42,500 nt of DNA from positions 1 through 42,500 of IMG/VR virus record IMGVR_UViG_3300020281_000047; one strand, written 5' to 3'. The notes below the pieces were generated by a model. It saw nothing but the letters and a program-made list of their open reading frames with translations. It did no database searches and was not told where the DNA came from. Below are positions 1 to 42,500 of this stretch, one piece after another; position 1 is the first letter of the stretch; each line of letters starts with the position of its first letter. The translations under genes and the position numbers were made by a program. Source of the stretch: a virus.

Positions 1-162
1 ACTATAACTCAAAAGAAGGCAGACGAGATATTTCGTGATATAAATATTGAGCAAAATGGTTTTCATCTATTAAATAAATTAGCTTATTGGGCTTTAAGAA
101 TAGGTGGATTTGTTGCTTGGAATAAACATAGAAAAGTAAACGCTAAAATAGGAATAAAGTAA
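1..162 (+). CDS. 3' end of an unknown protein (partial)
   Basis: An open frame runs from the first base of the window to a TAA at 160-162 and encodes the last 53 residues of a protein whose start lies outside. The visible tail is basic and mixed helical, and ends in KIGIK. I do not recognise a family. Its stop overlaps the next start as TAATG, which argues that it is a real, translationally coupled gene of the same + strand operon. With so little sequence no function can be proposed. Confidence 0.6.
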   Translation, partial: TITQKKADEIFRDINIEQNGFHLLNKLAYWALRIGGFVAWNKHRKVNAKIGIK

Positions 163-383
163 TGGAAATTGATTTTGAAAATGAAATGATTAAAGCACTT
201 AAAAAACACGCTGAAGGCAAGATCGCTATGGCAAAAGCGACAGCACAAGTATATATGAATAATCCAGCTGGTATTGGAGAGCATCCACAAGTAATGGAAG
301 AGCTTGAAAAACAAATGATGGAAATGGCTAAGTATGATGATGTGTTACAAATGATTAAAAAATATTTTGATGATATTGATTAA
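162..383 (+). CDS. small unknown phage protein, 73 aa
   Basis: The start ATG overlaps the previous stop (TAATG), typical of coupled T4-like early genes. The product is a soluble, charged, mostly helical 73-aa protein with an acidic N terminus and a DDID end. It has no cysteines, no membrane segment and no motif I recognise. It closes the upstream operon: the next gene, nrdJ, has its own promoter at 391-419. It is likely real because of the overlap and coding-like composition; the function is unknown. Confidence 0.7.
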   Translation: MEIDFENEMIKALKKHAEGKIAMAKATAQVYMNNPAGIGEHPQVMEELEKQMMEMAKYDDVLQMIKKYFDDID

Positions 384-390
384 AAAGTCC

Positions 391-419
391 TTTACAAAAT
401 CTTAAAATTAATATATAAT
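391..419 (+). promoter_or_regulatory. sigma70-type promoter for nrdJ
   Basis: TTTACA at 391-396 and a perfect TATAAT at 414-419 are separated by exactly 17 bp, in the short gap before nrdJ (ATG at 463). Three more promoters with the same -35 box and spacer occur at 3366, 4221 and 4661. This one has the strongest -10 but no TG extension. It fits recognition by unmodified host RNA polymerase, so early or middle expression. Confidence 0.75.
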
Positions 420-462
420 ATCTAATATAGTAAAAAAATAATCAGATAAAAGAGGTAAAGAA

Positions 463-2679
463 ATGCAACAAGAATTTGTTGACACGAGGGATTTTTTGTC
501 TCAAACAAAGTTTTATGAAGGTTATTCTCGTTTTAAAGATGAAGACACGAGATATGAAACTTGGGATGAGGCTGTCGACCGCGTTATTGAAATGCACGAC
601 AAAAATTATATGAATAATAATAATGAATTAAGTGAATACTTAGAAGAAGCTCGTACTGCATATAAAGAACAGCGTGTTCTTGGTGCTCAGCGTGCACTTC
701 AGTTTGGAGGCGAGCAGTTAATGAAACATCAAATGAGAATGTACAATTGTACGTCCTCTTATGTTAATAGGCCAGAATTTTTTGGTGAGGTGTTTTATAT
801 CTTATTATGTGGTGCCGGTGCAGGATTCTCTGTACAAAAGCATCATATTAAAAAATTACCAAAAATTCAAAATAGAACTAAACAAGCAAAAGGTTACATA
901 GTTGAAGATTCAATTGAAGGTTGGGCTTCAGCTTTAGACGTGTTAATGTCTTCCTTCTTTGTAGGCGGAGGTAAATATCCAGAGTATGAAGGAAGAAGAG
1001 TGTACTTCGATCTATCACAAATAAGACCTAAAGGAGCTTTTATATCCGGAGGATTTAAGGCACCAGGGCCAAACGGTTTACGTAGGTCTTTAGACAAGAT
1101 AGAACATTTATTACAAGGTATTGTATTAGACTCAAAAGAGCCAATAGACATTAAACCAATTGATGCCTATGATATCACTATGCACGCAGCAGATGCTGTG
1201 TTGTCCGGTGGTGTAAGAAGGTCAGCAACAATTTGTCTTTTTTCGCCAGATGACGAAGAAATGATGAATGCAAAAACTGGTAATTGGTTTATGGATAATC
1301 CACAAAGAGGTAGGTCAAATAACTCTGCAGTTATTGTAAGAGATGAGACCACACCAGAAGAGTTTGGCAAGATCATGGAATCTGTTAAACAATTTGGCGA
1401 ACCCGGGTTCGTCTTCGTTGAATCTAAAGAACATACTACAAATCCATGTGTTGAGATTGGTATGTATCCGCAGATCAATAAGAAGTCAGGTTGGCAAGGT
1501 TGCAACCTAACTGAAATCAATGGAGGCAAATGCAATACCGAGGAAGACTTTTATAAGGCATGTCGAGCAGCGTCTATCCTCGGTACCCTACAAGCAGGGT
1601 ACACCGACTTCAAGTTTTTAACCGACACTTCAAAACTTATTTTTGATAGAGAGGCTTTACTTGGAGTTTCAATTACAGGATGGATGAATAATCCTGATAT
1701 TCTTTTTAATGAAAAGATACTTGAAAAAGGTGCACAGATAGTTAAAGATGTAAATAGAGAAGTTGCTAGGATAATTGGAATTAATCCAGCAGCAAGGACA
1801 ACTTGTGTTAAGCCTAGTGGTAATGCATCTGTATTATTACAAACTGCATCTGGTATTCATGCTGAACACTCACCAATGTACATACGTAATGTACAAATGA
1901 ATAAAGAATCTGAGATAACTCAAGCAATTATGAAAACTAATCCTTACATGGTTGAAGAATCAGTATGGTCAGCTGGTGGCACAGATGTTGTTGTATCGTT
2001 TCCTATATTACCAAATAAAGGATCGATGTATAAAGATGACTTATTAGGCGTTAAGCACTTAGAGTTAGTTAAGAAAGCTCAAAAGCACTGGGTTGAAGCT
2101 GGTACTAATGAAGAACTCTGTGCCGATAAAGGAGTAAGACATAACGTATCAAATACTATTATTGTAGATGATTGGGATGAAGTTGAAAAGTATGTATTTG
2201 AAAATAGAGATTCATTTGCTGGTATTTCGTTTTTACCTATGACTGGTGATAAAGACTACAATCAAGCTCCAAATACTGCAGTTATTACTGCAAAAGATAT
2301 GGTAAAGAAGTATGGCAATGCTGCAGTCTTTGCATCTGGTATGGTCGTTGATGCTCTTAAATGTTTTAATAACTTATGGGATGCGTGTTCTACAGCAAAA
2401 GGATTTGGTGAAGACATATCTTTAGAATCTTCAGAGAATGCAATGAAGAGAGATTGGATAAGAAGATTTGATAAATTTGCTGACAATTATTTAAAATCAG
2501 ACAAAGCACTTGCTGAACACTGTTTAAAAGATGCATACTTATTACATAAGTGGAATAAGATACAATCAACTTTAAAAACAGTTGACTGGAAAGAAGATAT
2601 AAAAGAAAGAAAATATACAGATGTTGACACTCTCGGTGCAGCCGCATGTGCAGGTGGCGCCTGCGAAATCGATTTCTAA
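463..2679 (+). CDS. nrdJ: adenosylcobalamin-dependent (class II) ribonucleoside-triphosphate reductase
   Basis: This monomeric class II reductase makes deoxyribonucleotides for phage DNA synthesis using adenosylcobalamin. The 738-aa length is close to the Lactobacillus leichmannii enzyme (739 aa). Visible hallmarks are Cys96 in MYNCTSSY (one half of the active-site redox pair), the N-x-C-x-E signature at 327-331 with Cys329 as the probable thiyl-radical residue, Cys347 as the probable partner of Cys96, and a C-terminal shuttle pair Cys729/Cys734 in CAGGAC with the family spacing. The start at 463 is supported by AGAGG at 451-455. Its own promoter lies upstream. Bases 1380-1640, around the radical cysteine, are clearly richer in G+C (40-50% per line) than the 5' part (about 23% at 601-660). 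The DUF1289 gene overlaps its end. Assignment to class II rather than class I rests on length, the CxxxxC tail and overall similarity. Confidence 0.92.
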   Translation: MQQEFVDTRDFLSQTKFYEGYSRFKDEDTRYETWDEAVDRVIEMHDKNYMNNNNELSEYLEEARTAYKEQRVLGAQRALQFGGEQLMKHQMRMYNCTSSYVNRPEFFGEVFYILLCGAGAGFSVQKHHIKKLPKIQNRTKQAKGYIVEDSIEGWASALDVLMSSFFVGGGKYPEYEGRRVYFDLSQIRPKGAFISGGFKAPGPNGLRRSLDKIEHLLQGIVLDSKEPIDIKPIDAYDITMHAADAVLSGGVRRSATICLFSPDDEEMMNAKTGNWFMDNPQRGRSNNSAVIVRDETTPEEFGKIMESVKQFGEPGFVFVESKEHTTNPCVEIGMYPQINKKSGWQGCNLTEINGGKCNTEEDFYKACRAASILGTLQAGYTDFKFLTDTSKLIFDREALLGVSITGWMNNPDILFNEKILEKGAQIVKDVNREVARIIGINPAARTTCVKPSGNASVLLQTASGIHAEHSPMYIRNVQMNKESEITQAIMKTNPYMVEESVWSAGGTDVVVSFPILPNKGSMYKDDLLGVKHLELVKKAQKHWVEAGTNEELCADKGVRHNVSNTIIVDDWDEVEKYVFENRDSFAGISFLPMTGDKDYNQAPNTAVITAKDMVKKYGNAAVFASGMVVDALKCFNNLWDACSTAKGFGEDISLESSENAMKRDWIRRFDKFADNYLKSDKALAEHCLKDAYLLHKWNKIQSTLKTVDWKEDIKERKYTDVDTLGAAACAGGACEIDF

Positions 2680-2827
2680 AGTTGTTTCACCTTGCATTAA
2701 AGTATGTACTCTTGAAAATGATTTTTGTATTGGATGTGGTAGAACACAAAAAGAAATAGCAGAATGGTTTACTGCATCTGAAAAAAGAAAGAGAGAAATA
2801 CTTGAAAGACTACAAAATAGAATGTGA
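2621..2827 (+). CDS. DUF1289-family cysteine-rich protein
   Basis: From about residue 23 the protein shows the DUF1289 pattern SPCIKVC...FCIGCGRT followed by an EI..W...S..KR..I helix, as in small bacterial proteins thought to bind Fe-S or zinc. The ATG at 2621 lies inside the nrdJ end, giving a 59-base overlap in another frame. In-frame GTG codons at 2636, 2648 and 2654 are alternative starts and would still keep the complete domain, so the true N terminus is uncertain. It is coupled to nrdJ and overlaps the next small ORF. The role in the phage is unknown; a redox or metal link to the B12 reductase is only a guess from position. Confidence 0.75.
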   Translation: MLTLSVQPHVQVAPAKSISKVVSPCIKVCTLENDFCIGCGRTQKEIAEWFTASEKRKREILERLQNRM

Positions 2828-2930
2828 AGAATGTGATGAGGTAACTTATGTAGCCTTTTACAAACAGCCAAAGTATTGTCCAAATTGTGGACGAAGAGCT
2901 GAGGCTGAAGAAGTTGAAGAACATGAATAA
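2802..2930 (+). CDS. tiny zinc-ribbon protein, 42 aa, TTG start
   Basis: A short frame from TTG 2802 to TAA 2930 encodes 42 residues with two CxxC knuckles, IECEECDE and KYCPNCGRR, the classic zinc-ribbon layout, followed by an acidic Glu-rich tail. There is no ATG between the in-frame TAG at 2757 and the ribbon. TTG at 2802 is preceded by GAAAGAGAG (2787-2795), a workable ribosome binding site; CTG 2778 is the alternative. It overlaps the end of the DUF1289 gene. The two well-placed knuckles make chance unlikely. Such proteins bind nucleic acid or other proteins; no specific role can be assigned. Confidence 0.6.
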   Translation: MKDYKIECEECDEVTYVAFYKQPKYCPNCGRRAEAEEVEEHE

Positions 2931-2938
2931 ATATAATC

Positions 2939-3334
2939 ATGTGGTATTATAATGATAAATTATTCGAAGAAACTCCTGAAGAATACCAAGGATTTGTCTA
3001 TCAAATCACAGAAGTCGATTCCAACAAAAAATATATTGGAAAGAAAAACTTCTGGAAACCTAAAATTCTTCCCATCACTAAAACACGTAAGAGACGTGTA
3101 CGAACGCGTACAGAATCAAACTGGAAAGAATATTATAGCTCGTCCGATGAAGTATGCAAGCTTGTGGAATCAGGAGTAAATTTTAAAAGAGAAATATTAA
3201 GACTTTGTAAAACCAAAGGCGAAATGTCTTATTATGAGGCTAAGCTACAGTTTGACAATGATGTCTTATTTCGCAAAGACTTTTATAATAACTTTATTGG
3301 GTGTAAGATACACGCAAAACATTTAACAAGTTAA
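2939..3334 (+). CDS. GIY-YIG-type nuclease-like protein
   Basis: The N-terminal half carries GFVYQI about a dozen residues before KKYIGKK, matching the GIY and YIG halves of the GIY-YIG nuclease fold. A strongly basic stretch (RKRRVRTR), a SNWKEYYSSS segment and a late glutamate in SYYEAKL, which could be the catalytic acid, follow. At 131 aa it is a bare nuclease module without a DNA-binding extension. Proteins of this look are common in marine T4-like phages as stand-alone genes. Possible roles are a free-standing homing endonuclease or a repair/recombination nuclease. The ribosome binding site is weak. It follows the zinc-ribbon ORF by 8 bases. Confidence 0.6.
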   Translation: MWYYNDKLFEETPEEYQGFVYQITEVDSNKKYIGKKNFWKPKILPITKTRKRRVRTRTESNWKEYYSSSDEVCKLVESGVNFKREILRLCKTKGEMSYYEAKLQFDNDVLFRKDFYNNFIGCKIHAKHLTS

Positions 3335-3365
3335 TAAAAAAAATTAAAAATATTGAAAAAAACAG

Positions 3366-3394
3366 TTTACAAAGCTTCTTTTTTATGGTAGAAT
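3366..3394 (+). promoter_or_regulatory. sigma70-type promoter with extended -10
   Basis: TTTACA at 3366-3371, 17 bp, then TAGAAT at 3389-3394 preceded by TG one base upstream (TGGTAGAAT, extended -10). The following bases ATAGATCTATAAAATG nearly repeat those after the promoter at 4661, so the two initiation regions look copied. It drives the small genes from 3426. Confidence 0.75.
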
Positions 3395-3425
3395 AGATCT
3401 ATAAAATGAAAAAAGAGGAGTTAAA

Positions 3426-3698
3426 ATGTCATTTTCAAATTTAAAAAAACTAATTAAAGATCTCACAAAAACATCAAAGACCAAATGGGCCATTAAAGAA
3501 GAAATGGCTGATATGTACAAACAAGATGCTTTAGATACTGAAGTCGTTCTTATGTCACTACTTTCTGGTAGGTATAAGTGGGCTGATGAAAAGCTTTCAA
3601 TGATGGATACTCTTCCAAGAGATAACGCTGTACTGGCTATCGTCGAGGATATGGGTAATGACTGGGCTAAAGCTAACATTGGTTGGAGTTTTAAATAG
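3426..3698 (+). CDS. unknown small phage protein, 90 aa
   Basis: A 90-aa soluble helical protein with a basic N-terminal third (KKLIKDLTKTSKTKWAIKEE) and a more acidic remainder, with no cysteine or membrane segment. The start is supported by GAGGAG at 3415-3420 and by the promoter directly upstream. It is the first gene of a cluster of small ORFs that probably act early on the host, but I recognise no family and propose no function. Confidence 0.75.
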   Translation: MSFSNLKKLIKDLTKTSKTKWAIKEEMADMYKQDALDTEVVLMSLLSGRYKWADEKLSMMDTLPRDNAVLAIVEDMGNDWAKANIGWSFK

Positions 3699-3706
3699 GA
3701 GATAAT

Positions 3707-3907
3707 ATGTCAAAGAAAAAATCTAATGTAATAAATTTTGAAAAAGCTAAAATTAAAAAATTTAATGATGAAAATGAAATCATCTTTACCGTTGAAGGTG
3801 AAGACTATGAGTTAGGTGAAATGGTTCATCAGTCTCATAATGATAACGGCATGGAATTCATTTTTAAATTGGAGGGAATTGAAGATGACGAACCGACCTG
3901 TCACTGA
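3707..3907 (+). CDS. unknown small acidic protein, 66 aa
   Basis: Start ATG 3707 follows TAGGAG at 3696-3701. The 66-aa product has a lysine-rich start and an acidic second half (VEGEDYELGEM, GIEDDEP) that looks like a small beta-strand domain. The last 23 bases overlap the next gene in another frame. No recognised family; context is the small-gene early cluster. Confidence 0.7.
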   Translation: MSKKKSNVINFEKAKIKKFNDENEIIFTVEGEDYELGEMVHQSHNDNGMEFIFKLEGIEDDEPTCH

Positions 3908-4061
3908 GGTTGATTTACTAAAAAAGCAATTGGCTGAAGAAACGAAAGAGAAGTATGCTTTATATAAACGTATAAAAGAATTAAACGAAGAAATAAGGCA
4001 TCTTAAAAACGATTCAAATCCAATTGCCGGACCTGAATATAGACAAAGGTATAATACGTAA
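3885..4061 (+). CDS. small coiled-coil protein, 58 aa
   Basis: I choose ATG 3885 (MTNRPVTEVDLLKK) because a near-perfect GGAGGG at 3871-3876 sits 8 bases before it; an upstream in-frame ATG at 3816 lacks such a site and would overlap the previous gene heavily. Residues about 8-45 form a heptad-like charged helix (LLKKQLAEETKEKYALYKRI), so a short coiled coil is likely. The stop overlaps the next start (TAATG). No family recognised. Confidence 0.7.
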   Translation: MTNRPVTEVDLLKKQLAEETKEKYALYKRIKELNEEIRHLKNDSNPIAGPEYRQRYNT

Positions 4062-4243
4062 TGCTTAGTCTAACCGATCTTCAAGAAGTGTACCCGCTAT
4101 TTTTTCAACTCCTCTTCTTCGCGGTAGCCGGCGCACTTCTTGTTGGCTCTTTTATTGCAATAGTATCATTTATGTTTAGATATGCTATTGCAATTATTTT
4201 AATTATTTTTGCTTTTTTCCTTTACAATGCTTATTTTTTGTGA
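4061..4243 (+). CDS. small two-helix membrane protein, 60 aa
   Basis: Almost the whole 60-aa chain is hydrophobic, with one span at about 13-37 (FFQLLFFAVAGALLVGSFIA) and another at about 40-59, separated by a single Arg. It should sit in the host inner membrane as a hairpin. It is coupled to the previous gene by TAATG. The promoter at 4221-4249 starts inside its 3' end. The size and the early cluster would fit a host-takeover or superinfection-exclusion protein, but that is inference from topology only. Confidence 0.7.
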   Translation: MLSLTDLQEVYPLFFQLLFFAVAGALLVGSFIAIVSFMFRYAIAIILIIFAFFLYNAYFL

Positions 4244-4249
4244 TAGAAT
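4221..4249 (+). promoter_or_regulatory. sigma70-type promoter with extended -10
   Basis: TTTACA at 4221-4226, 17 bp, TAGAAT at 4244-4249 with a TG extension (TGATAGAAT). The -35 and spacer lie within the end of the membrane-protein gene, whose TGA is at 4241-4243. It serves the 121-aa gene at 4276. Confidence 0.7.
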
Positions 4250-4275
4250 AGTATATAACAATTAAGGATTATATT

Positions 4276-4641
4276 ATGACAATGCACCTAATGCCAATTT
4301 ATGTAAACAACAATAACAACAAAAGACGTAAACAACCTTTCAAAAAACCAGGGTGGGCTAAAGCTCAAGCCGAGCATGATGCATGGCTTATGAAGCGTGG
4401 CGTACATCCATCACAACTTAAAAATAAAACAAAGAATGCAGGAATCAAAGCTCCTAACTATAAAGAGCTTTCACGTTCTCTACCAACTAGTGACTACACC
4501 GGTCCTATTGTTGGTAAGTCCAAACAAAATACTTACACTGGTACCTTCATCACTGGTATTGCTACTATGCATAAGTCAAATATGGTACCTGTAAGTAAAA
4601 ATGCTGATGCTAAAGAATACGCTACAATGAGGCGTAATTAA
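4276..4641 (+). CDS. conserved unknown basic protein, 121 aa
   Basis: Start ATG 4276 follows AAGGAT. After an Asn-rich and basic stretch (NNNNNKRRKQPFKKP) comes GWAKAQAEHDAWL, a helix I associate with uncharacterised proteins conserved in marine T4-like phages, then a Ser/Thr/Gly-rich region and an ATMRRN end. Net basic, no membrane span, no cysteines. It has its own promoter. Nucleic-acid binding is possible from charge alone; no function is assigned. Confidence 0.75.
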   Translation: MTMHLMPIYVNNNNNKRRKQPFKKPGWAKAQAEHDAWLMKRGVHPSQLKNKTKNAGIKAPNYKELSRSLPTSDYTGPIVGKSKQNTYTGTFITGIATMHKSNMVPVSKNADAKEYATMRRN

Positions 4642-4652
4642 CATGTTAATTA
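4635..4652 (+). repeat. perfect 18-bp palindrome
   Basis: TAATTAACATGTTAATTA is its own reverse complement. It spans the stop codon of the 121-aa gene and ends 8 bases before the -35 box of the promoter at 4661. It lacks a T-run and has few G-C pairs, so it is a poor terminator; it looks more like a dimeric operator site. Confidence 0.55.
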
Positions 4653-4660
4653 AAAAACTG

Positions 4661-4689
4661 TTTACAAAGACGAAAAACTGTGGTAGAAT
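4661..4689 (+). promoter_or_regulatory. sigma70-type promoter with extended -10
   Basis: TTTACA at 4661-4666, 17 bp, TAGAAT at 4684-4689 in TGGTAGAAT context. The downstream ATATATCTATAAAAT nearly copies the 3366 promoter. It drives 4722-6542, i.e. the block that ends in gp33. Confidence 0.75.
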
Positions 4690-4721
4690 ATATCTATAAA
4701 ATAAAAAAAGTGGAGTTAAAT

Positions 4722-4922
4722 ATGTTCAATTATGATACAATCATCAAACAACTAGAAGCAATGTCACCAGCTCACCAAGATGAGTTTGCTCAAAAGTTGA
4801 TTGAAAAGAATAGTGGATTGGCTACTGCCATATCTACTAAAATTAATATTGCTCATCAGGATAAGTATTACACTGATACTGAAGCAATGAATGAGTCTCT
4901 TAAGTTAAGAGGTCATGCTTAA
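4722..4922 (+). CDS. unknown small protein, 66 aa
   Basis: ATG 4722 is chosen because an earlier in-frame ATG at 4680 would put the -10 box of the promoter inside the coding region; GGAG at 4712-4715 precedes 4722. The 66-aa product is soluble and helical (QLEAMSPAHQDEFAQKL) with no cysteine. Its stop overlaps the next ATG by one base. I recognise no family; it is part of the operon leading to gp33. Confidence 0.7.
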   Translation: MFNYDTIIKQLEAMSPAHQDEFAQKLIEKNSGLATAISTKINIAHQDKYYTDTEAMNESLKLRGHA

Positions 4923-5167
4923 TGAAAAATCCTGTGGCAAAATATTTAATGTGCTCTTATGCATATTATAAGCTGGATAAAAATTTAATAACTGATCATG
5001 AATTTGATGAGTTAGCAAAACATATCTTAGATAACTGGGATGCCATCGATCATCCACACAAATATCTACTCACCAAAGATATGTTAGTAGCGGGTACTTA
5101 CTTAGGTGAATATCCAAATATTGTTAAAGGCGCAGTTGGCGATTATATAAGGGAGAATAAATTATGA
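4922..5167 (+). CDS. small protein with NAD-ligase Ia-like motif, 81 aa
   Basis: The helical pair around residues 12-33 reads YAYYKLDKNLITDHEFDEL, the pattern YY-x2-D-x3-I-x-D-x-E-F-D-x-L that recurs in domain Ia of NAD-dependent DNA ligases, where it contacts the nicotinamide half. The protein stops there: it has no adenylation, OB or zinc domains, so it cannot be a ligase. The rest (HPHKYLLTKDMLVAGTYLGEYP) looks conserved in marine T4-like phages from memory, without known function. The stop and next start overlap as ATGA. Confidence 0.7.
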   Translation: MKNPVAKYLMCSYAYYKLDKNLITDHEFDELAKHILDNWDAIDHPHKYLLTKDMLVAGTYLGEYPNIVKGAVGDYIRENKL

Positions 5168-6303
5168 GTTTAACAGCATTAAAAGGTAAGAAAACTAAAA
5201 AGAAAGTTTTAAGAGCAAGAGCTCGTACAGGTTTAGCTGGTATTCCAGTTGACAAAGGTTTCAATGCCGTAAAGGATTACTTTCATTTACAGGTTGATAA
5301 GAAAGATTGTGTAAGTCAAGTTAAGACGTGGGTTAAGAAAAACTTTCCTCAACCAGCTAAGTATATTTTAGCAAATCCAGAATATCATTTTTCAATGACA
5401 CATCATGCAGCTACTGCGTTTTGGTATAATAATGACTTATATAAAAATAATGATGCTGATGGTAATATCGCTAAAGAGTTTTTAAATAACTTATTTGATA
5501 AAATGATACCTTTAATTGAAAAAGGTAAAGTGTTATATGAAGAAAAGCAAAAAGCAAATAATATTGTTTCAATATCACCAACTGTAAAATTAATGAGAAA
5601 AATTAATAATACAATTATGCAAGAATTACTTGAACTAGAAGACAAGTGGATCGATGGTGACGATGCCACTATTAACATATACGATAGATTCAAGTACCAC
5701 GGCTTAACAAACACTGCCATAAGTTACGTTAAGCCAATGATTGAGGGCTGGCTTCTTGATTATGAAGACGCATACTACAAAAGATGCGATCAAGCTGTCG
5801 AAGGTTACTCCCACCTTAAACGGTCAGCTCTCAATCACAGAATTAAAGTATGCCAAGCTATGTTGGCTGATCTTGAAAGAATTAGATCAGCAACTAAGGC
5901 ATCAAGAAATGTTAAAGTTAAGAGACCAAAGTCTGTTGACAAACAAGTTGCTAAAGTGCAATACAAAAAAGAAGATAACGAATTTAAAATCGTATCTATT
6001 AATCCAATACAAATACCAACTAAGACGAGGTTATATGCATTCAATACTAATAATAAAAATGTTATTGAATATGTTACCGAAAGTGTTAATGGATTTGAAA
6101 TATCTGGTTCAACAATTAAGAACTTCTCAAAAGGTTTAAGTAGAGCTATATGCCTACGTAAACCACTTGACTTCTTACCTATTGTCTTACAGAAAACTCC
6201 AAAGCAAATTGATGCTGCTTGGCAAACTCTTAAAACTAAAACTAGAGTACCAAATGGTAGGATTAATAAAGATACAATATTACTAAGGGTTTTAGACAAA
6301 TGA
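5164..6303 (+). CDS. conserved unknown T4-like phage protein, 379 aa
   Basis: A basic N terminus (KGKKTKKKVLRARARTG) precedes a long helical body with a core around residues 160-225 (WIDGDD..., GWLLDYEDAYYKRCDQAVEG) and a C-terminal part with SINPIQI and NGRINKDTILLRVLDK. I believe homologues occur at this position in marine T4-like phages, always without function. AGGGAGA at about 5149-5155 supports ATG 5164, which overlaps the previous stop; its own stop overlaps gp33. The core region is C-ending in codon use and about 42% G+C, against about 25% on either side. Location between early genes and gp33/gp32 suggests a DNA replication or transcription link, which is inference. Confidence 0.8.
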   Translation: MSLTALKGKKTKKKVLRARARTGLAGIPVDKGFNAVKDYFHLQVDKKDCVSQVKTWVKKNFPQPAKYILANPEYHFSMTHHAATAFWYNNDLYKNNDADGNIAKEFLNNLFDKMIPLIEKGKVLYEEKQKANNIVSISPTVKLMRKINNTIMQELLELEDKWIDGDDATINIYDRFKYHGLTNTAISYVKPMIEGWLLDYEDAYYKRCDQAVEGYSHLKRSALNHRIKVCQAMLADLERIRSATKASRNVKVKRPKSVDKQVAKVQYKKEDNEFKIVSINPIQIPTKTRLYAFNTNNKNVIEYVTESVNGFEISGSTIKNFSKGLSRAICLRKPLDFLPIVLQKTPKQIDAAWQTLKTKTRVPNGRINKDTILLRVLDK

Positions 6304-6542
6304 AAATAGAAGAACAATTTTTAACAAAGTCTAAATTTACAAAGCTTATCGAAAGTACAGTAGCTGAACTTAAGATACCTTATATGGATGCTATAATAAA
6401 GGTATGTGAAAAGAATGAAATCGAAATTGAAGATATCAGGAAGTTCATATCACCAGTTATTAAAGATAAGCTCGAAGCTGAGGCGATGGAACTAAATTTC
6501 TTACCGAAAAAAAATGCCATTGACTCATCATTATTTAACTAA
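6300..6542 (+). CDS. 33: late-promoter transcription accessory protein gp33
   Basis: gp33 bridges host RNA polymerase and the phage sliding clamp so that late promoters, read by gp55, can fire. The 80-aa size, the KSKFTKLIE start, the EICEKN-like middle (VCEKNEIEIEDIRKFISPVI) and the EAMELNFLP segment match gp33 of marine T4-like phages. The extreme C terminus DSSLFN resembles the short hydrophobic/acidic clamp-binding tail of T4 clamp partners. It overlaps the previous gene by ATGA and lies just before gp32. Its presence fits the TATAAATA late promoters found further on. Confidence 0.82.
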   Translation: MKIEEQFLTKSKFTKLIESTVAELKIPYMDAIIKVCEKNEIEIEDIRKFISPVIKDKLEAEAMELNFLPKKNAIDSSLFN

Positions 6543-6551
6543 ATGTGTATA

Positions 6552-6557
6552 TATAAT
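6552..6557 (+). promoter_or_regulatory. possible -10 box for gp32
   Basis: TATAAT in the context TGTGTATATATAATATAGG lies about 95 bases before the gp32 start. No TTGACA/TTTACA box lies 16-18 bp upstream, so this would be an activator-dependent (middle-type) promoter at best. Weak evidence. Confidence 0.3.
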
Positions 6558-6570
6558 ATAGGTATGTCTT

Positions 6571-6592
6571 TCGCCTCAGGGTATCTGGGCGA
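6571..6592 (+). promoter_or_regulatory. hairpin in the gp32 mRNA leader
   Basis: TCGCC T CAG - GGTAT - CTG GGCGA folds into an 8-bp stem (5+3 pairs, one bulged T) with the 5-base loop GGTAT, about 60 bases before the gp32 ATG. No T-run follows, so it is not a simple terminator. The loop can pair with ATACT at 6615-6619, which would make a pseudoknot. T4 gp32 represses its own translation by binding next to a leader pseudoknot, so a comparable operator is plausible here. Confidence 0.5.
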
Positions 6593-6652
6593 GACTATAT
6601 CTAAATACAGAAATATACTTCAGTCAATATTACAGTTATACGGAGAAAATAT

Positions 6653-7537
6653 ATGTCGTTCGAAACATTAAAACGCAATCGCGGTTCAAATATCAATAAA
6701 ATTATTCAAGCAGCTGAAGCCACTAACAGTGGTGAGACAAAATCTTATGTCGATGAGAGAATGTGGAAGCCAACTGTCGATAAGGCAGGTAATGGTTATG
6801 CTGTTATCAGGTTTCTCCCTGGTAAAGAAGATAGCCTTCCATTTATAAGATACTGGGATCACGGGTTTAAAGGCCCCACTGGTCAATGGTATATTGAGAA
6901 CTCACTAACATCAATAGGTCAACCTGATCCTGTAGGTGAATTAAACTCTAGGTTATGGAACTCAGGTATCGAGTCTGACAAAGATAAGGCTAGAGCTCAA
7001 AAGAGAAGACTACATTATGTATCAAATATCTATGTAGTAAGTGATCCATCTGCACCTCAAAACGAAGGTAAGGTGTTCTTATACAAGTATGGTAAAAAAA
7101 TCTTCGATAAAATTTATGACTTAATGAATCCATCATTTGCTGATGAGACACCAGTTGATCCATTTGATTTTTGGGAAGGTGCTGACTTTAAGTTAAAGAT
7201 AAGAAATGTTGAAGGTTATAGAAACTATGATAAATCTGAGTTTGCATCATCTGCACCATTCTTAGGTGAAGATGAGTCAAAGTTAGAAGATACTTATAAT
7301 AAGATGCATGACTTATCGGAGTTTACTAATGCTAAGAACTATAAGACCTATGATGAACTTAAGTCTAAGTTAATGAGAGTTCTTGGTGAGGAAGCAACCG
7401 CTGGTGCTTATACCGTAAAGGAAGAAATAAAAATAAATGATCCTATTGCGGCTGTCGAACCAGTTACTGCAGAAGAAATTAGTAGTGAAGATGAAGACAC
7501 TATGTCTTATTTCTCAAAACTTGCAAAGCAAGACTAA
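6653..7537 (+). CDS. 32: single-stranded DNA-binding protein gp32
   Basis: gp32 coats ssDNA during phage replication, recombination and repair. The N terminus (MSFETLKRNRGSNINKI) fits the cooperative-binding domain. The core includes GNGYAVIRFLP, GQWYIENS, VSNIYVVSDP, NEGKVFLYKYGKKIFDKI and FDFWEGADFKLKI, all aligned in order with T4 gp32; the acidic C terminus (EEISSEDEDTMSYF) is the partner-binding tail. The protein has no cysteine at all: the T4 zinc knuckle region is replaced by a SIGQPDPVGELN-type stretch, as in marine T4-like phages. CGGAG at about 6641 precedes ATG 6653. Its stop overlaps the stop of the convergent gene at 7534. Confidence 0.95.
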   Translation: MSFETLKRNRGSNINKIIQAAEATNSGETKSYVDERMWKPTVDKAGNGYAVIRFLPGKEDSLPFIRYWDHGFKGPTGQWYIENSLTSIGQPDPVGELNSRLWNSGIESDKDKARAQKRRLHYVSNIYVVSDPSAPQNEGKVFLYKYGKKIFDKIYDLMNPSFADETPVDPFDFWEGADFKLKIRNVEGYRNYDKSEFASSAPFLGEDESKLEDTYNKMHDLSEFTNAKNYKTYDELKSKLMRVLGEEATAGAYTVKEEIKINDPIAAVEPVTAEEISSEDEDTMSYFSKLAKQD

Positions 7538-9195
7538 GTAAGACCACCTAACATCTGGTCCTGTAGGTCAACTGCGGGACCATTTGATATTAAAGCATTG
7601 GTAGTATTACTATTACTTATGTTAGTATTAGTATCTGCTGAAAATGATACATTAGATCCACCCATAGCTCCTGGGCTCATTCCACGATTAACTTGACTTT
7701 TTATAGCATCACCAGAAGTAGACGGCTTAGTAAACGTTTGCGTAGGTCCACCTCTACCCATTCTCATTGAATCGCTTCCTGCAGGGCTTACTGGCATCTT
7801 AGGTTTAGCATCGCCACCTAGTAAAAATTCAGCAATTGATCCGGCTAGCGCTTTACCTCCAAAGTAACCTAATCCTGCTCCAAGAACACCACCTATACCT
7901 GTGCCAATCAATGGAAACCCCAATGTTCCTAAAGCGCCACCAATCAGACCTCCAACTTTCAAGCCTGCAACACCTCCTAGTAATCCACCAAAAACTTCAG
8001 TTAAAGCTTTAACTTTTTCACCTCTTGATGAATCTGAATTTAATATACTATAGATATCATATCCGGCCATAAGCTGTGCTATTCCGGGAAGTCTTAAGAA
8101 CTTTGCCATTCTACCAAATTTACCAGCAACACCAGATCCTTTTGGAACATCACCAACTTTAGATCCGGGAGGTGCTTTTACTGCTGTTGCTTTTCCATCA
8201 GCTCCAGCAATCATAAGATTTCCTTTTGCAGATCTAACAACTGATCCGGCTTGTGGTTTTGGAGTTGGTTTTCCACCTGCTTCCGGTGCGTCTTTAGCCA
8301 AAGCACCTGCACCAAATCCAAGACCAAGAGCACCTGCAGCTTTTGTAAGCACACCAAGAAGACCTTTTCTACCAGCTAATAAACCAAGAAGTTTTACAAA
8401 TTTCCCTGGCATTAAAAGAGCAGCAACCGCACCTAGAGTGGTTATTCCTTTTACGATGTCCATAGGTTCAAAGTCACCCTTGATTAACTTAGTAATAGAT
8501 TCAACTCCAGATGCTGCAGAATCACCTATGACTTTAAGAGCCTTAGCTAAACCTTCAGTCACTCCTTCTTTTGTTATCCCTAATGAATTAAATAAATTCA
8601 CAAAGCTTTCTTTAAATCTTATTATTGTTGGCTCTAATTTTTCTAATAAAACTTTCCCTTGTTCTTTTAGTGTGGTACCAAGTTCAGTCATTGCATTTTT
8701 AAAGTTTTCATTTTTCATAAGCGCGCCGATACCGGCACCTATAGCTGCACCTAATGGACCACCTACGGCAAATCCTATGGCACCACCGGTAAGACCACCA
8801 GCTAATGCATCTTTTATGGCTTGATTTTCAAATCCTTCAGGTAATAAAAATTCAACTATGTCATCGGCAAACATTGCTATAGCAGCAGGTCCTAATACTC
8901 TTGTCAATAGTTTTTTACCTATCATTGGTGCAAGAGTTGCAAGGCTAAGTCCTTTTAATGCACCAGATAATCCACTAAACATTCCACCACTAGAAGATCT
9001 AGTAGGAGAACTAGAGCCTGATGTAGCTACTGACTTTTGAGCCTGTGCTTTTTCTTCTCTTAATCTTTCTAAACTTCTATCTTCTTTTTGTTTAAGATAG
9101 TCGATAAATGAACCAATACCTCTACTGGTACTTTCAGTGTTATCATCGACTCTTGTTAGAGTATTATTGATGGTCGATAGTGTTACTTCTGCCAT
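7534..9195 (-). CDS. Gly/Ala-rich tail protein, possible tape measure or hub protein
   Basis: This 553-aa protein has an N-terminal charged coiled-coil-like helix (residues about 30-55, KQKEDRSLERLREEKAQAQK), a Ser-rich linker, then long Gly/Ala hydrophobic stretches (GGLTGGAIGFAVGGPLGAA, GGLLGGVAGLKVGGLIGGALG) like those of tail tape-measure proteins, and a polar, Asn/Ser-rich end. It is the last gene of the - strand operon after gp51, close to where T4 keeps gp27-28-29; T4 gp29 has 590 aa. A role inside the tail tube as tape measure, possibly with membrane-interacting segments, is therefore reasonable but is not shown by a specific signature. Start ATG overlaps the gp51 stop (TAATG). Confidence 0.75.
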   Translation of the reverse strand: MAEVTLSTINNTLTRVDDNTESTSRGIGSFIDYLKQKEDRSLERLREEKAQAQKSVATSGSSSPTRSSSGGMFSGLSGALKGLSLATLAPMIGKKLLTRVLGPAAIAMFADDIVEFLLPEGFENQAIKDALAGGLTGGAIGFAVGGPLGAAIGAGIGALMKNENFKNAMTELGTTLKEQGKVLLEKLEPTIIRFKESFVNLFNSLGITKEGVTEGLAKALKVIGDSAASGVESITKLIKGDFEPMDIVKGITTLGAVAALLMPGKFVKLLGLLAGRKGLLGVLTKAAGALGLGFGAGALAKDAPEAGGKPTPKPQAGSVVRSAKGNLMIAGADGKATAVKAPPGSKVGDVPKGSGVAGKFGRMAKFLRLPGIAQLMAGYDIYSILNSDSSRGEKVKALTEVFGGLLGGVAGLKVGGLIGGALGTLGFPLIGTGIGGVLGAGLGYFGGKALAGSIAEFLLGGDAKPKMPVSPAGSDSMRMGRGGPTQTFTKPSTSGDAIKSQVNRGMSPGAMGGSNVSFSADTNTNISNSNTTNALISNGPAVDLQDQMLGGLT

Positions 9196-9353
9196 TACCT
9201 TGCTCTTTCTTGTTGTTCACGAGCTTTCTCTTCAAGATGCTCGTTTAACATAACTAAATAAACCTCTCTCTCCCACGGCATCATTTCTTCTAGTTCTGTA
9301 AGTGAATAGTTAAAATGCTGCATCATTAAAAAATTCGTCTGAAAATAATTCAT
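9195..9353 (-). CDS. 51: baseplate hub assembly protein gp51-like, 52 aa
   Basis: A short - strand frame fills the space between gp26 and the tape-measure-like gene. It encodes 52 residues: MNYFQTNFLMMQHFNYSLTE, then an ELEEMMPWEREVYLVML core and a charged QQERAR end. The LxELExMxPWEREVY pattern is that of the small gp51-type hub assembly factor of marine T4-like phages, and the order gp26-gp51 matches T4. The stop TAA shares a base with the next ATG. ATG 9353 is chosen; inner Met10/Met11 are alternatives. In T4, gp51 is needed for hub assembly but is not in the virion. Confidence 0.75.
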   Translation of the reverse strand: MNYFQTNFLMMQHFNYSLTELEEMMPWEREVYLVMLNEHLEEKAREQQERAR

Positions 9354-9376
9354 CAACGTTTCATGAGAGAGGTTTA

Positions 9377-10096
9377 CTAAAAAAAATCTTGTAAGCCTTC
9401 TAACTCAATTTTATTTTCAGTCTTGCACTTTTTACATTCATACATTTCAGTATGCTTTAATTTAGGAACGTTTTGTGCAAAATTAGTTATTAATTCAAGT
9501 TGTTGATTAGTTAATGAATTAATAAATGTTTCAATCTCTTCTTTAGATTCATCTTTAATTAACAGATACTCATCTTCAGTCTTTACTGCTTTCATACATG
9601 CAGTTATGCTATCAACTAATAACTCAGTTTCTGACATCTCATCTTCAGATTTCATGTTCTTACTTACTTCAACGTAACTTGGATATTTTAATTCAATTAT
9701 AATGTTTTTATCGATTTCAACTTCTTTAATTTTTTTAAAATCTTCACTAATATCAACTTTAATTTGATCTAGTCTTATTTTCACTTCATTTTCTTCGTTA
9801 CAGTTTGAACACGCATGCATTACTGTCGATGTCTCTCCAACTGATTTAGAACGAACCTGACTAAACATATAATCTACATCAAAAGTTGCAAGTTCATTTA
9901 GTGGTGCATCTGGCACACAACTTGATAAACAATCCAACATTGAATTTAGTATTTGTCTGTTGTCTTTTGATTCAAATGCCATTAGTAAAACTTTTTGCTC
10001 TTTTACAAGAAAAGGTCGAAACTTAACGGTATTTCCTGTCGAAGGTATCGTTAACTCATATTTTGGTATATCATTTTTTAGCCTTGGTAAAGCCAT
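9377..10096 (-). CDS. 26: baseplate hub subunit gp26-like
   Basis: A 239-aa protein of the T4 baseplate gp26 family. It starts MALPRLKNDIPKYELTIPSTG, contains FRPFLVKEQKVLLMAFES typical of the family, and has two zinc-ribbon halves: HACSNCNEEN at about 120 and YECKKCKTEN near the C terminus, ending in LEGLQDFF. The four cysteines in two CxxC pairs should bind one zinc ion. It lies between gp54 and gp51, keeping the T4 26-51 order. It acts in assembly of the central hub of the baseplate. Confidence 0.85.
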   Translation of the reverse strand: MALPRLKNDIPKYELTIPSTGNTVKFRPFLVKEQKVLLMAFESKDNRQILNSMLDCLSSCVPDAPLNELATFDVDYMFSQVRSKSVGETSTVMHACSNCNEENEVKIRLDQIKVDISEDFKKIKEVEIDKNIIIELKYPSYVEVSKNMKSEDEMSETELLVDSITACMKAVKTEDEYLLIKDESKEEIETFINSLTNQQLELITNFAQNVPKLKHTEMYECKKCKTENKIELEGLQDFF

Positions 10097-10109
10097 TTCA
10101 TTTCACTCC

Positions 10110-10802
10110 TTATAGTAAATCTATTCCACCTAGTGGTGTGTCAATGTCCATATTAATAAATCCTTGCGTGTTACTAGAACGTGCCCAGTTTGTGTAAGCT
10201 AAAGTTACTGTTAGTTGTACCAATCCATCTAGCTCGTTATTTAACTCTATTGCACTCAATGATATTGGAAACGCATCTAATAATTCTACTGAGTATACAG
10301 TTCCTCCACCGATTCCAGCACCAAACCTAATAGGTCCAACTTGTTTTGAAAATCCTTTTAGTGGTTGTCTTAATTGGTGTATAGTTACTGACTTTGCATA
10401 TTGACTTTTATAATTACTTTTAAACGCCTTTCTTCCAGCTTCTGGTATCGCAGTATTTTGCCAAGCATCAAAATATTCTTTTACACCATAATCATTCATA
10501 AGATAAAAAGTCATTGATACATCATCGATAGCGTAACCATACGCTACTTTTTGAAACTCCATGCCTATTCTTCTATCATTAGTAAGAGTAATCTTACCGG
10601 GTAATGTTACACTAGAACAAAGAATATTTAATTCTCTGCCTGATGCTCCACCTCCGCCACCAGTTAACAATCCAATTATTCCTTGTAGTAATCCACCGCC
10701 ACCACCAAAGCTCGTTGGTAATGTAACTAAGAACCTATTTGCTCTAGCAAATCCTAACTTTGTATTAGCTAAAGCTTTTAATTCATCTACACTATTAGCC
10801 AT
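10110..10802 (-). CDS. 54: tail-tube-fold protein, probable gp54 (tube initiator)
   Basis: A 230-aa protein of the tail-tube/gp54 class. After KLGFARANRFLVTLP comes a Gly-rich loop (FGGGGGLLQGIIGLLTGGGGGAS), then the tube-fold core: LCSSVTLPGK, DDVSMTFYLMNDYGVKEYFD, and the C-terminal FPISLSAIELNNE...VQLTVTLAYTNW strand pair. The last part corresponds to IPISVSAPELS...TFDVTFAYR of T4 gp54. Because it sits among hub genes and not next to a sheath gene, gp54 (tail tube initiator) is preferred over the tube protein gp19. It overlaps the upstream 196-aa gene by 8 bases. Confidence 0.75.
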   Translation of the reverse strand: MANSVDELKALANTKLGFARANRFLVTLPTSFGGGGGLLQGIIGLLTGGGGGASGRELNILCSSVTLPGKITLTNDRRIGMEFQKVAYGYAIDDVSMTFYLMNDYGVKEYFDAWQNTAIPEAGRKAFKSNYKSQYAKSVTIHQLRQPLKGFSKQVGPIRFGAGIGGGTVYSVELLDAFPISLSAIELNNELDGLVQLTVTLAYTNWARSSNTQGFINMDIDTPLGGIDLL

Positions 10803-11385
10803 TTGCTATTTTCCTCGAATCTGAATATACTCTTCCAGCAGAAGCTTTTTTCCAACTTGCAGTTGGTAAAAATGTGGCAATTTCCCACTCAGGCGCTGGC
10901 ACTTGTGCAAACCTAGATTTAACATGATCTAATAAATAGTGTTTAAAACATGGTTGAAAAAATCTAAATCTTGATGCACCTTTGAGTAATCTGTATGTTA
11001 AAGTAAATCGCGTTGATTCATCATATTTTTTATTATTGACTACATCAAGTAAACTATCTAAAAACTTTGCTCTTAAAACTGGAGGAATGTAGTGTAAGTT
11101 TAATCCCTTAAATCCACCTTCTGCTCTCTCAACTGGTATCACTAAAGGAAATGTGTCATAATATGGAAGTGTGTCTTTAAGTTTAGGATCATAAAAAAAC
11201 ATCATCATACTACCTAACATTGGACTACTTACTTTGTTAATCTCGTCTTCTCTCATTAAAGCTTCACGATTAATACGAGTCAGTTGTTGTACTCTTTTAC
11301 GAAACCAATCACGCGACTCCTGCGTACGTGGTGTTATTCCTTTTCGAAAGGCTTCAAGTTCAAGTTTTTGAAATAAGTTACTCAT
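10795..11385 (-). CDS. conserved unknown protein in the gp4-gp54 operon, 196 aa
   Basis: A 196-aa soluble protein with a basic helical N terminus (FRKGITPRTQESRDWFRKRV), then a well-defined core: MLGSMMMFFYDPK, LPYYDTFPLVIPVE, GGFKGLNLHYIPP, FFQPCFKHYLLDHVKSRF and EWEIATFLPT. I recognise the look of a conserved protein of large marine myoviruses but know no function. Its company (head completion gp4 upstream, tube initiator gp54 downstream) suggests a morphogenesis or virion role. The ATG follows TATAAATA by only 5 bases and has no ribosome binding site. Confidence 0.8.
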   Translation of the reverse strand: MSNLFQKLELEAFRKGITPRTQESRDWFRKRVQQLTRINREALMREDEINKVSSPMLGSMMMFFYDPKLKDTLPYYDTFPLVIPVERAEGGFKGLNLHYIPPVLRAKFLDSLLDVVNNKKYDESTRFTLTYRLLKGASRFRFFQPCFKHYLLDHVKSRFAQVPAPEWEIATFLPTASWKKASAGRVYSDSRKIANG

Positions 11386-11389
11386 AAGA

Positions 11390-11896
11390 CTATTTATATC
11401 GTTTTCTACGCTTTTTTCTATATGGTGCTAAAGGTTTATATGTTTTAAGTTTTCCAGGGACAGGTTTAGTTAATAACTTCATTTCTTGTAGTGTTTTCTC
11501 TGTCCACACTTGAAACTCCCACCCTCGATCTTTTGCATACTCATTTGCAGCTTCCCACTTATTCATGTTCTTAACATATGTTAAACCTTCAGCTACATAC
11601 CTTTTTGTTCGCTTAGGTCCTTCAGGTGGCTTTGTTTCTTTTTCTGGTTTAATTTCTACTAAAAGTATTTTATCATCAAATACTATTTTCATATCAACAA
11701 AGTAACGATGATACTTCTTATCGACTTCATAGTAATATGGTATGATGGTTTCTTCTGAACTCCATTGCTTTACTTTAGGATTCTTATCACACCACTGAAA
11801 TACAGCTTTCTCCCACAAAGACCTATATACTATATTGGTGTGGTCTCCTTTATATTTTGTAACATTTTTCGCTTTATATAGACCAGAATAAACCAT
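11390..11896 (-). CDS. 4: head completion protein gp4
   Basis: A 168-aa homologue of T4 gp4 (gp50/4), needed to finish DNA-filled heads before tail joining. The start MVYSGLYKAKNVTKYKGDHT and IVYRSLWEKAVFQWCDKNP are typical. The order W-E, then HRYFVDMKI, then LLVEIKP gives the E - D - ExK arrangement of a restriction-endonuclease/TnsA-like fold, so a nuclease trimming role is possible. The C terminus is very basic (APYRKKRRKRYK). It is the first gene of the - strand operon and faces gp48 across a 55-base divergent gap. No clear - strand promoter octamer is visible in that gap. Confidence 0.88.
   Translation of the reverse strand: MVYSGLYKAKNVTKYKGDHTNIVYRSLWEKAVFQWCDKNPKVKQWSSEETIIPYYYEVDKKYHRYFVDMKIVFDDKILLVEIKPEKETKPPEGPKRTKRYVAEGLTYVKNMNKWEAANEYAKDRGWEFQVWTEKTLQEMKLLTKPVPGKLKTYKPLAPYRKKRRKRYK
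11391..11398 (-). promoter_or_regulatory. possible late promoter, 5 bases before an ATG
   Basis: TATAAATA on the - strand, overlapping the TAG stop of gp4, followed by GTCTT and the ATG of the 196-aa gene. If it works like a T4 late promoter, the RNA would begin at or next to the ATG, giving a leaderless message. The same spacing occurs at 39449. In such AT-rich DNA the octamer can arise by chance. Confidence 0.35.
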
Positions 11897-11905
11897 GATT
11901 TTCGT

Positions 11906-11913
11906 TATAAATA
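11906..11913 (+). promoter_or_regulatory. late promoter for the gp48 operon
   Basis: TATAAATA, the T4 late -10 octamer, lies in the divergent gap between gp4 and gp48, 38 bases before the gp48 ATG. AAGGAT at about 11941 provides the ribosome binding site. It is placed to drive gp48-gp53-gp27 and the following genes. Confidence 0.65.
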
Positions 11914-11951
11914 AAGAAATAATACTTTAATATTATCTATAAGGATTACGC

Positions 11952-13322
11952 ATGGAAATATTCGATAAAGCTGGACCTCTTGGAGAAACACTCAAAGGTG
12001 GAGGCGGATTAAAAAATCCAATCAAAAATTTTAGTAACGTTGAAGGTGCAATCGAAGAATTTGCAGAAGCAGGTCAGTCATTATTAGGTGCTTTATTTAA
12101 AAACTTTGGTGCAGGTGGTAGCACATTAGAATATCCACTGGATGTATCTGGTAATCCTGCCTATGCGGCAACAGTATCATTTCAAACTTTAGAATATACT
12201 ACACCTGAGTCTGGTAAGAGTCAAAAGTCTCACATGAAACAACAAGAAGATAATCTTAAGCAAGCAAGATTAAAAGAAGCTGATGATGCTAGAAATAAAG
12301 CTGCAGGTATGGGACTTGTGGATGGATTAAGTGATGGAGCAAATCGTGGTGTCAGAAACTCCAGTAGCCTTGTAGGTGCCGGTGGATCTGATATTGGTGT
12401 AGATTTAAATCCTGTTACTATTTCGGTTGATACCGCAGAAAGATCAAACGTTTCTGGTACGGCCGCGTACGCGGATGACGCGGCTGCATTAAATTTTATT
12501 GCAAAGAAAGATACAGAAGTTGAAGCCGCAGTCGCAAAGAAATCTACTCCTACAGTTAGATCAGGTACTAGTTTTTTTCCTAAGAAAGGCGAGCCTACAG
12601 TAACAATGTACTTTCCACCAAGTATGTCTTTTGTTGATAATGTTGCATATGATACTAATGCAGAGTTAGGAGTGTTAGGTGCTTCAACATTAGCAGGAAT
12701 GGAAGGTGGCATGTCAGGTTTAGGTGCTGCTGCTAATGCAATTAAAGGTGAAGGAAGCGCTTTAGTTGATACATTCTTAGGCAGAGAGGGTGCTACAACA
12801 GGTGTGTCACAAGGAGTAACAGACACTCTTAAACTTGCAATTGCAAAAGTAAATAATAGATTTACACCAGGGACTGGGTTTAGGAATGCAGCAACTCTTG
12901 CTAATAGATTTATTGTCAACCCTAATGTAAGAGCAATATTCAGAGGAGTTAACATACGTGAATTTCAATTTCAATTTAAATTAATAGCAACTTCTCCAGA
13001 TGAAGCAAGAACAGTACAAAAAATAATTAAGCATTTTCGAAAAGAACTATATCCAAAAGGATTTCCAGTAAATTTTGGCACAGCTTCAGCGGATATAGGT
13101 TATCATTTTCCAAATGCATTTAAAATAATATTTAAATTTGAAGGTAGAAGAAATAAAAATTTACCAAAGATTAAGCCTTGTTATCTAAGAAGTTTTAACG
13201 CAACAATTAATCCTACTGGTGGTGGATTTAGAACTGACGGACAACCTAATGAAATTGATATTTCAATGGCATTTGTTGAACATGAGACTCTTAAATCACT
13301 TGATGTTGAGAAAGGATTCTAA
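11952..13322 (+). CDS. 48: baseplate tail-tube cap gp48-like
   Basis: At 456 aa this protein is longer than T4 gp48 (364 aa). The N-terminal half is Gly/Ala-rich and variable. The C-terminal third carries the tube-fold signature: REFQFQFKLIATSPDEARTV, HFRKELYP, FKIIFKFEGR, then PCYLRSFNATINPTGGG and EIDISMAFVEHETL, which corresponds to the RFDKTPNG...TLEITMREI region of T4 gp48. A segment VTMYFPPSMSF near residue 215 is typical of marine homologues. It caps the baseplate hub and, with gp54, nucleates tube polymerisation. The stop overlaps the gp53 start (TAATG). Confidence 0.78.
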   Translation: MEIFDKAGPLGETLKGGGGLKNPIKNFSNVEGAIEEFAEAGQSLLGALFKNFGAGGSTLEYPLDVSGNPAYAATVSFQTLEYTTPESGKSQKSHMKQQEDNLKQARLKEADDARNKAAGMGLVDGLSDGANRGVRNSSSLVGAGGSDIGVDLNPVTISVDTAERSNVSGTAAYADDAAALNFIAKKDTEVEAAVAKKSTPTVRSGTSFFPKKGEPTVTMYFPPSMSFVDNVAYDTNAELGVLGASTLAGMEGGMSGLGAAANAIKGEGSALVDTFLGREGATTGVSQGVTDTLKLAIAKVNNRFTPGTGFRNAATLANRFIVNPNVRAIFRGVNIREFQFQFKLIATSPDEARTVQKIIKHFRKELYPKGFPVNFGTASADIGYHFPNAFKIIFKFEGRRNKNLPKIKPCYLRSFNATINPTGGGFRTDGQPNEIDISMAFVEHETLKSLDVEKGF

Positions 13323-14053
13323 TGTTATATTTCAATAATTTTTCAAATATTAGTTACAATTTTGGAGACGAACCAGACCCTGTTATATTTCAAAACATAT
13401 CCGGATACGCTGATATAATAGATCAAATTAAAGATGATATTACTTTTGCAAACACACATACCATACAAGAAGGATTTAGACCAGATCAAGTATCGATACA
13501 GTTGTACGATACACCGTTGCATTACTGGACATTTTATCTCTTAAATGATAATTTAAGAGAGCAAGGCTGGCCTCTACCTAATCAGGAACTAATTACTTAC
13601 ATACATAAAGTTTTTCCAAATACAACAATAACTACAAGAGATGGTGATTTGGCTAATAAGTTTAAGATAGGTCAGACGATATCTGGTAATACATCTGGTC
13701 AAAGTGGTAAAGTGATAAAAAGAAATATAGACTTAGGTCAAATTATCGTGGAAGGAAATATATCTTTTACAACTGGAGGAGAAACTTTTACTTCTACAAA
13801 TTCATCAGGTATAGAAGAAACACTTATTGCCGTATCAGCAGAAAGAGAATATTTATCTGAAAGCCACTATGTAGATGGTAGTGGAGATATTGTGGATATT
13901 GATCCAACTATAGGCCCAGGAGCTTTGCTTACTGGTAAAACAAACCAAGATGTATATTACAATGTAAATGAAAGTTTAAAACAAATTAAAGTTATTAAAC
14001 CAGATTTAATTAATGGAATAGTGACAAGCTTTAAAAAGTCACTAAGAGGTTAA
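13322..14053 (+). CDS. 53: baseplate wedge subunit gp53
   Basis: A 243-aa wedge protein. The family hallmark is the N-terminal block ending in YDTPLHYWTFYLLND, matching NPQLYWVLLMCND of T4 gp53, where one side of a LysM-like module is followed by WPLP. The second half, with GQTISGNTSGQSGKV and FTTGGETFTS repeats of beta-strands, is an extra beta domain; T4 gp53 has 196 aa. It follows gp48 with a one-base overlap and precedes gp27 directly. It joins wedges to each other and to the hub. Confidence 0.85.
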   Translation: MLYFNNFSNISYNFGDEPDPVIFQNISGYADIIDQIKDDITFANTHTIQEGFRPDQVSIQLYDTPLHYWTFYLLNDNLREQGWPLPNQELITYIHKVFPNTTITTRDGDLANKFKIGQTISGNTSGQSGKVIKRNIDLGQIIVEGNISFTTGGETFTSTNSSGIEETLIAVSAEREYLSESHYVDGSGDIVDIDPTIGPGALLTGKTNQDVYYNVNESLKQIKVIKPDLINGIVTSFKKSLRG

Positions 14054-15394
14054 ATGGAATTAGCTGCACAATCAAACACCGATTATTTAATAGTTGATGC
14101 TGTTATATCATCAACACGTAATAGTACAGAAGTTGATATAAGAACGTTAGTATCTGAATTTATTATTTATGAACATATTGAAAAACCGTATTTAACTGGT
14201 AGGCTAACTTTTAAAGAAGAAGAAAATATTTTACAAGATGTTGATTTCCAAGGCGGAGAAAAGCTTACTCTTACTATTCAACACATGGAAGAAACTGTAT
14301 CTGCTAATACTATTACAAAAGAGTTCTTAATTGATAAGATTGAAAATGTAGTAAGAGTTGATGAAAGAACTGAACTGGTAGTATTACACTTTACTGAATA
14401 TCATGTATTCGATTCATCTGCACAAAATGTTAATAAGTCATATGTAGGATCTCCTACTAGTATTATAAAAAAGATTACAGAAAGTTTCTTAGATAAAGAG
14501 GTTCTTATAGAAGGAACAGATGATGTAAGAGACATGAAGATAATAGTTCCAAACTATCATCCACTCGAAGCTTGTGCGTGGTTAAACAAGAGAGCAACTA
14601 CTAGTGATGGACTTCCTTTCTTTTTCTTTTCAACTCTTGGTACAGAAAATTTAGTTTTAAAAGACTTAGAAAAAATGTTAACGCAACAACCTATTAATGG
14701 TGAGCAACCATATATGTATGCACCTAGTGCTGGTGATGGAAATGAAAACACCAAAAATTATTTAATATCTAGTTATAGGTATGACTCGCAGGAAAACTTA
14801 TTAAAGATTATGAGAAACGGTCATGTAGGAGCAAAGTATGTTTTTCATGATACGTTTAAAGGTATACCTACAAATGTAGATTATGACGTTGATAATGTGT
14901 TTCAAACTTTAATAGGTAAGAACGCTCTCGGTGGTGAAAACTCTCGATACAATCATTCTCCTGAGTTTACAGTAAAAGGTAAAAAAATAGGTAATTATAA
15001 TTCAAAAATTGTATCACAAATTGCCTCTTCTGGTGCTTATGATACAGTAGGAACAACATTTAAAAGTTATCAAGATGAAAAAACTACAGGTGGTCAAACT
15101 AAAAAAATTAATAGAGAATCATTAAGAGAATTTTTAGTAAAAACTCCACTTGTAATTAAAGTAAAGGGAAGAGAATTTATTACAGGTGATGCAAACTATA
15201 CGATAGGTAAGACTATAAGAATTAGATTCTTGGACACCAATCCTTATTTAGATGATCAAAACGCAAAGTTTGATTTGAAAAAATCCGGAGATTATCTTAT
15301 AATGACAGCTAAACATGTTTTTTCAGATGAAGCAGTTACTACTGAACTTACATGCGGGAGAGTAGCGTCATTAGGCGTGGAGGTTGAATTATAA
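14054..15394 (+). CDS. 27: baseplate hub subunit gp27
   Basis: At 446 aa it is somewhat longer than T4 gp27 (391 aa). Tell-tale segments are the opening DAVISSTRNSTEVDIRTLV, EHIEKPYLTGRLTFKEEENI, and the second tube-like domain with FHDTFKG. gp27 forms the trimeric torus to which the gp5 spike attaches and links it to the tail tube. ATG starts immediately after the gp53 stop and the gene overlaps the gp5-like start by one base, so hub genes 27 and 5 are translationally coupled. Confidence 0.85.
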   Translation: MELAAQSNTDYLIVDAVISSTRNSTEVDIRTLVSEFIIYEHIEKPYLTGRLTFKEEENILQDVDFQGGEKLTLTIQHMEETVSANTITKEFLIDKIENVVRVDERTELVVLHFTEYHVFDSSAQNVNKSYVGSPTSIIKKITESFLDKEVLIEGTDDVRDMKIIVPNYHPLEACAWLNKRATTSDGLPFFFFSTLGTENLVLKDLEKMLTQQPINGEQPYMYAPSAGDGNENTKNYLISSYRYDSQENLLKIMRNGHVGAKYVFHDTFKGIPTNVDYDVDNVFQTLIGKNALGGENSRYNHSPEFTVKGKKIGNYNSKIVSQIASSGAYDTVGTTFKSYQDEKTTGGQTKKINRESLREFLVKTPLVIKVKGREFITGDANYTIGKTIRIRFLDTNPYLDDQNAKFDLKKSGDYLIMTAKHVFSDEAVTTELTCGRVASLGVEVEL

Positions 15395-16251
15395 TGGCAA
15401 ATTATTACGGTGATGAAACTAGATGGTTCATAGGATATGTCGTTAATAATGTTGATCCTTTAAAACTTGATAGAGTCAAAGTAAGGATAATTGGCATACA
15501 TACAGATAATACTGAAGATATTCCTGATGATGATTTACCTTGGGCGCAAGTTGGTGTGCCAGTAACTGAAGACGGTAGTTCTGGTCAAGGCGCAAACTCA
15601 CAATTAAAAATAAGAGCACAGGTCTTTGGTGTATTTCTTGATGGAAAGAATTCACAACTTCCTTTGGTGTTAGGTTCTATTCCAAAGATTGAAACAAATA
15701 CAAATTCAATTGATGAATCACTGCCTTCAGTGTCAATTCCTATTGATGGAAATACTAATATTGAAAAGGCATTTAATTTTTTCATATCACCTGAAGGTGG
15801 TCAATTTACACCTCAACAAGCTTGTGGCATGATTGGAAACTTTTGTGTGGAATCTGGAGCAACTGCAAACAGAGGTGATATTAATCCTGCAGCAGTATCT
15901 GGATTTAAAGATGAAGGATCATTTGGAATAGCACAATGGAATCCTGCAAAGAAAGCAGGTAACAGATTTGGTGAGCTTCAAAAGTTTGCTGGTAGAATAA
16001 ATAAAGATTACAGAGATATGGAAACACAATTAAGATTTGTTAAACATGAATTAGAGACTCTTCCATATTTAGGAATGGGTCAACTAAGACAAACAACTAC
16101 ACTTAAAGATGCCACCATAGTTTTTCAAAATAAGTATGAAAGACCAAACAAAGATCTTGCGCACACAGATCAAAGAATAGCATTTGCACAAGAAACAATG
16201 AAAAAACTTGGCACAGGTGTTGATGATGATCCTATCAATCCTGAGGAGTAA
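15394..16251 (+). CDS. 5: gp5-like hub protein: OB fold plus tail lysozyme domain
   Basis: Residues 1-105 form the gp5 N-terminal OB fold (WFIGYVVNNVDPLKLDRVKV, DDLPWAQVGVP, GVFLDGKNSQLPLVLGSIP). From about 118 to 270 comes a domain of the phage tail lysozyme type (Phage_lysozyme2-like): AFNFFISPEGGQFTPQQACG, MIGNFCVESG with Glu153 as a probable catalytic acid, NPAAVSG and GSFGIAQWN, then QLRFVKHELET. This replaces the GH24 lysozyme of T4 gp5. There is no C-terminal beta-helix; that function is encoded in a separate gene at 18515. The protein should cleave peptidoglycan locally during DNA injection. GAGGAG near its end serves the next gene. Confidence 0.85.
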   Translation: MANYYGDETRWFIGYVVNNVDPLKLDRVKVRIIGIHTDNTEDIPDDDLPWAQVGVPVTEDGSSGQGANSQLKIRAQVFGVFLDGKNSQLPLVLGSIPKIETNTNSIDESLPSVSIPIDGNTNIEKAFNFFISPEGGQFTPQQACGMIGNFCVESGATANRGDINPAAVSGFKDEGSFGIAQWNPAKKAGNRFGELQKFAGRINKDYRDMETQLRFVKHELETLPYLGMGQLRQTTTLKDATIVFQNKYERPNKDLAHTDQRIAFAQETMKKLGTGVDDDPINPEE

Positions 16252-16256
16252 AATAT

Positions 16257-18512
16257 ATGGCTAGTGAAGAATTTAATCTTAATGGAAAAGCTTTTGCCTT
16301 TGGTATAGGACCCATAGGAAAAAATCGCAAATTTGATGGAACGGTATTTTCTTTTGCTCCTGAAGATAAAGGCAGAATAACGAAAATTATTGAAGTCAGA
16401 GCAGGAGCAAATAGCTTAAGTCAGTCTCTATTAGAACAAGGAATAGGCTATACTTTTAATGGAACTTCGGTAACATTAGTCAATGGTGGTGTAAATTACT
16501 TAAGAATTGAATTTGAGAGAGAATCTACTCAAGATGAATTTCTTGAAGCTACAAAAAATGCACCAATCTTAAGAGATGTACAAGCCTTAAATATTTTTCA
16601 AGCTTCTGGAGGTTCAGAAGTTGCAACTGTTAAAGTAGAACAAATAAAAAATTCTGTTATGAAAAGTTCTTTCTTTCAAAACCCCGGTGAAAAAGTTTCT
16701 GGGTTTTTAAATTTCGGAGTAACATCGAAGCCGTCTAAAGATTTCGTTAAGAGTCCAATGCCTGTTATACTACAAGAAGATGCCGGTGATGGATCGGCAA
16801 CGGCCTCTTCTCCTAATGCTAGTAATCTGGTTAAATTATTAAAAAAGAAAATGAACTCTATAAACTTAAACAAAGTTGAAATATGCAATGGTACTTTAGA
16901 TGATATACAAAAAAGTTTAACAAGAAATACTCCGGGATTAAAGCCAGCAGCTCGAAAAAATTTGCTATCAAATAACTTTATGCCAGCAACTGTAAGCGTA
17001 AAAGTTTTAGCAAAAGTTGAAGAGGCAGTGGCTGATAAAGAAGAAGGAAAATCGCCTGAAGATATTATTGGTGCAAAACAAAAGGAAGTAACTAAAGCAA
17101 GAGCTCAGTTGTTTGGTAACTGTGCATTTAATTTAGGAAAGATTGGTGATTTAGTTCCTCAAGCAGGAAGGTCTTTTGCAAATATACAACCAAATATGCT
17201 AGCTACTGCAAAAGGAATTCCGTGTTCTACTGACATAAATAAAGCTATTTCAAATATTCCTGATGGAGTTACCATACCACCTGCACAAAAAGGACAAATC
17301 GTTGAAAAATTAATGAAAGGCCAAGATGCTACTACTGGTAAAGTTGATTTTAGTACTAATATGAATAAAGCACTTGCCAAAGGAACTTTAACACCTGACA
17401 TGACACCAAACATTGGAAAAGAAGAACAAAGTGCTTCGACTTCAGCATCTACCTTTAATGGATTTCTCACACCTGATGATTATGTATTTGAAACCATAGG
17501 ATCAAAGGTTAAGTTACTAGATTATTTTCAAGGGAGTACCAGATGTAATAGTAAAGGACCAAATGCTCCAACACAATTAATTGTTGATTATACTACTGAT
17601 GATTATATTTTTGCTAAAGATGCAAAGGGTTTACAGAAGTTAAACAAAGAATGGAATTTAGAAGATACAATAGAAGAACAAAAAAGCAAATTAAATGCAA
17701 CAGAGGCTAGTGCTGCAGCTCGTAAAATTCTTGAAACAGAAGGTACTACGAAGAAATTTGGAATACAAGCACACTTTGTTGTAAAGAGAGATGGTACTAT
17801 ACAAAAGGGTAGACCGCTTAATGAGATAAACAATGAAGATTTTTTTCCAGAGAGATTTAATAAAATGATCTATGTTGTTATAATAGCTGGTGAAACAAAT
17901 CCTGTAACTCCTCAACAAGCCACAGCTATTGATGATATTATAGCATTTGCTTATGCCACCATGCCACAAATTTATGTGCTTGGTATTAGTGAAATTGATA
18001 CTGAGACGGTTGCACCGGGAATAGATATATCTGCTATTAGAGCAAAATATAATAAAATAATATTAGGAGGATCGTCATTAGAGGTATTAGATCCGGGTGG
18101 CAAATCAAGAGAAGAACTTGCTGTTGTTAAGTCACCTGAATTCGTTAAATCTGTTCCTACTAAACTCGGTGACATAGAAAAAATAAATCCAAGTAAAATT
18201 ACAAAAGAATTTGAAAAGATTGATGAAACTACTGGTCTAAAAAAACCAGTAAATATTGATGAAGCTTCAGCTGAAATGAAATCAAAAATAAAAGAAATAC
18301 AATCAGGAAATATTGATGTTCAAGGTAACTTAGATGCCGCTAAAACAAAGGCTCGAGGTGAAGCAAGTAAAATTATAGGTGATAATAATGCTAACGCGCT
18401 TTTTAATAAACTAGATGGAACTATGGGTGATGTTGATGGTCTTATTAAAGATTTAGATGTCAATAAAATTGATGATTTAACAAACAGTATAAAAGATGCC
18501 TTTGGAGTATAA
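16257..18512 (+). CDS. 751-aa hub-region protein with degenerate amidase-like domain
   Basis: A large protein between the two halves of the gp5 function. The N terminus is a small beta domain (about 1-90). The middle is low in features. Residues about 435-600 resemble the amidase_2/PGRP fold: APTQLIVDYTTDD at the first strand, GIQAHFVVKRDGTIQKGRP as the central hairpin, YVVIIAGE, TPQQATAIDDI, then IYVLGISEIDTETVAPGID. Zinc ligands expected at the first strand (His) and in the GH and CPG positions read D, GI and APG, so it should not hydrolyse peptidoglycan. The tail (650-751) is helical and charged. It may bind glycan or act structurally in the spike. GAGGAG at about 16243 supports ATG 16257. 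Confidence 0.75.
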   Translation: MASEEFNLNGKAFAFGIGPIGKNRKFDGTVFSFAPEDKGRITKIIEVRAGANSLSQSLLEQGIGYTFNGTSVTLVNGGVNYLRIEFERESTQDEFLEATKNAPILRDVQALNIFQASGGSEVATVKVEQIKNSVMKSSFFQNPGEKVSGFLNFGVTSKPSKDFVKSPMPVILQEDAGDGSATASSPNASNLVKLLKKKMNSINLNKVEICNGTLDDIQKSLTRNTPGLKPAARKNLLSNNFMPATVSVKVLAKVEEAVADKEEGKSPEDIIGAKQKEVTKARAQLFGNCAFNLGKIGDLVPQAGRSFANIQPNMLATAKGIPCSTDINKAISNIPDGVTIPPAQKGQIVEKLMKGQDATTGKVDFSTNMNKALAKGTLTPDMTPNIGKEEQSASTSASTFNGFLTPDDYVFETIGSKVKLLDYFQGSTRCNSKGPNAPTQLIVDYTTDDYIFAKDAKGLQKLNKEWNLEDTIEEQKSKLNATEASAAARKILETEGTTKKFGIQAHFVVKRDGTIQKGRPLNEINNEDFFPERFNKMIYVVIIAGETNPVTPQQATAIDDIIAFAYATMPQIYVLGISEIDTETVAPGIDISAIRAKYNKIILGGSSLEVLDPGGKSREELAVVKSPEFVKSVPTKLGDIEKINPSKITKEFEKIDETTGLKKPVNIDEASAEMKSKIKEIQSGNIDVQGNLDAAKTKARGEASKIIGDNNANALFNKLDGTMGDVDGLIKDLDVNKIDDLTNSIKDAFGV

Positions 18513-18514
18513 AA

Positions 18515-20542
18515 ATGGCAATTGAAAATAAAACAACTAACAGAGTATTACCAAGAGGTATTCAAAAAGCAAATGGTTTTGATGATCCTAATGAAGCATA
18601 TCCTAAAAAGAGTTTCTTAAATTCTCCTTCTGTAAATGAAAAAGCAAGAGGTACGAAAAAAGTTAATGTAGAACTCGGCGGTGGTAACGCCGATCTTGAT
18701 TTAGAATTAAAAGATGAACCGGCATCTATATATCCAAATAGCCAAGTTAAAGAGACATCATCAGGCCACATTATAGAATATGATGATACTCCAAATGCCG
18801 AACGTATAATGATACGCCATAGAACTGGATCAGGTGTAGAAATGCGTGCGAATGGAACTATGATATATGGTTCAGTAGGTAATACAATAAAAGTTACTGC
18901 ACAAGACGAAAAGGTTATAGTTGATGGAGATGGCGAATTACATTATAACGGAAACTTAAAATTAAAAGTTGCAGGTGATTTTGATTTAGAAGTTGGTGGT
19001 GATTTTAATTTAAGAGTTGATGGTGATGTTGATCAGACTATTAAAAGAAGTTATAAACAAGATATAGGAAAAAGTAAAGAAGTAAAAATTATAGAAAGCA
19101 GATCAGAAACTATAGGTATAGATGCAACTACATTCATACATGGTAATAGCACAAATACGATTAAAAAAACAAACAGTATATTTGTTGGAGAAGATGAAGC
19201 ACACAATGTTGGTGGCACATTATTTATGACTGCAGAAAATGAAGTTTCATTATCAACAAAAAGTATAAATGCCACTGCATCTTCACTTGCAGTGCTAGGT
19301 GATAGCGGAACGATAGGTGGAACAAACATGGTTTACTATGGTCATACGGCTCGTATACCAAGAATTAATGCAACTTCTGTTCATGCTACACAAGGTGTGA
19401 TTGCCGATGTTGGAATGACTGCACCAACATTTAATGGTAATTTATCAGGTAATGCTAGTACAGCAGGAAAGTCTGCAGTTGCTACAGCATTAGGAGCTGG
19501 CGCTGGTAGTGCACAAGGCACAGTAACTATTACACCTGCAGCTGATTCAGATACATTAGAGCCAACAACTTCGGTCTTAAATGAATTATTAGAAAAATCT
19601 ACAGTTGCTATAAAACGTGTTGCTATTGATACTTTTGGTGGATTATTTGATAGGCTTAATAGAAAAACTCATTATGGTGGACTATCAACTACAGATTTAA
19701 CTACTCGTCAAGTGAGATCTAAATTAAGAGATCCTAATGCTCTTAATAATGAAAAGTTTACAAATGCGTGTCAAGCTGAAGGTGTGTTATCACCATTCTT
19801 TACAAGACAAGCTATATTGACAACTGATAGGATTGTTTCAGGCAAAAAGAGTTTAAGAATACCGGATTCAGTTATAGGCAATCCTGATAAACCCATGGAA
19901 AGATTCAAAGGTGAGCCTATAAGTGTAAAAACAACTGAGGCTCTACCTGAACCGAACTTTAATCCTGTGTTTCAAGACAATATTACAAGTAGAACAAGAC
20001 TGGCACCGGGTATCACTATGGCTACTTTCTTAGGTGGTGCTGGAGATCCTGTTACTTTAACTCATATACTTGATGATAATGTCAGATTAAAACTTGCGAA
20101 ACAATATACGTTACATGCAAGAGTTTTAAGATCTGTTAACTCATATACTGCAGTTAGAGAATTTAAAGATTTTAGATTACAAGTAGTAGAAGGATTATAT
20201 AGGGCAGAAGAAGGTGAAGAGTTAGATGTTAGTGATGGAATTAATTACTTAATGTCTAGAGGAAGAGCCGTTGTATATGAATTAATTAATATGAAAGGTG
20301 AGATTGCTATAGAAAAAACATTTGACTTAGCCGTATATTTAAAAGACACACTTAACTTTGAAAGGCTTATTTTGGATTATGACAACTACAATCCAGATGG
20401 ATCATTAAATGCTCAAATTATAATAATAATGCCTGAGATAACACCTCCATGGACTGTGACATACAAAAACGAAGTTGAAACTAGATATAATAACTTTTCT
20501 CAAGTAACAAATGAGCTTATGGAAGCGTTACCTACTACATAA
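18515..20542 (+). CDS. beta-helix spike protein with degenerate M15-like C-terminal domain
   Basis: Residues about 125-265 repeat short strands with Gly/Asp turns (VAGDFDLEVGGDFNLRVDGD), the beta-helix pattern of the gp5/VgrG spike needle. Before it is a short beta domain with RHRTGSGVEMRANGTMIYGS, as in gp5 C-terminal regions. Residues about 525-645 look like a peptidase M15_3 domain: FRLQVVEGLYRA, GINYLMSRGRAVVYEL at the S-x-H...A-x-D site, LKDTLNFERLILDYDNY, and NAQIIIIMPE at the W-x-H-V-S site. All three zinc ligand positions appear changed. I infer a spike subunit with an inactive peptidase module. It follows the 751-aa gene by two bases and precedes the gp25 late promoter. Confidence 0.8.
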   Translation: MAIENKTTNRVLPRGIQKANGFDDPNEAYPKKSFLNSPSVNEKARGTKKVNVELGGGNADLDLELKDEPASIYPNSQVKETSSGHIIEYDDTPNAERIMIRHRTGSGVEMRANGTMIYGSVGNTIKVTAQDEKVIVDGDGELHYNGNLKLKVAGDFDLEVGGDFNLRVDGDVDQTIKRSYKQDIGKSKEVKIIESRSETIGIDATTFIHGNSTNTIKKTNSIFVGEDEAHNVGGTLFMTAENEVSLSTKSINATASSLAVLGDSGTIGGTNMVYYGHTARIPRINATSVHATQGVIADVGMTAPTFNGNLSGNASTAGKSAVATALGAGAGSAQGTVTITPAADSDTLEPTTSVLNELLEKSTVAIKRVAIDTFGGLFDRLNRKTHYGGLSTTDLTTRQVRSKLRDPNALNNEKFTNACQAEGVLSPFFTRQAILTTDRIVSGKKSLRIPDSVIGNPDKPMERFKGEPISVKTTEALPEPNFNPVFQDNITSRTRLAPGITMATFLGGAGDPVTLTHILDDNVRLKLAKQYTLHARVLRSVNSYTAVREFKDFRLQVVEGLYRAEEGEELDVSDGINYLMSRGRAVVYELINMKGEIAIEKTFDLAVYLKDTLNFERLILDYDNYNPDGSLNAQIIIIMPEITPPWTVTYKNEVETRYNNFSQVTNELMEALPTT

Positions 20543-20545
20543 CTG

Positions 20546-20553
20546 TATAAATA
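20546..20553 (+). promoter_or_regulatory. late promoter for gp25-gp6
   Basis: TATAAATA begins 4 bases after the spike gene stop and ends 16 bases before the gp25 ATG, with AAAGGA between. Textbook placement for a T4-type late promoter. Confidence 0.75.
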
Positions 20554-20569
20554 GAACAAAGGAAATAAT

Positions 20570-21013
20570 ATGCCAGTAAGAGCTTTTTCAATAGAGGATG
20601 GAAACTTAGGAAGTAAGACTATACTTACTTCTCGTACAAAAGTATCTAAAGACATTGACTTATCATTTGCTAAAAAGCCATCTGGCGATGTATTTAAAAA
20701 AACAGATGCAGCTGCTGTGAAACAGGCAGTTAAGAATTTATTACTTACAAATTTTAGTGAGAAACCTTTCCTTCCAAGATTTGGTGGAAACTTAAACTCA
20801 TTATTATTTGCACTTAATACAGATATAGATGATGAAGATTTAGAAGAACAAATAATAAATGCTATTGAAATATATGAGCCTCGTGCAAGAGTTACTAACA
20901 TAAGTAGTAATCTAAATGATGATCAGCATCAAATAAAAGTTACAGTAACTTTTAGAGTAGTTAACACCAATGAAACTGTAACTACAAATATAGATTTAAC
21001 AAGGTTAAGATAA
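20570..21013 (+). CDS. 25: baseplate wedge subunit gp25
   Basis: A 147-aa gp25 homologue (T4: 132 aa) with the lysozyme-like fold shared with type VI secretion TssE. The conserved motif EPRARV near residue 105 is the gp25/TssE core contact loop, preceded by PFLPRFGGNLNSLLF and followed by the final strands IKVTVTFRVVNT. gp25 joins gp6 and gp53 in the wedge and helps start sheath assembly. It has its own late promoter and overlaps the gp6 start by one base (TAATG). Confidence 0.93.
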   Translation: MPVRAFSIEDGNLGSKTILTSRTKVSKDIDLSFAKKPSGDVFKKTDAAAVKQAVKNLLLTNFSEKPFLPRFGGNLNSLLFALNTDIDDEDLEEQIINAIEIYEPRARVTNISSNLNDDQHQIKVTVTFRVVNTNETVTTNIDLTRLR

Positions 21014-22842
21014 TGGCAACAACAATTAAATCAACTCAACTCGACTTCGATACCATAAAAAGTAAATTAAAAGAATATTTAAAACAACAAACTGAATTTG
21101 CCGATTATGATTTTGAAGCATCAGGACTAAGTAATATATTGGATGTATTAGCATATAACACACATTTTACTGGTTTAAATGCCAACTTTGCTTTAAATGA
21201 ATCTTTTATTAATACAGCGCAATTAAGAAGTTCAGTAGCTGCACTTGCAGAAGGCTTAGGATATGTTCCAAGGTCTTATGTATCACCAGAAGCTTCTTTA
21301 AACTTATCAATAAGTATTACTACAACACCAAGACCTAATGCAATTATATTACCACGAAATACACAATTTACAACTAGTGTAGATGGAACATCATATACAT
21401 TTCAAACTAGAGAATCTTTTACTGCAAATGATAATGGTTCTGGTACTTATCAATTTTTAAATAGTTCGAGTGGAACTGGAATACCAGTTTTTGAAGGAAC
21501 AGAAAAAACAAAAACATTTTTTGTAGGTGATACGACAGATACACAAATATATGTGATACCTGATGTTACGATGGATACTACAACTATTAGAGTTCGTGTG
21601 TTTCCTACAGCATCATCTACTCTTTTTGATACGTACACAGATATTAAGAAAGCAGTTAGAATAGAAAACGATTCAACCTACTATCAAATTAAAGAAGTTC
21701 CTAATGGATATTATGAATTAATATTTGGTGATGGTCTTACTACAGGTAAAGCACCAGTGGCAGGTAATAAGATAATAGTTGATTACTTGTCGACTCAAGG
21801 TGATGCAGCAAATACAGCAAATACATTTACGCCATCTTCAACACTAACCGTTAACTCAGTAGCTTATAATATAACAACCGTGACAGAATCAAATGCAGCA
21901 GGTGGTGCTTTTAAAGAAAGTATAGAGTCTATAAGGCAAAATGCTCCTATAGCTTTTACTTCACAGAGAAGATTAGTTACAGCAGAAGATTATAAAGGAC
22001 AGATATTATCAAACTTTAGTGCGTATTTAGATGATGTCACATCTTATGGTGGTGCTGATAATGTTCCAGCAATATATGGCGTAGTGTTTGTTGGATTAAA
22101 ATTTAAAGATGGTATTACTGATAGTACTCAGCAAACTGTTAAAGACCAAATAAAAACTGATCTTACGGACAACATGTCAGTGATGTCAATTACAACTCAG
22201 TTTGTTGATCCTATAACAACGAATTTACAACTTACAACTACTTTTAATTTAGATCCAGACTTAACAAGCTCAACTGCACAATCTATGCAAAATTTAGTTC
22301 AAACAAGAATTAATAGTTTTTTTGACACAAACTTACAAAGGTTCAATAAAGTTTTTAGAAGATCAAATCTACTTACAATTATAGATGCATTGGATCCCGC
22401 AATATTAAACTCGAAAATAGATGTTAAGATGGTACAAACATTTATACCAACTAATAATGTATCTTTAGGTTATGATATATCTTTTCCAGTAAAGCTTGCA
22501 GTACCTGCTATAGATTTACCAGTGTTAACTTCATCAGGATTTACTTTTAACAGCCAACAATGTTTTCTACAAAATAAATTAAATAGTACAAAGATACAAA
22601 TAGTATCAATTGACGGTACAGTTGAAGTTGATAATGCAGGAACATATAATCAAGATACCGGGGTTGTAAGCTTAGTTGGATTTAAACCTACATCAATTGA
22701 TGGAAACTTTATATCAATAACTGTAACACCAGCAAATCAAAATACTATAAGGCCATTACGTAACTATGTTCTTGACATTGATCAATCAACATCAACTTCT
22801 AGAGCATTACTTGATTTTCAAAATACACAGGTTAGCATTTAA
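21013..22842 (+). CDS. 6: baseplate wedge subunit gp6
   Basis: A 609-aa gp6 (T4: 660 aa), counterpart of baseplate J and TssF. The first 90 residues, including DFDTIKSKLKEYLKQQTEF, DYDFEASGLSNILDVLAYNT and NESFINTAQLRSSV, are the family signature for the gp6 N-terminal helical part; the later YYELIFGDGLTTGKAPVAG and RRLVTAEDYKGQIL match the baseplate-J-like core. gp6 dimers make the inner ring connecting wedges. It overlaps both neighbours by one base. Confidence 0.93.
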   Translation: MATTIKSTQLDFDTIKSKLKEYLKQQTEFADYDFEASGLSNILDVLAYNTHFTGLNANFALNESFINTAQLRSSVAALAEGLGYVPRSYVSPEASLNLSISITTTPRPNAIILPRNTQFTTSVDGTSYTFQTRESFTANDNGSGTYQFLNSSSGTGIPVFEGTEKTKTFFVGDTTDTQIYVIPDVTMDTTTIRVRVFPTASSTLFDTYTDIKKAVRIENDSTYYQIKEVPNGYYELIFGDGLTTGKAPVAGNKIIVDYLSTQGDAANTANTFTPSSTLTVNSVAYNITTVTESNAAGGAFKESIESIRQNAPIAFTSQRRLVTAEDYKGQILSNFSAYLDDVTSYGGADNVPAIYGVVFVGLKFKDGITDSTQQTVKDQIKTDLTDNMSVMSITTQFVDPITTNLQLTTTFNLDPDLTSSTAQSMQNLVQTRINSFFDTNLQRFNKVFRRSNLLTIIDALDPAILNSKIDVKMVQTFIPTNNVSLGYDISFPVKLAVPAIDLPVLTSSGFTFNSQQCFLQNKLNSTKIQIVSIDGTVEVDNAGTYNQDTGVVSLVGFKPTSIDGNFISITVTPANQNTIRPLRNYVLDIDQSTSTSRALLDFQNTQVSI

Positions 22843-23804
22843 TGTCTATTAATTATCATAGTAAAAGAAGGCTTAAAAACTTTCAGGTAAGAAAGGTACG
22901 TGAAGCTCTACCTGAATATTACACAAGTGAGTTTCCAACACTTGTAACTTTTCTAGAAAAATACTATGACTTTTTAGATTCAGATAATGGTTCTCATGCT
23001 TTTGGTGATGACATAAGGCAGTTGTTTTCGAAAAAAGACGCAAGGGAAATGCCTAGTGACTTATTAAATAATCTTGTTCGTGAACTTGCTGGTGGATTAG
23101 AAACAGGTGAAAACTTTACAGATACAAGATATGCATTAACAAGACTTGCCGAACTGGCGAGAAATAAAGGTACAAAATTTAGTTTCCAAGAATTTTTTAG
23201 ATTATTTTTTCAACAAGTTGCTGATGTTGAATATGGTAAACAATCGATATTTAATATCGGAGACTCTGCAAGCCAAATAGGCGTTGAGTCATTAAAATTT
23301 TTACAAGACAATGAGTTATTCCAAACTTTTGGTCTCTTAGTAAAAACAGGTATTGATACAACTAAATGGACAGAATTATATAAAAAGTTTATTCATCCTG
23401 CAGGTTTTTATTTTAAAGGTCAAGTAATTTCCGACACGGTTGGTGCTTTTAATATGACAGCACCATTGTCATTAGTGGATTCATCACCGGGACCGACATT
23501 AGTTTCAGAAGCTTCTACAGTATTTTCATTACCATTTGTTCAATCAACTGTGTTGATAGATTCTGGTGGTGGTAATGTTAGAACTAATTTAAATGAGCTA
23601 GTTAGTGATTATCAAAACTTTACTCTATCACAGCTTGACACAACTTATCATACATTAAGACAAGTAATAACTCCAAACTCATTTACCTTTGATGATAGTT
23701 CGATTAGAGATAGTGATGAAAATGCATCACCTGATTTCTCAATAACACTAGAAACAATGGATAATGAAATATTCACTAGAAGAGTAACTGACTCGGCTTT
23801 CTAG
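22842..23804 (+). CDS. baseplate wedge-associated structural protein
   Basis: A 320-aa protein following gp6 where T4 has gp7. The N-terminal two thirds (FQVRKVREALPEYYTSEFPT, LVTFLEKYYDFLD, RNKGTKFSFQEFFRLFF, YKKFIHPAGFYFKGQV) form a conserved block that I associate with virion proteins of marine T4-like phages. It is far shorter than T4 gp7 (1032 aa), so I do not use that name with confidence. The last 80 residues are less conserved. It is probably the wedge protein linking gp6 to gp8. Confidence 0.75.
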   Translation: MSINYHSKRRLKNFQVRKVREALPEYYTSEFPTLVTFLEKYYDFLDSDNGSHAFGDDIRQLFSKKDAREMPSDLLNNLVRELAGGLETGENFTDTRYALTRLAELARNKGTKFSFQEFFRLFFQQVADVEYGKQSIFNIGDSASQIGVESLKFLQDNELFQTFGLLVKTGIDTTKWTELYKKFIHPAGFYFKGQVISDTVGAFNMTAPLSLVDSSPGPTLVSEASTVFSLPFVQSTVLIDSGGGNVRTNLNELVSDYQNFTLSQLDTTYHTLRQVITPNSFTFDDSSIRDSDENASPDFSITLETMDNEIFTRRVTDSAF

Positions 23805-23812
23805 TATAAATA
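23805..23812 (+). promoter_or_regulatory. late promoter for the fibre/gp8 block
   Basis: TATAAATA starts one base after the previous stop codon and ends 18 bases before ATG 23831, with TAGGA as ribosome binding site. Same layout as the gp25 promoter. Confidence 0.75.
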
Positions 23813-23830
23813 GACTTATTAGGATTTAAC

Positions 23831-24772
23831 ATGACAAGACAAAATATAAATGTAGGTTCATCGGCAAACGACGGTACAGGAGATACCTTACGTAGTGCTG
23901 GTACTAAAATAAATCAAAACTTTCAAGAGTTATATACACAGCTCGGAGGTGATAGTTCAACGTTAAGTACAAGAGTTATCATAAAAGATTCAGGTGGTGA
24001 AGGCACTATTATATTTGAAGGATCAAGCACAGATTCACACGAAACCAAATTAATTGCAACTGATCCTACAGCTGATAGAACTATTACTTTACCAAATGCT
24101 GGCGGTAATGTTGTATTAGATACTGCAACACAAACACTAACTAATAAAACTTTAACAACTCCAACTATAGCATCAATTACGAATGGTGGAACGATAACTA
24201 TACCAAGTGGCGCTGACACTATTGCCACAATAGCAGCATCACAAACATTAACTAATAAGACACTAACTTCACCAACTATTAATACACCTATAATAGGAAC
24301 GTCTTTAAATGATGCTAACGGAAATGAATTTATAAAATTTACAACAACCGGAAGTGCAGTTAATGAACTAACAATAGCAAATGGAGCATCAACAACTGGC
24401 CCTACTCTATCAGCGACAGGTGGTGGAGCTAACTTAAATATCATAATGACACCTAAAGGAACAGGATCAGTTGAATTAAATAAGGCGGCATTTACGTCTT
24501 CTACAATAACTGCAAATGGAGCAGCAAGCACTTCGGCAACTTTAATTATAGGAAATAAAGGTTCTGCCCTGTCAGTAAGTTTAGCAGATGGAACAACAGT
24601 TGGAGAATATAAAATTTTTACAAATAAAGGTGCAGGTGCCATGACGGTAACACCTACTAATTTTGCTCAAGGTACAGATTTTGCATTAGCACAAAATGAT
24701 GGATGCACTTGTATATGGGACGGATCAAACTGGTTCTTAGTAGGAAACCAAGGCGAAGTAACGGTATCATAA
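23831..24772 (+). CDS. fibre-like virion protein with TLTNKTL repeats
   Basis: A 313-aa beta-rich, Thr/Gly/Ala-rich protein. The start MTRQNINVGSSANDGTGDTL followed by KINQNFQELY is a well-known opening of virion proteins in marine T4-like phages. Two copies of TQTLTNKTL-x2-PTI / SQTLTNKTL-x2-PTI occur at about 24130 and 24240. The end (DGCTCIWDGSNWFLVGNQG) is a compact C-terminal cap typical of trimeric fibres. It is likely a short fibre or wedge pin; the exact T4 counterpart is not clear. It lies directly after a late promoter and before gp8. Confidence 0.75.
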   Translation: MTRQNINVGSSANDGTGDTLRSAGTKINQNFQELYTQLGGDSSTLSTRVIIKDSGGEGTIIFEGSSTDSHETKLIATDPTADRTITLPNAGGNVVLDTATQTLTNKTLTTPTIASITNGGTITIPSGADTIATIAASQTLTNKTLTSPTINTPIIGTSLNDANGNEFIKFTTTGSAVNELTIANGASTTGPTLSATGGGANLNIIMTPKGTGSVELNKAAFTSSTITANGAASTSATLIIGNKGSALSVSLADGTTVGEYKIFTNKGAGAMTVTPTNFAQGTDFALAQNDGCTCIWDGSNWFLVGNQGEVTVS

Positions 24773-24782
24773 GGAATAGAAT

Positions 24783-26174
24783 ATGTCAGCAATAATTACA
24801 GACCCGTTTAAAAAACTACTAACTCAAAAAATATTTGATGAAGTTGCAAACACAACTAATAGGTACTACATAGGAATTGGTAGGTCTGAACCATGGGATA
24901 GTTCAGAAACAGTTCCAACACCAACAAACAGCCCAAGGACGATCAGGAATGTAAGAGCCGGGTTGCAATCTATAAAATCAGCAACTGATTTATCATATGT
25001 TGTACCAAGATACAACTGGTCATCTGGATCAATATATCAAGGTTATGATGATAATTTTACAGGTATACCTGACACAAATCCTTATGCAGTTTTAACTGAA
25101 GATAACCAAGTTTATATGGTTCTTCAACAAGCTAAAAATAATGCTGGTACAGCTACAACATCTACTATAAAACCAACTGGCACAAGCACAAAGCCATTTA
25201 AAACTTCTGATGGATATGTATGGAAATTTTTATATACACTTAGTGCAGCAAGATCAAGTGCGTTTTTATCAGCAAACTTTTTACCTGTAGAAAAAATATT
25301 AGATTCTGCAAGAGTCAATGACTTAACAGGTACTACAACATTATCGGTATTAGAAATTCAACAGGCATTGGTTCAGGATTCTGCAGTCCCAGGACAAATC
25401 ATAGGTATAACTGTAACAGATGGAGGTACGGGTTATACGAGTACTCCTACTGTAACAATACAAGGTGATGGTGTTAGAGCGGCAGCAACTGCAACTGTTT
25501 CAGGTGGAGCTGTTACAAAAATTGAACTTGATTCAAGTACTGATAGTGCCATGACAATGGGTCAAGGATATAATTTCGCAAGTATAGCGATAACGGGTGG
25601 TGGTGGAAGTGGTGCAACTGCTCGAGCCATTATAGGGCCTGATAGTGGATTAGGCGCCGATCCTCGAGATGATTTAAGATCAACATCACTCATGTTTAAT
25701 ACAAAACCAAACGGCATTGAAGATAGCAACTTCATTATAGGACAAGACTTTAGACAAGTTGCATTAATAAGAGATCCTAAGAAAACTACTGATGATTCTG
25801 ATTTTACAACATCAAGTGGTAAAGTACTAAAGTTTCTTAAATTAACTGCAGCAGCAAATACAAACTTTTTAGATGCAACAATAACTGGCGGAACAACAGG
25901 AGCCAAAGCATTAGTTGATGAAGTTGATAGTGATAGGTTATACTTTCATCAAACTGAAGCTACAGGATTCTTGCCATTTGCTGAAGGTGAAGCAATAACT
26001 GGAGGTGGAACTTCTGGTACGCTCGTCGCAGAAGGTGTCGATGTTGATAGTGATGCTTTTACTAAAGATGACGTTGACAACCTTTCTGGTAAGATAGTAT
26101 ATATAGAAAATAGAGCACCAGTAACAAGATCTGCAAATCAACAAGAAGACATTAAAGTTGTAATATCACTGTAA
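24783..26174 (+). CDS. 8: baseplate wedge subunit gp8
   Basis: A 463-aa gp8 homologue (T4: 334 aa). The signature RYYIGIGRSEPWD near residue 30, VYMVLQQAKN, PFKTSDGYVWKFLYTL and the later LMFNTKPNG...FIIGQDFRQVALIRDP are all gp8 features. About 80 extra residues in the middle (ITVTDGGTGYTSTPTVTI, FASIAITGGGGSGATARAII) are two beta repeats of the GxGYxxxPxVxI type widespread in virion proteins. gp8 dimers strengthen the wedge. AAGGA precedes the ATG. Confidence 0.88.
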   Translation: MSAIITDPFKKLLTQKIFDEVANTTNRYYIGIGRSEPWDSSETVPTPTNSPRTIRNVRAGLQSIKSATDLSYVVPRYNWSSGSIYQGYDDNFTGIPDTNPYAVLTEDNQVYMVLQQAKNNAGTATTSTIKPTGTSTKPFKTSDGYVWKFLYTLSAARSSAFLSANFLPVEKILDSARVNDLTGTTTLSVLEIQQALVQDSAVPGQIIGITVTDGGTGYTSTPTVTIQGDGVRAAATATVSGGAVTKIELDSSTDSAMTMGQGYNFASIAITGGGGSGATARAIIGPDSGLGADPRDDLRSTSLMFNTKPNGIEDSNFIIGQDFRQVALIRDPKKTTDDSDFTTSSGKVLKFLKLTAAANTNFLDATITGGTTGAKALVDEVDSDRLYFHQTEATGFLPFAEGEAITGGGTSGTLVAEGVDVDSDAFTKDDVDNLSGKIVYIENRAPVTRSANQQEDIKVVISL

Positions 26175-26184
26175 GGAATAAACT

Positions 26185-29100
26185 ATGGCAACCAATTTAA
26201 CTGAAACCACCTTTCCAAGTACGTATAAAGATGATTTTGCCGATAGTGCAAACTTTCATAAGATACTTTTTAATTCAGGTAAAGCACTACAAGCAAGAGA
26301 ATTAACTCAATTACAAACAATATTACAAGACCAAATATCAAAATTTGGTAATAATATATTTAAAGAAGGTGCCGTTGTAAAACCGGGTGGTGCAACAATC
26401 AACCAAAAATATGAGTTCATAAAACTTAATACTACTCTAAATACTCTTCCTACTGATACATCAACATTAGTAGGCACTTCCTTTACAGGCCAATCTTCTG
26501 GTGTTATAGTTAAAGTATTACAGGTAGTGGCTGCAACTGGATCCGATCCTGACACATTGTATGTTCAGTATACTAATACAAGTTCCGGCTCTGCAGGAAC
26601 ATCAACAATAAGAATGACAGCTGGTGAAGATATAAACAATGGATCTATCACATTAACTGTTCAAACTACAAATACCGCTACTAATCCAGCAACCGGAGTT
26701 GGAATATTAATCACACTATTATCTGGTGTCTATTATGCTCGCGGTCATTTTGTATTCACCGAAGATCAATCAAAAATAATTTCAAAATACACTGATGTCG
26801 CAAATACTAGTATAGGATTTAAAGCTGTTGAATCTATTGTTACTGCTGTTGATAATGAAGCATTATTTGATAATCAAGGTGCGGTACCAAATCTCACTGC
26901 ACCGGGTGCAGATCGATACAAAATTGAGTTAACTATTGTCGAAGAAAGCGATGTTGATTCAGATGAAAACTTTATACATGTAGCCACAGTTAAAGATGGT
27001 GTAATTTATAGTGCAGTTAGCCCGAATGATGCATATAATGTACCTAATGAAGTTGTCGCTAGAAGAATATTTGAAAACTCAGGTGACTACTTTGTAAAAC
27101 CATTTACTGCAAGATTTACTTTAGACTCTGCAACAACACACTTAAATTTAGAAGTTAGCCCCGGAACGGCAGTTGTTGAAGGATTTAGAGCATCAAGAGA
27201 CTTTCCTACAACTTTAAGAATAAGCAAAGCAACTGATACTATAACTATTAACAATGATGTTACTGGCACGGACTTTGGTAACTATGTTTTTGTAGATAAT
27301 GGTACATTTGGTGATTCTGCCGCATTCGGCTTGCCAAATATTAACGTATTTGAAAAGTTGGACTTAAAAGATGGACTTGATTATACAGGATCAACTATTG
27401 GTACAGCAAGAGTTAAAGCAATAAACGAAGATGGCACTAATTTAAGATACCATTTATTTGATATACAAATGAATAGCGGTCAAGCTTTTAGAAATGTTAA
27501 GAGTATTGGAACAAGTACATCAAGTTATTTTAGACCTACACTTGAAAATAGTAAAGCTGTTTTAAAAGAAACATCTAGGAACACATCATTATTTGCCTTG
27601 CCTCGTATAAGACCCCAATCACTGACTGATATTTCTTTTGCAGTGCAAAGGCGTTTTACTGCAACTTCTAATGGATCAGGTCAAGCTTCAATATCACTTT
27701 CAGCTACAGGAGAGACATTTACCAACACCGATGATTGGATTGTAGGAACAGATAGTGATGTCTATTTAAATGCATCAATATCAGGAACTGGTAGTACATC
27801 AGCTACTTTAACTGGTTTACCAGCAAGCCAAGCAGTTGAAATACTTGGTTACGTTAATAAAAGTCAAGCTACAATAAAAACAAAAACATTAACCTCACGT
27901 TCAATAACAGTTGGAATTGATTCAGATGGAAATGGTCAAAAATTTGTACCGTTATCTAAAGCTGATATATTTGATGTTGAAGAGATACTAAAAGCTGGTG
28001 ATAGTAATGTTAGTTACGCAAACAGATTTACGCTAGATGATGGACAAAGAGATAATCACTATGCATTAGGAAGATTATTACTTAATGCTGGTCAAAGTGC
28101 TCCAGCTGCATCACCCGGTGTATTCGTAAAATTTAGACACTTTGAACATGGTGTTTCAGGTGATTTCTTTGCAGTTAATTCATATACCGGTCAAGTTACT
28201 TATGATCAAATACCTAAGTATAGATTTTCAAATGGAACTAGGGTGAGACTATATAACTACTTAGACTTCAGATCAGTTATGGATTCAGCTGGAGAATTTT
28301 CTTCTAGTGGAACTGGAGCGAGAGCAATTGAACTTCCTCAACCAACTTCTTTAGTAACAGCTGATGTAACTTACTTCTTACCTCAAGCTGGAAAATTAGT
28401 AATCGATAAAGATGGTATCATAAGAACAGTTTTTGGTCCATCAGGATTTGCTGCAACTAGTCCAGTAAAACCTGCAGGAACATTAGGCTTATACGATTTT
28501 AAGTTAAATGCAAATACATTAAACGATTCAGACATTAAAATGACTAAAATCGAACATAAGCGATTTACTATGAAAGATATTGGTCTACTTGAAAAACGAG
28601 TTGATAAGTTAGAAGAAGTGGCAACATTAAGTGCATTAGAACTTGATACAAAACACTTTCAAGTGTTAGACTCTGCAGGAAATGACAGGACTAAATCTGG
28701 ATTCTTTGTTGATAATTTCTTAGATGCATCTCTTTCTGATACTAGAACAACAAACTATAGAGCTGCTCTTGATCCTCTTGAAAACACCATAAGGCCTGCT
28801 TTTACTGAAGATAATATAAGATTAATTTATGATTCAGCATCATCAACTAATACTATAAGAAAAGGTGATAACATTTACATAGCCTATGATGAGGAACCTT
28901 ATATAAATCAAAATTTAGCAACAAAGTCTATAAACATAAATCCTTTCTCAGTAGTCATATATGAAGGCGTTGTAACATTATCACCTGCTTCTGATGAATG
29001 GAGAGATGTTACAATTAATTCAGAAAGAACTATTGCTGGTGGCTCAAGACTAAGTACAAATTCTGCATATAACTGGGGTAACTGGGCTTGGAACTGGGGT

Positions 29101-30180
29101 GGAGTTCCAGTAGAAAACTTAGGTATAGGAAGTAGAACAAATAATATCGGTGGTACAGTAAATAGAGTCGTAAGTTCAGAAACAGTTCTTGATGTTGTGG
29201 AGGATAGAGTAATACAAACTGCGTTACTGCCGTTTGCGAGATCAAGAAAAGTATTCTTTAAAGCTGATGGATTAAGACCAAACAGTAGAGTGTTTCCAAT
29301 ACTTGATGGTAATAACATAAGTGATTTTACGAGATCAGAAACATTTCAATTTTATTCTGATTATGATTCAGATTTTGGTAATACGTTGAAAGGATTAACT
29401 GCACATCCAGACGGGTCAACAAACTTAACTACTGATGCTAATGGTTCAATATCGGGTTCTTTCATAATACCAAGTAATGATACATTAAAAATAAGATGTG
29501 GAACGCGTGAGTTTAAACTTTTAGATGTAAGTATAGACAATGAACAAGGTGCATCAATTATAGCTAAAGCATCTTATACCATGTTAGGATATTTAGATAC
29601 AGTTGATAGAACTTATGCCTCAACTCGTGTATTAAATGTTCAAGGTTATAGGCCACGTGATAATGCTACTTATGATACTTCAGATAATTCAGGAGATGGT
29701 GGACGAGGACAGTCATTATCAAGAAATAATCAGTCTGGTATCGATGGTCATTGGAGTGTCCAATCTTTTGGAAACCCAGGTGTTGGTAACGAAATTGATG
29801 GTCCTAGCCAAGGTACTAGTGGAAATACTGGTGATCCAAACGGCGGTGGCGGCGCATCAGATGTCGGTGGAGAAGGTGGTGGCTCAGGCGGCACAGGAGG
29901 CACATACATTTGTACTGCTACATTTAATGCCAACTTAATCGACTTTAAACAGTTCAGAGCTTTATCAGTTTACGGTGAAAAGTTAAGACGTACTGATAAA
30001 CATTTAATGAAAGCTTATGATAAGATCGGGCCATGGGTTGCTAAAAAGATGCCAAAGAAGATTGCAAGAAAATTTTCAAGAGCTTACCTATCGGCTCAAT
30101 ATAATAATCCATCAATGTTCTATAAGTTAATAACAGTCACATCACGACCAATAATGAGGTTCATAGGAAGGTTTTTATAA
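26185..30180 (+). CDS. large DUF4815-type virion structural protein, 1331 aa
   Basis: The N-terminal region (FPSTYKDDFADSANFHKILF, GKALQARELTQLQTILQDQI, IFKEGAVVKPGG) matches the DUF4815 virion proteins of marine T4-like phages. The long body is beta-rich with YYARGHFVF and GFRASRDFPTTLRI segments and a coiled-coil-like stretch near 800 (KDIGLLEKRVDKLEEVATL). Near residue 1220 a Gly-rich linker (GGGGASDVGGEGGGSGGTGG) leads to a basic helical end domain (FRALSVYGEKLRRTDKHLMK) of about 90 residues. It is probably a baseplate-proximal fibre or wedge protein in the position of T4 gp10. Its stop overlaps the desaturase start. Confidence 0.8.
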   Translation: MATNLTETTFPSTYKDDFADSANFHKILFNSGKALQARELTQLQTILQDQISKFGNNIFKEGAVVKPGGATINQKYEFIKLNTTLNTLPTDTSTLVGTSFTGQSSGVIVKVLQVVAATGSDPDTLYVQYTNTSSGSAGTSTIRMTAGEDINNGSITLTVQTTNTATNPATGVGILITLLSGVYYARGHFVFTEDQSKIISKYTDVANTSIGFKAVESIVTAVDNEALFDNQGAVPNLTAPGADRYKIELTIVEESDVDSDENFIHVATVKDGVIYSAVSPNDAYNVPNEVVARRIFENSGDYFVKPFTARFTLDSATTHLNLEVSPGTAVVEGFRASRDFPTTLRISKATDTITINNDVTGTDFGNYVFVDNGTFGDSAAFGLPNINVFEKLDLKDGLDYTGSTIGTARVKAINEDGTNLRYHLFDIQMNSGQAFRNVKSIGTSTSSYFRPTLENSKAVLKETSRNTSLFALPRIRPQSLTDISFAVQRRFTATSNGSGQASISLSATGETFTNTDDWIVGTDSDVYLNASISGTGSTSATLTGLPASQAVEILGYVNKSQATIKTKTLTSRSITVGIDSDGNGQKFVPLSKADIFDVEEILKAGDSNVSYANRFTLDDGQRDNHYALGRLLLNAGQSAPAASPGVFVKFRHFEHGVSGDFFAVNSYTGQVTYDQIPKYRFSNGTRVRLYNYLDFRSVMDSAGEFSSSGTGARAIELPQPTSLVTADVTYFLPQAGKLVIDKDGIIRTVFGPSGFAATSPVKPAGTLGLYDFKLNANTLNDSDIKMTKIEHKRFTMKDIGLLEKRVDKLEEVATLSALELDTKHFQVLDSAGNDRTKSGFFVDNFLDASLSDTRTTNYRAALDPLENTIRPAFTEDNIRLIYDSASSTNTIRKGDNIYIAYDEEPYINQNLATKSININPFSVVIYEGVVTLSPASDEWRDVTINSERTIAGGSRLSTNSAYNWGNWAWNWGGVPVENLGIGSRTNNIGGTVNRVVSSETVLDVVEDRVIQTALLPFARSRKVFFKADGLRPNSRVFPILDGNNISDFTRSETFQFYSDYDSDFGNTLKGLTAHPDGSTNLTTDANGSISGSFIIPSNDTLKIRCGTREFKLLDVSIDNEQGASIIAKASYTMLGYLDTVDRTYASTRVLNVQGYRPRDNATYDTSDNSGDGGRGQSLSRNNQSGIDGHWSVQSFGNPGVGNEIDGPSQGTSGNTGDPNGGGGASDVGGEGGGSGGTGGTYICTATFNANLIDFKQFRALSVYGEKLRRTDKHLMKAYDKIGPWVAKKMPKKIARKFSRAYLSAQYNNPSMFYKLITVTSRPIMRFIGRFL

Positions 30181-30950
30181 TGAGAAGAATATTTGAAAGT
30201 TCTGGAATAAAATTAAGATTACTGCTTTTACTTAATGTATTTGCATCAGTATCTTTTATTTTATTTTATGGAATGACTTTAACTAATATAGTTACCGTAA
30301 GTGCAATGTATTTTTTATTCATGGCAGTAGGAATGGTTTCAACTTTTCATAGATTTTATTCACATAAATCATTTGAATTTAGAAATAAATTTTTAGAATA
30401 CTTTTGTACATCATTAGGTTTACTATCAGGATCAGGTTCAGTGTTTGGTTGGTGTGCAGTTCATAATAAGCATCATGATAAACATGACACACCTGAAGAT
30501 CCTCATGATCCAAATAGAGGCTTACTAAGTTTATTAACATTAAATTATGATTATAATATTGAATTAAAATACGTTAAGTACTTATTTAAAAATAAATTTC
30601 TTATGTTTACTCATAAGTATTATTACTTACTAATAATATCATATATCGGATTACTTTATTCGTTATTTGGTCTTCAAGGTATAATTTTCGGATTTTGCAT
30701 GCCATCTGCATTATGTGTGGTTGGGCAGGGTATGACAACATATTTCTTACATAAAGATGGAAATCCGCAGTGTGTGCGATGGATGAATTTTTTAGTATTT
30801 GGAGATGGCAATCACAGTGAGCACCATCAAAACACTAAGAAATATAAGTTAAAATATGATGACGTATCAGGCTGGATCATAGAAAACTTATTAATTAGTA
30901 GTAGTATAAATATAGCAGATGCTGTGAAAAGGAATTACAAATGGCAATAA
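30180..30950 (+). CDS. membrane fatty-acid (acyl) desaturase
   Basis: A 256-aa integral-membrane diiron desaturase of the stearoyl/acyl-lipid delta-9 type. All three histidine boxes are intact: His57-x4-His62 (HRFYSH), His95-x2-His98-His99 (HNKHH) and His212-x2-His215-His216 (HSEHH). Hydrophobic spans lie at about 12-32, 38-56, 150-172 and 175-195. It would introduce a double bond in host acyl chains, raising membrane fluidity. Desaturases are known auxiliary genes of marine cyanophages. The unusual point is the location: it overlaps the DUF4815 gene (TAATG) and the next virion gene (10 bases), so it is expressed late with the baseplate genes. No truncation is visible. Confidence 0.9.
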   Translation: MRRIFESSGIKLRLLLLLNVFASVSFILFYGMTLTNIVTVSAMYFLFMAVGMVSTFHRFYSHKSFEFRNKFLEYFCTSLGLLSGSGSVFGWCAVHNKHHDKHDTPEDPHDPNRGLLSLLTLNYDYNIELKYVKYLFKNKFLMFTHKYYYLLIISYIGLLYSLFGLQGIIFGFCMPSALCVVGQGMTTYFLHKDGNPQCVRWMNFLVFGDGNHSEHHQNTKKYKLKYDDVSGWIIENLLISSSINIADAVKRNYKWQ

Positions 30951-32512
30951 CCACTCTCGGATATCAAGTAAATAAACAACCTATAGCTCAATCGTTTTAT
31001 ATTAACGAAAGAAACGGAATATATTGTACAAAAGTTGAATTATTCTTTGCAGCAAAAGATGCATCATTGCCGGTTCAAATACAAATAAGACCAATGATTA
31101 ACGGTTTTCCATCTTCTAATAAAATCATACCAGGGACTACAAAAATGTTACCAGCTGGTAGCGTTAATGTTGATACAACAGGTCCTGCGCTAACCTCAAC
31201 AGTATTTACATTTGATGAACCAATATTTTTAAAAGGACAGGAAGATTATGCTCTGGTTGTAATAGCAGATTCGAAAGACTATAGAATTTATGTTTCTGAA
31301 ATTAATGAATTTCAGTTTGGTTCAACTGAAAGAAGAGTTAACAAACAACCAGACTTAGGTAGCTTATTCTTTTCACAAAATGGTGTTACTTGGACTGCAT
31401 CACAAAATGAAGATTTAGCATTTATTATACATCAAGCCAAATTTAAACACACATCAGCAACCGCCATATTACACAATGCTTCAGTGCCAAAAAAGAAACT
31501 TTTACCAGATCCCTTTACAGTTGTATCAGGTGATGCAACCGTAACAACTAAACATATAGGCCATGGATTACAAGTTGGAAATGCTATTGAAATTTCAGGT
31601 GCCACTGCAACTGGAGGAATAAGTGCATCGAGTTTGAATGGTAGAAGAACAATTACTCATGTTGACTGGACAGGATATAAATTTGAAGCTGATTCGGCAG
31701 CAGACTCTGATGCGATAGCTGGCGGTTCTGCAGTATTAGCTACAAAAAATATTCCATATAGTTTAATTTATCCTATTACACAAACTATAATTCCAAGAGA
31801 CACCGACTTAGCTTCGTCTATTAAAGCAACCACTGGAAAATCTTTTGCTGGAACAGAAACATCATTTCAAAAACAATCTACATTTCAAGGTGTAAAGCTT
31901 AATGAAAATAACCAAGCAGCTGAACCATACATAATTGCATTTGACAGCGCTGAAACTGCTGAACTTGGTGCTGGTGTTAAATCATTTGATATGCAATTAA
32001 AAATGGCGACTGCAGACTCAAACGTATCACCTGTTATTGACTTACAAAGAACTTCAATATCATTAGTTAATAATCTAATTGATAAGCAAGATTCATCTTC
32101 AACATCTGGTTTTAACGTACCTTTAACATATATCGATGAAACATCAGCAACTGGTGGAAGTTCTGCTGCAAAACATTTAACAAAAGTAGTTACACTTGAA
32201 AATGATGCAGTTGGTCTTAAAGTTTTATTAACTGCCAATAGGCCAAATGGAACAGATTTTTTACTGTATTTTAGAACCGGCACAGGTGATGAAGTCTTAA
32301 ATGAAAAACCTTTTACTTTACAAGCACCTGAAACCACTCTACCTACTGATGAAAATACACAAGTATTTAGAGATTATAGATACTTAATAGGTGGACAAAA
32401 TGGAGTCTTACCTGCATTTACTAAGTTTCAAGTAAAAATTGTGTTTAGAAGTATTAGTAGTGCTAAGGTTCCAAGAATTAGAGACTTAAGGATTATTGCA
32501 TTGAGTGTATAA
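30941..32512 (+). CDS. virion structural protein, 523 aa
   Basis: A 523-aa beta-rich protein. PIAQSFYINERNGIYCTKVE, IQIRPMINGFPSSNKIIPG, YALVVIADSKDYRIYVSE and SLFFSQNGVTWTASQNEDLA form a block I associate with marine T4-like virion proteins next to or fused with the DUF4815 protein. Here it is a separate gene behind the desaturase, with AAAGGA inside the desaturase end as ribosome binding site. The C terminus (FTKFQVKIVFRSISSAKVPR) is beta. Probably a baseplate or fibre attachment protein. Confidence 0.78.
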   Translation: MAITTLGYQVNKQPIAQSFYINERNGIYCTKVELFFAAKDASLPVQIQIRPMINGFPSSNKIIPGTTKMLPAGSVNVDTTGPALTSTVFTFDEPIFLKGQEDYALVVIADSKDYRIYVSEINEFQFGSTERRVNKQPDLGSLFFSQNGVTWTASQNEDLAFIIHQAKFKHTSATAILHNASVPKKKLLPDPFTVVSGDATVTTKHIGHGLQVGNAIEISGATATGGISASSLNGRRTITHVDWTGYKFEADSAADSDAIAGGSAVLATKNIPYSLIYPITQTIIPRDTDLASSIKATTGKSFAGTETSFQKQSTFQGVKLNENNQAAEPYIIAFDSAETAELGAGVKSFDMQLKMATADSNVSPVIDLQRTSISLVNNLIDKQDSSSTSGFNVPLTYIDETSATGGSSAAKHLTKVVTLENDAVGLKVLLTANRPNGTDFLLYFRTGTGDEVLNEKPFTLQAPETTLPTDENTQVFRDYRYLIGGQNGVLPAFTKFQVKIVFRSISSAKVPRIRDLRIIALSV

Positions 32513-32721
32513 TGAATCATGTTAAAGTTGAAGGCCACGAAGGCTACGTTAGAGATGAACAAAGTGGGGCCATATTGAATACAAATAAAGAAGAAATTGA
32601 AGCAGCAAAGAAACGTAAAGCTGATAGATTAAATAGAGATAAAGAACTTAGTGATTTAAAAGATGAAGTAAGTGACATAAAAAAAATGTTAACTAAAATA
32701 GTAGAGAAGCTAGATGGCTAA
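32512..32721 (+). CDS. small coiled-coil virion-region protein, 69 aa
   Basis: A short beta start (VKVEGHEGYVRDEQSGAILN) is followed by a charged helix from residue 25 to the end with heptad Leu/Ile spacing (LSDLKDEVSDIKKMLTKIVE), so a coiled coil, perhaps a trimeric connector. It overlaps the previous stop (TAATG) and the next start by 8 bases. Similar small proteins occur at this place in marine T4-like phages; function unknown. Confidence 0.75.
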   Translation: MNHVKVEGHEGYVRDEQSGAILNTNKEEIEAAKKRKADRLNRDKELSDLKDEVSDIKKMLTKIVEKLDG

Positions 32722-33256
32722 AACAATTATAAACTTATCAGATCCAGTATCAACTCTTGTTAGTAAGACTAATGATATTTCTGATGATATTGGTGATATT
32801 ACACAGCTTGCAGTTGGCGCATCAAATGACTCTGACTTAGTTCAAGCCATAAATTATTTAAATAGTAACTTACAGGATTCTGCTGGAATTATTCTTACAG
32901 CTAAATCTGGATTTCAAAAAGATAGTGCAAATGCTATAGGATTTGATTCATCACAAGGACGATTCTTTGTGCCTTCAAATACAATTAATACTGCTATGAT
33001 AGAGCCAGATGCTATAGATGGAACTAAGATCGCTGATAACGCAATCAATAGTGAACATTATACTGATGCTTCTGTTGACAGCGAACATTTATCGGCTCTT
33101 GTTATATCAACTGGAAAGATACAAGCGGATGCTGTTACAGAAGCCAAGATAGCTGATGATGCAGTTGGTCAAGATCAAATGAAAACATTGTCAACATTAT
33201 TGATTAAAGACGTCAATGGAACTACACTGAAAACTATCCACGGCGCTGGAGCTTAA
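32714..33256 (+). CDS. fibre/adhesin-like protein, 180 aa
   Basis: A 180-aa protein with an N-terminal helical part (VSKTNDISDDIGDITQL) and a C-terminal run of short degenerate repeats of the form AIDGTKIADNAINSEHY, ASVDSEHL, AVTEAKIADDAVG, which is the trimeric fibre shaft pattern common in marine T4-like fibres. GAGAAG precedes the ATG inside the previous gene. Probably a fibre shaft or connector protein. Confidence 0.75.
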   Translation: MAKTIINLSDPVSTLVSKTNDISDDIGDITQLAVGASNDSDLVQAINYLNSNLQDSAGIILTAKSGFQKDSANAIGFDSSQGRFFVPSNTINTAMIEPDAIDGTKIADNAINSEHYTDASVDSEHLSALVISTGKIQADAVTEAKIADDAVGQDQMKTLSTLLIKDVNGTTLKTIHGAGA

Positions 33257-33259
33257 ATT

Positions 33260-34285
33260 ATGGCGGACATAGTCCTAAAACAGACATCTTCAGGTGGTGT
33301 TATTCAGGAGATGGATTCTTCCGATAAGGGCTATATTTCTCATGTTATTCTTACAGATTTCAACTCTCTTGACTCCGGCGTAGGTACACTATCTGTAAAT
33401 CCAGCATCAACAACTGGTTTAACTCTAATAGGTTCTTTCGTTGATACAAAAAGGAATGATGCAGTAGGTACTCATCCTGTTTCTTCTGGTGCAATAACAA
33501 CTGTTTCCACTTTTAATTTTTATCAAGACTTAGGAAGTGATAGTGAATTTATAACTGATGCTATAAGACCAGTGGCACTTGATGGCTCAGCAGATATACA
33601 ACGCATGTCTGATTCAGAAGTCAATGATGATTTTGTTCGCGACATACAGCAAGACATTTATGAAGGTGGAGTAGGAAGTTATAGACTACAACCATCTGCG
33701 CCAACTGACGGTACTTGGGTAAGTAAGGGAACTATTACTAATACTAAAGTATCTGGTGGTTCCAATTCTTCACAACTTTGGAGAAAATCCGCACCAGCAT
33801 CCACGCCTACCACTGTAAGACCTTTAAAATTTGTAGTCAGTAATGGTTCATTAAGAGAAATGACTGATACAGAAATTAAAAAATTTACTCCAAGACTAAG
33901 AAACAGAATAGTAGCAAATGGAATAGGAACTTATAAAGTACAGGCAAGTGCACCAACCAGTGGTGGAACATGGGTACAACTAGGCGATGCTTTTACAGAT
34001 ACAAGGCATGAAGTGGCCAATCAAACTTACACACAAAATTTTTCGAATACGTTTTCTAATACTTTTACTAATACGTTTGCAGGTTTTTTTAGTTCTAACT
34101 ATAATAGATTTGCACCGTTTAGTGGTGCATTTCAAGGTAGTTTTTCCGGAAGTAGAACTAAATTTTTTACTGGTACATTTACTGGTTTCTTTACTGGTTT
34201 CTTTACTGGGTCATTTACAGGCTTAACTGTACAATCATCAACTGAAAATGTTACTGAAGCAAAATTATGGGTGAGAGTCGCTTAA
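33260..34285 (+). CDS. virion protein with internal duplication and F-T-G repeats, 341 aa
   Basis: Two copies of a domain are visible. Copy one, about residues 100-160, contains MSDSEVNDDFVRDIQQDIYE then GVGSYRLQPSAPTDGTWV; copy two, about 188-248, contains MTDTEIKKFTPRLRNRIVAN then GIGTYKVQASAPTSGGTWV. Residues about 259-322 are a low-complexity tract of F-S-N-T-F and F-T-G-x-F repeats, then a short C-terminal strand. Marine phage proteins with aromatic-Thr-Gly repeats of this sort are known only as structural proteins. Likely part of the distal baseplate or a fibre tip. Confidence 0.75.
   Translation: MADIVLKQTSSGGVIQEMDSSDKGYISHVILTDFNSLDSGVGTLSVNPASTTGLTLIGSFVDTKRNDAVGTHPVSSGAITTVSTFNFYQDLGSDSEFITDAIRPVALDGSADIQRMSDSEVNDDFVRDIQQDIYEGGVGSYRLQPSAPTDGTWVSKGTITNTKVSGGSNSSQLWRKSAPASTPTTVRPLKFVVSNGSLREMTDTEIKKFTPRLRNRIVANGIGTYKVQASAPTSGGTWVQLGDAFTDTRHEVANQTYTQNFSNTFSNTFTNTFAGFFSSNYNRFAPFSGAFQGSFSGSRTKFFTGTFTGFFTGFFTGSFTGLTVQSSTENVTEAKLWVRVA
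34036..34227 (+). repeat. F-N-T / F-T-G coding tandem repeat
   Basis: In-frame low-complexity repeat inside the 341-aa gene: TTTTCTAATACT-type units first, then TTTACTGG-type units of 12-18 bases encoding alternating Phe and Thr-Gly. It is short and close to identical over TTTACTGGTTTC copies, so it may change length by slippage. Confidence 0.6.
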
Positions 34286-34303
34286 TTATTATTGGAGTTT
34301 ATT

Positions 34304-34720
34304 ATGAAAAGAACTATTAAAAATCCCTATTGGGGCAATGACGAGAAAACTCAAGTCATGTGTGAGTTTCATTTCGAAAATGGACCTATACAGACTGCTG
34401 CTGTAACTCAGACAAAAGAAGGCAATCCTGATTGGGAAGAAATATTTCAAAATTTTTCTATAGAAGAAATAGATAAGTTAACTGAAAATGCTTTATCCGA
34501 GGCTCGTGAAGAACACGAAAAAAGAAAACAACAAGAAAAAGATGATATTGAAAGAATGAAAGTGGATGCTTTGTTTCAAGCTAAACTCGATGCTTTTGAT
34601 ATTGATATTATTAAAAATTCAAAAAATAGACAACTCAAATCTAGGATAAGAAAAGCTAAAACGTTACTTGAAGTAACTGCATTTGCATCTGCACTTATAA
34701 CTTTAGAACATGAAAAATAA
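34304..34720 (+). CDS. unknown helical protein, 138 aa
   Basis: ATG 34304 is chosen (GGAG at 34294-34297, 6-base spacing); an in-frame TTG at 34292 overlaps that site. The N terminus (MKRTIKNPYWGNDEKTQVMC, EFHFENGP) is beta, followed by a long charged helix with EEHEKRKQQEKDDIERMKV and a small helical end domain. From memory similar proteins sit among marine T4-like fibre genes; a fibre assembly chaperone is one option, but this is a guess. It overlaps the glycosyltransferase gene by 11 bases. Confidence 0.72.
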   Translation: MKRTIKNPYWGNDEKTQVMCEFHFENGPIQTAAVTQTKEGNPDWEEIFQNFSIEEIDKLTENALSEAREEHEKRKQQEKDDIERMKVDALFQAKLDAFDIDIIKNSKNRQLKSRIRKAKTLLEVTAFASALITLEHEK

Positions 34721-35405
34721 CGGATTTATTTACGTAGCAAGTAATTACAAAGAATTTATACAAGCAGCAAGATTTTCAGCAACAAGTCTTAAAGATTATT
34801 GGCCTGAAGCAGACATTACGCTGTTCACTCATCCTGAATGGGTAAAAGAAAGTGATAGCAATTTATTTAATACTATCATAACAAAAGATGTTCCTTATCA
34901 TAAAAGAGCAAAGCTTTGGGCTTTAGATAAAACTCCATATAATTTAACATGTTATATAGATGCTGACACTTATATTGAGCATGAAGATATACGAAATATA
35001 TTTGAACAACATGACATAGAGTCTGATATAACAATAACAAAAGCAAGAAGATACGCTGCATCCATAGAATCAAAATTTAAAGGTGGCCAGCTTATAGATC
35101 ATTGTGGATTGTTCATATATAATAATGAAGCACAAACTCTTAATTTCATGAAACAGTGGTGGCTTTTATATTGTAAACAAGATGAAGGCAAATGGAATTG
35201 GGACACTGATTTATATCCAGAATATTTAAGAAAATGGGACATGTGGACTTATTGGTGGTTACAAAATAAAACAGAACATAAAATTAAAAGGTCTTACTTT
35301 CCACATCCAGACGCTAGATGGAATTTTGTTTGTGTATATGATGAAAAAGAACTTGATGGCCAAGAAGCCGTAATATATCATCAACCTGTACCGAGAAAAA
35401 AATGA
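34710..35405 (+). CDS. GT-A-fold glycosyltransferase-like protein
   Basis: A 231-aa soluble protein. FIYVASNYKEFIQAARFSAT, SLKDYWPEADITLFTHPEW and RAKLWALDKTPYNLTCYIDA lead to the metal/nucleotide-sugar DxD motif Asp84-Ala-Asp86 (YIDADTYI). HCGLFIYNN and WDMWTYWWLQN follow, as in GT8-like and phage nucleotide-diphospho-sugar transferases. It is coupled on both sides (11-base overlap with the 138-aa gene, ATGA with the oxygenase gene), so it is expressed with the fibre operon. The acceptor is unknown; a fibre protein or host surface glycan is likely from context. Confidence 0.75.
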   Translation: MKNNGFIYVASNYKEFIQAARFSATSLKDYWPEADITLFTHPEWVKESDSNLFNTIITKDVPYHKRAKLWALDKTPYNLTCYIDADTYIEHEDIRNIFEQHDIESDITITKARRYAASIESKFKGGQLIDHCGLFIYNNEAQTLNFMKQWWLLYCKQDEGKWNWDTDLYPEYLRKWDMWTYWWLQNKTEHKIKRSYFPHPDARWNFVCVYDEKELDGQEAVIYHQPVPRKK

Positions 35406-36016
35406 ATAATTTAGAAATAAAAAATAAAGATCTAATTAACTTGTTAAATGACTATTCTAGTTGGTTTGAAAGTGTTGATAAATCTTTAATAAAAGTTCAA
35501 GGCGAAAAAGATGAGAATGAATATTATACAAGTAATGAATATCTTGAAACAATAGATAAAAAGAACCATGAGGGATTTCCAGAAAAAACACATGGCATTG
35601 ATTTAGTTTTTTGTGATTCCACAAATGACGAAATAAGAAAAAGGATAAGACAAGTTGATTTAGATTTTAATAGTGTATTAGGCTCTAAACATTGTGCAGT
35701 AAAAATGTATTATCCAGAAGGTGGTTACATGGGCTGGCACAATAATCATAATGCTCACGGTTATAATATATTATTTTCATATACTAAAAATGGAAAAGGT
35801 TTTTTTAGATTTCAAGATACAACGGTACCTACAAAAATAACGATAGATGATAGACCGGGTTGGACCGCAAAAGTTGGTTATTATGGAAGCAATAATGAAC
35901 CAGATAAATTATTCTGGCATTGTGCAAGAGCTTATGAAGATAGACTCACTCTAGGATTTGTTATACCCAATGAAGACTTTTGGAAAATGATGATAGAAGA
36001 TATCGAATCAGAATAA
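35402..36016 (+). CDS. 2OG-Fe(II) oxygenase-like protein, 204 aa
   Basis: The probable iron facial triad and 2-oxoglutarate anchor are His113-x-Asn115 in MGWHNN, His173 in FWHCARA and Arg181 in EDRLTLGF; Asn in place of the usual Asp/Glu is seen in phage members of this group from memory. Between them, GYNILFSYTKNGKGFFRFQD is the jelly-roll part. It could hydroxylate a protein or sugar. It overlaps the glycosyltransferase gene by ATGA, and its stop overlaps by 9 bases the stop of the convergent gene, leaving no room for a terminator. Confidence 0.68.
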   Translation: MNNLEIKNKDLINLLNDYSSWFESVDKSLIKVQGEKDENEYYTSNEYLETIDKKNHEGFPEKTHGIDLVFCDSTNDEIRKRIRQVDLDFNSVLGSKHCAVKMYYPEGGYMGWHNNHNAHGYNILFSYTKNGKGFFRFQDTTVPTKITIDDRPGWTAKVGYYGSNNEPDKLFWHCARAYEDRLTLGFVIPNEDFWKMMIEDIESE

Positions 36017-36610
36017 TCCAATAACCATAAACCTACTATAAGTTTCCATGTTCTGTGTACCTGAATATAATATTTTGTTTAGACCACTTTTTTCTATAAG
36101 CTCTTCTTTTGAATTAACACAATTAGTATGATCATCTACATCAAATAAATTGTTACTTTGTAGAGCAAACACGCATGATTTATTATATGATTTATTTTTT
36201 ATAAGATCAAGTAAATCAGGCATGTGTTCAGAAGAAGTATTGATAACTAAGTCTATATCTTTAAAATCACCAGAAACTTCTAAGACATTGGCATATAAAG
36301 ATTTAACATAATTATGATTAAAATAAAATTCAGAAAATCGATTACATGTTCTTGTAGCAGTTCTATCAAAATCAATATTAAGTAAACTTTTTATCTTATA
36401 TGTTTTATCCAAATAATCAATGATTGGATATCCGAACCAGCCACCATACAAATGAATATTTTCAAAATCTCTTGGTACTTCAATCAGTTTACGTATTAAC
36501 CATTTTTTACATAAAAGTTGTTTTGGTGACACACTTTGTATATATTCTTTTATCTTATCTGGATATCTTCTATAAAACCAACCAAGACTTTCGCTGTACC
36601 TTTCGTCCAT
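36008..36610 (-). CDS. SAM-methyltransferase-like small protein, 200 aa
   Basis: A 200-aa protein with a Rossmann-like order: IHLYGGWFGYP (glycine loop at the first strand), SLLNIDFDRTA (acidic end of strand two), SLYANVLE, then DIDLVINTSSEHMPDL at the strand-four catalytic position and CVFALQSNN. This resembles class I methyltransferase-like proteins of marine T4-like phages. The glycine motif is unusual (GGWFGYP), so activity is uncertain. It is the last gene of the - strand island and meets the oxygenase gene tail to tail. Confidence 0.65.
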   Translation of the reverse strand: MDERYSESLGWFYRRYPDKIKEYIQSVSPKQLLCKKWLIRKLIEVPRDFENIHLYGGWFGYPIIDYLDKTYKIKSLLNIDFDRTATRTCNRFSEFYFNHNYVKSLYANVLEVSGDFKDIDLVINTSSEHMPDLLDLIKNKSYNKSCVFALQSNNLFDVDDHTNCVNSKEELIEKSGLNKILYSGTQNMETYSRFMVIGLF

Positions 36611-37329
36611 TAATCACTCCAATATTTTTCAAAGCCAATATACGCATCATCATCGATACCTTCTCCTCCAAATGGCTTATCCATCTTCCACTTATTAAAT
36701 ATACATATTTTATAATTTTCATCATAAAATAAATTCTTTTTAGATTCATACCACCACATTTGTTTTTCGTCCATACCATGAAGCCTAGAGTATATTTCTT
36801 TTTTAGGAAAAAAGTTTAGTATGTTTTTATGATGAAAATATAAGTATGAATCCATACCTTGATACTTACACATAAAATAATCTGGTTGATCATAAAATTC
36901 TTTCCAAACTTGAGTGCAGTCACCTTTCCAAATCATAACAGAAGAATTTAAATCCATATCATAACCCGGCGATTGTGGTTTTAAGTTTCTTGCATGAGGT
37001 TTCCAATAAGCCTTTATAGTTCTTATTTTATTATCATCACATAAACTTATATAGTTAGAAATATCACGTTGTATAACAATATCTAAATCTAAAAACATAG
37101 TAGGTTCATCAGCTATGTTTTCGAATAAAGTTAATTTCCACCACCACTTTTCTAAATCATACTCTTGTTTTAAAGGATATATTTTAATCTCTTCATTAAT
37201 TTGTGAAGAATTTTCTGTGTAACATATAAATTTAAAATTATGAGTAAAGTTCTTTTTAACCATTTTATATAATCGATTAACATGTTCATGGCTAAATTTT
37301 GTTCCCCATTTTAAGCATACTATATTCAT
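36610..37329 (-). CDS. GT-A-fold glycosyltransferase-like protein
   Basis: A 239-aa protein starting MNIVCLKWGTKFSHEHVNRL, with FKFICYTENS, KWWWKLTLFEN and the DxD motif Asp81-Leu-Asp83 in MFLDLDIVI, then SSVMIWKGD, GMDSYLYFHH and a C-terminal IFNKWKMDKPF. It is a paralogue of the protein at 37681, with which it shares KWG-x-KYS/KFS-x5-NRLY, the LDLDI motif, the VNSS/LNSS element and a D-x-YL(Y)F. A nucleotide-sugar transferase; acceptor unknown. It overlaps the neighbours by one and four bases. Confidence 0.75.
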   Translation of the reverse strand: MNIVCLKWGTKFSHEHVNRLYKMVKKNFTHNFKFICYTENSSQINEEIKIYPLKQEYDLEKWWWKLTLFENIADEPTMFLDLDIVIQRDISNYISLCDDNKIRTIKAYWKPHARNLKPQSPGYDMDLNSSVMIWKGDCTQVWKEFYDQPDYFMCKYQGMDSYLYFHHKNILNFFPKKEIYSRLHGMDEKQMWWYESKKNLFYDENYKICIFNKWKMDKPFGGEGIDDDAYIGFEKYWSD

Positions 37330-37757
37330 GTATAAAAAACTTTCAATGTTGGATAATGGCTGTGAGTAAAAGTTTCATAATCTAAATCCGGTATATGTGT
37401 TGTGCAATTTCCAGAATGTAAGTTACCATTTCTTAACTTTGATAACTCTACTACTATGATATGATTATGATTAGGAAACTTTAAATTCATAGGATATAGT
37501 TTTTCGCCATGAAAAGTTATGATAGTTTTTTCTTTAATAGTCACATCATCAAATATTACATCTTTATTTTCATAATTTAAAAACATGTCTCTATCTATTA
37601 TTCTCTTAGGATTTAATGATTCTGCAAAATCTTTCCAGTTATTACCCGGAGCTACTACAGTTATGTCATCGTAAGAGTTTTCAATTATTAATAATTTTAT
37701 TAAGCTCATAGCTTGACCAAATCTCTCGTACCCAGTCATTTGCTTCATGCAATTCAT
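37326..37757 (-). CDS. small unknown protein, possibly related to the 36008 protein
   Basis: A 143-aa protein. SLIKLLIIENSYDDITVVAP and VIFDDVTIKEKTIITFHGEK give a Rossmann-like strand order, and TIITFHGEKLYPM resembles LVINTSSEHMPDL of the 36008 protein at the same relative place; the end TLKVFYT parallels KILYSGTQ there. I infer a shortened relative lacking the N-terminal SAM-binding half. Start ATG 37757 is supported by AAAGGA 11 bases before it but overlaps the upstream glycosyltransferase by 77 bases; ATG 37709 is the alternative start. Confidence 0.6.
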   Translation of the reverse strand: MNCMKQMTGYERFGQAMSLIKLLIIENSYDDITVVAPGNNWKDFAESLNPKRIIDRDMFLNYENKDVIFDDVTIKEKTIITFHGEKLYPMNLKFPNHNHIIVVELSKLRNGNLHSGNCTTHIPDLDYETFTHSHYPTLKVFYT

Positions 37758-38409
37758 AAGCTGAATTATCCTTTAAATGCGATGTGTTAAATATGCAGCA
37801 TACTGCAGATTCATTATAAGTTTTATTAAAATTATAATTATAAAACAATCCTTCTTTCCAAAATGATAAATGATTTTTTCTATAGTGTTGATAAAATAAA
37901 TATTTGTCTAGTGATTTATATGTATAGAATGCATATTTACTTTTATCTACTAATGAATCATAGATATGTTCACCTTGATTATCTTTCCATTTTACAAAAG
38001 AACTGTTTACAAAACATTGTCCACCTCTTCCATATTGATGCTTCATTAACTCTTTAGTGTATGTCCAATAGTTCCATATGAAAACAGGTTTAGTTGTTTC
38101 TTTTTCTATTATTTCAGTGATATCATTATGTATTAATATGTCTAAATCAAGCCAAACATTTAATCCTCTATTAAATTTTTTAAACAACACAAGTTTCTCA
38201 CGAGTAAAAACTCTGTCTTTCGGATAGTCAAACGTATCAAAAGTATCATAATCAATAATTTGTATATTCTTATTGATTTCTTTATTATTATCTGTTATGC
38301 AAGTAAAAGTAAATTTATTTTTATAAAATTTGCAAATGGAACTATATAATCTATTTACATACTTCGAAGAATACTTGTTACCCCACTTAAAAACAAAAAA
38401 ATTAGTCAC
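37681..38409 (-). CDS. GT-A-fold glycosyltransferase-like protein
   Basis: A 242-aa protein starting MTNFFVFKWGNKYSSKYVNR, then FTFTCITDN, FTREKLVLFKKF and the DxD motif Asp88-Leu-Asp90 in VWLDLDILI; RGGQCFVNSSFVKW and SLDKYLFYQHY follow. It is clearly a paralogue of the 36610 protein. It is very Lys/Asn/Tyr-rich, in line with the low G+C of this island. It overlaps the radical SAM gene by 8 bases, so the genes are cotranscribed. Confidence 0.75.
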   Translation of the reverse strand: MTNFFVFKWGNKYSSKYVNRLYSSICKFYKNKFTFTCITDNNKEINKNIQIIDYDTFDTFDYPKDRVFTREKLVLFKKFNRGLNVWLDLDILIHNDITEIIEKETTKPVFIWNYWTYTKELMKHQYGRGGQCFVNSSFVKWKDNQGEHIYDSLVDKSKYAFYTYKSLDKYLFYQHYRKNHLSFWKEGLFYNYNFNKTYNESAVCCIFNTSHLKDNSAYELHEANDWVREIWSSYELNKIINN

Positions 38410-39100
38410 TAGTCCATATTTCTCTTATTGGCTCACCTTCATGAAATGTGACATTACTTTTACTAGGAGGTTCTATCCAATCAGGTTTTATTTTTTTATT
38501 ATTAATGATTATAGGTTTTTCAACTTGCCATCTATTTGACTTTAATAAAACAAAAGAAAGTTTATATTTTGATGCTATTTTTATTGCCTTAGGTATTTGG
38601 TGTTCATTGTGCTTAAAAGGAATAAATTGCCAACTTATAAAATGTTTTTTTGATCCTAGCAACATTGCTTTAAATGCTGATAAAAATTTTTGTCCTATTC
38701 TATGAAGCTCGACTGTTTTTTGATCTATACCATCTATTCCAAATGTCCATTTAACGTTATTAACTTCAAATGCTTCTTTCCAAAATTTTAATTTTTTTCC
38801 AGAGCCATTAGTATGAACACCAATTAGATTAGAATTTTGTTCTGCATACTTTAAATATTTTATAAACTCAGGGTGATATATAGGATCACTAAGTTGTCCA
38901 CATAGATGAATTCTCTTAAATGTTTTACTTATTTTTTTAAAATCATCAAACGGCATATCACGTGATCTTTTTATTTTTTCTTTACCAGTTTCTCTTTGAC
39001 GCATACAAAATACACATTGTAAAATACACTTGTTAGTTAAGTCTATATTTACAGAAGATTTTAATGCAGCACTTAAATAATCATTATAAAATTCACGCAT
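38402..39100 (-). CDS. radical SAM core protein, 232 aa
   Basis: The 4Fe-4S/SAM motif is Cys25-x3-Cys29-x2-Cys32 (KCILQCVFCMRQ), placed after SSVNIDLTNK as in standard radical SAM enzymes. RIHLCGQLSDPIYHPEFIKY contains a GE-like second motif and LIGVHTNGSG, WTFGIDGID the following strands of the partial TIM barrel. The chain stops after the barrel, without a C-terminal auxiliary Fe-S domain. The next gene upstream encodes a SPASM-like protein and overlaps by 8 bases, suggesting the two act together. The substrate is unknown. Confidence 0.85.
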   Translation of the reverse strand: MREFYNDYLSAALKSSVNIDLTNKCILQCVFCMRQRETGKEKIKRSRDMPFDDFKKISKTFKRIHLCGQLSDPIYHPEFIKYLKYAEQNSNLIGVHTNGSGKKLKFWKEAFEVNNVKWTFGIDGIDQKTVELHRIGQKFLSAFKAMLLGSKKHFISWQFIPFKHNEHQIPKAIKIASKYKLSFVLLKSNRWQVEKPIIINNKKIKPDWIEPPSKSNVTFHEGEPIREIWTSD

Positions 39101-39443
39101 TTTTTAAATCTTTATGATAAAATTGAGGCTCATTACATTTTCTTTTACAGACATCAGGTGCTGTATGTGGTTCTTCTAATAGAATTTTATGAAATGTATA
39201 CCATTCCGGTGATTGTAGTATTTCACTATATATATCATCTACATTAGATAGTTTTAAATCTTCTTCGTATAAACCAAGTAACTCAAATTGTTGTCTTATT
39301 TTAGGTTGATCTCTATCACACCAACAACAAGGTAATAGATAACCTTCGGCGGTGTAAGCTACTCCTTTAACATGAGGATTTTTAATTTTTTTATTATTTT
39401 CGTTCCAATATGGATGGCATTTAGGATATAATTTATTAGTCAT
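39093..39443 (-). CDS. stand-alone SPASM-like Fe-S protein, 116 aa
   Basis: VKGVAYTAEGYLLPCCWCDR resembles the opening of SPASM/twitch auxiliary-cluster domains, where a strand-turn (xxxxGxxxPCC) precedes the cluster cysteines. Here Cys9, Cys39, Cys40, Cys42, Cys99 and Cys103 (VCKRKC) are the candidate ligands. The middle (LSNVDDIYSEILQSPEW, YTFHKILLEEP) is also SPASM-like. It is the first gene of the - strand island. Its ATG lies 5 bases after a - strand TATAAATA and has no ribosome binding site. I infer that it is the detached auxiliary domain of the radical SAM protein. Confidence 0.72.
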   Translation of the reverse strand: MTNKLYPKCHPYWNENNKKIKNPHVKGVAYTAEGYLLPCCWCDRDQPKIRQQFELLGLYEEDLKLSNVDDIYSEILQSPEWYTFHKILLEEPHTAPDVCKRKCNEPQFYHKDLKNA

Positions 39444-39448
39444 GAATT

Positions 39449-39456
39449 TATTTATA
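39449..39456 (-). promoter_or_regulatory. late promoter of the - strand modification island
   Basis: TATAAATA on the - strand, then AATTC and the ATG of the SPASM-like gene. It is the only promoter-like site at the head of the six-gene - strand block. The RNA would start at or beside the ATG. It lies 12 bases from the + strand octamer. Confidence 0.55.
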
Positions 39457-39468
39457 AAACCTAATTTG

Positions 39469-39476
39469 TATAAATA
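39469..39476 (+). promoter_or_regulatory. late promoter for the terminal fibre genes
   Basis: TATAAATA 50 bases before ATG 39527, back to back with the - strand octamer. The leader contains GGCAGGGGCGTACGCGTCCG, a small GC-rich stretch with the palindrome GTACGC/GCGTAC-like ends, and AAGGAAC as ribosome binding site. Confidence 0.65.
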
Positions 39477-39526
39477 GTTTAAATGGCAGGGGCGTACGCG
39501 TCCGACAAAGAAATAAGGAACATTTC

Positions 39527-39877
39527 ATGGCCCAATATCACGAATTTACCTTGGATCAAGGTACAGACACCACTATAGAACTTCATTTAGTTGACACAAA
39601 CGGAGCCGCTAAGAACCTATTAGGCTATACTGTATCAGGTAGAATTAAGAAGAACTATAACAGTGATAGTTCTGACACCACTGTATTTACTACACAAATT
39701 ACGAGTAATACTGAAGGTACAGCAACTCTATCTCTTACCAATACACAAACTAATGCCATGAAAGCCGGAAGGCATGTCTATGATGTTGAAATAGCTCACG
39801 ATGATAGTTCGGGCAACACTATCGTTGAAAGAGTTCTTGAAGGCCGAATACAAGTAACTCCGTCAGTAACTAAATGA
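39527..39877 (+). CDS. BppU-like/Ig-like structural protein, 116 aa
   Basis: A single beta-sandwich domain. FTLDQGTDTTIELHLVDTNG, AAKNLLGYTVSGRIKKNY, TEGTATLSLTNTQTNAMKAG and HVYDVEIAHDDSSGN follow the layout of the N-terminal domain of phage BppU-type baseplate/fibre proteins (strand - Asp-Gly-x2-x-dLtG - strand - Y-d-ve). It precedes the long fibre gene by 7 bases and shares its late promoter, so it is probably a fibre base or attachment protein. Confidence 0.75.
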   Translation: MAQYHEFTLDQGTDTTIELHLVDTNGAAKNLLGYTVSGRIKKNYNSDSSDTTVFTTQITSNTEGTATLSLTNTQTNAMKAGRHVYDVEIAHDDSSGNTIVERVLEGRIQVTPSVTK

Positions 39878-39884
39878 GGAAATA

Positions 39885-42500
39885 ATGGCAATTAAGGTCA
39901 CAACCGGTCAACAAACCTTCATAAAAAAGATTGTCATTGGAACACCAATTTCCACTGCACAAACTGGATTGTCTATCGATAATTTTTCAGACTTTAGTGT
40001 TGCGACTAAATCTGATGGTCAGGTACTCGTATATGATTCTGCTGAAGGCGCATTTAAAAATTATGACTTTTTAGTTGATAATGGTTTAGCAAAAGCGTTT
40101 ACTCCCGGTACAGATAAACTACTATTAAGAATTGATTCTGATAAAACTCCAGTGATGACTGGATTACAAACTAAGGGTCACATAGTACCGACTCTTGATA
40201 GTACATTTGACTTAGGTGACAGTGCCAAAAAATTTAAAGACCTATATTTAAGTGGTGGAACAATACATCTTGGTGGAATTGACTTAAAAGATTCAGGCGG
40301 AACCTTTGGTGCAAAAGACAGCACTGGTTCTCCAGTAAATATTGACTTACAAGGTTCTATCGCTCAAATAAGAGAAATGTTTGCTAGTGGTGGTGATTTA
40401 ACTTATGACACTGGAACTGGTATATTTCAATTTGATGTTGAGCAAGTCTACACCAAAGAAAACTTTGACTCTGACTTTAATGTAACACTTGATAGCGCTG
40501 TACTTGAAGGTGTAGGTTTAACTTATAATAATGCAACAAATACTTTAAGTATCGATTCTTCAGAACTAGAAGCTAACTTTAAACAAGACATACGTGGTTA
40601 TTTTAGCTCAGGTGGTGACTTATCATATAATGCTTCTACAGGTCAGTTTAGTTTTGATGTAGAACAAGTTTATACGAGAGCAAACTTCGAATCAGACTTA
40701 GGTGAGGCAGTTGACGGCGGTGTGGGTATTGCATTTGATTCAGCCACTGATACTATAAGAATCGACTCATCAGAGCTATCATCATTTTTCAGACAAGACA
40801 TTAGAGGTTACATAAGTGCCACAGACGCAGGTGGTGACGGATCTTTCTCATACAACTCTGGAACTGGTGTATTCACTTACACTGGTCCAAGTCCTGCCGA
40901 AGTAAGAGCACATCTATCGGTTACTGACGCCGGTGGAGATGGTGCGTTTGCTTATAACAGTAGCACTGGAGTATTTACATATACTGGACCGAGTGCCACT
41001 GAAGTAAGAGCTCATTTGGCGGCTGTTGATGCAGGCGGTGATGGAAGTTTTTCATATGATAGTTCAACTGGTGCATATACTTATACAGGACCAAGTGCAG
41101 CTGAAGTACGAGCACATATGGCAGTTGTTGATAATGGCGGTGACGGATCATTAACTTATGATTCTTCTACTGGTACATATACTTATACTGGTCCTTCAGC
41201 ATCAGAAGTAAGAGCACACTTTTCTGCAGGTGAAGGTATTGACATATCATCAGGTGAAATATCTGGAGAAGATGCCACAACATCTAATAAAGGCATAGCA
41301 TCATTTAACACTGAACACTTTAGCGTATCTTCAGGCGCAGTAAGTATAAAAACAGACGGTATTGATGATACACATATCGACTTTGGTACCGGAACAAATC
41401 AAGTTAGCACAGCAGATATACCTGAACAAACGAACTTATATTATACCGTAGCAAGAAGTGATTCTGATTTTGATAAAAACTTAGACTCGGCTTCAACAGA
41501 CAAGTTAAGTGAAGGTTCTAATAACTTATATTATACTGTTGCCAGAAGTGATTCAGACTTTGATAAGAACCTTGATTCTGCAAGTACCGATAAACTTTCT
41601 GAAGGTTCTAATAATCTTTACTATACGGTTGCAAGAGCAGATAGTGCGGCAAAAGCTGCATTATTAGGTGGAACTGGTGTAACATATGACTCATCAACTG
41701 GTGTCATTGCAATAGGACAACCGGTTGCAACTACTGATAACGTTACATTTAATCAGGTAAGAGGTCCTGCAGAATTTATAATAGATCCTGCAACTGTAGG
41801 CGATAATACTGGTACAGTTAAGATACTTGGTAACTTACAAGTTGAAGGTACGCAAACAGTAATTAATTCTACCACAGTAAGTATAAATGATAAGAACATA
41901 GTACTTGCAGATTCTGCTGCAGATGCTGCAGCTGCCGATGGTGCAGGTATAACAATAAATGGTGCATCAGCCACACTTACGTATTCAGCATCTGGTGATA
42001 AGTTTGTATTTAATAAACCTTTCGAAGGTCAGTACTTAGGATTTGACTCTGACTTCGACTCAGCACTTGGCACTAAAACTACTAGTGATGTAGCAGAAGG
42101 CACTAATCTCTATTATACGGTTGCACGTAGTGATTCAGACTTTGATAAGAACTTAGACTCAGCTTCAACAGATAAGTTAAGTGAAGGTTCGACTAACTTA
42201 TACTACACAGTTGCTAGAAGTGATTCTGATTTTGATAAGAACTTAGACTCTGCATCAACTGATAAGCTATCCGAAGGAACCACTAATCTTTATTATACTG
42301 TAGCAAGAAGCGATTCAGACTTCGATAAAAACTTGGATTCAGCTTCGACTGATAAACTTTCAGAAGGTACCACTAATCTTTACTATACAACAGCACGTGC
42401 TGATAGTGATGCTAAAGCTTCATTACTTGCAATAGATGCTGGCGGTGACGGATCATTTACATATGATTCTGCTACCGGTGTAATGACATACACTGGACCA
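39885..42500 (+). CDS. long repetitive tail-fibre protein (5' part, runs off the window)
   Basis: From ATG 39885 (GAGGAAATA as binding site) an open frame continues without stop for 872 codons to the window end. The N terminus carries a fibre-base type domain with LDSTFDLGDSAKKFKDLYLS, a segment common in marine phage fibres. Then come several repeat families: two SGGDL-[TS]-Y units ending FDVEQVYT, four 34-residue DAGGDG...EVRAH units, and 30-residue NLYYTVARSDSDFDKNLDSA units, and a domain QVEGTQTVINSTTVSINDKN. This is a trimeric beta-structured shaft of a long fibre, probably carrying the receptor-binding tip beyond the window. Repeats are conserved in protein but vary in synonymous bases. 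Confidence 0.88.
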   Translation, partial: MAIKVTTGQQTFIKKIVIGTPISTAQTGLSIDNFSDFSVATKSDGQVLVYDSAEGAFKNYDFLVDNGLAKAFTPGTDKLLLRIDSDKTPVMTGLQTKGHIVPTLDSTFDLGDSAKKFKDLYLSGGTIHLGGIDLKDSGGTFGAKDSTGSPVNIDLQGSIAQIREMFASGGDLTYDTGTGIFQFDVEQVYTKENFDSDFNVTLDSAVLEGVGLTYNNATNTLSIDSSELEANFKQDIRGYFSSGGDLSYNASTGQFSFDVEQVYTRANFESDLGEAVDGGVGIAFDSATDTIRIDSSELSSFFRQDIRGYISATDAGGDGSFSYNSGTGVFTYTGPSPAEVRAHLSVTDAGGDGAFAYNSSTGVFTYTGPSATEVRAHLAAVDAGGDGSFSYDSSTGAYTYTGPSAAEVRAHMAVVDNGGDGSLTYDSSTGTYTYTGPSASEVRAHFSAGEGIDISSGEISGEDATTSNKGIASFNTEHFSVSSGAVSIKTDGIDDTHIDFGTGTNQVSTADIPEQTNLYYTVARSDSDFDKNLDSASTDKLSEGSNNLYYTVARSDSDFDKNLDSASTDKLSEGSNNLYYTVARADSAAKAALLGGTGVTYDSSTGVIAIGQPVATTDNVTFNQVRGPAEFIIDPATVGDNTGTVKILGNLQVEGTQTVINSTTVSINDKNIVLADSAADAAAADGAGITINGASATLTYSASGDKFVFNKPFEGQYLGFDSDFDSALGTKTTSDVAEGTNLYYTVARSDSDFDKNLDSASTDKLSEGSTNLYYTVARSDSDFDKNLDSASTDKLSEGTTNLYYTVARSDSDFDKNLDSASTDKLSEGTTNLYYTTARADSDAKASLLAIDAGGDGSFTYDSATGVMTYTGP
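40824..41231 (+). repeat. four in-frame 102-bp repeats in the fibre gene
   Basis: Units start at 40824, 40926, 41028 and 41130, each encoding 34 residues with D-A/N-GGDGSF-x-Y...TG...YTGPS...EVRAH. A further copy begins at 42435 and runs off the window. Confidence 0.85.
41433..41642 (+). repeat. 90-bp repeats in the fibre gene, first block
   Basis: Units start at 41433, 41523 and 41613 (the last partial), each encoding 30 residues: NLYYTVARSDSDFDKNLDSA plus STDKLSEGSN. Confidence 0.85.
42105..42410 (+). repeat. 90-bp repeats in the fibre gene, second block
   Basis: Units of the same 30-residue family start at 42105, 42195, 42285 and 42375 (partial), separated from the first block by a unique QVEGTQTVINSTTV domain. 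Confidence 0.85.

Follow-up and report, generated by a model that had tools for sequence, protein, structure and literature searches.

Does the spike of this phage end in a peptidoglycan hydrolase that has lost its active site, and if so, why is the domain kept? The window, the whole stretch of DNA that was analysed, is an entire virus record of 42.5 kb, and the genome it represents is a fragment. It encodes a T4-like baseplate cluster in the order tail tube cap (from 11952), OB domain with Phage_lysozyme2, amidase-like protein, spike, gp25, and gp6 (from 21013). The original prediction, made from the letters of the sequence, saw a degenerate M15-like domain at the end of the spike protein, an inactivated amidase-like domain next to it, and one active lysozyme.

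The spike is of the gp5 type: trimerisation repeats are followed by the C-terminal domain, upstream of gp25 and gp6 (Table 1). The three strings on which the domain had been recognised (VEGLYRA, SRGRAVVYEL, and NFERLILDYDNY) are present in this ORF at the place claimed. The domain had been located at 20080-20440. That place is correct, but the real domain is larger and has the limits given in Table 1. We number its residues from window position 19931.

Table 1. Features of the spike gene and its neighbours (window coordinates)
Feature	Position	Strand	Evidence or state
OB domain with Phage_lysozyme2 (tail lysozyme)	15394..16251	+	Pfam 5.8e-26; alignment
Amidase-like neighbour	16257..18512	+	Amidase_2-like stretch about 17544-18056; orthologues with intact Amidase_2
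Whole spike ORF, gp5-type, 675 aa	18515..20542	+	Pfam Gp5_trimer_C 1e-8; phrog_430 9.7e-32
Parts of the spike ORF			gp5 C-terminal trimerisation/beta-helix, about residues 65-300; linker, 300-472; M15-like domain, 473-675
M15/Hedgehog-fold domain without catalytic site, spike residues 473-675	19931..20539	+	AF2 model, hhalign, dN/dS
Codon of the only conserved His (H45), off the ligand positions	20063..20065	+	His in 100/104 relatives
Zinc ligand 1 codon (H of SxH)	20252..20254	+	Met here (Y106-L107-M108); M/A/L/K/S/R in 104 relatives, never His
Zinc ligand 2 codon (D of GxAxD)	20273..20275	+	Val here (V115); V/Y/A in 104 relatives, never Asp
Catalytic Glu position codon (LLEY)	20375..20377	+	D149; Asp 103/104, Ser 1/104
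WxH strand, third zinc ligand, codons N160-A161-Q162	20408..20416	+	no His in the window; strand order of control model
gp25-like baseplate wedge gene, first downstream of spike	20570..21013	+	Pfam GPW_gp25 7.8e-14

Two other places in the window deserve mention. Two ORFs (26185-30180 and 30941-32512) match successive, non-overlapping stretches of phrog_358 (2056 positions), and the 256-aa ORF between them (30180-30950) is unmatched; the matching ORFs are perhaps a split large gene. A 553-aa ORF on the minus strand (7534-9195), adjoining a gp32-like ssDNA-binding gene, weakly matches tail tape measure families.

The Pfam model for Peptidase M15_3 (PF08291, gathering cut-off 23.2 bits) did not match the window domain even at an E value of 10, and the same was true of all 40 family members scanned. 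HMMER searches of the domain against Pfam, PHROGs, and PDB sequences returned only chance-level matches. A match to HslV at 0.0036 in a single-sequence search vanished when a profile was used. Against 50,697 phage records, tblastn at its sensitivity gave no relative, or weak chance matches only. With PF08291 silent, the homology is visible only by profile-profile and structure comparison. When 104 relatives of the domain were aligned by hhalign with 77 M15 domains (mostly spike-type, plus a few endolysins), the two families were collinear over residues 16-186 (144 columns, P 3.1e-6; global, 9e-7). The score of 43.2 was not reached by any of 300 column-shuffled controls, for which the maximum was 26.8. 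The reversed alignment scored 13.0. When the amidase and OB proteins from the same cluster were aligned instead, the P values were 0.3 and 0.14. Landmarks in the domain and in M15 pair as LAPGI..FL with LSPNF..L, GRAVVYEL with GEAVDIQF, and FDLAVYLKDTLNFERLILDY with YFEVAKWIKDNLPYDQFLLEY. At the level of profiles, a remote homology to intact spike-type M15 domains is supported.

Structure prediction agrees with this assignment. An AlphaFold2 model of the domain built with 40 relatives (alignment A1) had a pLDDT of 89.4 and a pTM of 0.88. Its top VIA-align match was the zinc DD-peptidase 1LBU (Z 6.3, rmsd 4.4, 131 residues aligned), followed by about 30 Hedgehog chains (Z 6.1-4.7) and then by LysECD7, ChiX, LysB4, Ply500, MepA, and VanX; Z values below 8 are weak support if taken alone. 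Foldseek found nothing significant in the PDB (no E below 0.1). A search of viral models in BFVD gave pf16 gp5 at an E value of 2e-8 and further viral matches to 1e-6, and the matches named Peptidase M15A had a probability of 1.00. As a control, an intact spike M15 domain (L123, 40 sequences, alignment A4) was folded in the same way. It reached a pLDDT of 96 and matched 1LBU at Z 12.5, and the same Hedgehog and endolysin list came after. The two models have their main elements in common, in the order E-H-E-H-E-H-E-E-E-E. The predicted models place the domain in the M15/Hedgehog fold superfamily, and its best solved-structure matches are of that fold, as for the intact control. A T4 gp53-type (LysM-like) identity, suggested by gene position, was dropped after the structure search.

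The catalytic site of M15 is not present in the domain. The SGYR motif reads E87-G-L-Y-R91, and none of the 104 relatives has either the His of ligand 1 or the Asp of ligand 2, whereas all 77 comparison domains have both (75 by pattern and two regex misses, L274 and L227, by eye). The R, S, H, D, E, W, and H of the M15 site are among the residues invariant in the 40 sequences of A4. Because the intact and window models share their element order, the WxH strand can be placed on N160-AQII; profile alignment instead puts the third ligand at PPW174-T-V176. Column 162 holds Q, C, S, or N in the relatives, with His in 4 of 104. Neither alignment (NAQ or PPWTV) gives the window protein a His at any ligand position. 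The loss of S-x-H, A-x-D, and W-x-H read in the original prediction therefore stands under both, and the His-Asp-His ligands plus catalytic Glu/Asp expected of PF08291 are not found. At R91, Arg occurs in 70 of the 104 relatives (K, I, Q, D, or V in the remainder), and D151 is invariant. H45 sits in an N-terminal arm (GDPVTLTHI) and has no obvious role. There were no half-degraded intermediates among the 77 comparison domains, which are mostly spike-type. With the site lost in all 104 relatives and no intermediate, the loss predates the whole sampled group. This supports a loss that is ancient and family-wide, beyond the window phage alone.

Intact versions exist in isolated phages. The gp5 of pf16 combines an OB domain, the spike, and an intact M15 in one chain, and the single chain of Cr30 includes Phage_lysozyme2 as well. 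Melnitz divides these parts: its OB protein, which matches VanY weakly, is distinct from the spike-M15 protein encoded upstream of gp25/gp6. In Peetri, Astolliot, and two Vibrio phages, PAAR-M15 proteins are encoded near or immediately before gp25. The window domain takes the same genomic place as these intact M15 domains.

Relatives of the window domain are encoded at 79 IMG/VR loci. Ten close relatives gave a median dN/dS of 0.028 in the domain, compared with 0.079 in the spike and 0.064 in the linker, and about 20 columns are invariant among 40 relatives. The domain is under tighter constraint than the spike carrying it, and a ratio this low marks a maintained part and not a relic. At many loci (for example, L029), the spike ends at about residue 465, and an overlapping or adjacent ORF of about 200-220 aa encodes the domain on its own. 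The domain is fused to the spike in 35 of 96 tree rows; in the other 61 it has its own gene, located between those of the spike and gp25. The tree requires five switches between these states, at least four of them on well-supported branches. Therefore, the domain behaves as a unit, and spike fusion is one of several ways to deliver it. This suggests that it functions either as an independent protein or joined to the spike. Where it is fused, its C-terminal place suggests a position at the tip, although the 170-residue linker could fold back. One scan of bacterial genomes found the domain in two MAG contigs, labelled Euryarchaeota (L293) and Bacteroidetes (L294), at 70 and 54% identity. These are probably viral contigs binned into MAGs.

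In the window, the amidase-like protein retains none of its three zinc ligands (D444, I577, and A586 stand in their places), and the OB-linked lysozyme keeps a catalytic-type Glu153 (GNFCVESG), which, from family knowledge, we take to be the catalytic residue. For the hub gene cluster, the original inventory (two hydrolases inactivated, one lysozyme apparently active) is thus supported by sequence and predicted structure. Most loci have an amidase-like orthologue upstream of the spike. Those of L072-L079 and L157 are intact Amidase_2 domains (H, H, D), with E values of 9e-11 to 3e-15 where scanned. The window clade retains the lysozyme Glu, whereas L072-L079 and L053 have lost it. The 100 loci with both genes, several of which overlap on one contig and hence are not independent, include 84 with the lysozyme Glu and a dead amidase and 9 with an intact amidase and the Glu lost. 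In the remainder, both sites are lost in three (one clade) and both are intact in one (L170), one has an incomplete ORF (L032), and two are L204 and L215. Judged by these residues, the lysozyme and amidase usually appear to be reciprocally live or dead across loci. Tentatively, the hub cluster might be seen as three hydrolase scaffolds (OB lysozyme, amidase, and spike M15), of which one of the first two is usually alive and the dead ones are kept structurally, so that folds would be interchangeable and catalysis reciprocally lost.

A few loci have other arrangements. All three hub hydrolase sites look dead in L053, L150, and L151 (lysozyme Glu to Lys, amidase N-A-A, and a dead M15-like domain). 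In L204 (1802-4525) and L215 (1905-4541), OB and a dead amidase form one protein of ~900 aa, in which Pfam detects the OB domain only. Both loci have an intact M15-like motif stretch (GSIRHDEGLAADIH..GIHVDMW and RHDEGLAADIH..GIHVDMW) in place of the lysozyme. One genome that carries the dead spike domain (G011) also encodes a separate, intact M15_3 endolysin-like protein.

We consider it likely that the domain is a non-catalytic, M15-derived part of the hub or spike, that is, a pseudopeptidase. Its ancestor would have been an active M15-type zinc peptidase at the distal end of a gp5/PAAR spike in T4-superfamily phages, as persists in pf16, Cr30, Melnitz, and the PAAR-M15 phages. The zinc ligands would have been lost in the ancestor of the marine group, and the domain retained as a fixed part without catalysis, most likely as a docking module. 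Its conserved fold surface may hold a partner, which could be a second protein of the hub or a part of the cell envelope that the spike encounters. Docking is one of several possible non-catalytic roles, a structural one among them, and of docking taken alone we are much less sure. The usual view is that spike hydrolases breach the wall during injection, and peptidoglycan cutting would here fall to the lysozyme on the OB protein. With a live lysozyme alongside, the M15 site would be dispensable but the fold would not.

The old cleft might instead hold a wall peptide or envelope ligand uncut and so seat the spike before the lysozyme acts. This is a special case of the pseudopeptidase explanation, set apart for its different predicted partner. 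The domain has the fold and place of active wall peptidases, an acidic residue at the Glu position in nearly all relatives, the invariant D151, and Arg at position 91 in most of them. In M15 enzymes, the SGYR Arg helps to hold the substrate. However, R91 is not conserved and the ligand positions are hydrophobic (V115 and M108), and we regard such binding as rather unlikely. It is very improbable that the domain remains enzymatic through a new catalytic site made from H45, D39, E87, Y90, Y116, D149, and D151. Several acidic or aromatic residues and one His are nearly invariant, but H45 and D39 are in the N-terminal arm, in lower-confidence blocks (pLDDT 72-76) that are distant in sequence from the mapped M15 site. 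Moreover, a second conserved His is absent, and the adjoining lysozyme offers activity.

Lost catalytic residues would also fit a decaying, functionless relic awaiting deletion. That explanation is rejected by a dN/dS below that of the spike, and the invariant columns and the many loci where the domain has its own gene also argue against it; we give it almost no credence. Nor do we put much weight on a chance resemblance, in which the domain would be an unrelated alpha/beta baseplate protein. The Foldseek search of the PDB and the HMMER search for Pfam M15, neither of which gave a significant match, are what such a protein would have produced. However, it would not account for the profile-profile result (P 3e-6, 0/300 shuffles), the BFVD match at 2e-8, the one-to-one order of strands and helices, or the genomic position shared with intact M15 domains, and it is extremely unlikely.

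As a pseudopeptidase, the domain would illustrate clearly how a cell-wall peptidase can become a lasting component of a contractile injection machine, apparently without catalysis; the group of marine T4-like viruses that carries it is widespread. It also cautions against calling hub proteins lysins on the strength of fold by itself: lineages differ in which of two hydrolases of this cluster looks alive. Isolated phages have intact versions at this place, so that the gain and the loss of spike enzymes are open to direct tests.

We found no report of a pseudo-M15 domain in a phage hub in the open literature, which is not proof of absence, and the word phage does not occur in a review of pseudopeptidases (PMC11266112). 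The Hedgehog N-terminal signalling domains described there are pseudopeptidases of the M15 superfamily, and their partner HIP binds at the pseudo-active site (PMC11266112). As proposed for the window domain, they have turned the M15 fold to protein-protein docking (PMC11266112). However, Hedgehog retains three zinc ligands and the window-domain family retains none. The amidase-like neighbour is in the same hub cluster and, in the window lineage, also has no zinc ligands, but it belongs to a different fold family and its loss is not family-wide, since it is intact in L072-L079 and L157. The PAAR-M15 proteins (from Peetri, Astolliot, MIJ3, and the Vibrio phages 1.244.A and 207E48.1) likewise carry M15 on a spike-tip protein, but PAAR repeats replace the gp5 beta-helix and the active site is intact. 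The gp5 M15_3 domains of pf16, Cr30, and Melnitz (L119, L132, and L131) share with the window domain the C-terminal position on the spike, the hub cluster, the fold, and the landmarks LSPNF..L and YDQLLLEY. The position upstream of gp25/gp6 is also common to the window, Melnitz, and Cr30 (where seen). These three phages keep R, SxH, D, E, and WxH, whereas the window domain has kept the scaffold without any zinc ligand.

Follow-up and report, generated by a model that had tools for sequence, protein, structure and literature searches.

A repeat fibre linked to glycosyltransferase and oxygenase-fold genes in a putative virion-decoration cassette of a T4-like aquatic phage

The 42,500-nt stretch of viral DNA analysed here (the window) carries a locked core of four genes, encoding a repeat fibre, the small protein u34304, the glycosyltransferase GT1 and the oxygenase-fold protein OXY, followed by a methyltransferase-glycosyltransferase pair (MT-GT2) that is co-inherited and nearly always present, and by swappable accessory genes (a split radical SAM/SPASM-like pair, S143 and GT3). 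The original prediction had taken eight enzyme-like genes as one dedicated pathway; as a single inherited pathway this was rejected because several of the eight are missing from most relatives. We read the region as a late-expressed virion-decoration cassette, situated among the fibre (host recognition) genes of an aquatic phage of the T4-like type, the enzymes of which would decorate the repeat fibre, and consider the chances that this is correct to be about even. The features are as follows.

26185-30180 and 30941-32512, VrlC-like genes, upstream of the fibre/enzyme region
33260..34285 (+), repeat fibre (FIBREP family), with a pair of similar domains at the N terminus ahead of [YF][TS]G[NTS]-type repeats of period 4; putative substrate
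34304..34720 (+), u34304, small protein, coiled-coil-like, encoded between fibre and GT1
34710..35405 (+), GT1, GT8-like glycosyltransferase; DxD, D84 and D86 invariant
35402..36016 (+), OXY, 2OG-oxygenase-fold protein; unusual HxN...H...R motif (H113, N115, H173, R181)
36008..36610 (-), MT, with the fold of class I methyltransferases; motifs GGWxG, DxD, INTSxEH and QSNN
36610..37329 (-), GT2, GT8-like glycosyltransferase; phrog_1962 match 6e-14; co-inherited with MT
37326..37757 (-), S143, no assigned family; relative in locus L094 between GT2 and GT3
37681..38409 (-), GT3, GT2 paralogue (34% identity); GTG start; phrog_1962 match 0.0012
38402..39100 (-), radical SAM core protein; CxxxCxxC; without C-terminal SPASM region
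39093..39443 (-), SPASM-like iron-sulphur protein with its own gene; five Cys are invariant
39449..39456 (-), late-promoter-like TATAAATA, 6 nt ahead of the minus-strand block
39469..39476 (+), late-promoter-like TATAAATA, preceding the LtfC-like gene
39527..39877 (+), LtfC-like beta-sandwich protein, its match to the L-shaped tail fibre attachment family being below cut-off; borders the cassette on the downstream side
39885..42500 (+), long fibre, continuing past the end of the record

All eight ORFs originally assigned to the island (34710-39443) were found at their coordinates, and seven of the eight enzyme assignments were supported, the exception being the second methyltransferase-like protein (37326-37757). 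The conserved unit, however, starts further upstream than was first proposed, at the fibre (33260-34285). The genes had been described as joined by short overlaps throughout, and this is correct for all joints but one: u34304/GT1 share 11 nt, GT1/OXY 4 nt, OXY/MT 9 nt (convergent), MT/GT2 1 nt, GT2/S143 4 nt, and GT3/radical SAM and radical SAM/SPASM-like 8 nt each (a range of 1-11 nt), but S143 and GT3 overlap by 77 nt.

Linkage was established from two independent scans limited to the best 80 matches each, the fibre family being represented by 75 loci of 157 matches. Among the matches listed, u34304 and GT1 lie downstream of the repeat fibre in 72/72 non-redundant fibres, u34304 precedes GT1 at 40/40 non-redundant loci, and OXY comes after GT1 in 43/43. 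The repeat fibre is within 3.5 kb of GT1 in 38 of the 40 loci; the remaining two have giant fibres that extend farther. MT and GT8-like genes were present in all 22 loci with at least 5 kb of downstream sequence. The island genes do travel together, which supports this part of the original interpretation, and the fibre linkage runs through a widespread group of T4-like phages from aquatic habitats. Beyond what is accounted for by VrlC, distances are most strongly correlated for MT-GT2 (partial r 0.91), followed by GT1-MT (0.57), GT1-GT2 (0.55), GT1-OXY (0.53) and, modestly, fibre-GT1 (0.36). Genes neighbouring the core turn over and invert, whereas the fibre-u34304-GT1-OXY arrangement is constant down to 28-34% identity. 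Conserved gene order can also reflect descent, and this weighs against the fibre-decoration reading.

Over the fibre family, position 1 of the repeat is Y in 69%, position 2 is T/S in 66%, and position 4 is N/T/S in 66%. The repeats are rich in hydroxyl acceptors, and no Pro or Lys acceptor is obvious in them. In the window the repeats are mostly of the Phe-type, and Tyr therefore cannot be the general acceptor.

The three predicted glycosyltransferases are all GT8-like. The DxD of that family is present as the invariant D84 and D86 in GT1, and as D81 and D83 in GT2/GT3. Profile similarity is weak, both for GT1 against glycogenin (0.015) and for GT2/GT3, whose best PDB profile match is LgtC (0.0024); a Pfam search returned no match for any of these GT8-like proteins. 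LgtC is a lipo-oligosaccharide galactosyltransferase.

The predicted model of OXY (pLDDT 89.7) is a double-stranded beta-helix, the fold typical of 2OG oxygenases, but the protein lacks their HxD/E...H iron ligands. H113 and H173 are invariant, as is R181, the conserved Arg downstream of the second His, but N115 replaces D/E in 21/21 sequences. Because HxN stands in place of HxD/E, iron binding by OXY is uncertain, and we therefore name it a 2OG-oxygenase-fold protein and do not claim catalytic membership. Foldseek matched the model to PolD, prolyl hydroxylases and AlkB (E 4.8e-5) at modest TM-scores, protein prolyl hydroxylases being among the nearest solved structures, while a PDB profile search returned only chance-level matches.

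The first methyltransferase-like protein, MT, was borne out as a class I fold: its predicted model (pLDDT 93.6) gave a Foldseek E of 2.6e-8 and a TM of about 0.6, and a profile match to spermidine synthase was found (2.9e-4). The modelling supports a class I SAM-dependent methyltransferase fold, and methyl transfer is predicted. S143, for which a methyltransferase role had also been suggested, shares the motif register by eye, yet its hhalign probability was 0.3%, and it was rejected as a second methyltransferase. It is probably a real gene, since locus L094 encodes a 33%-identical relative that also lies between GT2 and GT3, with an overlap of ~80 nt. Neither S143, GT3 nor the SPASM-like protein had relatives detectable by single-sequence scan of viral contigs or by tblastn in isolate phages.

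The radical SAM member of the split pair exceeds the Pfam cut-off for PF04055 Radical_SAM (1.2e-7, 32.5 bits versus 29.5), and C25, C29 and C32 of its CxxxCxxC motif are invariant. Its partner, originally called SPASM, matches PF13186 at 0.0049 and 17.6 bits, below the curated cut-off of 21.5, and we refer to it as SPASM-like only. A SPASM domain has seven Cys for two auxiliary clusters; this protein has five invariant Cys (C9, C39, C40, C99 and C103) in ten relatives, not seven, those relatives being taken from loci found via other genes. A PDB profile search with the family gave only chance-level matches. The pair was present in 5/22 long loci. It occurs in both gene orders, and four cellular loci carry it: L177 and L180 resemble phage contigs in MAGs, and L178 and L179 look chromosomal. 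In the literature searched, which covered the field incompletely, we found no description of such a split pair from phages.

The late-type TATAAATA was found ahead of the minus-strand block, as first described. Its copy number in the window is at the chance level (8 observed versus 7.6 expected), but 7/8 copies lie no more than 60 nt upstream of a gene start on the same strand, the highest fraction among 54 8-mers of equal composition (mean 6.8%); the copy at the minus-strand block is only 6 nt away from the ATG. The placement of these promoter-like sites supports the proposed late expression, and we infer that the cassette is expressed late. The G+C content cited for 38521-38580 is correct at 23.3%, but unexceptional, as 8.4% of all 60-nt windows are equally low. 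GC3 is 0.13-0.23 in island genes and 0.14-0.28 in structural and fibre genes; because the former are within the range of the latter, the AT-richness of the island reflects amino-acid composition rather than foreign codon usage, and the idea that the island is recently acquired foreign DNA was rejected.

Among all isolates in the collection, C48C1 (OQ984149) is the only one that GT1 matches and the only one that the fibre matches; it is also the nearest isolate by gp6, followed by OM43 phages and then a pelagimyophage. C48C1 retains the gene order of repeat fibre, u34304, GT1, OXY and an LtfC-like gene, the core being at about 28-34% identity, but its fibre is about ten times longer (3347 aa, about 210 repeat units) and OXY leads to the LtfC-like gene without an MT/GT2/radical SAM block. 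The literature searched, with incomplete coverage, contained nothing on C48C1. Five other marine T4-like isolates (S-PM2, S-CAM3, HTVC008M, Melnitz and Mosig) lack GT1, OXY, the fibre family and any comparable repeat protein in their fibre regions. Pelagibacter phage Mosig (MT647606) also has an enzyme island between VrlC and the fibres, at about 54.7-74.6 kb, in which MT, GT2, both members of the split radical SAM/SPASM-like pair and the FA desaturase have relatives, but it is larger, otherwise composed, lacks GT1, OXY and the repeat fibre, and contains only a weak u34304-like match.

Islands of this kind are known. PMC7029224 describes in pelagimyophages and cyanomyophages a hypervariable host recognition cluster (HRC) that lies downstream of VrlC and contains fibres as well as GT8 glycosyltransferases and cassettes of radical SAM genes; its authors propose O-chain modification. 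The window likewise has VrlC-like genes and then a fibre/enzyme region that is variable among relatives; the HRC ends at neck gene gp14, a border that lies outside the window; the record stops within the long fibre at 42500. The combination had been called unfamiliar as a phage cassette, but islands of this type, with these enzymes, have been published under the HRC name; a description of the locked repeat fibre-u34304-GT1-OXY unit was not found in the papers searched. What is new here is the anatomy of the island, i.e., the locked fibre-enzyme unit. T4-like cyanophage clusters (PMC7824862) also mix modification enzymes but as a different set (halogenase, 2OG oxygenases, carbamoyltransferases and glycosyltransferases), read there as serving polysaccharide decoration or a secondary metabolite. 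Che8-type mycobacteriophages encode glycosyltransferases and carry glycans on structural proteins, as we propose here (Freeman et al. 2023, cited in PMC11256854), but they are unrelated phages, and the cited text refers to the major capsid protein and mentions no oxygenase-fold or radical SAM partner.

In the fibre-decoration reading, the repeat fibre would be produced together with GT1 and OXY, u34304 possibly being a fibre assembly factor. GT1 would glycosylate Ser/Thr (or Tyr) within the [YF][TS]G[NTS] repeats, OXY would oxidise residues of the fibre or the attached sugar, GT2 and GT3 would extend the glycan, and methylation by MT would cap it; the split pair would contribute a further, lineage-specific modification, and turnover of accessory enzymes would allow related phages to vary the fibre surface. 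We infer the fibre as substrate, the order of steps and the benefit. Several points speak against this reading: the Phe-type repeats of the window, the HxN of OXY, the want of an obvious Pro or Lys acceptor in the repeats, the frequent action of GT8 enzymes on lipopolysaccharide, and a window in which no sugar-nucleotide gene was identified. More tentatively, and with somewhat less than even confidence, we suggest a system dedicated to post-translational modification of tail fibres. Its Tyr/Phe-Ser/Thr-Gly repeats would be modified by an oxygenase-fold protein, by glycosyltransferases and by a methyltransferase, joined in some lineages by a radical SAM/SPASM-like enzyme of two proteins, and enzyme turnover would diversify the fibre surface.

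Alternatively, the enzymes may remodel the host surface (O-chain or another glycan) late in infection, so that superinfection is blocked or released virions are spared from binding debris. This is the published reading of such islands (PMC7029224; PMC7824862 for cyanophage clusters); lipopolysaccharide is a frequent target of GT8 enzymes, and PMC7029224 prefers that reading, LgtC is the best, albeit weak, PDB profile match of GT2/GT3, and accessory genes differ among relatives as receptor-altering genes would. It nevertheless leaves unexplained the strict association of GT1 and OXY with a single repeat fibre at every locus and their absence from isolates without that fibre, and neither a membrane gene nor a sugar-nucleotide gene was identified in the island. 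Linkage favours the fibre as target, and we regard action on the host surface as the main alternative, plausible but less likely.

Less probable still is a mixed cassette in which GT1/OXY serve the fibre and the target of MT, GT2, GT3, S143 and the radical SAM pair is a small molecule or a glycan of the host, the two sets sharing only the late island. The two blocks are indeed on opposite strands, MT-GT2 is inherited as its own unit, and C48C1 carries the core without the minus-strand block; however, the correlation beyond VrlC extends to the GT1-MT and GT1-GT2 distances, and MT accompanies GT8-like genes in nearly all long loci. This possibility overlaps with fibre decoration and would narrow that reading, not overturn it.

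Radical SAM/SPASM proteins commonly modify peptides, and the pair could thus be a peptide-modifying enzyme in a cassette yielding a diffusible modified peptide or secondary metabolite. Relatives' islands carry carbamoyltransferase, acyl-carrier-like and PP-loop proteins, and a metabolite was suggested for a cyanophage cluster (PMC7824862), but the pair is optional and neither a precursor peptide gene nor an exporter was recognised (short ORFs being searched in part), making this very improbable. That the genes are neighbours merely by descent within one phage lineage is scarcely credible: every locus is from T4-like relatives, the scans cover the best 80 matches and structural gene order is generally conserved, yet the core stays intact while adjacent genes are exchanged and inverted.

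If fibre decoration is correct, fibre sequence alone would not reveal how a common group of aquatic phages builds its receptor-binding apparatus, because fibre-adjacent enzymes would finish the fibre chemically. The split radical SAM/SPASM-like pair would then offer a compact example in which the auxiliary-cluster partner is a separate protein. The many glycosyltransferases of phage fibre islands, which have mostly been interpreted as modifiers of the host surface, would gain a testable substrate on the virion.

The window spans the whole of one IMG/VR virus record (42,500 bases), which is a fragment of a genome; by gene content the virus is a T4-like myovirus: ribonucleotide reductase, a gp32-like SSB, tail tube and DNA end protector are encoded, together with baseplate wedge genes and VrlC-like proteins. 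The closest gp6 proteins are those of phage C48C1 (OQ984149; 42%), OM43 phage Melnitz (36%) and Pelagibacter phage HTVC008M (35%); no tRNA was found in the window. VrlC is represented by two genes (26185-32512), as in close relatives, and apparently by a single long ORF in others. An FA_desaturase-like gene (30180-30950; Pfam 4e-13) lies between the two, and has relatives in the Mosig (MT647606) island and at L094, the locus of a relative.

The eight ORFs predicted between 34710 and 39443 were confirmed, with overlaps mostly of 1-11 nt and one exception of 77 nt; they and their neighbors are:

33260-34285, +, repeat fiber
34304-34720, +, small protein u34304
34710-35405, +, glycosyltransferase GT1
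35402-36016, +, oxygenase-fold protein OXY
36008-36610, -, methyltransferase-like MT
36610-37329, -, glycosyltransferase GT2
37326-37757, -, S143
37681-38409, -, glycosyltransferase GT3
38402-39100, -, radical SAM protein
39093-39443, -, SPASM-like protein
39527-39877, +, LtfC-like gene
39885-42500, +, long fiber

The island is indeed AT-rich (28.0% G+C vs. 33.8% for the window), but its GC3 falls within the range of the window's structural genes; the low G+C thus reflects the make-up of enzymes as against fibers and does not point to recent import.

Scans that used either single proteins or alignments as queries recovered at least about 250 loci (best 80 per scan), in which gene order was read from profile searches of the ORFs. 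The order is repeat fiber, u34304, GT1, OXY, a section of MT, GT8-like and other genes that is often on the opposite strand, the LtfC-like gene and the long fiber. Among the best 80 loci per scan, after removal of near-identical GT1s (part of the relatedness remaining), u34304 was upstream of GT1 in 40/40, OXY downstream in 43/43, and the repeat fiber within 3.5 kb in 38/40, the other two having giant fibers. From the fiber side, GT1 lay downstream in 72/72 (best 80 loci per scan). MT was found in 38 and GT8-like genes in 40 of the 41 loci that extend at least 2.5 kb downstream. Of the 22 loci that extend at least 5 kb, all had both MT and GT8-like genes, and five had the split radical SAM/SPASM-like pair. 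Across 35 loci, controlling for VrlC, the distance correlation was 0.91 for MT-GT2, 0.57 for GT1-MT, 0.53 for GT1-OXY and 0.36 for fiber-GT1.

The accessory part of other islands includes further 2OG oxygenases, carbamoyltransferase, nitroreductase-like, PP-loop and acyl-carrier-like genes. In the phage enzyme island of L094, an acyl-carrier-like protein adjoins an asparagine-synthase-like protein (16383-17509), with the desaturase relative nearby. The MT family also occurs beside longer radical SAM proteins (~360 aa) in phage contigs L012, L013, L016, L035-L041, L047, L051 and L052, in whose available stretches GT1 and OXY were not detected.

All three predicted glycosyltransferases have an invariant DxD and weak similarity to the GT8 profile; GT2 and GT3 are paralogues (34% identity). 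Sequence and profile searches with OXY gave no useful match; its predicted structure (pLDDT 89.7) matches the 2OG oxygenase fold, the best matches including protein prolyl hydroxylases, and the metal-ligand motif is H-x-N...H in 21/21 sequences, which leaves OXY a candidate oxygenase. MT has a predicted class I methyltransferase fold, and S143 has one relative, placed in the same gene order.

The radical SAM core protein scores above the Pfam cut-off and its SPASM-like partner, with five invariant cysteines, below it. Among the loci listed, the two genes adjoin, almost always overlapping, and the SPASM-like gene leads in some and trails in others, which argues for two separate polypeptides that would act jointly. 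No description of a split pair of this kind in phages turned up in the literature searched. A similar pair is present in two Hyphomicrobiales MAG contigs (L178, 5297-6246; L179, 5282-6246) whose remaining neighbors look bacterial. Two further contigs, labeled Rhodobacteraceae (L177) and Flavobacteriales (L180), have the appearance of phage DNA: L177 is very similar to viral contig L081, and in L180 the same enzyme families occur along with, by eye, an apparent neck gene. At L093 (4096-6288), a 731-aa protein is GT3-like at its N-terminus and matches SPASM weakly toward the C-terminal end.

The late-promoter-like 8-mer TATAAATA occurs in the window at chance frequency, but seven of its eight copies lie just 5' of a gene on the same strand. 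A divergent pair separates the minus-strand block from the LtfC-like gene, and TATAAAT is present in the same gap in the relatives listed, on one or both strands. Two minus-strand copies (39449-39456 and 11391-11398) are each 6 nt from an ATG start codon and, if used, would yield leaderless transcripts. From this placement we infer late expression of the island genes, as originally predicted.

The fiber family repeats with a period of 4 (1999 units counted): Y/F, then T/S (66%), G (77%) and N/T/S (66%). C48C1, the sole match in the isolate collection to GT1 and likewise to the fiber, has a single 3347-aa protein with about 210 units. The fiber regions of S-PM2, S-CAM3, HTVC008M, Melnitz and Mosig contain no ORF with at least eight units and no match to GT1, OXY or the fiber family, a presence/absence comparison that spans six phages only. 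Because the fiber and GT1-OXY are reciprocally linked and are missing together in the other phages compared, we favor the repeat fiber as the substrate on which the cassette enzymes may act. Shared ancestry could keep the fiber-enzyme gene order, and the proposal is therefore held at moderate strength, with about an even chance of being correct. Islands of this kind have been read as changing the host surface in two published reports (PMC7029224, PMC7824862), and virion glycosylation is known in mycobacteriophages (work cited in PMC11256854). The original prediction, which had taken the combination to be unfamiliar, thus holds in part: the island is of a known kind, and what is newly resolved is its anatomy.
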